The notes under the pieces were generated by a model that did no database searches, was not told where the DNA came from, and was given only the letters and a program-made list of their open reading frames with translations. 64,000 nt of DNA from Anastatus disparis (Eukaryota > Arthropoda > Insecta > Hymenoptera > Eupelmidae), in assembly GCA_017163975.1 (NCBI GenBank), contig JAFFSR010000220.1, forward strand, positions 10,868,001 through 10,932,000, written 5' to 3'. Numbering within the stretch: position 1 is the first letter of the stretch; every line of letters starts with the position of its first letter. This document shows, piece after piece, positions 1-64,000 of the stretch. The position numbers were made by a program, and so were the translations under genes.

Positions 1-3000
1 ATCGCGTTCTCTTCAAGAGATACGGGATATATACGTATGTTTTAAAAAGAGTTTTTCCCAACAAGATAACGTATAACGATTGTATGTATAGAGAAAAATT
101 CCTTTCGCTTTTCTTCTTCTTCTTTATTTTTTTCTCTCTTTTTTTTGCTTTCTTTTTTCTCTTTTTTTTTCGTGGTTTCCCTAAGAAACGTGATAGATTA
201 GAAGGAGAAAATTATGCGAATTGTGCGTATACGTATGCATATGAGTTGGTGCGTGCATTTGTTGAATTCTTTTTCTTAATTATAGGTATGCGAACCTTGG
301 CGCTTGCCGCTTTTTTTTTATTTTCTTTTTCTTGGGATAGAGATATACTTCATCTTTTTTTTTGTTTTGGGGAAATGAAAATTTGTTTAATAAACATTTA
401 ATCTTTCTCTTGCATAAGTGAATTATTTAGCTTGAGCTGTCATGCAAAAAATATTTGTTGATTGATCGTAGTTTATTGGAATTTTTGTTTATTACTTATT
501 TGAAAATTTTTTAGTGATAATTATTTAATAATTTTCTCTTCTTTTATTATACCAATAATATACAATTTTATTCTACCAATAACTGATCATTTTTTTACTG
601 TTTTTGTAATTAATAATATCCAAATTAAATTCATAATTACACTAATATTGCAATGTGAATCACAACAAAATAATTGTAAAATTCAGGCCAAATTGTTCAA
701 AATAAAATTTCATATTTTTAAAATTTAAGTATCACTAAAAAAAGAGACTATTTTCTTAATAAACACTTAAATCAATCAGCTAAACAGGAATACTTATTAA
801 TATCAATTCACCATTTTAGCTATTTATCATACGAGCACACAAACCGATCTCTTATACTATGCTCGTTTAACAAACGCAATCCTCGTTCCTTTAACGTGTC
901 AGTATATAACCCAAGTTAAAGAAAAAAAAGTAATATACGACATTCACTTGAATGAAATCATCGTATACTTATGTACGTATGCGAACTATCAAAGTACATA
1001 TGCTTTATGTCACGTAGTGTATGTATGTACATAGGTATAAGCGTGCGTGTATATGTTGCAAATTTAAAACCGACGAATTTTGATTCATGAATGATTTGGC
1101 CTTTAGTCATATATATTTTACATGCTCATTAGCATCTGCTTTATAGACGCTGGATTATGTATATACGCGAAACGGTATTCTTTCTCGCGTAATCAATTGA
1201 CGAGGATGATTTTTGTTTTTCTTTCGACTGGTGTATTGTTCCTGTTCCTGATGGTTAGGCGTTTTTTATTTTGGAATATTTAATGAGTTAATTTAGGTGT
1301 GGTGTAATTTTTGGATGTTTCGTATAATTTTGAAAGTCTGTTAGAAGGAGAATCCGGTTAGGTGTTGGTGTAGTCATTAATATATAACCATTATTACTTA
1401 GATTTTAATTTTAATGATCTATAATTTGAATTCAAGTTATGAATAATTTATACAATTTTATTATTTCATCCTAATAACATTTGATAAATGACGAAACACA
1501 ATGTCATAATTTTGGGCAAAATAGTCTACATTATTTATTCAATAAATCACATATATTCAGCCGTCAGCATTATTATCGAATAATAACATAAACAAACAAA
1601 AGGAGTCATTAAATTTCTAGAGAAAAAGAAATAAAATTCATAATTTATTTAAATATAATAATTCTGAGTAAACCTTTAGCATATGACCAATTTCTTATCT
1701 AACTTATTTTAATATACACCTGCACAATTATCAATGTACCAAGCTTTTTTTTAAACAAATCAAACACTATTATTCCCATAAGTCATGTATTCTTCGCGAT
1801 ATCTCAAGCCAATTCTTTTAATTCACTAATTTTATCATAACTTTATTATATACATTTTGGTAATGTTTATATTAACAGAAGAATCATACGTAGTTTTTTT
1901 TACCAATACAATGACCTATTAAAAAAAATCAGATAAATAATTCTTTTAATAAAAAAATATCGTCTCGCAAAACATCGTTAAGTTAACGTCTTGACATTTC
2001 ATCTCATGCTTACGTAGGCATACAATTAAATGTGCTCATTAGAGTTACATTACACGAGCATAAATTATTATTATAGTGTCATCTTTTAAATAATTTTCTA
2101 ATAATTACAATCATCAAAGTCCATAATTCACAATAGATTTTTATCCGTTTAAAAAAAATTCTACGTTATAGGTACAATAAACATGTATGCAAATACTTTT
2201 AACGCGGTACATTAAAAAATTTCTTTTGCGTTTAAAAAAAAAGGTATAATTATTACTCTTTTGAAACAGTCAATTTTCTGTATGGGTAATTTCTATTGAA
2301 AATTTACAATTACTTTCTACAACAGTTAGCCTCATTCGCCAAAACAAAGAAACATCTATGACTATTTTTTTTTCTTTCTTCTTTTTTTGATATTTTAGGA
2401 TGTACGTATCAATTTTCTTTAGTTCTCTGTATTATCATTAACGGTAACCGTTAATTTTCTCGGTTTCTATATTCGAAAATGGAAAATAAAAAAAAAAATA
2501 ATCAAAATCAAAAACCCACGTATACCTGGAAGAAATAGAAAAACCTCAATTCTTTGGCAAAAGTAGATGTATGGACAATCAATGCTTTTCAATGCCAATT
2601 AAACTTCACCCATTATTTTATTTGTTTTTTCCTCTTTCCGTGTCTTAGATAATGCTCTTTTAAAAGCATTGAACTTATATAATCTTATATAATGTTTTTT
2701 GTTTATTTTTAATTCATCGAGCGCTTTTAATAGGACGTGAGCGTGTTCTAATTTGGTTTTTCAATCGATGTAAAAGGTGTGCTTGCATCTGAAAAAATTT
2801 TTTCTATTCATTTTTATTTTCTATATGGTTTTGTCGATTAATATTTTTGACATGGCCGATGACACGATTTGTACGCTTCGTGACTATTTAATGCGCGTAT
2901 GATAATTAGCATACTTGAAGCTCTTGCATTTTGGAAAGTTGCGTGAGCGTATATATGATAGAGCATTAATTATGGATGATTCTGTTGAACATTACTTTTA

Positions 3001-4840
3001 CTTGTTAATTTATACATTAAAAATAATTTTTTTCTTCTTGTTTTTGCAAATACTTTTCTAAAAATAATATTTTATACATTATTAATATTTTATAATAAAT
3101 TCAAAAAATAGATGCTTGAATATATGAACATAGAATTGAATTATTCCAAAAATTAGAGAATTAATAATCTGAAAAATTGCAACTTATTTATAATAAATTT
3201 TTTGAATTCTTAAATTAAACTGAAATACATTTTTATCAAATCCATAAATTAGAAAATTATAACATTCCTTCTAATTTTATTCTATTGAAAAAAAGGAAAA
3301 AGAATTTTTCTAACACTCCATAAGAATAATTAAACCAATTAGCAAAATATCTTAATTAATATACATAGTCGAATTGATAAATACCGTGTAAATTAAAACT
3401 TGCCAATACTCTATATACGTAATCATCGTAAATAAAAACGAAAAACGGTTCAATAAACCAACAGCAATTATAATATCTCATTTAATATTAGATTTAAAAT
3501 TGATTTAATTAATTCGCAAATGGCGAACAGTTTATAACTGTCATTGAAAATTTAAATTCACAAGCCGCGTGCATAAGACAACAAGTTCTCTCAACGATTT
3601 CATATTTTCCTGTATTTACGTAAAACCAGACGACTATTATACACATACGTACGCGTATAATAGTAAATTGCAATCCTACATCAAACATGCATAACTCGCG
3701 TGCATCGTATATATTTCAAGATTATAAGTACGAGAGAAAAAATATTCTTCTCTGAATGATTGTGCTAATTAAAATTTGTTTATACAATGATTCATTCAGT
3801 TCAATATTATAACGATAAAAACATCTCGAGTATAGATCGCAATGAGGCTTTATATGCGTCTGAAAAAAAGCTAATGTTATATGATTGGGGTGACATTGTA
3901 ATGATAAAGAATTCGTTGAACTATTACTATATTGTTTATTTGTTTGATATAGAAAGCCGAGAGATGAGTTAAATAGAAGAGAAAAATGTTTCTATATATG
4001 CAAGCGCCAGGCGTCAGTGTGTTTGAAGTTGTGTACGATTGTAAAGTTGCAAATTATTAAATCAGTCGCGACATCTGAAATAATCTCTCGATGCGCGGAT
4101 TGCCTTTTGTGTTTAACATATAGCCGATCTTCATCTAACGGCTTGCATATCTTGGCGCCTGTGACGTTGAAAATAGAACGTCAAACAAATATTTCATCGA
4201 TATTGACTGATGGAAGATTTTTCACAGACGTTATTTATCAATTGTAGCTGTTTAAAATAGAAAAAAATATGAATAATTTTAATCTCTCTTGGAGCGAGGT
4301 TGCGAATTTATCTGATCAACTTGGGATTTTATGCAAATTCAGAGTAATACTAATCTTCTTATGAAAGATCAAATGAAAATTATTTCTCTTTTTTTTACAA
4401 ATCTAAATATAGAAATTTACAAACTGAGAATATCCTTGTGTTTTGATTATAACGATTAAATTTTTCAAAAGCGAAATTCTAGAGCCATTAGTGTACATTA
4501 AGGAAAACGTTTGATCATTTGAAAAAACAAGAAACAAAATTTAAAAAGTAACTCATATCATCGGTATAACATATATATAAGACCAAATAAAGAATGAGTC
4601 TATAAGTTCAGTACAAATAAGAATAATAAATCTCCCATAGAGATCAACCAAGTGAACGTAACACTTTTCCACACCTATATGTATATATGTATATGTATAT
4701 ACACATATCTAAGACACATACGCTTCTCACACAACCCGTATAACCCTAACATAAAAAGCATGAACTGTTACGTGTCCTAAAAAGCATCGTAGTAGATCAA
4801 ATCGCTTCTCTCTCTCTCACTCTATCTTTTTCTTCTTTTA

Positions 4841-4879
<39 letters not shown>

Positions 4880-7800
4880 CAAAAAGATCAATTACTCCTC
4901 CTTCTTATTCTAAGGCTCGTTTTTCCTGAAAGCAAATCAATCGTTTGAATCGGTCTACATTTTCGACTTATGGGTATAACTTTAACCGTCGTATACATGT
5001 ATATATGAAGCTAAATAAATCGCTAAGAAAAGCAGGAAGTCAAAAGATGAGAAAACTTATGTATATGCGAATACGTTTTATTCTTTCTATATATACACGT
5101 ATCTAAAGAAGTCTGACAAAAAACAAGCCTATGAATAGTAGGTCTAATTGACCTAGTTTGCAAAAAGGGTACTATAGATACTTGTATATCTGTATACATA
5201 TATTGTGCGTCCCGATGTATATGTTATACTAGCTATATAGAAGATATCAATACTGGTCATCGAATATTTTATATATGGTACGTCTCACTTGTCTATACGT
5301 TATATCCGATTTACGAAGACGATATTCTTTCAAGTATGGATATACATATATACATGAAAGTGTAAGGTATGCTATATGTACATATGTACATAGGAGATTT
5401 TTCTTCTTCGTTTCTTTTTTTTAGGTATGCTCTGATCAAACATTGAAGACATTCCTGCACTTATACCGTATAGCTTGGAATAGTTTTCTTTTTCTTTACT
5501 CTTTTTTTCTCAGTGTTTGGTTTGAGCTAGCGATGTGGGTAATATTTTTTTCATTTCTTTTTCTTTCTTCTCGTCTATTGCTTGTAATAGCTTAAATTCA
5601 TTAAATTTATAACGGGATATAATGACATTGTAAACGTCATTTTGGTTGAATGGTTTTATTAATGATATTATCTTGATTGAAGCGTTTTTTTAGATAATTA
5701 TTTAATTAATTTTTATGGCTGTACAAGAGCAATAGAACATCTATAATGAGAGGTTTTATTCCAAGTTTCATTGTAAAGTAAAGATTACATGTAAGTTGTA
5801 CATTGCTACTTTTTGCTTTTCTTTTAAATAAAACAAATTTGATTACAAAATTTAAAAAATTTATTTTTAGCTTAAATTTTTACCCCAAATAAACATATAA
5901 TTAATTGAGTTAAAACAGACATCACATTCTGTCATGTTTTTTCAAATTGTACAAATTAGTAAGCAAAAGCATATAAAAATAAATATTTATAAATATACTT
6001 TGTTCAATGAAAGTCGCACTACAACACCTTCGAAAGATTATGACATAAATTCTCACGTCAACCAATCTCCCCCTTTCAGTTCTAAAAATAGTTCAGATAT
6101 AACCACCGATTCCTCAACGACTACGTAAGAAACGTCCGATAAAATGATAAAACCAAGTGCTATCTTCAAGTTTAATATCGTGTAAAAGCTAAAAAAAACT
6201 GTTTGATATAGATTTTTCTAACGAAAATCTCGTCTCATTGAATTTCAAGCTCTCTTGAATTACATAACTTTATAATTTTATGTCTTTATCATTATAGTAT
6301 GCAAAAATACGTAAACCCAATGATCCATGAACATGTAATTTACAGATATTGCAAATCTGATGAATGGATCATAGTTATTAGGGTACCAATGTATAAAAAA
6401 ACGGATCTCGAACTCCTTCTCTTTCCTCTCGTATACGTTATACGTAAAGTTAAATGGTATTTGGCTTTTTCGATTAAGGAAATATATAAAGCAATATGAT
6501 TTATAGTGCGCTTGTCCTTATTGCGAGCGATTAACTGCTGTTTACGTTCTATAAAAGTTGACGGAGTGAGACAAAAAGAGAAAAATAAGCGGGGAGTAAA
6601 AAATGCAATGAAAATTAATCCGCCTACTGTGGGAAGCAGTTTCAGTGCATTCCCGTGGTATTACACGTGCTTTTTATTATTGCTCTAATTTTTTTTTCAT
6701 TGAAATTTAAGATGTGTGTTACACTTAACGAAAATTTCAAAGATTTAGTCAACAAAAATGATGTTTATCATCATCATCAAATCTTTAAAGCTTTGATTAG
6801 CGCAAGTATCATTGCAATTAGTTACGTTGTACACGTGTTACACGAAAAAAGAATTTTTAATTTTTTTTAAATCTGACCTAAAGATTTCAATCAATTTAAT
6901 CACCTCTCCGCAATACTTTCTAAATTTACTATAAAAATCATTCTACTCGACCTTCCATGTAATAACGTAGCTTTTCGAAAAAAAATTCTATCCCCACGAA
7001 CTAACACTTATAATTTCTCGCTTGTAATTGATTTGTCAGGGTGTAGCGAAAGAGAGAAGGAGTAAGAAAGAAAAAGAAAAAAATAAAGTGCTAATCATCA
7101 GCGAAAAGTTTTCTATATAGTATATAACGTCAATTAGCGTATACTAAAACGTGAAAGCGTTTCTAATCGAAGAAGAAAAAAAAACTTTATAAGTATAGAT
7201 TGCATTATGCACGCGATTGTAATTTATTTTGATGCGCTACGGGAGCCAGCACAGGAAGCTTGTAAACTATCTAATGATTGATAAAAGCCCGATATTTTTT
7301 TGGCATGATTATAATTAAAGGAAAATATTTTAATCATGCTCATGATGGCTAATAGATATTTGATGAAAAATTTTCTCTTTTTTTCTTAGCTTTGTTCTCT
7401 ATGTAACGGTGATTATAAAAATAATGTTTTTTAAGGTGACTTCGGAGATTAGGTTGGATTTCATATTTTTAGTTTACAAATCACGCTTTTAATTAATGAG
7501 ATTGATTCCACTATTTTTGAAGCCCATAGAATGATGGAAAATTTAATAATTCAAAAAATTTAGAAACTCAAAGCGTAATTTGTATACCACCAAATGGAAT
7601 TTGACCCAACCTCTGTAGTCGTCTTAAAGAGTTTTATTCAATTCAATTTATTTTTTAGACGTCTAATAATACTTTGAATAAAATACACGAATTCCATAAT
7701 TATCATTCTACATAGTAGCCATATATGATTTTTAATTCTTAGTTTTAATAGATCTCAATTAAATTATCAAAATACGAAGGCTAACATTAATTCCATTTAA

Positions 7801-7961
7801 TTATAAATTTTATCGGTACATACGAAGGTTAACATTCATTCTAATTTAATTAAAAATTGTATCTAATGTCTATTTTTATATTGTCTATTAAGTATAATTT
7901 AAGTTTATAAAAAAAAGGCACTGATGTAACTAAAATTCTATTTTTGCTTTTTAATTTTCAG
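1..7961 (+). other. Intron of cv-c (5' part cut by window edge)
   Basis: No convincing coding exon is seen. The sequence is AT-rich with poly-A/T runs; predicted ORFs are short and low in complexity. It holds a (TA)n tract at 4838-4877 and a Ser/Thr-rich open stretch near 6020-6124 discussed under findings. The missing N-terminal half of the SAM domain should lie further upstream, unless an exon was overlooked here. Confidence 0.6.
4838..4877. repeat. (TA)n microsatellite
   Basis: About 40 bp of alternating TA with a single G interruption, just downstream of a (TC)n stretch near 4807-4820. It lies in the intron. Confidence 0.85.
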
Positions 7962-8140
7962 ATTATCAGTTTCCTATTGACGTAACCGGCGTAGCCAAGG
8001 ATCATCCGTTTCTTGAAGCTGACTCGTTACAAAGCTTATTCCGCAGGCTTCATGCTCTCAATCGTTGTGCTAATATGAAATTGGATACACATCACCATCA
8101 TCATCATCATACGCATCATACTACGAGTCACGGCAAGAGC
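7962..8140 (+). CDS. cv-c: cv-c exon: second half of SAM domain plus His tract
   Basis: The acceptor ...ttttcag ends at 7961 and the donor gtaagt begins at 8141. The first two bases complete a codon from an upstream exon (incoming phase 1), then 59 codons follow. Residues YQFPIDV...HPFLEADSL...LFRRLHALNRCANMKL correspond to the last helices of the SAM domain of DLC proteins (LFPIDI...HDFLDRD...LCRRLNTLNKCAVMKL in DLC1). The exon ends with seven consecutive histidines, then T-H-H, an insect-specific insertion relative to vertebrate DLC1. It is too short for a simple ORF scan. It splices in phase 0 to 43584. The exon for the N-terminal SAM half was searched for in 1-7961 and not seen. Confidence 0.92.
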
Positions 8141-11100
8141 GTAAGTACAATTTTTGCTTTTTTTTCTATACATACATTTATAAAGATATTTTTAAAATTA
8201 AATTGTTTCGTTAAATTTTTTGAATTGATGATATTGAAGGTATGAATATGGAGGTATGATTTAACGATCTAAAAATAAAATATCTTTTTTAATTATAATG
8301 TAGACGTACACCAAAAAAAATAATATTTTATTACAAAATCATCAACTAATATTCACGTTCGCTTCAATAATGAAGCGTCCATACATTATTTATAAATAAA
8401 ACTTGGCTATATATTCAGCTTTAGTCCATATTCATGCCTTCCTTCTTTTTTAATTTTTCTTTCTTATTTTGATGCTTATTTTATCTCGTTAATACCCTAT
8501 ATACAAAATGCATAATACATAACCGACTTAACTCAAAATAAAAAAGAGAAAAAAAGAACAGAAACGAAAAAGATGACTTTTAATTTATTGACTGCACTCG
8601 TCGAACGTTCTTCTTACCCTACTCTCTTACCTTTTTGCCAACTCACATAATTTACGTCTTCACCCTAACTTAAAAGAAACGAAAAAAAAAGGAATAAAGA
8701 GTAAGAACCGTGCATCTCAAAACTTGGAACAGATCAAAATCGACGTGTATATATGTATGCAGGGAAGAGGTATACAACTATAAGAAAAAAAATAAAAGAA
8801 TTTTCCGAGAAAAACTGTCATGTAGAAACGTATAATACTTGTATAATAAGAAGGAACCTTTTGCGGCGACACGTGGCGCCTTTCACGTAATTTTAGCTTT
8901 AATAAAAGGAGTCGGTACACAAGAACGATCGACCTAAAAGACCGATTTTTCTTAAGTTCTTTTTTTTCGTTGCTTCTCTTTTCCCCTTTTAAAGACTTTT
9001 CTCTATATACCAAGTCGGTTTAAACATTAAAGAAAAAAAAAATGAAGAAAAAAGAAGTTTGCTCGCTTAAGCGGTATATAATGAAAAAGGAGCCAAGGAC
9101 GACGGTATATTTTTTTTCACCTTCTTCGTTACTTTAAAAAAAAAATTTGTTAGCACGGGCATTAGAAAAAACATAAACACAGCGATACACGTGTACAAAA
9201 TTTCATTTAGGATTACGGTTCACAACCTTTTTTTCTTTCTTCTCTGTATTAACATAAACTTTATGGAAAATTTATTTAGGATTATAGGACTCTGAAGAAA
9301 AATAATTAGAAAAATCATAACGGTTACATGAAAAAAAAAATTTTCATTTTTTCTAATCATTAAAAATCGATAATCGGAAGAAAAATAAATATTACAATCT
9401 TAACGATACGTAAACGTCAACAGTCGAGCCGAAGAAATTGTACAACGTTAATAAGCCTTCCAAGCTAATACAATGAAAACTGATGATGTCTGGTATAAGA
9501 TACATATGTTCATTACCAATCTAAATGTATTTCCGTTATATAATGTTAAGATAACATAACGGTATTATTGTACACGTATAAGTATATATACTTATAAGTC
9601 AATATAAAGTAATGCATGTCTTCATTCATTAGTTAAACATTTTATTCACGTCGAGCATAAATATTAGAACATTATTCTTTTTTCTTTTTTTTTCTAAAGA
9701 TTATGTAAGTTATTAGTATTTCCTGTTGGCCGTACAATGGAATGTCAATGTAAAATTTTAATTAGTTTATACAAGTTTTATGTAATAACAAACAAAACTC
9801 AGCCAACGCGGATCGTTGTAAGCTTTTTCCTTTTCCTTTTTTTTTCTTTCGAGCTAATGCAAGCATCGATACATAATCGATTGACGTTGTTAAATGCTGA
9901 CTTTCAAACGCTTGAAATTTAATCTGATTTCGATTGTAATGTCGGTTGGGAAATTAAAATTTTTAAAATTTAATATTCATCGTGTGTCATAATAATTATT
10001 GTTTTTTTTTTAGAAAAATCATTGTTATTCTAATGACCAGCTGAAATAGTCGAGGAAATAGTCTAGGAAATAGTTGAAAGAATAATTTGAATTTTTGAAA
10101 TTTCAACATTCTAATGTGCGTTAATGATGCTCCAAACAATACAATTACGTTTTCACAAAGTTTCACTGAAACTTTCAACATGACGTTAATCTCTGTACAT
10201 TTTACTCCAAACAAAAAAAAATTCAAAAACCGTTTTTCAATTGAAGTGAACATTTTCTAAAAAAAAAAATTTCTTTAATATTTCACAATCTATTCTTCAC
10301 ATAATCCAAAAGAAACTCCCGCACCCATCCATTTTAATCCTTTTTTTTAAAACTTTTCATATAACGAATAATGACAAAAGCACGCACAAGACGAGCTTAT
10401 TATGGTCATTGTCATTCATCGTATAAGTCAGTGAAAGTCGCTAAAAACCTTCCACATAATACTACCGGCGATACGCCTTTTATATACGTGCACACGTACA
10501 CACATACGCTCATATGAATGTACTTGCGTAGAATAGCAATTAACGAGACTCACGTGAGCGGAGAGCCTTTAACTCTTACTGGTGTGTACTTCGTATATGT
10601 ATATATGCACATAATTACTGTGTATGGAGTATAGTGCAGGTGTGGTGAGAGATTAGCATTCGCGCGAGTACCCGCAGACCGGACGCGTTTGTAAAAGGGC
10701 GATGCCTTTACTCGTACTCTATAGTCTATTATGTGCTTTTCCGAGAGGAATATCTATATATTTATATACAAAACATTTTGTATTTTCCTTCGTTTAGACC
10801 GATTGTTCTTGTTTTTTTTATGAAATTATTTGCTAAATTTTTGCAATACATACAATTGTAAAAAAAAATTGAAATTTTTTGTAAATTTTCTGTAAACATT
10901 CAAATAAATTTTTATATACTGTAAATTATCTTGATCTTTAATAAACTTATAGTTTTATTTACTATTTTAAATATTGACGTATGTTATATTTAATTGATCA
11001 TAATTTAGAATCACTGTGCTGACAAGCGATTAGAAAATTTCATATATATTAATATGCAAATTTAAATTAAAATGATAACAAATCTAAAAAAAAAATGCAG

Positions 11101-14100
11101 AAAGTAACGCAAAAGAAAAACTTTTAAAAAAATGGCAACAACATTAGTTTGTAAACAAATCAATGGAACATGCCATCAATTAATCATAAAATTGAGAAAA
11201 AATTCAACTTATCTCAAAGCTTACAAGTTAAAATTTCAATAAACAAATTTTCCTATCCCATCTTATCAATCTCGACATTCATAACGATTGCTAATTATTC
11301 CGTTTAATTTTTTCTCCTTTTACGTCTCATTCATAAAGAAAGTTTAGCTTACGGTGCAAAACAAGCATAGCATACAATCCGAAGAAAAAAAGAAGAAAAA
11401 AAAATTGTTACTCCTGAGTTTTCAAACAAACCGTCAGTATCGATTAATATTAAGGTGGCTCAAGCGATTTGTTCTAAAAAAGTGAAACTATCCAAAATTT
11501 GTAATAAAATATTCTTTATATCATAATATTTCGATATTTATTTTGAAAAATAGAGGTTGACGAACTATTTTTAAAGAAAAAGATGTTTTAATAATTGTAA
11601 TTAATACATGTGCTCTTATGGGACTAAATCATAAATTAGCTTTTACGCTAATATAAAAAAGTACAAGTTAAAATAAAAATTATACACTTATAGTTTGTTT
11701 CACGGAGATCATTTTTCAAGAAGAAAAAAAGGACTTGACGAAGAAATACAAGAGAAAATAAATCTAAAAGAATGCGAAATAGAATTTGCTACACATAATG
11801 GCAGCTTCTGCGCATGCGCGTCAGATACAGACGCCATACGTAAAGCTAACGTGCGTTCAGAGTGCTCGAAACCAACAAAACAGCAGGGACGTACCATAGT
11901 AAAACTTGTAATGAGAAACAAAACAAAAAATTTTTTTTCTTTTTTATTACTTTTGATTACTTAAAATTGTTTTCTTATCATAAGAAATAATCAATAATAC
12001 TATTTAATTAGTTATAATAGCTCTATCAATAAAAACATTTTGATGTCGCAGACAGGGCCCCGCTTGATACGGCACCAAGCGCTTGAGCCACCTTAAATGA
12101 GAAATCGCGCGTAATAAAAAGTACCAGGAGTGTTTGAAAATGTTAGCGATTTGAGAGAAAATTGTATATATAATAACCCCTACTGCGCGAAACTTTATCG
12201 CTTTTTAGCACGTTTGTCATTTAACATCGGCTTTATCGATCTTTATTAATTACAAGTGTGAAAATTTTAATGAAATTTTTTCATTTACGTGTTTATGCTC
12301 TATAAAGAAAAGTGTGAAAAATGTTATAACGCGAATACTATTGACTTTTCTCATCCAATAAATCTCCGATAATCAATAATATTCTAGTCATTAATTATTA
12401 GAAATTTTTCAATATATTTTTATTTAATTATTATTTATTATTGTTTATAAAAAATAAAATAAACTTTAATGGAACTTTTTTTTTCCTTACGTAACAGGTG
12501 CTTTGTACGAATATCGGTTGTTAAATGGTACCGTTTTATTCTACGAAATTTCGTGCGTTTATACTTTATGTTGAATCATAAATTCTTTAAAAAAAAAAGA
12601 GAAAGTGTTCGAAAAACATAAAAATTGATTATTTTTGGTGTATGTGAAACAAATGATGAGCATAAACTTTACTTGATTTTAAGGTATTGATTGCGCTGAA
12701 TTATTATTTTTCTTTGAAAGTATTTCATTTTATTTCACGTTTAATTATTTACTATTATCGTAATGGCAAATTTAATCTTAAGTATTTATCTTTGACGGAA
12801 GATGTTGAGAATTCAAAAATATTTCTTTTTTTATCAATATCATTAATAATAAGTGATTCCAAAAACATCAGCTGCAATTTTGAATTTCAAAGTGAATTAT
12901 AATTATTGCAATTTATTTTCAACATAATATTGCAAATGATAATATCATACAATAATAATTATAACAAAAAAACAAGCAAAAAATTAAAAATATCATTATA
13001 AAATTAACAGCTATTAACTTTTAATTCTTTCCATTTGAAGAAAACTCAAGTGCTTCTAAGAGCCAGATCCTCTTCTTTTAAAATTCCTTAAAATCTACGA
13101 AGCGCAACAATCTCTTTGGTCTGTAACTATAAGAAGGCAAAGTCCACTCTTTCACTGAATAGCATCTACTGTAACGAAACAACAAACACCTGGTGTATCT
13201 TATATAGTATACTCTTTTGCAAAGAGCTTTGCACGCAACATGATTCTGCCTTAAGGCTACTGCTGTATTACATACATACGTATTCTTTATATATACGTAC
13301 ACATATACATATATACACCGGAAGCTGCTTGCGCTTCCGAACGTAATTGCTAGCTGTCGTGGGCAATTAGCTTTATATGTTACCCAGGTTATGCATATAT
13401 TTTTTCAAAATTTATATATATGTATACATACTCAAATATATATGTATATATAAGAAATATCCAAGTGAAAACTGTTTCGAGAGTTTCACGGCCAGGAGCG
13501 TTATGCGCACTTTTTTTTCGTCTGTGGCTTAAAGAAAGAAAATAAAGAATAAATAAGAAATCTATATAGAAATAATGTGTTCATATATGTATATCGATAA
13601 GGTGTCGCGCTCGCGATTAAATATGTCGTAGGAGGTTTAGTTGATCACTTTTTTTTAGTCTTTTTGTTTCTTCCTTTTTAATTTTTTCGTTTTTTTTCTC
13701 TCTATTTTTTGTTCTTTTTTCGTCTTTTAAATTTGTATCGCGTTGTAGATAGTTTGTAAATTTAGTGCGCGAGCAGTGTATACACGATTTATGACGCATG
13801 TTTTTCCGATAACGATCTTTTTATTGCCATGTTTATACGCTAGATCTTTTTATTTTGGGGAGAGTTTTAGCACGCGCCGAACGATATTCGCTAGCTCTTT
13901 ACTTTATCTTTTTTAAATTTATTTTCTTTCTTTCGCCTTTTTCTCTTATTAAACCAGCCATTTGTCAAGGGAAAATTAATAACAACTTGTAAAATACATT
14001 TTTTTCTCCTTTTTTTTTTATCAACGCAGAGAAATAAATTTTCATTCAAAAGTGTAAACAGCCGTTTTCTAGATGGTTGAATAACGACTGGTTCATTCAT

Positions 14101-17100
14101 TAATGCAAGTGGAATTAGAGAAAGTTTATTTAGAACTTTTAAGACACCTATAATTGTTCTATTAATCTCTTTTAATGGACTTTTTTATTTGCATCCAAAG
14201 AAATTTATAGCGTTAATATATAATTTAACGTTAGCGTATGATAAAATTATTAAAATCGTTTTGTTCTTCGTTCAATTAAATTTAAAATCAACAGTTAACG
14301 CTTTGTAGCGATATCTAAAACCATCACAATAAATAATAAAACATTCGCGAGAGCCTAAAACTTTTTTTTTCATCGATCCAAATTTAATCAACAAGTCGAA
14401 AAAAAGAACTGGTAAGAAATCCATTAATACAAAGATATGAAAAAAATAAAATAAAAATAAAAGATAAAATCAGGGACATAAAATCGAAAGTCCTTTAATA
14501 ATCCGCCATATATTATCTGTTCTAATTTTCACCATCAATAAGGAAATAATATCTCGGCCGGTATTATAAAACACGTCTGCATCAATAAAACTTTTATTAC
14601 CTACAATTATTCTCTCCTCCTCTGAGAAATAAAAGAAAATTATAATATATATTTATCTTACCGAACGGAAATCGATAAGGTTGTTGAAAAAATAAGAATA
14701 TTTTTGTCGATATGATATTTTTATTTTTTTTTATTTTTATTTTTTTCGTCAATTTCACAAAGTTTAAGTTTCACCTGCTCGGCGTTGTTAAATGTTTAAA
14801 AACAAAAAGAAACGAGAAAATAAAGACGAAATTTCATGATCGTTATCCATTTAAAGTGAAAATTCAACGGCTGATCATGAGAAATGAATTCGTAAATTGG
14901 ATGTAACTCAAGAATATGATTATGTTATATGACATGAGACGGTGAATTTCCGAGATGTCACCGTGGATATGTTGAATTGTTGTATTATCGTTAACGTATA
15001 AATGCTTTTGCGTGCTTGTAACACACACTTTTCTGTAATTTATTAAATTAAAAATTTTTTTATGTGCTGATTGTGCAATATTAAAAATTTTAATTTTAAC
15101 TTAAGTTCTTGACTTTTTTTTAATACTGTAAAAAATTGATAATAAAAACTTTTTACCATAAGTTTTTACCACAATAAAATCAATCCATAATCTAACTTAT
15201 CTTTTTCTACTTTAAAAACGTAGGCCTTAAATTATAATAAGTCTTTATTAAGACGTATTTCAAAAGAGGAAAAAATAATGTTATCCTAAAAAAACAAACG
15301 TCTACCTTCTTTTCATGCCCATCAAACAAAACACAACGACCTGAAATGATCAAACTTCATCATTATATGCCCCGTCATTATACATTTAATCTGTCAATTA
15401 CATTTTTAACACACTCCTTTTTTTTTCTTAAACGCCATTTAAATCGCTTGCACAACCGCGAAAAAATAAACCAAAAAAATAAGAAATTCTTGCGCAACTC
15501 TACGCTTGCAGTCTAAAACACAATAAACCACGCGCGCGCACTCGTAAAACAAAATAAAAAAAAAACACCCGAACCATAAAAAAAAAGATGAAACATTACG
15601 TAAATTTATCACCGAAGGTATTTTGAAAAAAAAAGTGCACCGAACTGATCAAGTAGTTAAAAAATTTCACCATACGTATATCGGTTCCTAGAGGAGACTC
15701 GTTCTGAAATTATAATACGGCCGTAGGGGAAGAAATTTCAAGTTGAATTATCTTTTTATTTTTTTCATTGACGACAAGATCAATCGATTGATCGACTGAA
15801 AGTTACTGTTGGAGTATATACTCCAAGTTCTTTTTTTTTTAAAGAAGAGAAGATCTTACGGGTAGCAACGTCAATCGAATAATTTTTTTTTTCTTCTTCG
15901 TTTAATGTTGTCTTTTTTTTGCTTCTTTATAAAAGGAGAAAGGCGGTAGTATGAATTGATACAAGGACCTTTTGGCGTTTTACGTTTTATGAGCATAAAA
16001 TCGAAAGTCGAGGAAAGAAAAGAAGAGAATAAATAAAATGTAGTGCTATAATATTAAGTTGATAATGTTAAAGTTTATTATATTGTTGTGGTAATCAAAA
16101 ATTTGACATTTTCAATTTAATCAATCATTCATTTCATTTCATATAAATATTTATTTCATTTCTTTATTTTGTAGTTTTGTTATTGATATTTACGCTTTAA
16201 ATTAAATTATTTTTAAATAATTTAAATTGAATCAGTTTTAAATAATTTTATTATTTAAAAATAAAATAATTATTTTTAAATAATTTAATTTAAAAATTTA
16301 ATAAAATTTAAATGATTAAAAAAATCGGGTTTGTTCATTGTTTATCTTATGTTTTATATAATCTTAATGTTTTGGTATAAACGTGGTTTTTCTTACAAAA
16401 TAAAGCAATTCGTATACTTCCGTCGACGATAAATTTTCAATAAAAAAAGAAAGAAAAAAAAACGAAATAATTTCGATGGGAAACCATTTTTGGCCTTGAT
16501 TTCGATATATCCGGCCATCTCTCGGTATCTGTCTATAAACGTACACCTTCGGAACTTTGCAAGCCGATACTTTCGTAAGAAATGTCATCCTATGTATGTC
16601 CGCTTAATGAATCCGCCTACATGTATAACCATCGGGAAATTGATGCTCTTTCACTTTGCAAAAAAAGAGAGAAAGAGAGAGAAAAAAAAGATAAAATAAA
16701 TAAAATAATCAGGTCGATATCGTCCTGGTATTTTATTAGGTCAGACTGTTTTTTTTCCTTTTATCTTTGCGATTTTATTCTCAAGGTGTAAAGAGATACA
16801 TATACGCACGAATTTTTTTGTAATTAAGCTCAATGAATTAATTAGATTGATTTTTCGAATTAATTTTTAGGTTGAATAAATGATTTTAATGAGATATCGG
16901 GCTTCTCGTACGTAAATATAAAATTCTTCATTTTCTCTTTCTTTCCCTTTTTTTTATTTCTATATCGCCAAAAATGTACGTAAAAATGTTAATGGTGCAT
17001 CAATTTAATTTAAATTTAATTAATTACACCCGCGCGTGTGACACAGTTTTCGAATTTTAAAATTATGCATTAACTTTCGATTTTCATTATTTTTCTTTTT

Positions 17101-18857
17101 TTTTTTGCTGATTGAATCTTTCTTGAAAATGAACTAAAAAAGAAAGAAATTCGTTGTAAAATTTAAAGCACTTTACGACTTCCTTTTTATGTAGTTTTTT
17201 TAAAAATATTATCTGTAATACCCTGAGGGATATGTTACTTATTCACTTCTGCGTTATGCAATGATTTTTTGCTCAATAATTTTTTTCTTCTTTCATGAAT
17301 TTGTGACATAAAAGTAAGGTATGAAATAATATTACAAAATTTCTCAGGATCTATTTTACAGTAGGCACACGTAATCGATTATTTCAAATAACCCAACAAT
17401 ACAAAAAAAAACTAACACTCATTAGAAATTTCTCTAAGTAACTTGAATCTAAAAAAAAGAATAATTACATTAGTCATAACGTAAAAAAAAACACATCTAA
17501 ATTTTCAAATGTACCCACTCCGCCTCCGCACATCAGAAGAAGCGACAGGAGAACCGAATTTGACGACGAAGCAAACGAGCCGAAACAAATTACACGTCGT
17601 ACCCTCCCATATAAGGATCAACTTCGTAAGAAAAAAGAAAAAAAATAAAAGTAAAAAAGAAACGAACTCACGAAATCGATGCGCGAAAAAAAAAGAAAGA
17701 AAAAGAAACGAAGAGACATAGGCGTTGAGTTACAATACATAATGAGCGAGAGTAGCTGACTGCTGCTATATACACGCACGTATGTACGAAAAAGTTAAAA
17801 AATAAGAAGTTAATTGGCAGTTTGTGCGAAGCCTTGAATTAAAATAAATAAAAGAAAAAAAAAGTACAAAGAAAAAGATTAAAAAAACTTCGGAAATTGC
17901 GTTTCCTTCTTACTCTCTCTTTCTTTCTCTTTACGCACGCATGAAGATCGACAATCTATATAGTAGAATATTGATAATTACACTTATTTAGTTAAAAGTA
18001 ATGTTAAAAATTTTTAGTTTTTTCTGGAATCGTAATGATATTTTAGATTTTGATTGTAAAATAATATGGATTAGTGTATTTACTTATGGATTTTAATTGA
18101 AAAAAAATATTTTTCTCTTGGTCTGAGATTTTTTAAATAACATTTTTTTCCATGAAAATGGAAAGTTGTCGTGCCACGTTGAACATTTAAATATTTCTAA
18201 GAATTTTATATAAAGAAAATATAAAGAAAATTTCCATCGCTTTTAAAATAAATGGCATTATCGTTATTTATTCTAGAATAACAATAAATTTTTCATTCAA
18301 CAAAATAACAGATCGCTGGTGAATTATAAGCTTATAAACTGTTCTGATATAATATTGTGCAAAATGATTTAAACAAATGATTTCTATATATACAATATTA
18401 TTTTTTTTTATTTTATGACTTGAAAATAAATTTAAAAAAATGCTTAAGATCGATTAAGATTTCTTCGAAGAATTTAACGTCTTTCGATCTTACAACTATT
18501 TAATTTGCAAACTTAATTCTCAAAATTAATTAAAAACATTATTTATTGCATAATAAAAAAACAATTTTCTTAAATTAAACTTAAAAAATATTATCGACAT
18601 CTAAAATGAAAAAAAAAAAAATCAAATAAAAAAAAATCAAATTAAATCTTTAAGCCGAACAATGCGAAGCTCGCGATCTAAATCCTCTAAAGTATATCTT
18701 GTTTCTTATGCTGCTTTGGCAAGTGGAAAAGTTGCACAAGCAAGTCTTTTTAATGGCGCAACTTTTATATATCGAAGGAGAACGGCGGCTTTAGCAGACA
18801 GCGCGGCAGCAAAGTAACATTCACCTGTAATACACACACACATAACGTATACAACTA

Positions 18858-18925
<68 letters not shown>

Positions 18926-21900
18926 GTATCTATGTAATAGCTTAACTTGCCATCGTTGAGTTACAATAAAAATAGCTTTTTTATTATACGCGTACGTGTT
19001 TGTTGATCTATTTTCATTTATTTTCAATCGAGTGCCTGCTCGCGTGTGTGTGTGTCTTTGCTTTTCTGAGCTACTTTGAATTTCGTGGATTTTTATTTTG
19101 GGGGTGACATTATATACTGGGTTACTGATCTTTTTAGTTCGAGATGTATTTTCACGTGTGTTGATGGCGTTAAATTTATTTCATTTGATTTTATTTTTTT
19201 CGAACATACTTTTTTGTATTTTCTTTTTTTAATTTTATTCTTAGTGAACAAGTAAACGCTGTGGAAAGATTTTGGAAATCGGAGAAGATAAAATCTTTCT
19301 TTTTTTTTTATATAGTTAATTAAAACACCAAAATATAAATTTTGTTTTTTATTATGTAACGGCAATAAAGTCAAATTTTGTTCATCTCTTTTGTTAAGAT
19401 GCAACGCAAGACTAAGCAGTTATTATAAATTTTAATCTTTACGATGTTATATTATGCATAAGTTAAATCGGCCCATTGTGAGATAATTTTTTCAATAATT
19501 ATTAAGTCATTACACCTTCATAATTTCCAACATAAAAGCTGTCCGGGCTTACATAAGAAGAAATTTATGTTAAGTCACAATTATTAATAAAGATATTAAG
19601 TTACTTAATAAACGATTATTATGCCAATTGATATGGAAATATCATGATCAAATAAAATTTTAGATGGATTAGCGCAATTGATTATTAATAATGTTCTTAT
19701 GGTCATTAAGAAGATAAGATTTGTTGCAGCAACTATAATGTAAAAAAAAAATAACATTTAGATTTGGTAATTTATTTAAATTCATATAAAAAAAAACAAC
19801 ACATACAACATTTAAAACTTTTTTTAATATATTAAACTTTTTATGAAAATTAATTTAGTCATCAATCATTTTTTTTATTTTATATGCGCTTAGCTTGAAA
19901 TTTCGAATGCGTTATTAAAGATTATATAATTTAGCGACACACATTTTAAACGTCCAAATAAAGCTGAATCACTTACGATCGTAAATCAATCAAAGTGTAT
20001 TTAAAAGCTTTTGAGAATGCAACATTAGGATAATTTAAATAAGTTGTTGCAATGACTCCGATAAATCAAAAATTAAACAATGACTTTTTTTTCGTGATTA
20101 ATTAATTTCTCAGCTAACCGAATTGCAGTGAAATATGATGAACTTTTCTCATTTGTTTTCGTATCGATTATTACTCAATTTATATTATTAATCAAACGAT
20201 AATAAAAAAAAATTTTATTTAATTTATAACATTTTATACCGTACCAACTATTTTTTTTTAACGTCGCTATAATTATGCTATGCTATTTTTGCTATGCTAA
20301 TCAACGACGGGGGTTTTTTAAGTGTGTCTGTGAAGAAAGCAGATGTAACGTACAGTGGTGCTCTCGCATCAATCGGCTGTCGAGAGCGGGATTCGAACTC
20401 AGAACCCTGAGATTACGAATCCAACGCTCTACCGAATGAGCCACAGACCGACTCCTAAATTAAACTAACTATAAAATCAAACGTGGAATTTCTATAAATA
20501 ATTTCAACAATATCTTTATTATATTCAACAACACCTTTAATATGTTATTTAAAAGGACAACCATTATATTCCGAAATAAAAATAAAAAATAATCATTCTT
20601 TCTCCTTTCCTACTCAAGTGTTTCTTTTTATATTCTTAAACTATCCCTTACGGCATATCGATATAGATCTATAATATCTCTTGACTTTATTTCTCTACTG
20701 TGCAGTTATATTATATATGTATATGTATAAGCTTGTCTATGTACTTATCATATGGTACCTATTCTTAATGATTGAGCTACCGAACGAGAACACTTTAACA
20801 GAAAAATCTTATTTTTTTGTTAATAATTATTACCATAGTTTTTCAAAGGCAGAAAAAAGATTATGGTTGTATCCGATGATTTTGTTTATGATGATTGGGA
20901 AACAGAAAATTTTCATTTTATTTAACTTTTTTAATCAAAGATTTGTTAATTGGTGCACACACCAGATGTAAATAAGCTCGGGGGTATGGAAACTATTTTC
21001 AGAACGGAATATAAATGGTTTTTGAAATCGAGAAGAAAGAAAAGAAATATTGATAAATTTTATTATTAAGTTATGATAATGAAAAGGTATATTATTAATG
21101 CAATTCGTCGATAATGTATTATTTTAAACTGCATTGTTTTGTTTGACATTGCGGAGTGCAGGTATCGGTAATTATTTAAGAAACTTTCATTTAACATTGA
21201 AAATAAACCCAACTTAATCATACGTTACTTTATTTTCTTTATAAAAAATTCACGCAAGGTTATATAAATAAGATTTTTTTTTATTTCTTGTATTTTACAA
21301 TGAATTCTTAAATAATAAGTCAATACCTTTTGCTTTCACATAAGATATCATTATTTCAATAAAAATTAAAAAAAAACTTATAAAAATGAGATGTATTTAT
21401 AATTATTTATAAAAAAATTGAGACATCGATCGTTTTTATTTATTTTTTAAATACAAATACAAGCATTAATCGTTCGACTATTAACAAATTTCGAATTTTA
21501 CATATATTTACGCAGCGAATAAAATGCGTAAACAACTTAACAGGTTATTATATCCACGAAAAATTGCGGCTCATTAGTAAGCAAAAATAATCAATGAAAA
21601 AAAATAAAAAATTAATAAAGAGGAAAAACCCCCGATGAAAAAGTTCACTTTCGTTAACGTAATAATATACCTTTAAAGATAACGAGCGCGACGAAAAATT
21701 AAGGCTCTATTAAGAAAATAAAAAATAAAAAAATTCACAAGAAAAAAGAAAGAAGATGCTTAAAGATTTTTCGTATAGGCTGATATATATATACATACAC
21801 GCCTTTATCAAAAGAAGCCGCTAATTGCGACTGCAATGCACTTGACGAAGCGACTCGGCGACAGCTTCTATATAACTGAAAGAGAGAAAGAGAGAGAGAG

Positions 21901-24900
21901 AGAAAAAAAGATTATTCTTTACTTTACAGTTGTGAGAGAGAAACCGGTCGTCATAAATTTGCAAGCTGTGCGCGGGAGAAGTCCGATATACATATGAGTG
22001 TTAGGTGCGCAATGTACGCGTCGGTTAAGATTAAAGTAGTGGGAGTATTATTTATTTTATTTTATTTTGTTTCTCATTTTTTTTTTAAAGAAAATTTATA
22101 TCTCAGAGATTCGAGAAACGAAAAGTTTTTAACGTGTATTAATCTCAATTTCAATGAGATTTTATGACTTCATAAGATATATTTAAAAAAAAAAATTATA
22201 AATTAATTAAAGTTACTAATTGAGAATTAATGTTTAGTATATTAATTCACATAAAGTATTTTAGAAAGTCAATTTATAATTTTTTTTATTTAATGCATGA
22301 ATTAAATTTCTTGTGAATTATAATTTTGCAATGTATTAATTTTGCGTATCGGTAAATTAGTTTGCGTATACACAATTTTGCTTGATCATCTGAAAATTGT
22401 ATAAATAATTTATCGAAAATTTAGAGATGAAATTTATTATTCTTGGAAATTTCAATTTCGTTGTTGTATTATTAACAGTTCAATAACGAATGTTTATTCT
22501 TGAATTTATAATTTATTAATAAATTTTTGTTTAAAATATAGAATATGTTTATTGATTTATCAATAACGTTAAGCATACACTTATTATTGTACAAAATAAT
22601 TAACTAAAAACATGTTGTAATAAGGCAAATAAACAAAAAACATTGCGAAATGTTAAATTAAATTTTCCAATCAGCTTTAAAGTCATATACATACTGAAAA
22701 ATAAACATTCGTTTAATAATAATTATCCTAATTTTTTTTCTCATTTATCATATTTTATCATTCATTTTTATTATTACTAAAAAGAAATTCATAATGTACT
22801 TTTTTCATACAAATTTTTTTATTCAATGCATAAACCAAGTTTTATCCATTCCTAAGATCGATAATTTTACGTAACTCCAGAAACGACTTTTCTTTCAAAT
22901 CTAACGATCATATGATATAAAGTCTTTTATAAAATATAATCTCTTTAAAAAAAGAAGAGAAAAAAATAAATAACGTTTCAATATATTCATAAACTTTCTC
23001 TCAATCCATTAAACATTAACGAAAAAAAAAAATCAAATAAGCTTCTGGTTATTATGATTTGTAATATTTGCAAATCATAACTCGTACATAAATACACAAA
23101 CCTATACATTATACATAAATAAAGTTAAAAAAAAAGGAAGGAAAGACCATCAACATCTCGATATACATTTGTTTGTATTATTTATATAAACGTTTCTTGA
23201 ATTTATGGCGCACGAGTTATAAATCGCGAGTATATAATTTTAATTCTAATCGATTTTAGAATCGCTTTTTTATTTATTTTTTTTCAACATCGCTTAATAT
23301 CAGGGAGATACAATTATTACTCATTATCAAGTATCCCAGATCAATTGAACGATTTGTTTCACTTGTCCAACACCTACTTTTAATCTTTTTAAAAGAGTAG
23401 AAAAAAAACAGATTAAAGAAAACGGTATATATGGTACTAGGCTATTTCAGATAGGTAATGATAAAACTATAACTTTATGTCTAACCGATATATAAAATAA
23501 TTTTTGCATTTCGCATGTAGTTTTGTTTGTTTTTATGGCAGCGTATGAAAATAAAATGAAATTTCATTTCAACGATTCTATTAAATTATAATTATTCGAT
23601 GAAAAATAATCGAGCTCGGGAATTATTTTAATAAACATATATTGATCAAGAAAGACCAAAGTCTTCTGTATTGAATAGATGAAATGTCGAATCTCTTTTT
23701 TTTCCCTATATTAAGAGGCGTGGTTTGAATAAAACGAAAACAGCAAATAAGCAATACGTTCGATATATAAGTCGATTAGGCTAATGGCCAAGAATTAATT
23801 GACGTTGGTATAACTGCTGCTCGATTGGGATCTTAAGTTAAATCGCGTATGTTGAAAAAAAAGGAGAAAAAAAGAAGAACTAAAGTAATGTGCGATCGTG
23901 ATGGTGCGATACTTATCATACTCGGGATACTCTTTAGAATCTTTTTTTTTTTTATAACATGAGAGAGACCCGGAAAAGTTTTACATGAAAATGACGAGGA
24001 CTTTGTTAAGTAGAAGATAATTTAGTTTATTTTTTGTTGTCGAAGGTAAAGGTTCATGTTGAGTTGTGTAAAAACCCGGAAAAAGAGGTGCAAGTTTTTA
24101 TTTATGGACGAGGAAGTCTATGAGAATCGATTATAGTTAATATTTAATTATTGTAAATTTATGCGATAATATCGTTAAAAAAAACATGCTTTGAAAATTA
24201 GTTGTAAATTTTATTTGCACTCTTACTATCTAATATTGAAAATAACAAAAACTTCATGGTTTTCAACGTAATGAATACTTACAATTTTTTTTTTATATTC
24301 TTCAATAACATTGTACAAACATTTAGATTGAAAATTTATCTAAAGAAAGAAGAAAAAGTTTCGAAAGCCGGTAAAAGTTTTTCTTTTCTATCCACACATC
24401 GATGACCGTGAAAGTAATATAAACAACCAAATGCATCTATGGGGATTATCCAAATTTGGCATCGTAAGATCGTTTTAAAATATGAAGATTATTTTTTTTC
24501 CGCTATAAAAAAAAACAGAGGATTCAAAGAAAATAAAAAAAGCATCTGCATAAAATTATCATATGATGATTAGAAATTTCCTTATTATTAAAAATTTCAT
24601 CGCAGATTAAATGACGCTTCTACAATAAAATCATAAACGTTACCTTTTTTCATTTCTCGATTGACAAACGTTTAACGAAATACACAATCATTTATTCAAA
24701 TTAACATTATCGTGGGAAGAGACGTTAAACGATTATATATGCAATTTTAAATTGTAAATATTTACTCGATATTTTATAAAACATGACTCAATTCGTAAAC
24801 TTCGTAAAAAGAAACTTATTACAACTTCGAAATTCGTATGTAAGTACAGATAAACAATTTTGTTAGTCGAAAGAAATAACACTCGTTTCTAAATTGTTTA

Positions 24901-27900
24901 CCAAAGGAGAAGAAAAAAACGATAAAAATCATAAATGATATTTTCGCTTTATGCATGTTAATCAACAATCGATTATTCTAAACACCCTTTTTTCTCATAT
25001 GGTAAATAAATAAATTAAACTGTTTATCCTCAAAACCTAAGCGATCCAATCTTCACATGAAAGAAAAGAAAAACATAAAGGAGAGAGAAAAAAAATGCTT
25101 CAAGTTACAAACTATCAGCAATTGAACTGTTTATACATACAATTAAACGTTGGCATTACAATATATATATAACGAATAATGAGGGCACGCGTTCTCCTCT
25201 TCTCTCTCTCTCTCTCTCTTTTCTTTTTTCATGTTATCTTCTCTTTATTTTGCACAATTAGTCAATCAGACGCAAAGGCGGTCGTGATTGATTGACTTGA
25301 ATTGCTTAAAGGTCGGTGGCAATTGACCGGCTTTTATATTTTTATTGTTTAAAAAAGGGTACGCCGACACGATGACTTTTGAACAAGATAATAATAAAAA
25401 ACGAGAAGCAAGAAGAAAAAAAGAAAATAATGAAAGAGAAAGAAAAGAATGCGTGTATGCATTGGAAAGGATGAAATGAGCTTATAGATTGCGTCACAAA
25501 AAAATACATATATATTGAGTTTTGTGCAACTTGACTGCTGATTGCGATTCATTCATGAAGCCTCCGATCATCGTGTCGGCTTTTATGAGACTGTCAAAAA
25601 AAATAAAAAATAAAAAATTGATAGATTTTAAGTGGGATGCGGTGGTATATAAAAACTTGTATAACAGTATGTTCGCATGCGTGTAACTCATGTATCTCAT
25701 TGAATTATTTTGAAATTAATAATAAAATGACAATTCAATGATTTTTCTTCCACATAAAATATTGATTTTATATTAAAATAAAAACAATCGACTTTCGTTC
25801 ATTCAAACATTAAATATTTCTTTTTATTTTCAAACAAAAAGTCATACGTTATTACGTTATGTTTAAAACCATTACCTCACAATTTTATTTAATACTTTGG
25901 ATTTGGTATCTAAGAAAAAAAAAACTCAACTTTACATCACCTTCGAGTCAAACTTATGTGATAACAAACTAATATGTAATATCCACACATTAAGCCTTAT
26001 GTCTACTGCGTACATTTTTTTTTCTTTTCTTTATTAAAAGAAATAATCTTAACGTAACATTATCTTGTATTACATCTGTAACCATTAGGCTATCCCGTGT
26101 CTCTCTTTCGACCAATAAAACTTTTATTCCAATTACACAACTCAAAAAAAGAAAGAAAGAAAAGAATAACATTAAAAATTCTTAACTTCCTCATTTAAAT
26201 GTATATTTTGTTTTCTATTAATAAATACCACTAAAAAAGAATCTTTAATATTTGAAAAAAAAGAAGAGAAAAAATTTTTGTTTTCTTCTGTCTATAATGC
26301 TTTTAGAGAAACGTAACTTTCAGCCGCACTAGGAAGTGATCGTTAAAGAGATGCTTTATAACGTTTGTGCGTGTGTATGCGCACGTATAATGGGTAGTAG
26401 GGCGCGGATATATGGATATGTATACATTTCTATGTCGCACCGTTATTACGATCTCCATATATACGATCCCTACCATTAAAAGTTCTCACTTTTATTTATT
26501 TATTTTTTAATATGTTTGTAAAGAGGTTCTTTTTTAATATCATATAGAATTAAGGGTTGGCTATAGAAATTTAAATTGTTATTTTTTATAATTTATTTAA
26601 ACAATTGAACAAAAAAAAATTGAAAGTAAACATTCAGTTACCTTTTCTTAGTTTGTGCTATAATTTCACTATAATTACCAATCGAGTTAAGTATGTACGT
26701 AACACAATACAAAGTAACTCTAATTTACCAACGTTAAGTAAGTCAATCACTTCGATACTTTTCAACTTCTCTTCAGTTCACCGACTTCCTGCATTATTCC
26801 CTCTTAAAACATGTCACTATATTCCACATAATTAAACCATACTACCTCATACCTTATGTACATACATAAATTTTTAAAATTTTTCGATGTCGAAGCCTAA
26901 AGGTGTCTCTCTATAGTGTCTTTTTTTTTCCTCTTTCGTATGGATGATATAACCGAAGCAAGTTGGCCGCTTTTACCTTGTCGTTGCACTCCAATTATCC
27001 CACGTTTGAAACTGCTCTTTTTTTCTTTCTCTCTCTCTCTTTAACTTACAAGAGGGTAAGAGAGTACAGGTAAACTCGCACCGTTATATAGCTTGTCGAT
27101 ATATATGTATATATATAAACAGTGGACAGCCGGTAATTGGATTGTTTGCATTTGAAGTTTGCGCGGTTCTTTGATTTACAGAGCGCGAGAAAACCCGTTG
27201 CTTACCCTTTACCTGTCAAGTCTTCTGTTCTTATTTTTTTTTTTTTGTTTCCTTTTTTTTTAAGTTTCTTTATTTCGCTCACTTCTTTTTTGTAACGCTA
27301 AAGGTATGCAAGGTGCTTGCTGTTGGCTTTGTTCCTAAAAGGAATTTTCGTGTCGGGTGCAAGGAAGTCGGAAAGTTAATTAAAGGTGCCTATGGTATAT
27401 GTCGTTTTAAATCATTTTTAGATACATATAGGTTATACAATGTATATATTTTTCATTCGCAACAGGTTCTCTTTGCTTTTTGGCAGGCCACGGGTATAAA
27501 TTTTAAATTAATAAAGAGATTAAGATTGAATTTAAAAAAAAAATAGGTTAATTTTTTATGAAACACGAGTTTCTAATTAAAATGTAAGAGAAAAACGTAA
27601 TGAATAAGAATTATTGACCAATTAATAACTCAACTTTATCAATATGCAGTAAACTAATAATATAAAGATCCGTAAAGATTTTTCAACAATAATTTTATTG
27701 GTAATGCTATTAATCTACTATTGAAACTCCATAAATATTTACATAAATTAACGGATAAGCGAACAATGACTCAAGTTGTAAGACGCTCAATCTATGGTGA
27801 TAAGCGAATGTTTTTTCACAAATTTATGAATTGTAATATTTCGAAGTTTTACAAAAATAAATATTCTGAGATTATAGAATTAAGCCATAATAGCAAATGA

Positions 27901-30900
27901 TAAAATCGCCTGATATAATTTATGAATTGGATACCAAAGATGATTTTTACTTCTGAAAAATTGGACCATTGTAAAAAATATTAATATATATTTATCGTGA
28001 ATAATTTTAGTCTATATTTATTGTAATTTTTAATGCTATTTATAAAGCTTTTTTTTAAAGCAACATATAAAATAAACGTTAAACTTTGAAGTATATATCA
28101 TACTATAAAATGATGAATGCCTTTATCTTAAACGAATCTTCGGTTTTTACAATAAATTATGTCTCGAGATTTTAAAAGTTGCAATTTAAAAAAAGGAAAA
28201 CATACTCGATACGATTATAAAATAAAAAAAGGGAGAAAAAATTTTTTCTTCTTATGCGATACATTTAAATCAGAGAACCAAAACCACTTGGATAACTTGT
28301 AAAAGCAGTATTTTCATGTCCCAATTGGTTATAGGTTTAAACTCGAGACGCGTACACGTGCTCTTTTAACGCGGAGGTGTCAGAAATCGAAATTTCTGCT
28401 TCGATTAATCCCACGCAATGTGTGTGTGCGTATGATAAATAATTCTACGAAAAAAAAAAAAAATTGAAAAGGAAAAAAAATTGAAAAAAATGAAGAAAAA
28501 AATAATATTGAGAAGGGAAGTTTTTACAACGTTTCTTGGTTAACCAAAGGTGTGTCTCAATATTAACATGTAAAATTGACCGGGCGAATAATTTTGATTT
28601 GCGCCTAAGCTAATTGATATAATAAGTTAAAAATGCTTGTGGATTATATTTTTTTTTCTTCATGCGCGTGTATATCAACTTTGATTTCGTAAATATTTGC
28701 TCAGAATTTTCTTTTTTTTTTCCATTTATTTTCTTTTACTTCATTAGGAAACTGACGGTTGAGGGGGATAATCTTTATATTCGCGCGTATGACGGCTCAA
28801 GTTTGTTTTTCTCGTTGAATTAAACGGCGCTTATCTTACTTTTATTTAGAGAAATATTTAACTGACACTTCAACGTCTGAGAAATCGGTATTGCTTAATA
28901 ATCAATTATTTGCTTTAACTTAATTTGTATATGATATTTTTTTCAAATTTCATAAAAATATATTTATTTCATAAGTCATTTATAGTTTTTTTTTAATTTT
29001 TAATTTCATATGCAAACATTAAAAAAATAATTGAAGGTTTAATATCGAGAGAAAAATGAAAAAAATAATAAATAATTACAAAGTCAATAAAATTTCAAGA
29101 CAGAATATTAATTATCTTCTGGTAAACAAGGTATAATCAAGCATGTAAATACTTGTACCAAAAGTATATTTATTATGCAATTAAAAACTCAGTTTAACAG
29201 GTGTCTCGCTCTCTGGCATCATTTAATACGCGCGTTATAATGCTTGAACTTCAGAAAATTGTCAGTTATAAAGTATCTGCTTGAAAAATAATAAAAAGGA
29301 GAAGAATATACTGAAAAAAGAAGAATATATTCAACAAAAGAGAGCCACGTGTATAAATGGCAAATCGAAGAAACGATCAGTTTGTGCACTTTTCATCGCA
29401 CAAGCGTCGCATAAATAATTCCGAGTGTATATACACAGTACACCAGGCTCTACTTTTTCTTGCGTTTTATTTTTTTTTTATTTTTCCTCCTTTTTTCCTT
29501 TTTATTTTCTTCTTAATCCAACGATGTGACGGCAAAGTTGAGGCCAACCGGTCTGGCTTGTCCACAGAATCGTATATACACGTAAAAGACTACATTCTAT
29601 CCTTTTTCTTTCTCTCTCTCTTTCTTTTCTTTTAAAGCGATCGCTTTTCAATGGTAAAACCTTGAATTGTGGAACTGATCTCAGTCTTTTGTCATTTTTT
29701 TTCTTCATTTTTTTTATTATATATATATACATATAAATTTTTTTTAAAAACTCCTGTGATATTCTCGTTTTGTTATCTCTCGGACTGTTTGAGCCGGATT
29801 TCACGCCGAGGATTTATATACATTGTAACAAAACAGAGAGAAACAGAGGAAGAGACGGAGCAAGGGAGAGGCTTGTATAATTATTATCAAGTGAATATTT
29901 TTTTTTTCTTCTCTTTTTTTTTACGATCATGAATATATATATACTTGAATATTGAATTCGATCTATTGGAGATATACGTGTGGGATGGTTATAAATAGCC
30001 GTTTGATAATGTTTGAATTTTAATGCTTGAAAATTTTTCTATACGCGCATAGACTAGATAATGATTATAATGTATCAAACGAGTTATACGGTTATTTTTT
30101 GATAAAAATTAAAATTAAATAAATAAATATCGAGCCTGAATTTTTAACTAAAATTGCAATTTTACTTCCTCAACTATATTTACTTCAATATCTTCAGCTT
30201 CACTTTGAGATTGAAAATAACCGCACAACAAAAATAATTCCGATGCTTCTGATTCCACAAGTTTAGCCGAATACTTTTGCATTAGTTTTATTAGCTAGGT
30301 GTAAAAGTATATACGGAAACGTGGCTATTTTCGGTAATCCTTTCTTTTAAATGTATATATAAATGCATGTACATTCGTGGCCTTTGTTCTAAACTGTAAG
30401 CATCGCTGTTACGAGCACACGCGCCGATGGATCTTATTGCAACTCATTTTAAAGAGAAGAGAAAAGGCGTAACAGAACTATTATAATTGACCTGAGAATA
30501 ATCAGGAATTCGCGTTAAAGTCATTGCTTTTTTATTTAGAGCAAGGGGTTGAGGAGAGAAGAGTTTACGAGGGTTAGTAAAGTTTAGGGATTTGTGTGAT
30601 TCACGGAATTTTTATGTCCTGTTAAAAAAGCTTTACTGTTACACGAAATTATTTTCAAGGTAATTTCGGTCTAATATTGTAGGCTGAAATTTAAGTTTAA
30701 CTTTAAGCATTTTATTTTTAATGATTAAAAAGAAATTTTTCAATAATTACCTCTTTTTCTGCATCGGAATTATATTACTTCATCCAAGGCACGTCTGTAA
30801 ACTCGCTGAAACATCTCGTAAAATACATTGAATTACAAAGAGAGCAAATAAAAAAGCACAAAGAATTCCCCATCGCCAGAATCGTTAATTAAATATATAA

Positions 30901-33900
30901 AAGCTCATTGCTCATAAGTAAGGCTCCGATGTATTGGCAAGTGGTGTGCACAAAACAAGAAGCCTGGTAATTTCCATTAAAAATGCTACCGCTTGCCATT
31001 AAATCATGCTAAGTAGTTAACAAAAGTTGAGAAAAAAAAAAATTGAAAAAAAAAAGAAGAAAACGAAAAAATTTTTATAAAACCAAGCTGGATTATACGG
31101 CACCGATGTATATATGTAACTTATAAAGCGTACAAGGAAAAACACGCGATGATTGAAAGATGCCGGATGTCAAGTGAGTTCTGCTCCTTGGCTTAATCGT
31201 GAAGAAGCATATAAAAAAAAATTGTATACATATATTGAATGACTTGGGTAGCGGCAGACTGCTTGGCACGATACGAAGAAAGAAACGCTTTGAGAGACAT
31301 AAGGAAAGAAGTATAAAATATAAAAAAAAGAAGAGTAAAAAATTTGTATCGTCGATTTATTATACGAACCGCGGAATGAGTTTTGTCTTGTGCTTGCTTG
31401 GAAAAGTGACTTATATATCAAAGCTCTATGAAAACAGTAGAACGCACGTAAATATATATAGATTCAAGATGTATAAAAAGATGCTTTTAAAAGATGAATA
31501 AATAAGAGAAATCATTTTTTTTATAAAATAATGTTTAGAATATCTTGATTTGTATAGAAAAAGATTGTTTGAAAAAAGTAAAAATATTCATTTAGTTTAA
31601 AAAAAATTTTCAACTTCAAAGTGGTACGAATCAAACAAAGCTACATATATTTTTCTTAATTTTGAGAAAAAAAAAACATTTCACGTTATTTGTCTTTCGT
31701 TTCATTAAAAAAATATTTTTTTTACCGTACACTTGAACTTAAATTAGTTTATTTATAAGTTGCTGGTTCTTTTTGCTAATATAAAAACCAAAAAAAAAAA
31801 AAAAATGAAAGAAAATCGTATACCTAAAATTAAATTCAACATGAAACTTCACGTTGACAAAAGCAAAAAAGTAAAAATTTTCTTTTTGTTCACGCCAAGA
31901 TTTATGATAGAATCAAGAGCTTACTACTAAGGATTTTAACAAGTAACTATATAATACAGCTTCTGTAAAAGAAGAAAAAAGGGTCAGCTGTTGTACGTCT
32001 TGTAAATTTCTACAAAGACATTGCTTTACTACTAAGAACATTTCAATTCTCATTTTCCTTTTTTTTTTCTTTCTCTCATTCTTAGTCTTCTGTTTTTCTT
32101 ATGAATAATGGTTTTTCTTAGAGATAATACTATTATACCTAATGGCAATAGCGAGCTCTCGATTTCTATGATTTCAAGATACTTACATACTTTATAGTTT
32201 AAACCGCTGGTAATTATGGTTAGAGAGGTAACTTTTTGTAATGACTTTTCAGAATTTTATAGACATTAAGTAGGAAAAATATAAAGTTACTTTTTTTTTT
32301 ATTATTAAAGAATTCAATGGACTTGCAATTATTATTGATTTACAGTTACATTATTATTTTTAATTGAATAAATTGATTAATAAAAATTAATTACAAAAGA
32401 AGAGGTGCAATTTTTTTTATAAAAATTACGTATTATACAATCAAGAATAAAATTTTTTTTCAATGAATTAAATATAAAATTTTAAATTATAAGAATAAAA
32501 TTAATAAATTTTACTTCTATAATTATAGTATCTACATTAATCTACCATGATTTTGCACGAAGAATAATCTTTTATATACGAAGAAGCTCTTTTGTAAAGT
32601 GTAGCATTCAAAGTCTACATAGTATTAAGTCGGCTAAAAGTGCAAGCCTTAGCTTAAAATACATATATAAATGCGCCAAGCCAAAAAGTCGCAAAGTTGA
32701 CGTATGTACCTTGCGTATATATACATCTATACACGTTTAAAGTGGACGATGCGGCAAACTTACATAAAAAGCTTTTTGCGTTCTGTGAACTGGGGGAGGG
32801 CTGAAAAAAAGAGGGCAATAAACATATATATGTGTATACAAGCGTTACGTATATCGAGCGAGTTTTTGAAATAAAATAAAAATTTTAAGCAGCTACGAAT
32901 TGATATGGGCGAAACCGTTAAAATGTATTTACAGTTGACATTTCTTACTGTTTCTTTCTTCGAGTTTTTTTTCTTCATTTTATTATGTTTTTCGTTCTTA
33001 TTTTTCAGTTTTATGATTGAATACGAGCACGGAATATATGTATGAGAAGATTTGCTAATGGAATCGGTTGAATATTTTTTGTATTTTGTTTTTTTATATT
33101 AATGGGGTTTCTAGGTTATATACTCGTAAATATTTTATGATTATAAGAACTTTTTTTGTAAATTCTGTTATATGGCCTTCATATCTTCATAGTTTTGTGG
33201 ATAATAATATTCGAATAAAATCGCATATGACTTTGAATTACTTTTATAATATTGTAACTTTTTTTACATAATTTTATTGAAGTAGAAGATTTTATGCATT
33301 TCGTTTTCAAAAGCATTCTATTAAAACTTTAAATTACAACTAAATACTTACATTTAGAATTCATTTATACTGTGAAATTGGAATTAAAAGTACACGTCTA
33401 GAAGAGAAAAAATAGAAAACCAAAACTGTAAATATTTGTAAAGATCATTTACGTATAAGAAAAAAAAGGTAGAAAAAAAAATTAGATGAAAGGGGTCGTT
33501 TTTAACATATCCTAAAATATCCTACATACAAAGTTGCTTTAGGCGTTGCTCATCAAAGTGAACGAGGCAGTTTAAAACTATCATCGAGTTGGTCTCCCTT
33601 GAAGCGTAACACCATACGAGTTAAAAAAAAAAAGAAAAAGAAAAGAGAGAAAAGAAAAAAAAAATATTAAAAGAAAGAAAAATAAAGAGTTCGTGACGCA
33701 CGATGAAGTCCATGAAATTAGTTCCAAAGTCGCGGGGTTTTTAATTTGTATGTGTCTGTGTGTTCTTTTCTCTTCTATTATTACGCAAATGTAGGTCGAT
33801 TTTACAAAACCTAAAATCGAGAGAATAAAGACAGAGAGAAAGGCATCGCGAGAATAACGTTAAATCGCGTGACTTTTCAATAATGGAAAATCTTCGAAAG

Positions 33901-36900
33901 TTTTTATACACATATATTTTTTCTTAATAATAAAGAAAAATAAATTCTTAATTGAACCAAGAGTCTATTGGCGTAAGCTTTGTTCATCTTCTCACATAAA
34001 GTTTCTCTATTCTACTTCTCTTTCCTTTTTAGCACGCAATGAAAGTACCTAAATGAGAAAGAGAGAAAGAGTCCAAAAAAAAGAAACGTTATTATGTTCA
34101 TTAGGAAGATCGAGAATTAAAAAAAAAATGAAAAAAAAAGGAGTCGATGCGTGCGAGTAATTATTTTGTAATAGGAGATACTTTCACCCGCTAACGGCGG
34201 TCTGTATAATATTTTAAATTGCAGCACCTTGTGACAGGTAATAGAAGTATTCGTATGGTTTTTCTCTTTAAAATTTTTCAACTACCGTGACGCAAGCAGA
34301 CCAATTTTTATTTTTATTTTTTTTCTCTCTTTTTTTAACGATCTCATTGATATCGATCGCAGAGAGCTTACTAATATCCGGGTTCTCTGTAAGATAATAT
34401 AAAAGAAATAGTTCGATAAATATTTTGACAATGTTTTCTAAGATCACAACCAAAATTCCCTGGATAAATTCTTTAAAATTTTCTCGTTACGTAACATTCG
34501 AAGAGTGAAAGAAAGAGAGAAAAAAGGCACAATTAACGTGCTTAGTTTAGCGCAGTGTTTATTGCCTTTTTTCATGGCGATCGATTTTCATTAGCGTCAA
34601 ATTTAAACTGTCATAATGTATCGAGCTAAAAGACTCGTTTTAGGCCAATGTGAAATATTTTTAAAATTGAAAAAAATTTCATAGCGAAAGCGTAAAACCA
34701 CGCGTGTTCATGGACGCGTACGCTTAACACGTATTATAATTATAATTCGGATTTTATTTCTCACTTAACAATTATTATATGTTAAATAAAAATTAAAGTC
34801 TCAATTACACTGCGATAGAAGCACTATAATGTTAATACGAACAGACGATGCATGCCAAGTTTATGATATCTCAATCGTTAATTATCATGAAAATCGAATT
34901 TTTTTCTATTTTATCAATTTTCTATCAACGTCCCACTTTATTTTTCTTTTCCTGTTGCATTTATCTTATGAAAATTTCAAAACCTTTTTTTTTATGCATT
35001 CATTAAAAAAAATATTTCAAAACCTTATAAAGAGAGTCCATAAAAAAATATGCTTTCAATTTATAAAACTCGCATACCGCAACTCTATCTAGAATACCTT
35101 CTTAACCGTAAAACCCCACTCGATTCAACTTCAAAAAAAAAACTATCCCTTCGTTAAATACATACCAACTGCGCGTTTATATGTGAAAATTTTTGTACGA
35201 TACAATAACAACTGCCACCAGCCAATCTAAAACATATGCGGGTATACATTTATGCGGACGGATAAGTAAAGCTTCTCCCCCTTCTTTATTATGTGCATAA
35301 TGTGTAACAGCGGCAATGCCACTGCACGCAGGATGATTGAAAAATAAAATATAAAAAAAGAATATATACATGCATGGGGTAAATAATAATACGATGATGG
35401 AAATGCGCACAACTTGTGCTTCGCAAGTACATAAGGATGACTTTTGTTCTGCAGTACGTTTCTCTTTTTTTATATATTTTTTTTTAATTTGTGCATTGAC
35501 CGAGCAAACGCGAATGCAGGCAATCTTTTGTTGTAAGAGGTTGAGAATAATTTTTTTTGTTTTATTAGTATTGATTTTTTTCTCAAGCTTTTTATGGATT
35601 TTTTTACAATGATGCAGAAAAATAAAGAATTTAAATTGTACTTGTATTGAAGTACTATTTAATTAAAAAATAAAATAAAAATCTTCGAAAAATATTTTAT
35701 AAAAATGATTCTTTATTGAAATAATATTCAAATTATAATATTAGAAAATTTACTAATACTAATTAAAAATATTTTCAAAAATTAATAATAATGACTTAAA
35801 ATTAAAAAATTTAAGATTTCCTGCCATAAATAATGAGAATTTTTTTTTATCTAACGTCGCTATGTGCTTATGCTATCATTACGATGCTATGTAGTGATGG
35901 AGATTTCTCAGTGTGTTTGTAAACAAAGCACATGTAACGTACAGTGGTGCTTGTATCAATTGGCTGAGAGTGAGATTCGAACTCAAAACCTCGAGATTAC
36001 GAATCCATCGCTCTACCGAATGAGCCACTGACAACCTCATAGAATGTGATTTTATAAAAAGCTTTTTATTTGATATTGTTATTGTAAAAATTAACGGAAT
36101 ATATAAGTATTAAAAACTATGTTTTAAAATTTAATAGAAATAAAGAATAAAAATCGTTAAAAAAAAATATTTTCAAATTACTTTTAATGTATGATGCAGA
36201 TTAACAGTATACTGAAATAAAAAAAAACAATAATGACTGAAACAGTTAAAAATAATAGTTAACAGAGAGAGTAATAATACCAATAAAAAAAAGCAATCGA
36301 TTTTTTTCAAGTATAACTGTATCCGCTAGCTTTTTCATTATTCCTATTGGGTTTAAGCTTGAATTAAATTAATAAAAAGTCAGCAGGATAATTGAACAAA
36401 GACAAAAGTACCCGCTTCGTAAGAGCAAAAAAAAAGAGAAAGAAAAAAAACGTTCAATTCATAAGTTTCGAGTTGCTACTGGTATACGGTATTTTAAAAT
36501 GAATTTAAATTGGTAGAAATAATCATTGAGATTGCTTTTGATTAGTGAGACTAATGTCGAGAAAAGTTCACTGTACGTTAATTAAAAAGATATTACTGTT
36601 AGAAATAAAAAGAAACATTTTCTTTCCCTAGGCTTTTAATGGCGTTACAAAAAAAGGTTTTGAAATTCGAAATGTTGCGCAACTTCCGAAAATCAAATGG
36701 AAATAACATAAAATTTATTTATAAATAATTTCAACATGAATTCACATAATAATCGACTATTGTATTTATGTATCTACTTAAAAATTATAATTTTTCAAAT
36801 TTATTGATTTAAACTCCACGCATTAGTCAACAGAATGACAAAATTCATAAATATTAGCTAAAATACCTTATTAAAAATAAATTTACCTACTGTCAGTCTC

Positions 36901-39900
36901 TCGTGCGATAAGAATTCCTGCAGTCTTGCACAATTCTTATCTAAATTTTACATCGCTATCTTTTAAATTTACTCGAACCAAAAGAACCAGTATCTCCTGC
37001 AACGAAAAAAATTCAACAAAACAAAACGCTCCCCTTTCAAGCAAAACAGAAAAAAAAGAGCAAAAAATAAACTATTCTAATACATATGACCGATAAGAAA
37101 CGATTATATCAGTTATAAACTTTTCTCCATGATAATTATGTCACCAAATCTAGCTAACTTCATAAAACATACTTTTAGTATATTGAACTCTTAACTCCCC
37201 CTTATGCCATTTTACATTTTAAATCATGTTATCATTGAAACAACTGATGGATCGTTGAAAAGATAAGATTAAAATGGTATATATATATGCGCATATGGCA
37301 AAATAAAAAAAAATAAACAAAGTTTATATTCGCATTTTCTTTCCGCGTCGTCAGGCGTTATCCGGATAAAATTTATATATATACGCGCCTTCCATCGCAT
37401 ACTAAAGTAAGTGAAAGTGTATATATAGTTGGAATATATGTAAAGTATCGGGTACAGCAGTAGCACGACCTTATAGGATAATGTCTTTTATATATTGTTA
37501 AAATGGATTTATGAAGCTTGAGGTCAATGCTTGTTATAAAGGCATAGGCTTTTGGATGTTAATATATGGACATTTTTGTTTTGATACGAATCTTATTTTT
37601 TCTTTCGGGACTAATATTGTTAATATTTTTTATCTATTGTTATTATGATGATTTTATAAAAGTTGATAGTAAGATGAATTCTTCAAATCTTAATTTTTCA
37701 GTAATTAAAGATTGACAAATTGATCAAATTAAAAATATACCAATAGGCTTTTATGAATAATTCAATAATTCTTACGAAAATCTATAACTATTAATTAATT
37801 CAATAATTAACAAAATAAAATCCAGCAAATAAATAAACAAAATCTAAACCATGAAAATCGCATCATAATCAACTTGTTAATGACGCAATTCAAAGACAAC
37901 CAAATATAAAATCTTATTGTTAGAAAAAAAGTCTTATTTTGGTCAAAGCAATCTTTATCTTTTCTCATATGGTGGTCAGCTACACAACAACGAGATGTCA
38001 TTCGAATCTCACTTCAAAAAGACGTATGTGTATTATATACCATAGCGACATTAACAGTGCTCAAGCTCGGGCGCGAAAAGCCCATTTATTTGACAATAGA
38101 GAGATCTTTTTAATGTCTTAGCACGATAATAACCTATCTAAAAACTTATACATACATACATCTCTAGTATTTTGCGGTTTACATACGGTGGTAGATCACG
38201 TTATTACGTCTACGTATACACTACGTAGTACCTAGCGGACAACTTCAATAAATCAAAGGATCAGCTAAGTAAGAGATTAGCCATATTTATATATATATAT
38301 ATATATATATACACTCATTTCATTTTAACAGCTGGCCGTGGTGGTTGCTTAACGGGATGTATATAGCATGCAGGACTTTCTAAATAGAGGATTTCCGCGA
38401 TGATGACGATGATGATGATGATGTTGTTGTAGATATATTAGCTCTATGGAAAAGAAAAATAACAAAATTACAAAAGGAAAGGTATTAATGAATCTGAGAT
38501 TGACGGGGCCTAGTATTTCGGAAGCCAAATACTGATGACTGATGAATTATTGCTGTATCGGTATATTAATGAGGTGCGCGTATACATGATGATAATATAG
38601 CTGCGGAATTTTTTTTTTAAATTGGAATAGGATGCTTCGAGGTATATAGGATTTCGGGTTAATGGATAACTTTGATTTTCTAAAATGTATTATCTCTTGT
38701 GATGTATTGTTTCGTGTATTTTTGTATAAATTAATTTTTTTTTTTCAAGGAAATAATAATAAGGTCATTAGATCAATATTAAAAATCATTTAAATTTGAA
38801 TTAAAATTTTTATTGAGAACAAATCAATTGAGAATTATCAATTTGGAACAGAATTTTACACTGACACACTAATGAAAATTTTCAAATATTTTTCTATGTC
38901 ATACTTTACTTAAAAGTGCAAATCATTGAAAATAAAAAAAAAACAATACAAATCGCTTCGACATATCGAAAAAACCATTGATTTTTAAGATTGTGAAATC
39001 GACGTAACGTCAGCGGAAATTACATTACGCGTAAAAAAATTTATCACAACTGAGCATCGTAATGATATTCTTTTCTTTTTACATAATCTCACCGAACGAT
39101 CGGAGGAAGCTAAATACAAAATAATCTTGAAAACATCGTAATTCACACTTGTTTATGTAGTAAAACATCCTACACTCGTTCGTGCAATAACCTAATCAAA
39201 ATTTATACTTTTAAAATCCAGTTTTACTTTCCACATAATTCCAGAAGATCCCAATACATCAAAACAATATAAAGATTTATATACAGAATTAAAATGAGAG
39301 AATAAAACAGGAATTTTTTCATCTTCCCTCTCTCGTATCAAAAGATTTCAGGTATTCTAAGCAGATCTAAAGGTGTGACGTCAGCAGTCGAAATGACGAA
39401 ACATTTTTTCTCGGTTTAAAATGATCGGCCTCTACGCCTAAGCAGCCAAATATCTTTGACGTCATTCCAATACAAACACACACATAACAATATGTGTGTA
39501 CGTATATATAAAGGCGACGACCTAAATTTCATTGTGTGTATGTGTGTAAAATGCTCGCACGCGATTTTCGAAATCCAAAGTACAACACACTATATTATTG
39601 CACCTTTAGCTTATTCCTACACGTTTGAAATAGAAATATAAAGCTTTTTAGCTTTATTTATGATGTTGTATTTTTAGGCAGAACCGATCTATTTTCGTCC
39701 GCGTAAGATTATATTTTCGATGTACTTGAAAGAAGATAAGAGAACGTGAAAATTTATTTAGCGTAATTGTGTAATGGTGTGGCGTTACTCGGAAATTTAA
39801 GCATAGATTATATTGTTTTTGTTTATGTCATTTAGTTGTAATAATTACGTTTGGTTAAATTAGTACTTGGAATACGATACGCAAGAGATAAGTTACAGTT

Positions 39901-42900
39901 AAATTTTGAACAGTCGATTAAATGGTCGTTAACTCATAATGAGTTTAATAATTTATTTTTTTAACAAAAAAATAGAAAAATATCTATCCGCTGGTTCCCT
40001 TGAACTAAAATCATTTGGAAAATAAATGACTTTTTTTTCATTTGAGTACTTCTAATAATAACTACTTCTAAGTTTTTTGCTTATTATTTCCTTTTAATTA
40101 TTTGATTATGAAACTGTTTTTTGTGAACATTAAACTTTGTTTAGTTTTTTATAACAATTCCAACAAAAACGTTAAATAATACATCAGAATAATTTGTACC
40201 TGCGTAAATAATAATAGAAACTTTAGACATACTCGCTATCGTAACAATTCGAATTTAGAATATTTTACTTAACTTTTGTACTAAATAAAAACCACTTATG
40301 TATGCAACAATAATCTCTCGCAAGTGTCTATCTCCACCTATTTTTGTTAAGTAACAAGCATCTGCCGTGCGGCAGAAGTGCATATTTCGTAAAATGTTTT
40401 TCTATTTTAATCCTATCTCACCTACGCATACTCCACATTATATTCCGCGACGTAACGAAAATTTCTTTAGCCTCGGTCCTCGACCTGCCTCGCTTCTTCT
40501 TCTTTCCTCTCCTTTTTTTTACATCTTACGTGTGTACGCATATATATGACATATAAATATATATGCGTACATGTGTGCGTATATTTTTATATATATATAT
40601 ATATATTCTTATACGTTGCAGTTAGTTGGTTTTGCGTATGTGTATTTTTAAACGATGGCCTACTTTTGCTAAAGAGTCGCGTGATACGTTGCATATATAT
40701 ACATATATATATATGCATCCGTGGATGTAAAGACAGAACCATATGAATGCGAGATTTTATTGTCAAGTACTAGGACAGAATGAGAGAAGGTATAAGGTCG
40801 CATATACAGCGTGGCCTTTTATTATATGTTCCAGTTAGCAAAAATGTATCCTGCTGTGTTTAAGGAATTCACGTTTCGCTTTTAACGTATATGTACGTGC
40901 TTAAGAATGAGAAATATATTTTTTTTTTTTTGTGGGTTACGAGCATGTGGTTTGCCGATTATGGAATTTTAAATTGGGTTTAGAATGCAGAAAATTGATA
41001 ATTTAATTATTTAATTTTTTTTGCTTTAATGAAACTCATTTATCAAAGAAATTTACCGCAATGTTTTAAATTTAATAAATAAACAAAAAAATTAAATTTA
41101 AAGTACTTGCAGTTAATTTAAGTAAAAATTCATTTAGTAAAACATAAACACTTTATATTACCTTTATAAATATAGTAACACAAAAAAATAGTAACAAACA
41201 TTACCGAAAAAAAACCAATACATCGTATTTTAAATCTTTATTACACTTTCATCTGCCCTCTTAACCCCATACGTATTTTATATCCTCTAAGTACATTCAT
41301 AAATCACTAAATGCCCAACTTTAAACCAATAAAAAGCATTTTTTTCTTCTTCCTCCTATGAAAAAGCTTTCGTGTAAAAATCAACGACATTAACCACAAA
41401 ACGTCTCTTCTCTAAAAGAGATAAAGAGTCCAAAGCCATTGCATGAACAAAGAACTTACGTCGCATCTTTTTAGTAACCCATTAAAAAAAAAAAAAAAAG
41501 AAAACGAAAAATCTAAATAAAATAAAAGAAAAGGATTACACTATATCAAAAGAGCAAAGTTTAAGAGGCCAAATTCTTATTTATAACCAGCGAACAAAGC
41601 AATAAAACAATTGACAATAAAAAAAAAACGACACAATATAAAAAAAAATCAAGCATAAGATCGTCTTATAAAAGTATGCGCATAGTCAGGCGTGGCTTTG
41701 AGTATATATGGTGAAACCATAAACCTATTGTCGCATATATACATATACCTCCTCCGCTCCCGTGCATTTATGGGCTATGCCTCTGTTAGTTTTTTTTTTT
41801 AATTTTTTTTTATTATCATATAATGTACATATATGTGTGTGTATAAACGCGTAGACAAAGGCATCGTGTTTCGTAAGGGACTACCGCGCGTGACTCGCGC
41901 CTCTTATAACCACCGGAACCCCCAGGTAGTAGCCGAATAATGTGTAGAGAACTCCCCCTTCTTTTGTTATATACCTATATAATCCCTTTGTTTTCGCTTA
42001 CATACACGCGCATTATACACTAGATGAATTTTTGATTGATTTGGTGATAGGTTTGCATACCTTTGGAATACAAAGGATTGTTACTGTATTGTTTTGGGAT
42101 ATATTAACAGAGAGTTTTTGCTTAATCAAACGTAAATTAACGCTATTAGCCGAAATTTGGTTTGTTTTATTGTTTAAATTTTGATTTCACACATCATCCT
42201 AGAAATTAAATTTAAAAATTATCAATTAACTATATCTTTATTATAGATTTTCATTTTCTTTTCTATATAGTTAATTAATTGATTATTTATAAATTCACAT
42301 AAACAAATGAAATTTTAATAATCGATGATCTTAATCAACAACCGCAACGATCGCGTTTAGTCATCGATATAAAAGAAAAATAATAATAATCCAGCCATTT
42401 TAAGGCAGCCAGTCTACGGTAAATAAAACCCTTGCCTCATGTATTTTAATTCAAGAACCTGACGTAAACCTGTGCTCGTTCATAAAAAAAAAGACGATAT
42501 ACTTGAAATCTCGAAACGTTTAGTCACCGGTTGACAATGAAAATAAAAGATATACACGCACAGGAGAGAGCCCAGTATAAGAAAAGATAGAATGAATTTA
42601 CCTCTCTTACGGAGATCCTTCAACAAGTGGACAACATTCGTTCATCGTATATAATATGACGTAGGAAACGGAGACGATGATCAGAAACGGTTCAAGTTAC
42701 GCGCACGCCTGAAAACTCATCCGCAAGCATTATCAAGTGACTCATATCAAAGAGAGAGAGAGAGAGAGAAAACGAGAGAGAGAGAGCGGAAGAAAAAGAG
42801 AGAAAAGAACATATGCATGACCGCAAACGAGGTTCTATATGTTTTCAATTCCCTTGCACGTCGCTTCGTTGAGTGTCCAACTCTTTCTCCTTATATATTT

Positions 42901-45900
42901 TTTTTCTTTTCGTTTCTTCAATCGTTCGCACGTATATACACATATATGCAAGATATAGTTGGTTCTCCGTGCTTGAGTGGTTTTCCCATGTAAGCATGAG
43001 TCATGGAGCGGACGTGGAACGAAAGAAAAACGAAAAGCGAAAATGCGAGAGCTTCGGTTTGCTTGGGTGTCACCATGTGAAATCTTAAAGAATATAAAAG
43101 AACGATTTCACTCCGGATGTGTATGTGTGTGTATCGTAATGCATTTCTTTAGGTATAGGATACACGTTGATTTGTTCACGTGTTACTTTATTTCATGAAT
43201 AGCTAGAATTTTTTAAATATTTGGGTGTATTTGACTATTTAAGTTTTCATATGACGCGTACGAAAACTTAAGTGTATTTAATTATTTTCGAAGGAAAATT
43301 GCATCATACCTTAAACGATTCTTTTATTACATTGAGTAATCCAAATATTCTGACTTTCTTAGTTTACATGACAGTAATAAAACATTTATATACATAAGTT
43401 GATGAAATCTTTAAAACTCTAAAAAACTATTAAGAGTGTAGTAATATTTTAATAAGCATCAAAATTAGAATAATTTTTTTCTTTTACTAAAAATTATTAT
43501 TAAATTTACGATTTATAACTTAATTTATTATAAAGTTTTTTAAGTAACATATTTTAATAACAATATTATTATTTGTGTTTCAGGGAGGAGGTGGTAATAC
43601 CGGTGGCGACGATTCTGACGAAGATACCCAGTGTGCGCTAAGCGAGAACTGGACATTCGAAAAGAAAACGCGTCGCTGGTCACGTGTTTGTGATATAACA
43701 CCTGGTAACGTTGAGCGTCTTCAAGCAATCGCTGGTCAAAATCGTGCTCCTGGTAGCACAGAAGACGACAGTCTGGACGACCGACTAGAACAAGAAGAAG
43801 CAGAAGATACGATGTTGGATACATTACGTTACCGTAGTTTACCACCAGGTCCATTACCTGACGATTTAGGACCACGCTTTCGACGTACTGGTTCTGAACG
43901 TTTACGCGATGGCGCCAAAGCTTTTCTTCGACGTATGGAATCATTGAAATCACGTAGGAGGAAACATCATCACAATCGTGATGGTGTCGTTATAAGTGGT
44001 CCACAAGTTTTAGATGTTTTGTCTATGCAACAAAAGATGAAAGATTTAAATTGCGTTGATGTATCACCGACTGAAGGCTCACCACCAATTTCATTTGCCG
44101 ATCTCTTGCCACCATCACCATTACAACTGCCACCTTCACCGCTTACATTACCCGCATCGCCTTATCACTTGCCACCGTCACCATTGGCCAATACTGCCAG
44201 TCCATTTGGTGATGACTCATCGAGTTATTGTTCAGATGGTTCACAAGGTGGTGGCCCAACACCTACACCTACAAAGACTAAAATAAATAAGGCTAGAAGG
44301 TTTTTACATCGGGGAGCACGCGAGGATCAAGGTGCTCTTAGCGACTCTGAATGTCAACCCACAAGTTGGAGACATCGATACTTCAAAGACGCCAATAGCA
44401 ATAATGCTAAGGTAAATTATTTATGATTTAAATTACTTTTTTAAAACATTTCTTCCTAATTTATAAAAAAAAAAACAAATACCAATTTTAATTGTTATTG
44501 TAAAAAAATTTTATGCGATTCGAAATTTTTAAATTTCAAATTTTATAATCAGGTCTTAGAGTTCGTTACATCGAGTCCTAAGGATTCACCATTGAAAACA
44601 AGCGTGATAAATAGCGCAGCAATTAGCACACGTGGTGGAAGTTTAAATCTAGGCAAAGAATCCCAGCGTTACCGTGACAAATTTTCTACGAGTAGTATGA
44701 AGGAGGACAAAGTTACCGCATTAAAACGCGAAGAAAAGTTCCATAAAAGCTTCCGTCATCATCGAAGCAGCGAGCGTAGCACAGACGAGCCAATCCGTAC
44801 GGAAAAAGTTGTAACAAAAGAAGTAACAGTTTACCGCGCAGATAAAACATCAACAAGGATAAGACATCATATTGCTGTTAACGAAACAACAGCAGGTAGC
44901 CAAGAAAGTAGTTCAACAGTAGCAAGTCGTGATTCTGATCAAGAAGAAGATTCACCGCGTCATAAAGGCAACGTCGTTAGGTGGCATAGTTTCCAACGTG
45001 GTTCGCTTTATCCTGAACCATTAGATCCATTATGCCCAAGGGCAATGGCATCAATGTCTTGCGGACAATTGTTAGTGCTAAGGAAATTAGCTTTACTTAA
45101 ACTTACCGCTTGTATGGAACGTTATTGTCCAACTCATCGTACTGGATGGAATTGGGAGCTACCTAAATTTATCAGAAAAATCAAAACACCTGATTATAAG
45201 GATAAAACTGTCTTTGGTGTACCATTATTATTATCATTACAAAGAACTGGTCAAGCACTACCTAAATGCATTCAAATCGCTTTGAGGTGGTTAAGAGCTA
45301 ATGCTTTAGATCAAGTTGGCATCTTTAGGAAGAGCGGCGTAAGATCACGTATACAAAAATTAAAAGCAATGACTGAAACCCAAGGTGATAATATCAATTT
45401 CGACGGACAACAGGCTTTCGACGTAGCCGATTTGGTCAAACAATACTTTAGGGAATTGCCCGAAGCTTTGCTTACCAATAAATTGTCCGAAACATTCATC
45501 GCTATTTTTCAACGTAAGTAAATACCATAGTTTTAAAGATAAGTTTGAAAAAGAAAAATTTCAATTAAAACTTCTTATGTTGCATTATTTGTAATCGTTG
45601 AATATAATAAGAATTGATCAATTGATAATATCTTATGTTCTTCAATAAAAGAAACAAAAATCGCGCTTAAAGGTCAATGCAGCATTAAAAATAATGATTC
45701 AACATTTCTTTCCCTTTTACAGATGTACCAGGTGATCTTCGTCCCGATGCAGTTCAATGTGTCTTACTCTTACTACCAGATGAGCATCGCGAGGCTTTGG
45801 AAACTTTGCTTGACTTTTTAAATCACGTTGCAAGCAATTCACCATACAATCAAATGACAGCATCGAATCTTGCTGTCTGTTTAGCACCAAGTCTATTCCA

Positions 45901-48900
45901 TTTTAATCATAGTCAAGCAAACGTGTCAAGTAACAGGTCAAATAGTGTATCACCGAGGCGTAGAAAAACAGTTGGTATACCGGATCAACGTGAGTTATCT
46001 GAGAACAAAGCAGCCCACGACTGTCTTCTATACCTTATTAAGACGCATCGTGAGCTGTTTATGGTGAGTCTCCTTATACCTTTACCTCCCCTCTTGCTCT
46101 TTTTCTCTTTCTCTCTCTCTTTTTCTTTCTCCTTTTACTTATATACTCTCCTAAGTAAAGAGAAACGAGTTCGAACAATGCGGAAGCGTTAAAAGGACGA
46201 GAGAGAGAAATATTTTTGCATCGATTTCTTTTGCGACTGAGGGAGATTTCTATCGGTGTATATACGCGGTTCTTTTCGTATGTGAAAGAGAAAGAGAGAT
46301 ACAAAGAGAGAAAGAAAGAAAGAGATTACATTGCGGCGAAATCAGCGTGTACAGAATGGTTGAATGTATCGAAGGAGACGAGTTTTCCTTCTTTCTTCTT
46401 TTCTTTTCTTTCTTTTTTTTTTCTTCTTTGCACCTTTTTTTGCGGCTTGAGAAAGTTTCGTATCGGGCTTCTGGTTGCTTCGTTGTTCCTTGTTATGTAT
46501 TTTGAAATGCTTACAAATGTATATATAGTTGTTTGTCGCGCGATTTAAAGATACATTTCAAGTAGTTTTATGCAATGTATATTATTTTATAATACGTGTT
46601 GTGGCTTAACGTCGGGGAATAAAAAAAAAGTATTTAATTGACAAAAGCTTTGATGATCATCAATGAAAAGAAGAGAAAAGAAACGAACTGGTTTTGTCGT
46701 ATAGAAAATCAATACAGTTCGCGATAATTAATAATACTCGTTTTAATTTTATAAAAACTGGTTCTATTAGCTTTATAATATTTTATTAATTTATTTTAGC
46801 AATTCAAATGAATATTTTCAAAATTATCATTTTACATTTCAAACTTTTATTTGCTTCTCATAATATGAAACGCTTGTTCGTTTATTTGAAAAAAAAGTAA
46901 AAAAAAAAAATAATCGTTGAAATAATGTGTTTACCCTACACGAAGCTTAACGATACGAAGCTTTTTATTTGATGCGTTGTTTATTGAGTTTAACATATTT
47001 TATAATGTGTCTCAGGTATCGTCGGACATGCTGACGCAGTGCCACTTCAATTACATGGAAGAAAGCATTCCTGTCCCGTTGGAAGAGCTTGGATCAGAAC
47101 TCAAACAGGATTGGAGGGGATACTTGTATGCTTGTACTACGGCACTTCTTAAGGAAGGTCGTGAAAAGTAAGGAAAAACAACTTATTTTTTTTTATTTTT
47201 TGATAAAAGAAATTATCTACACTTCAAATATTATTTTATTCTTTTACACGAAGAGTCGTTTCATTAAAACTTATTTATTTTATGTTCAAATACAAAAATG
47301 AAAAAAACATCTTTACTAAAAATTAACTTAATTCATCAACATCAGAACTGGATCAATCCAAATGAAATTCATTCTTTCAATAATAACAAGTTGAAATGAG
47401 ATCATTGTCATTGGATTTCTTAATTAAATTGTAAGAGAAAAAGATAATTACGATACATCTTTTTTATCAACACCTCATTAACTGTGCAAACACATGGCCC
47501 CAAAATAATACTGTACTCATCGATCATAATTACATTTTGATCGCCCCTCCTTTAAAATTTTAAAAATTCATCTTATTTCCTTAAAAGAAGAAAAAAAGGA
47601 AATTACACGTTTTCACTTTTTGTTTTTAAAAAAGTAGGTTAAATGTGATAATATCTTATATTTATTTTTCGTTCTTCAAAAATTTTTGTTCAGGAGCCGT
47701 GGTTGGGTATCAGTTAATAATCCAGCAGATTCAAACGTTGATATGGCGTACAAAAAAGTCGGCGATGGTCACCCATTACGTTTATGGCGCGTTACAACTG
47801 AAGTCGAAGCACCGCCCGAAGAATTGTTACATCGTGTATTGCGTGAACGACACATATGGGATCCACAACTTCTTAAATACAGACAGGTGGCTAAGCTTGA
47901 TACTAACGCTGAGGTATTTCAATATGCTACTGGCAATATGAGCCCACTACCAGCACGTGATTATTGTGTACTCAGGTTAGTAGTTGCATATTTTATAACT
48001 AGATCGATTTACATTTATTATGTAGACAAGATTTTTTTTACGTATCAAACATGAAAAAGTTGATTAAATTTTTTTATTTTAGTTTTTACAATTTTTTTAA
48101 AAATTAATAGGTTTTTATTGTTGATAGTTTTTATAATTTCTGTCGTACATAATTATTGTTATAAAATAAATAAGTTTAATTTTCATTAAATATTTAATAT
48201 TTATAATCCTTAATATTGCAAAAAGTTAAATTAAAATCAATATTTGTTTTACATGCCAGTGATTACTGTGTCCTCAGGTATACAACATAATTTATTACTA
48301 AAAAATTTCTTATTTGTAGATTACAATAAAATTCTTAAAGTAATGAAATGTAAATAAATAATAAAAAAAGCAAATAATTGTGAAATAACAATGAATCAAT
48401 TTTCAAGATTAAAATAAATCGTGAAAATAATTTTATTTAAACATGCGAGCGTTGTTTCACAATTAGAAAGAGAAAAATTGATCTCAATCAGTGCACATTG
48501 TACATATAACTCACGTTGTAATTCAATGAATATTGCGGCATGTTGTAAAACCTATCATATAAATAAAATCTTTGTTTGTTAATTTCGTAGGTGTTGAGAA
48601 TAATTTTATTATGTTATTGACTCTCTTTGTCAATATGAAATATCAAAATACACATAAATTAACAAAACGAATGTACAAATGATTATTTCAAATTACAATA
48701 ACAGTTAGAAATTTGTAATTTAATGACAAATAAAACGTCATTGAAAAAATCACTTTTTTACTTTACAATAATAAATTCAATAAAAACACGTAGTTCCTTA
48801 TATACCCGTCAACAATACTTTTAAAAAAATCGCAATTGAAAACTGAAGAGAAAAAAAACAAACGTTAATATGATTTTGTTTTCTTTTTAGATCATGGCAA

Positions 48901-49838
48901 ACTGATTTACCGAAGAAGGCATGTGTCATAGTCGAGACGTCGGTTGAACATCCGGATGCGCCAGTAATGCTTGGTGGTACGCGCGGTATCGTATTAGCTT
49001 CGCGATATCTCATCGAGCATTGCGGAAGCGGAAAATCACGCATCATGCATCTATCTAGAGTCGACACTAAGTGAGTAATGCAATTTTTACTTTTTTTCTT
49101 CTTTTTTATTGCTATCTGTTCTGCAGTTATCTACTGGCCGTGATGTCAGCGAAGTATAAAAAAGGGTTTATGAAAAGTAACTTATCAGCATTACCTTTAT
49201 AAAACGTATAATTTTAATAAAACTTTATCAATTTTATTTTAAGAAATATTATAACAGTTACTTTAAAATTTAAAAATAGTTTCTAACGTAATCTTTGAAC
49301 ATAATTTTGATTAATTAACATAATTTTTTAACATGATTTTGATTTAGTTATGTAAAATTTAAACAATACAATAAAATTGTTTAAGCATGAAAAAATATGG
49401 ATCCTTTCTACTTAACGTAAAATTTAATAATCAGATAATCTTCTTAAGTTATCAACTCGTGATTCAATCGCGATATATTTTGTTAATTAAAAGTCTCAAA
49501 GTTAGAGTAGTTTAATTCAAACGTTAATTAAAACAATATTAATGAAATTTTTTTAAATCATTATGCCTATTAAACTTCAACGAAATTTCATTAATTAGTA
49601 CTTTCATAATCGGATCAGTTATAAATTTTAATCATTTATTAAAACGTAAATATTTATTAATTAATAATAATTTTTACTTGCATAAAAAATTTGTAAAAAA
49701 CGAATTCCTAATCTTTTTTTCAGGGGTCGTACACCCGAATGGTACAACAAGAGTTACGGTCACATAGCGGCGTTACATCTAAGCAAAATACGCAGTTCAT
49801 TCAAGCATACAACCGATGGTCCAGAAAGCAAAGTCTGA
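7962..49838 (+). CDS. cv-c: Rho GTPase-activating protein with SAM, RhoGAP and START domains (crossveinless-c / DLC family), 5'-partial
   Basis: Spliced coding region of eight visible exons: 7962-8140, 43584-44411, 44553-45513, 45723-46063, 47016-47167, 47694-47975, 48891-49070 and 49724-49838. All have GT-AG borders and compatible phases, giving 1012 residues without a stop. Order in the visible protein: end of a SAM domain (1-45), His-rich stretch, DLC-type linker (61-540) with the conserved DSDED...RWSR block, basic segment (KFIRKIK) before RhoGAP (about 556-765), then START (about 780-1005). The family stimulates GTP hydrolysis on Rho at focal adhesions, cell junctions and the basal membrane and acts in epithelial morphogenesis; START is a presumed lipid-binding fold. 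The arginine finger is present (GIFRKSG, codon 45327-45329). The start codon and first half of SAM lie upstream of the window. Identity is firm from domain order and motif-level resemblance to DLC1; the exact ligand is unknown. Confidence 0.95.
11454..12092. mobile_element. MITE-like element with 13-bp perfect terminal inverted repeats, TTAA-flanked
   Basis: Left end GGTGGCTCAAGCG (11454-11466); the right end is its exact reverse complement (12080-12092). TTAA occurs immediately outside both ends (11450-11453 and 12093-12096), consistent with a 4-bp target duplication as in piggyBac-like transposons, although TA with a slightly longer repeat is also possible. The 639-bp interior has no transposase; the 89-codon open frame at 11695-11964 is not recognisable. 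Non-autonomous. Confidence 0.7.
13319..13369. other. Two adjacent perfect short hairpins
   Basis: CGGAAGC (13319-13325) pairs with GCTTCCG (13333-13339) around a 7-nt loop. Directly after, TAATTGC (13344-13350) pairs with GCAATTA (13363-13369). Paired hairpins within 51 bp could be a structured RNA or chance; no known family is recognised. Confidence 0.3.
18863..18920. repeat. (TA)n microsatellite, about 58 bp
   Basis: An uninterrupted alternating TA tract in the giant intron, the longest complete dinucleotide run in the window and a likely polymorphic locus. Confidence 0.9.
20252..20452 (-). mobile_element. tRNA-derived SINE, copy 1 (full length)
   Basis: Read on the minus strand, it starts with a tRNA-like head. 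The pol III A box TGGCTCATTCGG maps to 20432-20443 and the B box GAGTTCGAATCCC to 20388-20400, with a CGT anticodon-like loop (TTCGTAA) between them. A roughly 110-bp non-tRNA body follows and ends ATAGCGACGTTAAAA in an A-tail (20252-20260). Two relatives occur at 35841-36035 and 62992-63110. The acceptor and T stems do not pair properly, so this is not a functional tRNA. The loop suggests a tRNA-Thr-like ancestor. Confidence 0.85.
35841..36035 (-). mobile_element. tRNA-derived SINE, copy 2 (full length)
   Basis: The same family and orientation as copy 1, with divergent bases throughout. The A box matches at 36016-36027 and the B box at 35972-35984. The CGT anticodon-like loop is kept. The 3' end again reads ATAGCGACGTTAG followed by an A-rich tail (35841-35850). 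Boundaries are approximate; no clear target duplication could be assigned. Confidence 0.85.
38288..38311. repeat. (AT)n microsatellite
   Basis: About 24 bp of alternating AT in the giant intron. Confidence 0.8.
38399..38430. repeat. (GAT)n/(GTT)n trinucleotide repeat
   Basis: A GATGATGACGAT... repeat passes into GTTGTTGT. It is intronic and has no coding frame with support. Confidence 0.7.
42750..42786. repeat. (AG)n microsatellite
   Basis: A GA-repeat tract interrupted by AAAC, in the relatively GC-richer part of the intron about 800 bp before the exon at 43584. GA repeats of this kind are also common in insect promoters (GAF-type sites), but no promoter is demonstrated. Confidence 0.75.
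43584..44411 (+). CDS. cv-c: cv-c exon: DLC linker with conserved WTF/RWSR block and LPPSP heptad repeats
   Basis: Acceptor tttcag at 43578-43583; donor gtaaat at 44412; 276 codons, phase 0 on both sides. The exon opens with a Gly-rich turn and DSDEDTQCALSENWTF...RRWSR, the DLC-family motif directly after SAM. Then follow SERLRDGAKAFLRRMESL and ISGPQVLDVLSMQQKMKDLNCVDVSP, both also DLC-family motifs. Residues 235-269 form imperfect seven-residue repeats (LPPSPLQ, LPPSPLT, LPASPYH, LPPSPLA, NTASPFG), offering several Ser-Pro phosphorylation and proline-motif sites. In vertebrates this linker binds focal-adhesion partners; that function is inferred here. Confidence 0.95.
44106..44210 (+). repeat. 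cv-c: 21-bp coding repeat (LPPSPLx heptads) in the cv-c linker
   Basis: Five successive seven-codon units: LPPSPLQ, LPPSPLT, LPASPYH, LPPSPLA and a degenerate NTASPFG. The codons differ between units (CCA/CCT/CCG, TCA/TCG), so the repeat is old and kept at protein level. Each unit has a Ser-Pro site. Confidence 0.85.
44553..45513 (+). CDS. cv-c: cv-c exon: linker end, polybasic segment and first half of RhoGAP
   Basis: Acceptor ataatcag at 44545-44552; donor gtaagt at 45514; 320 codons plus one base (phase 1 out). The first half is a charged Ser/Thr-rich linker, followed by the family motif VRWHSFQRGSL. Next comes the strongly conserved LRKLALLKLTACMERYCP and GWNWELPKFIRKIK. In DLC1 the basic stretch before RhoGAP binds PI(4,5)P2; conservation suggests the same here. 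RhoGAP begins at VFGVPLLL (residue 556). The catalytic arginine finger is R595 in GIFRKSGV (AGG at 45327-45329). QYFRELPEALLTNKLSETF is the typical RhoGAP B-box region. Confidence 0.96.
45723..46063 (+). CDS. cv-c: cv-c exon: second half of RhoGAP
   Basis: Acceptor cccttttacag at 45712-45722; donor gtgagt at 46064. Two bases complete a His codon, then 113 codons in phase 0. It carries the RhoGAP motifs LLLLPDEHREALETLLDFL and NQMTASNLAVCLAPSLF; the NxxNLAxVxAP-type segment shapes the Rho-binding face. A basic Ser-rich loop (SNRSNSVSPRRRKTVG) follows, as in DLC1. The open frame continues 129 nt past the donor, but that sequence is Phe/Ser low complexity and not homologous. Confidence 0.95.
47016..47167 (+). 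CDS. cv-c: cv-c exon: START domain, N-terminal part
   Basis: Acceptor tgtgtctcag at 47006-47015; donor gtaagg at 47168; 50 codons plus two bases. The encoded segment (SSDMLTQCHFNYMEES...ELGSELKQDWRGYL...LLKEGREK) matches the start of the DLC START domain, where an acidic helix and the LFKEVKEKFKGWV motif begin the lipid-binding fold. The split Lys codon joins in frame to 47694. Confidence 0.93.
47694..47975 (+). CDS. cv-c: cv-c exon: START domain, central part
   Basis: Acceptor tttgttcag at 47685-47693; donor gttagt at 47976. It encodes SRGWVSVNNP...AYKKVGDGHPLRLWR...ERHIWDPQLL...SPLPARDYCVL, the strands and omega loops of the DLC START fold. The last two bases (AG) give Arg with the next exon. 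The final 18 nt (47958-47975) are nearly repeated in the following intron at 48260-48277 with intact splice signals. Confidence 0.94.
48260..48277 (+). CDS. cv-c: Candidate 18-nt cassette microexon of cv-c (duplicated START strand)
   Basis: The sequence TGATTACTGTGTCCTCAG is preceded by a pyrimidine-rich acceptor (tttgttttacatgccag) and followed by donor gtatac. It matches 16 of 18 bases of the end of the previous exon (TGATTATTGTGTACTCAG, 47958-47975). Inclusion between 47975 and 48891 keeps frame and adds Ser-Asp-Tyr-Cys-Val-Leu, so RDYCVL is followed by SDYCVL. Both base differences fall at third codon positions (TAT/TAC, GTA/GTC) and are silent. Use in transcripts is inferred; it could instead be a dead duplication. 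Confidence 0.5.
48891..49070 (+). CDS. cv-c: cv-c exon: START domain, C-terminal part
   Basis: Acceptor ttctttttag at 48881-48890; donor gtgagt at 49071; in frame with 47975 through a split Arg codon. It encodes RSWQTDLPKKACVIVETSVEH..., then RGIVLASRYLIEHCGSGKS...LSRVDT, matching the vertebrate DLC START segment (RTWRTNLPKGAC... and SRYLIEPCGPGKS). It leaves phase 2 to 49724. Confidence 0.95.
49724..49838 (+). CDS. cv-c: cv-c last exon: end of START domain and stop TGA
   Basis: Acceptor ttttttcag at 49715-49723. A split Lys codon, then GRTPEWYNKSYGHIAALHLSKIRSSF (DLC1: GHMPEWYTKSFGHLCAAEVVKIRDSF) forms the long C-terminal START helix. The protein ends HTTDGPESKV with TGA at 49836-49838. The last four residues ESKV fit a class I PDZ-ligand pattern (S-x-hydrophobic), a possible docking tail; this is motif matching only. 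The reading frame stays open beyond the stop. Confidence 0.93.
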
Positions 49839-50024
49839 GATAAGTCTACCGCGCAGCAGTCAGTGCTGCGCGGTATATTGCAGGAACAACAGCAGCAACA
49901 GCAACCTAAGCAACAAGCAACTGTCATTGCAGCTGCAGTTGCCACGGCTATTGATCAAATGAGCGAATGTCAACCGAGCTTACAAGATCCAAGATTTTTA
50001 CGTCCGCCACCGAGCGATCATTAA
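49839..50024 (+). CDS. cv-c: Candidate readthrough extension of cv-c (61 codons then TAA)
   Basis: Downstream of TGA 49836 the same frame is open for 61 codons to TAA 50022-50024. The composition is protein-like and far less AT-rich than the surrounding UTR and introns: DKSTAQQSVLRGILQE, a run of six glutamines, an Ala-rich helix (ATVIAAAVATAI) and a proline-rich end (LRPPPSDH). No splice acceptor starts it independently. It is best explained as translated by readthrough, or as recently lost coding sequence. Hymenoptera studied so far lack selenoproteins, so selenocysteine is unlikely. Confidence 0.5.
   Translation, partial: DKSTAQQSVLRGILQEQQQQQQPKQQATVIAAAVATAIDQMSECQPSLQDPRFLRPPPSDH
49847..49875 (+). 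promoter_or_regulatory. Stem-loop 8 nt after the cv-c stop codon (possible readthrough stimulator)
   Basis: TACCGCGCAGCA (49847-49858) and TGCTGCGCGGTA (49864-49875) form a perfect 12-bp stem around the loop GTCAG. Eight bases separate it from TGA. The stem is GC-rich in a very AT-rich setting. A stable stem about 8 nt downstream of UGA is the known architecture of readthrough-stimulating RNA elements (several RNA viruses; an extended stem-loop also acts in Drosophila headcase). The function here is inferred. Confidence 0.55.
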
Positions 50025-52829
50025 AAAAAGAAATATATTTATATGATATAAATATAATCGATCCAATTTACATGATAAAATTAATTCCAGTGCCTCCAGA
50101 TTAAATACTCGAGAAAAGACTTTTTTTGAGAAAAAAAAGAGAATGAGAGAAAGAAAATAAAGAAAGAATAGGAGGTTTCTTTATCTTTCAAACGAGAGAA
50201 AAAGAAAATATATTCGCATATGTATACTCGTTTGTATTTGTCGGGTATATATTGTAATCCGATCGTAATACTGTAAATACGAGAGAAATCCTTAAATTTT
50301 TGTTACCCCCCTTTTTATCCCTATATATATCAATATCGATTTAATACAATTGTATAATTCTGTATTAATGATTGTGTATCCGATGATATGTGTCGTGAGT
50401 GTTTTACCTTAATTCTTATTTTTTACCGAGATGTTTTTCTTTTTATTTTTTTTTCGTTCGGACCAAATGTCGTTTTTTTTTGTTCGTTTATTTTTTATTA
50501 TATATTATATCGCTATTATAACGATTAACGATGTATAGAATATATATTTTAAGATGAAAAAATATGTAATCTCTGTATTTTAATACGCACAAGAGGAAAA
50601 AAAAGTATAATGAAGTCGAAAATTAAAGTAAACGTATATTGAACGTACGAGTACGTTTAAATTAAATGTCAATGCGAATGACTTTTTCGCAGAGTTTCAA
50701 GTTATAAATGCGTGTAGCTGAAAACGTTGATAAAGATATTTTTCTTTGGAGAAAAAAATAACAAAAAAATTTTTATGAGAGACGCTGCGCGTACGAAAAT
50801 AAAATAATGTAATAAAGAGAGAAAGTAAAGATGGAAAAATGAACGTCAAACGTATATTTTTCAAATGAAAATTTAAAAAAAAAAAATAAAGATGTAAGTT
50901 TCGAAAGAAACGTTACGATTATTGAAAAACTAAGCTTTTAAAGCTGTAAATGCGATACCTGAATTACACAATGTAGCGTATAGACAATTTTTTTTTCTTT
51001 CCTAATTGTTCCCGAAAGGATTTTACGTTTATTCGAAAAACTTTATATCCTTAAATTTTAAGAAGCGCACCTTCCTTCTTTTTTATGCAATCAAACAAAA
51101 AAAAATGCGTGAATTAATAAAATAAAGAAAAAAAAAATAATAATTTAGCCTTCATTTTGAAGTGCAAATCGATGCGCAAACCAAAAAAACCAAAATCTGT
51201 AAAAGATAACTATGAATAATTTGTGAATATAAAATTGTTCAAAAAATCGTTCCATTAGTTTCGTGTTTAGTGGATGTCTTAAATTAAATTTAAAAAAATA
51301 AAATAAAAAAAACACATAAATGTTGATTGATTGAACGAGTGTCTATTTATAATAAAAAAATGTGTCCTCCATGTGTTCGAAGTTGTTAATTGTCACTTGT
51401 TCTCAGATTCGCAAATAAGTATAAAAAAAAATAAATAAATAATAAAAAAATGTACTACGTGGGACCAGGTTAATGTGGCCCAGGACCCTTATGTGTATAT
51501 AAAATAAAATAAAACTTAATAAATCGCGTCGATGAAGAAGAAAAAAAAGAAAGAAAAAAATGAATGAATTTTAATTGTAATCTGAAGAAATGACTTGGAA
51601 AAAAAAAATTTGTTAAATGGATTGTCGATGTATTTTAACATAATGCTAGTCAAAGTTACACTTTAGTTATAAGGAGGTGCGCGCACGTGAAAAAAATAAT
51701 AATTATTATAATAATGGATTATTAACAAAAAAAATAAAATAAATAAATACAAGAGCGCGTCACTGACACAATAATAAATGTGTAGATTCATATTCCAAGA
51801 TGTTTATTATGTAAAGATAAAAAATCTATATTAAAAAAATAATGATATACCGACATATTTAAATATTATATCGAGAGAGAGAATAAAGCGAGAGAGAGAG
51901 GAAGTGAGAGAAAGAGAGAGAGTTTTGAATAAAAAAAGCGAGAATATGGAAGTGAAAAGGCGTTTTTAAATATAAAATGAAGTTTTAACGACAAAATGAT
52001 ATATTTTTGTGTCTAAAGAGCCAGTAGATATGCGGGAATGAGAAAGCGAAGAAATTATTACCGATGTATCACTGTTGAGTTGTATATATGTACATTATAA
52101 TACAATGAATGACGAATATATACATATATATTCTCTAAAAAAATATATATATTTTTTTTATTTTTTTCCATTTCCGCTATCAATAATTTTTATATATTAC
52201 ATTTATTTTAACTCATTACATTTATTTGAAACTTTATTTTATAATTCTATTTTGTAGCGGGATTATACCCGTAATTATAAAATACAAAAATATTACAAAA
52301 ATAAAATAAAATAATTCTATATTATTTATTAACTCTAGAATTAGAAAAATAAAAAATTTAACAAATATTAATTTCTGTAATTATATTATTTTAAAAATAG
52401 TATATCAAATGAAAAGTTTTATTAATTAAAAGATACCTTGTATTAGGTACGATTTTTAAAAATGAAAAAACAAATTGTCATACTTTTTTTTAATAAGCAT
52501 TAATCTTAGCATTAACATATATTTTGAATTTCCTAAAGTAAATTTTATTAAAGTTCTTTTTAATCGTTTGATTCTCTAATTCAGTTGGACATTCATAAAT
52601 TACTATAAATACGTTTGGGTATCGGACGATCGTTTGATCGATAGAACGGTTGCCAAAGCGATATTAGTCACATGTGTTTTTAATTTCTCGAAGTTCGCCA
52701 TACAATATTAGTTTTACTGTTGTCTAAACGTAAACACAAACCTTAAAAAAAGATAGGTTATCATTAACAATATAACTTTTCTGCAAGATTAAAAATTTTA
52801 TAATTCATACAAAATATAAATAAATAAAT
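50025..52829 (+). other. cv-c 3' untranslated region and intergenic DNA
   Basis: No coding sequence is recognised. Many AATAAA-like signals (for example near 50154, 50811, 50885 and the cluster 51500-51525) make the cleavage site uncertain. A GC-rich imperfect hairpin (GGGACC...GGACCC, about 51462-51489) sits just before the last cluster. A GA-rich tract lies at 51872-51925. The end of the 3' UTR may be around 51.5-52 kb. The region from about 52600 is the presumed CFAP298 promoter. Confidence 0.5.
52649..52662 (+). promoter_or_regulatory. Candidate RFX X-box upstream of CFAP298
   Basis: GTTGCC-AA-AGCGAT fits the X-box pattern RYYNYY-N(1-3)-RRNRAC at 11 of 12 positions (the last base is T instead of C). 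It ends 167 bp before the CFAP298 ATG. RFX factors drive ciliary genes from X-boxes within a few hundred bases of the start, and CFAP298 is a ciliary gene, so motif and context agree. A palindromic E-box (CACATGTG) follows 7 bp later. Not proven. Confidence 0.45.
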
Positions 52830-52968
52830 ATGGTGAGACTACACGTTAAGAGGCAAACTGAAAGCTTATTCCTTTACGATACAAGCGTCGAGACGAAGGT
52901 CGACGACATCATTAAAGATATAACAATCATTTTTAATGGACGCTTAAAAGTTTCCAGACTTTGTTACG
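52830..52968 (+). CDS. CFAP298: CFAP298 exon 1
   Basis: The ATG at 52830 sits in an AAATATG context, and the protein begins exactly at the family N-terminus MVxLHVKR. The donor gtaaga follows at 52969; 46 codons plus one base. Confidence 0.93.
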
Positions 52969-55425
52969 GTAAGATTATACTTCACTTATTCACAATAAAA
53001 TATAAACATAATGCTCACACAAAAAACACCTTTTTAAAAGCTAAAAAGTAGTGAAAAATTTCTCTTTTTAGCTTTAAAGTTTTAAATAAATAAATTGATA
53101 AATACGTTAATGTTTATAGTAACTATTAATTAACAATTATTTTATTAATAATAATAAAAATAGATCTCGAAGATTTGGCTGAGCATGGTACAATGTTACC
53201 ACCAAATATGCAAGGTTTAACAGACGAACAAATTACTGAATTACATTTGAAAGATGAGTGGGGTGATAAGTGTATACCTAGCGGTGGATGGACCTTTGTT
53301 AAAGATATTATGGGTAATATAATCTAATAGTTTTTTATTTCATTATGTTTAAAGTAGAATTGTATTATTTAAAAAAAGTTCAGTATAGCTACGTTTGATA
53401 TTAAAGTGAAAGAGAAAAATTGAATAGGTTGAGAATCAAATAGCTTTTATTTGTATTTATTATAGGTCGTAGAAATGGCAAACAGCCTAAAGAAGAAATG
53501 CAAAATGTTATAAAAAAGGCAATAGAAGACGCACGTGCAATGATATCAAAGGTAAAAAAAGTATTTATGTTGTCGGCGCACATATTTTAGTTAACCCTTT
53601 TGAGTATCCATTATGAAAAGAATATAAATAGTCAAAACAATCAATTTCACATATCGTTAAATCGTTGATCGAATTTTTCGAATCTAAGAATTTTTATATT
53701 ATCTAATATTCGTTCATTATGAGATTAATATAATGTTAATGAAGTATAGTAATAATTAATTTCAAAACAAGATTTCTAAATCTTTTTGATAGATCTTAAA
53801 AATGATCACTCATATTTGCTTTCTTTGTGACTGCAAGTTATTTACATAAGTACACAAAGAAAAATTTGTTAAAATTGCATTTTCTAACGAATTGTCAAAA
53901 ATTCTTTAAACGTATGTTCATTAAATAATATATTTAAATGAACTTATATGTTTTACTAATATTTTTCGGATTCAATAAGCTTCGATTAAGTATGTTATCA
54001 TGTGTTGTAATTTTATAAGTAACACACATTTGTATACATTTTTTTGATCATTTATTAACATGCGATCAACCATCTTAAGAGGCGGTCGGAACCAAATCGG
54101 TGACTTAGTTCGATACTTGTAATAAATGCTTATAATAATTTATTCATTTATTAATATGGTGAAAATATAGTCATTTCCTCTAGTCATGTATATAAAAAAT
54201 AATTTAAAATAGTTAAAGCCACAAAAATATACAAAATATTGTTATAAAGCGAAAAATGCCACCTAACAATCGACACGACAGTTTTTTGCATGCGGTATAT
54301 GTCAAGTCGGTTTGATATTTGTAATAAATGCTTATAATAATTAATTTACTTGTTCATATGGTAAAAATATAGTCATTTCCTCTAGTCATGTATATAAAGA
54401 ATAATTTGAAATAGTTTAAGCCATAAAAATATATAAAATATTATCGTAAAGCGAAAAATGCTGACTTGATATATACCGCAAGTTACCGATTTGGTTCTGA
54501 CCGCCTCTTAAAGTCTATCCTATTCCAATTATGTTATATACGCTTCAAATACATTTTAATAGAAACGAACAAATAATGAGAAACATTGATTTTTAATTAT
54601 TTTTTAACTTTACCTTTGGATAAGAGCAATAATTTATAATTCGATTTTTTATATGTTTTAAATAACTGTATAGATCTCACATGTTATATTTAAATATTGA
54701 ATCTGATACTAATCTCGTAAACATCCAGTTTGAGAGAAATGTTTATTTTGAAACTGATACAAATACTAATATAACAAATTTTCATCTTTAGAAATTAATT
54801 GATCAAGATATACTAGTTACTCAAAAAGTTGTACAAGATGCTCTTGATGTTCTTCGAGGTGCTGTAATGATAGTTTATCCGATGGGTTTACCACCCCATG
54901 ATGTTATCCGTCTTGAATTTGAAAATAATGAAGATCTTAGTGGTACGCACGCTTCTCTTGAGGTAATAATAAGTTATTTTTTTAAAAAACAATGTAATAA
55001 TTAGAGACAATTCATTTTATTTAATTTTTGTATTTGATATTTAATCTTCTTATTAATTATATAAGTAAATCCGTTTCCTCGGATGGATTCCTAAATTTAA
55101 TTAAAATCTTTAATATTATTATTTTTTATTTTTTTTAAGATACAATATACTTAAAATTCAAATAAATATTTGTTTAAAATAAATCTAAAAAAATTAAACA
55201 AAATTCCAGGTCGTAGAATTGGAAATGGCCCAGTTATGGTTTTCAGGCAAAGAATTGTTACGTGGAATGAAACTAAAGGATTTTGTTGGCAAAAATGAAA
55301 AAACTAAAATAGTCGTTAAATTATCAAAAAGAGGATCAACAGCACCTACGCGTGAGCCAGTTATGTCAGACGAGGATCGTAAGCAACTCATGTTGCAGGC
55401 TTACAGGCGCCAAGAAGAAATAAAG
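52830..55425 (+). CDS. CFAP298: Cilia- and flagella-associated protein 298 (C21orf59/Kurly), 3'-partial
   Basis: Five exons: 52830-52968, 53164-53313, 53466-53551, 54792-54962 and 55210-55425. They join in frame for 254 codons, starting MVRLHVKRQTESLFL, the conserved family N-terminus. Further family blocks are GRLKVSRLC, LAEHGTMLPPNMQGLTDEQI, DEWGDKC.PSGGW, GRRNGKQP, RGAVMIVYPMGLPPHD, EFENNEDLSGTHASL and FVGKNEKTKIV. The protein is about 290 residues in vertebrates and acts in the cytoplasm to assemble outer dynein arms and in planar polarity of cilia. In insects motile cilia are limited to sperm flagella and chordotonal neurons. The final ~37 residues (D-rich YLNSxWAD tail) are not seen before 64000. 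It lies in the same direction as cv-c. Confidence 0.94.
53164..53313 (+). CDS. CFAP298: CFAP298 exon 2
   Basis: Acceptor aaatag at 53158-53163; donor gtaata at 53314. It encodes DLEDLAEHGTMLPPNMQGL and DEWGDKCIPSGGWTF, among the best conserved parts of the family. Confidence 0.94.
53466..53551 (+). CDS. CFAP298: CFAP298 exon 3
   Basis: Acceptor tattatag at 53458-53465; donor gtaaaa at 53552. It encodes GRRNGKQPKEEMQNVIKKAI and continues as a charged helix, ending in phase 0. Confidence 0.92.
54079..54507. mobile_element. TTAA-flanked inverted-repeat element with internal duplication (MITE-like)
   Basis: Terminal inverted repeats of 28 bp (54079-54106 and 54480-54507, two mismatches) begin GAGGCGGTC. 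TTAA sits outside both ends (54075-54078, 54508-54511). Inside, a 148-bp unit occurs twice in direct orientation (54112-54259 and 54314-54461). The second copy is bracketed by a 17-bp inverted repeat, GCGGTATATGTCAAGTC (54292-54308) versus 54463-54479, one mismatch. No transposase is present. The TTAA target suits piggyBac-type or Sola3-type elements; family uncertain. It lies in CFAP298 intron 3. Confidence 0.8.
54792..54962 (+). CDS. CFAP298: CFAP298 exon 4
   Basis: Acceptor catctttag at 54783-54791; donor gtaata at 54963; 57 codons. It encodes KKLIDQD...VTQKVVQDALD and the signature RGAVMIVYPMGLPPHDVIR. Confidence 0.94.
55210..55425 (+). CDS. CFAP298: CFAP298 exon 5 (last one visible)
   Basis: Acceptor aaattccag at 55201-55209; donor gtaagt at 55426; 72 codons. 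It encodes EMAQLWFSGKELLRGMKL, FVGKNEKTKIVVKL and MSDEDRKQLMLQAYRRQEE, aligning to about residue 253 of the human protein. The strong donor shows that another exon must follow. Confidence 0.93.
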
Positions 55426-57124
55426 GTAAGTGCTTTTGTATTATGATTACCTTCATTGTCGACTGATCGTTAACAAATTTCTTTCTTATCGACAATCGAT
55501 AAAATATTTTCCTATGAATTTGATTCTATAATTTATATATCCCCAATCGTTATTATAGTTTAGTTTTGTATCTTTGAAAAATGCTATTTATTTATAAAAA
55601 TTTTAAACTTAAATATCAATGATTACTACGTTATATTACCTGCTGTTAGGAATGAACCAAGGTAAGTGGTTTCAATTTCTGTGGTCTTTAGAAAATAAAA
55701 GTGGAAATGTCGAAATTGGAAAATGAGATAAATTAACGAATAAATTAATAGTATCCATTGCAGATATCTATTATAAAAATATGTTTTAAGAAAGATAATA
55801 TTTATATTACAATTTGATTCAACCATAATTTAATTATTTTCAAAATAAAAGACTCCAGTAAAATTTTAGTTAACGTCATAGAATTTTTTTTTCGATCCAA
55901 TTAAACTAGTTTCCTCAAATTTCTTTTCCGAGAGTATTGATCCAACCACTTTCTACGGAGGGTATATAATCCACTTTACGGAAATAATGTATTTTCCAAA
56001 TTTTCAGAAAAATCGAAAATTAATTTCTTCCCACTTAAGCTAAAGACAACTATTATTAGAATTCTTTTCCTTGTTTTTTAAAATTCAAAATTAACCCATT
56101 TCTAACCCAATGAAAATTTAATTTGTACGATAAATAAGTCATTATAGATCCAAATCAGCCATCTGTACTCTTTGAAGAAACAGTATAACATAACAAAGTA
56201 CAAAAGAATACGTTAATTTAATTAATTATTGATTCATTTATTCCATTTGTAGCTATAGAAACATCATTATTAAGGTAAGAGATTAAAGTAAGTACATGTA
56301 TTGGCTATATCCAATTAAAATATCGATTTATTTATTTAAGTCAAAAGTATTAAGCTAATCCTATAGATATACAAGATAGTGAGATTGACGAGGAATTTAA
56401 ATTTGTTTTATTATTTTTAATCTCTACTTCAATCTTTTTTATTAATCTTAATTATTTCATAATTGTAATGATTGATTATTAATCATATTATTGATGAATT
56501 ATTACAATTAAGTGGCAACATAATTACATCATTGTAATGAAAATGTACAGTATCAATCTAACAAAGCTATGCATGCTTTGTTTGTTATTGTATTAATATT
56601 GCGTCTCTCTGTGCAACCGACTGTATATTCTACATTTTGTATTATAATTACATTTCTAGCTATCATATTTTGTTAATTAGTTAAACAAATCTAAATAGAT
56701 GAAAACAAAATATAAAGAAATTCTAATTTACAATATATTATTTAGAAATTTTTAAAATAAATTTTAAAATTCATTTAAAAATAATAATATAAAAGTTAAA
56801 AATTGAATTCTCAACCGGTTGCGTCAGTTATTTACGCTTGTCGAGACAAAGCCCTTACGGGCACTAGTTGCATTACCTAGTTTACTTGACTTCTTCGTTC
56901 ATTCGTTCGTTCACGTGACGCAAGGTGTGTTAGTATGTATGCTTGATCATTTTCAACAGACCCAGTTACTAAGTAGTTAACGATCCCCTTTAATACAACA
57001 TTTAGTTCCAATGTCATTAAAAAGCAATTCTTTGCTGGTTGTTAAATTGACAAACCCATTAGTTTATTAGAGAAAATTTTGAATTATTTAGATCAATTTT
57101 AAAATGTTAAAAAATTAAAACGAT

Positions 57125-57230
57125 CTATGAAAATTTAATAACTATATAAAAACCTAATGGTAATTTAATAATAATATAAAAAATTTATAAAAATTCAATA
57201 ATTATATAAAAATTTAATAATTATAAGGTT
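57125..57230. repeat. Degenerate AT-rich tandem repeat
   Basis: Units resembling AATTTAATAATTATATAAAA recur four to five times with changes. It is low-complexity sequence without coding content. Confidence 0.5.
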
Positions 57231-58853
57231 TGTTTTTTTAAAAAATGCTTATGAATTGTTAATATTTTATTCTTATATTTTATATTTCATTTTATATTTC
57301 GTTCTTTATTTTTATTTCTCATATCTCATTTAAAATATTTTTATATTTTGAATGATATTTTTAAAATCATTATTTTGAACATTAAATTTTTTATTAAAAA
57401 ACTTTTTTAAGCCTTACTTTATTCATATAAGATATTGTTAAACATTTTTCCTGCACGTTTATTTTTCAGAATTTAACAGCTTTTTTTAACTTTAACAATA
57501 AAAATAAGTTTATAAATTTCAAAATAAATTTTTATTATATTGTTTACAAATAAAATTTCTGAATTCACTAATAATTATATTATTTACTAAAATTATATTT
57601 TTCTGAAAAAAAAACAACAACAAATAAACAGCAAAGCTTCATATACCATTTTAAATTAGATTGCTTTAATTATAAAAGCGCAAAACATCTATAAAAATAT
57701 TTGACCCAATTAACGTGCATTTAAACTCCCTAACGTTTACGTATACATTAGCCGACCCAACAAGTTACTACATTAACAGGCGTTTACTCTTTGTTTACTT
57801 TCGATTCACAGAGGAAATTAGTTTGAAGAATTTTTTTTTCACTCACTTTATAGCCTACATATATGCACGTGTATGTATACATATACGTCGAGGACAAAAA
57901 TTTAATAAAGTTTAAACACCCTCACACGATCAATATTTATAGCTACCAGGCATGTGTATATATAATACAAAATGAATGAGCTTTTTTTTCAGTTTTTATT
58001 ACTTTCTTGTCTAACAGTATTATCATCTATTTTCGTCTATAGACAAGACCTAGAAAATGTGCTGAAAACCGTAATAAAGTAATAATATATGTACTGTAAA
58101 GATTGCATTAACAGAAATAATAGCGACAATACACGTTTTATGTTACTTTATAGTCTTTATTTTTTTATTTTTACTTTAGAGTAGATGCGCTATATTGCTA
58201 ATCTAGATCGTTGAATAAATAAAAGCTTTATTTCTTATGTGTATTTATTAAAATGCAATACTGCAATTTTTAAAATTTATCTTATTTTATAGGTTTATAT
58301 TTTTAATAAATTTTTAAGCAATTTTTCTTTGGGTGCAATTTATGCTTGTGTTATTGAAAGCAATATTTTTTAAATAAAATTAAACTGCGAATGTTAATTT
58401 ACTTATTCTACAATTTTCATTATTATATATACAAAGCGTTTTATTAATTTATAATTTGTATACTTTATACTTCATGAATCATTTTATTCGGGCTATATTT
58501 TACGCAGTGATCCTAATTAGTGCGCTGGAATTATTAATTAATTTAGTCATATTTCACCATCAAACGACAGCGCTAAATTATTTACGAATGTCATAATAAA
58601 TAATTTCTTTAATTTGATCATTGTTTTAATTAAATATTATTTTGTTTGAACTGTTTGTATGTAATAAGAAAGTAGGGAAACGTAGCACGTACACGTAGAA
58701 AAAAACTAACAGTTGCTAGATCGAAGAGGAAAAAAAAGTAAAGGACGAAAAATGCCATTATCATGGGAAACGAATTTTTGTACTCTTGTTCTAGATGTGA
58801 ACGCTTTATCTTGGAGCTTGACCTTAGAATGTAATCATCTTGTAATACATAAA

Positions 58854-59616
58854 TATACACGGTGATCCAAAATTTTCACATTTGATAAATATTACACTAG
58901 AAAAGGAACTATCGTTAATAAAGAGAAATTAAGATACATTTTTTCATGATAAATTTTTGTCGGTTTAGGGCGAAGATTAAATCATTTTTATCAAAGGAAA
59001 TTTTGGTTTTCTCTTGTGTTGATCAAACTACCCATCTGGATACTATACTGTTTCTAATACATATTAATGACATCAAATTATATATAAAATATTCCAAGTT
59101 TTTGTTATTTGTTGATAATACTAAGATTTATAAGAAAATGTCATCAGTTAGTGGTGCTATAAAATTTCATTGCATTTTGTAATAGGATTGATCGCATAAA
59201 TCTATTGTATAGGTATTCCTTCTTAATACCTTCAAGATTATTAAAATATGTTACATGCTCCATACTTGCAATTTACGATTATATGCAATAGATACAAGAA
59301 TTTAATTTATATATATTCTGATTTATTATTAAACATGAAATATTAGATAACATATCAAAATAAAGAATGTTTTTCGAATTTTCTAAAATATTAATTTATT
59401 ATATAAAATCAAGTTTTTCTAGACGAAAACACTTTTTATGCAAATAATATTAGTCTAAGAAAACATACATAAATCTATTTATTATTATTACAATATATAA
59501 AATATTTGACATTTTTATCAAGATACACATATCTAATAAATGAATATTTACGAGAAAAGTTACAAACATATATTACAATATTTTTTTATAGTTTAAGCTT
59601 CAAACCACCCTGTATA
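58854..59616. mobile_element. Possible element bounded by weak TATACA-type inverted ends
   Basis: The left end TATACACGGTGATCCAAAA and the reverse complement of the right end TATACAGGGTGGTTTGAAG agree at about 14 of 19 positions. The CACCCTGTATA-type end is frequent in insect repeats. The interval encloses the RT relic, so it may be one decayed element or a nested pair. Confidence 0.3.
58946..59182 (+). pseudogene. Relic of a non-LTR retrotransposon reverse transcriptase (Jockey-like)
   Basis: The open frame contains VFSCVDQTTHLDTILFLIHINDI, resembling the RT core SGVPQGSxLGPxLFLLFINDL, then KYSKFLLFVDNTKIYKK, resembling the catalytic YADDxKIY block. The catalytic pair is degraded: FVDN (59108-59119) replaces F/YADD, losing the second aspartate, and PQGS is also lost. 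Only about 80 codons remain. A dead fragment; family assignment to Jockey-like LINEs is by motif only. Confidence 0.65.
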
Positions 59617-61110
59617 AAAAAAGTATAGAGTTACTTTTACGCAGAAACTTATCAGAACGTAAATCCTCTTGAGTAATGTCGTCTTTCTCGGAAAACATAG
59701 AAAATCTTTGCGTACATTTGTTTTTTTTAACAAAAACACATATCTTTGTCGATCAAATTCGTCACGGAGTATATATGAGAGTGAAAAGAAAAAAATCATG
59801 TCAAAAGATATACCTTGTAATCTAGTCACGTAACGTAGACATCTTTTCCGTTTGCTGGTATCTTTTATCAAACGATTTTCATTAAATACTATGCTGGGTC
59901 GATCTAGGTGTCTTTGGGACAATGGTTGTCTCAAGTACTTTACTCGACATTTATGAAAAGCCTTTGGAAAGTTATATGGTATCGCAAGCTTAAATTTCTA
60001 GCTGTCTTTATTCCAAAGTTAAATGGGATGATTCAGAAGTTGAGTCAAACCAAGATAAAGGTTGAGGAAATAAATATTTCCAAAACTTAAACTCATAGTC
60101 AAGATGTTTAGTAAAAATATTAATAACTTGACTGTTATTTCTCACTATTTTAATTCATTAGAATAATTACGATACGAGATTATAACTTTTTATATTGAAA
60201 TTGTTAGCATGCGTTTTTAATACTTGTTTAAAATGATATTGGATCGATCAGTCGGTGCTTGGACAATGTCAGTTAGTGAACGAAATTAAGGATAGTTCGA
60301 TATAAAAATTCGATTTCCTTACATACGACCAGATCTCGGCATGTAGACTAAAAAGATAAAAAATATTAGTGCAATGAATTTTGAGTTTATCGTGATACTA
60401 TTAATTTAACAAGATTTCAAAAATTGCCTATCTACGTGTCTCAAGTGTCCGTTTACCGTCTGATTAACTCTTCTTAAATTATTTTGAAAATTTATAAAAT
60501 AACTTGAATAGTATAGAATATTTTTTCAAATCCTCTCATATATTAAGATAAAATTAACATTTTAACTTACTAAAGAGTCTCCATAAATTTCTTAAATAAT
60601 AAGTATATTCGGAGAAATAGCGAATTTGAGGGTTGAAAAAAAAAGATAATTCACGAACAAAATACCCTATACACACACGTGTAAGGCTTGACGTAAACTG
60701 TACCATCTAGCACAAAGAGCTTCGTAATTTCGTTCGAAAGCTCGCCCACGTAAACATGCTCTTCAATATATGTGGGCGGTATACTCTGTAAGACCGAACG
60801 ACAATTTTTTACTTTTATCTGGAGTTATGGGAGTATACGTTTTAGAGGTTATTACTGATGCTTATGATTTTTTTTAAACCCATTCACTAGATAAGCAGAT
60901 TTCAAGATTTAAAAGTTCGAATTGTTTATGTGTCAGTTACAATGAGCTTTTATAACTTTAAGAATATTTTTTCTTTTAATCAGAAAAGTTTTGTGAAAAA
61001 ATGATCTCTAAGTTTCTACGGAAAATACTTTTCCGTGAAGCTAAAAATGATGAAAAAATTAAGTTCAGTATTACGAAAATTGCTTAAGAAGTAAACTTTA
61101 CCTTTCTTAA

Positions 61111-61251
61111 CCTTGTGACAGCCGAGATGACGTTATATGGCATGGTGTCATTCCATGATCGGCCCACATATACTATTACTTAGAAACATTTATGTGGGAA
61201 ATTTCGAGAAAGTTACACTTTTCAGTAGAAAAAATTCCGGCTGTTAGAAGG
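61111..61251. mobile_element. Short piggyBac-type MITE (141 bp)
   Basis: The left end CCTTGTGACAGCCG and the reverse complement of the right end CCTTCTAACAGCCG match at 12 of 14 bases, and both ends are flanked by TTAA (61107-61110 and 61252-61255). CC-start termini with TTAA targets are the piggyBac hallmark. An internal inverted repeat CCCACATA...TATGTGGG adds secondary structure. Non-coding. Confidence 0.8.
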
Positions 61252-62991
61252 TTAAATAATCTCAAAACTATAATTTAATTAATAATTTTTATTTGATAAT
61301 ATTTTTTGTTAAGAAGTCTAAGAAAATTCTATTCTTTAAAAAAAACTAAAATATTGTAGATCTATCAGAGAACCATTCATATATACGTACATGTATATAA
61401 TTCCATTTCGGCAAATACTTATTCCTTAATGAATTGAGTTTGATGAACTGGAACTTTACAAGTGTTGTATATACGTATAAACTAGTAAAGCTCGCATTGT
61501 AGGTGAAACACGTAACTTAGAAACTAATCGCGAAAATGAAGTTTACTTTGTGTATTACATTGTTGATCGAGAGAAACATTACGCTCGAGTCATGTGTTAC
61601 GTGAGTGCTAGGTAAGCCAATTCATATTAGAATTAATGATATTTTGATTTACAAATTATCGAGCAAATTTTAAATTAAAAATTTTTTTTAAATAGTTTCA
61701 TATTTTTATGATTAATATTTTATAAATAATAATTACATTTTTTTAATTTCATGAAAGCAATATGTTTAAAATTCTTTTAGTAAATTTATTGGTAATTAAT
61801 CATTAATTTAAAAAAAAATTTTTTTAATTTAAATGTCTACTTTATATTTTTTATGCAAACACGTATATATATATTTTTTTTTTAAAGTTAAAATAATCTT
61901 TCACTTCTGCATAGTTCAATTTTTTAAATTAATCTGAAAATAAAACTCATTCATATTTGTTTCTTGCTGACCACACTTTTACCTTTTTTAATAACTTTAT
62001 TGCGAATCATGTGATCAACATTAATTTTTTATTTCACGATAATTTTAATACTTCGAAGCCTCTCATTATTTCAATAATTGTGATTCTATATTACCAAGGG
62101 CATTTTTAATTTAATATTTATTTGGATTTGATATCGTTCTTGCAAAATTTTTGTAGTTCAATCAATAGAAAGTAATAAGGTATACAACCTATAAAAATAT
62201 TTTTATAATTATAGAAATAAAATTCTAAAATGAGAATTCAAATTTAAAAATTTAAGAAAAATTTTACATTTGGATGATGTTAACCACTACTTTTTCTATT
62301 TTTTACATCGATTTGTGTTAATATAAAAGAGAAAAAGGTTACACACCAAGATGCAAACATATACCCTTCAACTTCATGCGGAAAAATAATAGGCAGCGTA
62401 ACGAATAATCAAACAAAAAGCACACGATACGAACCAAGATTTTTTTTAATACATTCCAAAATAAATGAAAGGGGTGAAAGAGAGAGAGAGAAAAGAAAAA
62501 ATAAATGAGAATTCAAGCACACGATTAAAAACATTGATTTTTATCAGTGTCTCTCGTGTACTTGCACGAAGCATAATTTATACGAAAGAATAGAGTAAAT
62601 ATTTATGTATATCTGATGGTGAATTCGTTGAAAGAAAAGCTTCGGTGCTGTGCGTGTTTCATTGACACAAATATGGATATAAAAAAAGGGAGTGTGCTTA
62701 CCTTTTTTTCACTTACTTTTTATCATAGCTTGAATTAAATATTATAAATGTTTTATAAAATGGTTGATAAGAAATCCGCTTTTTTTATGTTACTGTGATG
62801 CAAGTAGAGATATTAAATATTTGGTGTTCATAATAGACATGGAAAATTATTAAAAATTAAGAATTGATTTAGACTATTAAAATAAATGCATAAAATTCCT
62901 CTTTGACCATTTTAATATTTTTATTTCATTTTATTTTTTATAAAAATACAAAAATTATATTAAATATAAATATATTTATATCAATCCATAT

Positions 62992-63110
62992 TTTTTTTCT
63001 TCTTTGACGTCGCTATATTTATGCTATTTTTAATGCTAATCAGCTACGGAGCTCGTAAGTGTGTTTATGAACAAAGCACATATAACCATACAATGATACT
63101 TCTATCAATC
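62992..63110 (-). mobile_element. tRNA-derived SINE, copy 3 (5'-truncated)
   Basis: Only the body and tail are present: the ATAGCGACGTCAAAG end with A-tail at 62992-63005 and sequence similar to copies 1 and 2 up to about 63110, where similarity stops before the tRNA-like head. 5' truncation is typical of LINE-mobilised SINEs. Confidence 0.75.
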
Positions 63111-63968
63111 ACCATAACATTTTCTTTAATACCCAGGGACAATAAAAAATTAATTTTTTTTTTTAAATGCTGACCACCTACCAAATTTTGACATATTTAT
63201 ACCGATTCTTCAATATCCATAAAATAATTGGTTTAATAAATGACCGCATTTTCCACTCAATGACCGTAATTTCGTTAAGTGTTTTTGTATATTTATATAA
63301 TAATCAATAAATTTTATTTATGCTTGTCAATTTTAATCATCTTTAATAAATTACTTTGTTCAGTGTTTTCATAATCTCGAAAGAAATAGTAAAAATTTTG
63401 TTTTCATTTAAGTAATTTGTTGATTTGAGGTCAAATATAGGGTGGTTTATTCAATAAATATTAAAATTATTATTAAATAAATAACACATCATATTTAATT
63501 TTTAATTTTACATAATTTTGAGCAATGCAACTATACTGCGTGATTTACTATGTTTCAAGATTAAGACTATTTAACTGCATGCTTGGAACATGCAACAAGT
63601 ATAAGTTCTACATGACATATTTACAATTTCTTCAAATAACGTAATAATAAGAAAATTAAAATAGATACGGAATTTTTCGAAATTAAAATTTTCCTAGCAT
63701 TTCCCGAAAAAAAAGTGAATAAACAACTAGACGTACATTTAACACTTACAGATCCCTAGTCACGTATAAAACATAGTAGGTAAAAGTTCCTGAAAGTAAG
63801 AAAAAAACTTTTTATAGCCGTAAAAGTTATACACGTATACGTGTGCGAATGTGCAGTGTATATATAAATATATTTACTACATACTAAAGATCATCTTGGA
63901 CTAGAGAAGTGCTGTACGACACGCAAATGTATATAATAGTACGTTGAATAAGATATATATGTATATGA

Positions 63969-63973
<5 letters not shown>

Positions 63974-63999
<26 letters not shown>

Positions 64000-64000
64000 T
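63974..64000. repeat. (AT)n microsatellite running off the window
   Basis: An alternating AT tract reaches the last base of the window, so its full length is unknown. Confidence 0.85.

Follow-up and report, generated by a model that had tools for sequence, protein, structure and literature searches.

Probable stem-loop-stimulated readthrough of the cv-c/DLC stop codon in Anastatus disparis

The last exon of a RhoGAP gene of Anastatus disparis ends in a TGA codon that is followed by a stable hairpin and a long open frame. We asked whether ribosomes terminate at this codon or partly continue beyond it. The window, i.e., the whole stretch of DNA analysed, is 64 kb long, and the following features bear on the question.

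49724..49835, + strand: last coding exon, comprising the end of START and the conserved C-terminus ...GPESKV (from exon assembly, Pfam and homologues)
49833..49883, + strand: possible in-frame GT...AG intron of 51 nt with a weak donor (from donor/acceptor consensus)
49836..49838, + strand: canonical stop TGA in the context GTC-TGA-G, at the position of homologue C-termini
49839..49846, + strand: spacer of 8 nt between stop and stem, GATAAGTC
49839..50021, + strand: in-frame extension of 61 codons, rich in Gln, Ala and Pro, whose codon usage resembles coding sequence in frame 0 but not in frames 1 and 2, and with no Pfam match
49847..49875, + strand: perfect GC-rich stem of 12 bp with a 5-nt loop (from sequence and folding)
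50022..50024, + strand: second stop TAA; base composition drops to UTR level just 5′ of it

The host gene is a cv-c/DLC gene of the RhoGAP-START type. Pfam analysis of the assembled protein gave RhoGAP (4.1e-39) followed by a C-terminal START (3.7e-35). Its best homologues were DLC-type proteins, the nearest relative being from Phymastichus coffea. As to the N-terminal SAM domain of the family, one upstream ORF (7955-8242) had no Pfam match; the assembled protein excludes the 5′ part. The residues directly before TGA are ...HTTDGPESKV, and 114 of the 120 homologues listed have an E[ST]xV end at this position, which agrees with the C-terminus of cv-c/DLC homologues from amphioxus to wasps. Judged by these ends, TGA 49836 is the normal, ancestral stop of the gene, neither a premature nor a pseudogene stop. 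By its motif, the canonical end S-K-V is a class-I PDZ ligand. The first-pass annotation had placed TGA at a family-typical C-terminus followed by 61 sense codons up to TAA; the coordinates and the homologue ends agree with this.

An open frame of this length has a chance probability of about 0.009-0.010 given the local stop density, and frame 1 after TGA is also open for 41 codons. Frame length alone is therefore weak evidence. Codon usage was assessed with a score trained on the other exons of the same gene against non-coding DNA of the window (single-gene training). The extension scored +0.374 per codon in frame 0, -0.054 in frame 1, and -0.131 in frame 2. None of 7941 overlapping non-coding 183-mers of the window reached the frame 0 value, which was still +0.374 after removal of the seven codons EQQQQQQ. 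We also examined 35,994 stops on both strands of 264 kb of the A. disparis genome. Open frames of 61 codons or more, a cut-off taken from the present case, followed 611 of them, and only those 611 were scored; the single stop that reached the extension score was TGA 49836 itself. The GC change point fell at 50016, just before TAA. These results agree with the first-pass description of the extension as protein-like and of non-UTR base composition. In flies, the tails added by readthrough tend towards disorder, with Pro and Gln among their enriched residues (PMC4999894). The 8-mer CAGCAGCA, for which PMC5100048 reports enrichment in readthrough regions, has a single copy here, at a distance of 54 nt from the first TGA base.

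Homologues of the extension were sought in a set of 5.8 billion proteins, and none was found with E ≤ 10. Because annotation stops at TGA, the missing matches are weak counter-evidence. A scan of bacterial contigs gave 8 stretches that fit a pattern, none of which encodes a relative, and a viral scan gave none. In a DNA search that skips very common words, the extension alone and the last exon plus extension each matched the genome once; on these results, a mobile-element origin of the hairpin was rejected.

The two arms of the stem, 49847-49858 and 49864-49875, form 12 base pairs without a mismatch, 8 of them G-C, and the 8-nt distance from TGA proposed earlier was verified. A spacer of this length places the stable stem within the range of about 6-9 nt used to define closeness to a stop. 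Three outer pairs (49843-49845 with 49877-49879) are added in some folds; folding 60 or 80 nt gives a structure with a span of 29 nt, folding 45 or 100 nt one of 37 nt, and the loop has 5 nt. The stem-loop criteria of PMC13170385, as re-implemented here, are a span of at least 35 nt, a loop of 3-10 nt and bulges of at most 2 nt in folds of 60 or 80 nt. At these two fold lengths the simple stem falls short of the required span, which counts against the readthrough reading, and it exceeds 35 nt only at the other two. That source reports 1012 fly genes satisfying the 60-nt criteria, so stem-loops alone are not rare. Among the perfect stems listed for the 64 kb (minimum 10 bp, loops of 3-10 nt), none at another place has more than 4 G-C pairs. 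The hairpin region had the lowest 45-nt MFE among 12,791 window positions (sampled every 5 nt), and among the 611 scored stops a 45-nt MFE of -24.2 or lower was found at TGA 49836 only. In the spliced mRNA, the predicted mean pair probability of the stem was 0.99 in all four context sizes. The stem arm has two further matches with 2 mismatches within the window.

Stability equal to the native one was found in none of 2000 synonymous recodings, none of 2000 synonymous swaps, and none of 5000 codon-order permutations. No protein-preserving recoding was equally stable, so the encoded peptide does not account for the stability of the stem. Dinucleotide shuffling of 100 nt gave a less extreme result than the recoding tests (z = -2.68; 2 of 200 shuffles as stable). 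From these single-genome tests we favour the view that the extension is translated and that the stem is kept for its structure, and to this extent the earlier suggestion of readthrough stands.

The stop is followed by both a strong hairpin in the RNA and a tail that resembles protein, suggesting that some ribosomes probably read past it. Our main reading, to which we assign a probability of roughly 0.8, is that TGA 49836 is the normal cv-c/DLC stop and that a fraction of ribosomes read through it under stimulation by the stem-loop, giving a predicted tail-extended protein. The stop context counts against readthrough, being UGA-G and not the leakier UGA-C.

Ordinary termination would make the region a 3′ UTR whose hairpin is regulatory (e.g., bound by a protein or a microRNA) and whose frame is open by chance. 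The chance probability of the open frame (about 0.01), the 41 open codons of frame 1, the modest z value of the 100-nt shuffles and the lack of a homologous extension in the protein set are consistent with this. However, a UTR does not account for coding-like codon usage that is confined to frame 0 and that the remaining 610 stops scored in the 264 kb all fail to equal, nor for the shift in base composition beside the second stop. An Rfam search of 49500-50600 gave a sole match, far under the gathering score and on the opposite strand. We consider the untranslated reading unlikely.

Splicing around the stop is a still less probable explanation. Removal of the 51-nt intron 49833-49883 from some transcripts would eliminate TGA and hairpin together and join ...PESK to EQQQQ...; its boundaries are GT...TTGCAG, and its length, a multiple of 3, keeps the frame. 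However, the donor AAA/GTCTGA matches the splice donor consensus at 3 of 7 positions, whereas the six donors in the gene model match at 5-6. An intron of 51 nt is very short, and the stem would fall within it. In the last exon, a loose filter let through twelve frame-keeping GT/GC-AG pairs; the best of their donors is of GC type and matches at 4 of 7 positions. Simple alternative acceptors are not supported: for the donors of the three nearest upstream exons, no in-frame acceptor lies before 49963. In-frame AGs exist for earlier exons, but their use would delete the START domain.

A-to-I editing would convert UGA to UGG (Trp) in some of the mRNA molecules. There is a strong double-stranded element close by. 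Predicted folds of four mRNA contexts pair the U and G of this codon in a short upstream hairpin and leave the adjoining A unpaired; this position of the A next to a hairpin keeps editing conceivable. However, the upstream hairpin is just a few base pairs long, and the best intron-side long-range partner of the stop region (-23.6 kcal/mol) was no stronger than the partners obtained for eight pieces of exon used as controls (-21.1 to -38.5 kcal/mol). The best 3′-side partner likewise gave -23.6 kcal/mol, the controls covering the intron side. We consider editing very improbable.

We regard selenocysteine insertion, with which a UGA codon and a downstream stem are compatible, as unsupported, because no tRNA-Sec match above cut-off was found in the genome (39,886 candidates, 53 scored, 9 sub-threshold matches, the 8 given as loci being tRNA-Ser; the named controls of the search are all prokaryotes) and because Nasonia and Apis are reported to be without selenoproteins (PMC2500217). 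Equally negligible is a recent stop gain, raised as an alternative in the first-pass annotation, by which the extension was the normal C-terminus until lately: the extension does look coding, but none of the 120 homologues listed ends in it, 114 end at the same point as the present gene, and we reject it because TGA lies at the ancestral C-terminus of the family.

The probable readthrough at cv-c can be set beside known systems. Drosophila headcase has a different stop context and a much longer tail than the cv-c case. It is a different gene that likewise carries a stem-loop in an insect mRNA; PMC8417969 and PMC5100048 cite a report that this element is both required for readthrough and sufficient to cause it. 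In Drosophila dfr (drifter/vvl), readthrough in S2 cells and larvae is reported to be governed by a stem-loop, by how far it lies from the stop and by how stable it is (PMC13170385). Like cv-c, dfr is an insect gene with a proximal stem-loop just past the stop and a long in-frame tail (PMC13170385, PMC8417969); however, its stop is UAG-C, its stem is longer and bulged (+9 to +59), and its readthrough is proven experimentally, whereas the cv-c stop is UGA-G with a short, perfect 12-bp stem, and its readthrough is predicted. Viral readthrough structures typically start about 8 nt after the stop according to PMC3542737, in agreement with the first-pass statement on RNA viruses. The type II signals of alphaviruses and coltiviruses described there resemble cv-c in combining UGA with a stem about 8 nt on, but they have UGA-CGG or UGA-CUA, often with an extended stem, whereas cv-c has UGA-GAU and lacks that motif.

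Abundant readthrough was reported in most insects tested, and none of comparable abundance in Apis mellifera and Tribolium in a single-genome test; several fly stem-loop candidates showed no high readthrough in yeast (PMC5100048). In the bumblebee, 851 readthrough candidates were listed, of which at least 306 were estimated to be functional (PMC7826183). These and the fly and mosquito PhyloCSF candidates share with cv-c a coding signal past the stop, Hymenoptera included (PMC7826183, PMC5100048), but they rest on multi-species alignments, whereas the cv-c signal is a single-genome codon score. Mammalian AQP4ex (PMC6444679) is similar in that a readthrough tail lies behind a C-terminal PDZ ligand (SSV in AQP4); the gene is unrelated to cv-c, and there the tail alters membrane anchoring, the extended form promoting it. 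In the open-access literature, no report joined stop codon readthrough with crossveinless-c/cv-c, or with RhoGAP and PDZ; reports joining it with a PDZ-binding motif concerned other subjects, judged by their titles. The name cv-c is absent from the main texts of PMC5100048 and PMC3840789.

On the readthrough reading, most ribosomes would stop at TGA and release the conserved protein ending in -PESKV with its class-I PDZ ligand. A stem starting 8 nt past the stop lies near the mRNA entry side of the terminating ribosome. The very stable stem may there slow or hinder termination and so allow UGA to be read by a near-cognate tRNA. Translation would then run on for 61 codons to TAA and add a low-complexity, probably disordered tail. 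The sequence shows an ancestral stop, an open frame with coding-like codon usage and an exceptional stem at a suitable distance; from these we infer readthrough itself, and likewise its rate, how it is regulated, and that the tail masks the PDZ ligand. Since the canonical end of the protein is such a ligand, readthrough would bury it. The long form, having no free -SKV end, would find no PDZ partner and form a scaffold-free RhoGAP pool.

Readthrough may thus act as a PDZ-ligand switch, in which the stem-loop determines what fraction of the protein has its ancient -[ST]xV end buried under the 61-residue tail and so moves Rho inactivation off PDZ scaffolds in particular tissues or stages; we put this forward tentatively, as an idea that is rather less probable than not. 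The C-terminal PDZ ligand of human DLC3 is reported to bind Scribble or SNX27 (PMC11253157), and Cv-c carries a C-terminal PDZ ligand motif (PMC5854602). However, the importance of the ligand in insects is unproven, because scribble mutants still have Cv-c at the membrane and the C-terminal half of Cv-c fails to localise, as reported in PMC5854602.

If the readthrough reading is true, a Rho regulator joins the insect genes with stem-loop-driven readthrough. The signal in cv-c/DLC would be simple and strong, a single perfect 12-bp stem at 8 nt, and its suggested consequence is that a PDZ docking end common to animals from amphioxus through insects would become covered.

The 3′ half of a crossveinless-c (cv-c)/DLC gene lies on the + strand of the window. 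The following exons join in frame and encode RhoGAP and START domains.

43584-44411, + strand, cv-c/DLC exon
44553-45513, + strand, cv-c/DLC exon
45723-46063, + strand, cv-c/DLC exon
47016-47167, + strand, cv-c/DLC exon
47694-47975, + strand, cv-c/DLC exon
48891-49070, + strand, cv-c/DLC exon
49724 onward, + strand, last cv-c/DLC exon

The best protein match was from Phymastichus coffea, a chalcid wasp (97% identity across 77% of a 275-residue query region). The intron after exon 47694-47975 contains an 18-nt near copy (48260-48277; 16/18) of the exon end 47958-47975, bordered by AG and GT. This could be an in-frame microexon adding SDYCVL to the START domain; the pattern for the doubled motif matched none of 120 listed homologues. 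Downstream of cv-c on the same strand, open frame 55198-55443 has a CFAP298 domain (Pfam 6.7e-28), and the adjoining open frame 54792-55001 had no Pfam match. At 16202-16297 there is a cluster of perfect inverted repeats composed solely of A/T, up to 15 bp long.

The last exon terminates as ...HTTDGPESKV, followed by TGA (49836-49838). Among 120 homologues listed out of 802 proteins found, 114 had an E[ST]xV end at the TGA position (83 ESKV, 16 ETKV, 12 ESNV, 1 ESQV, 1 ETSV, 1 ESRV), six had other C-termini (P0023, P0072, P0075, P0087, P0103, P0117), and none ended with the 61-codon extension described below. The amphioxus homologue has the same kind of C-terminus (ETKV). The TGA is thus at the family-typical C-terminus, as the first-pass annotation stated, and the homologue ends indicate that it is the ancestral stop.

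The annotated 61 in-frame codons after TGA (49839-50021) were confirmed, with TAA at 50022-50024. By itself, the open frame is a moderately improbable event at most (P about 0.009-0.010), and frame 1 is likewise open for 41 codons; codon usage is stronger evidence for a coding extension than openness. The coding score (log-odds per codon; the gene's other exons vs non-coding DNA of the window) was +0.374 in frame 0 vs -0.054 in frame 1 and -0.131 in frame 2, although training on one gene, cv-c/DLC itself, may favour that gene. Dropping seven codons (EQQQQQQ) left the score unchanged. It was matched by 0 of 7941 non-coding window segments of equal length, which are not independent because they overlap, and by 0/95 segments with GC ≥0.42. 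GC by codon position was 0.67/0.43/0.39 in the extension vs 0.53/0.45/0.32 in the exons. The GC change point (50016) adjoins the second stop. A wider null covered 264 kb (the window plus 20 stretches of the same contig, both strands). Only 611 of its 35,994 stop triplets, those followed by 61 or more open codons (the cut being taken from the present case), were scored, and the sole stop reaching the score of the extension was TGA 49836-49838 itself. The extension and the last exon each had one match in the genome (939,413,245 bases, 399 contigs). Protein searches found no protein carrying the extension.

The perfect 12-bp GC-rich hairpin reported 8 nt past the TGA is present: 49847-49858 pairs with 49864-49875 (8 G-C pairs, 5-nt loop). 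The 45-nt piece that holds it was more stable than any other of the 12,791 sampled across the window, and none of the other 610 scored stops had a 45-nt MFE ≤-18. In folds of the spliced mRNA, its mean pair probability was 0.99 in all four context sizes. The hairpin is not forced by the encoded peptide; equal stability was reached in 0/2000 random synonymous recodings, 0/2000 synonymous swaps inside the extension, and 0/5000 codon-order permutations. The weakest control was dinucleotide shuffling of 100 nt (z -2.68; 2/200 as stable). By our re-implementation of the PMC13170385 stem-span parser (35-nt minimum), the stem spans 29 nt in 60- and 80-nt folds, below the limit; 356 of 3788 non-coding 60-mers of the window passed this limit, and none was as stable as the hairpin.

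We predict readthrough at the cv-c TGA, with a probability of about 0.8. The anatomy of stop, hairpin, and tail fits stem-loop-stimulated readthrough. Viral stimulators usually start about 8 nt past the stop (PMC3542737), in agreement with the spacing given in the first-pass annotation. Drosophila dfr readthrough is set by stem stability and distance, not stem sequence, and also by the stop and next six bases (PMC13170385). Most insects tested showed abundant readthrough, whereas Apis and Tribolium did not by the same test (PMC5100048); in bumblebee, 851 candidates were reported, at least 306 of them estimated to be functional (PMC7826183). Several points count against readthrough: the stop context is UGA-G, not the preferred UGA-C; in yeast, a number of fly stem-loop candidates failed to give high readthrough (PMC5100048); and none of the proteins found has the tail. 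Searches of main texts in an open-access library turned up no paper naming cv-c readthrough. Ordinary termination at the TGA is improbable, and is the alternative that survives best.

Splicing out of the stop and stem as a 51-nt in-frame intron (49833-49883) is quite unlikely; the ends are GT-AG, but the donor is poor (3/7 consensus positions vs 5-6/7). A loose filter let through twelve GT/GC-AG pairs of the last exon that preserve the frame, all with donors ≤4/7, and no frame-keeping acceptor before 49963 was found from the last three upstream donors. Editing of UGA appears still less probable: its A is unpaired in mRNA folds, beside a short hairpin containing the stop's U and G, which raises the odds, but no intron-side partner of the stop region was outstanding. 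A recent stop gain, also suggested earlier, is contradicted by the homologue ends and has a negligible probability. Selenocysteine at UGA is not supported, the genome having no tRNA-Sec that passed the cut-off; eight of nine near-matches below the cut-off were retrieved, and all were tRNA-Ser.

A C-terminal [ST]-x-V is a class-I PDZ ligand. Cv-c has a C-terminal PDZ ligand motif (PMC5854602), and human DLC3 is bound by Scribble and SNX27 via such a ligand (PMC11253157). The proposal below is weakened because Cv-c is reported to be still at the membrane in scribble mutants (PMC5854602). The readthrough tail would bury the C-terminal PDZ ligand of the cv-c protein; a loose precedent is AQP4ex, in which the tail lies behind a terminal SSV and alters anchoring (PMC6444679).
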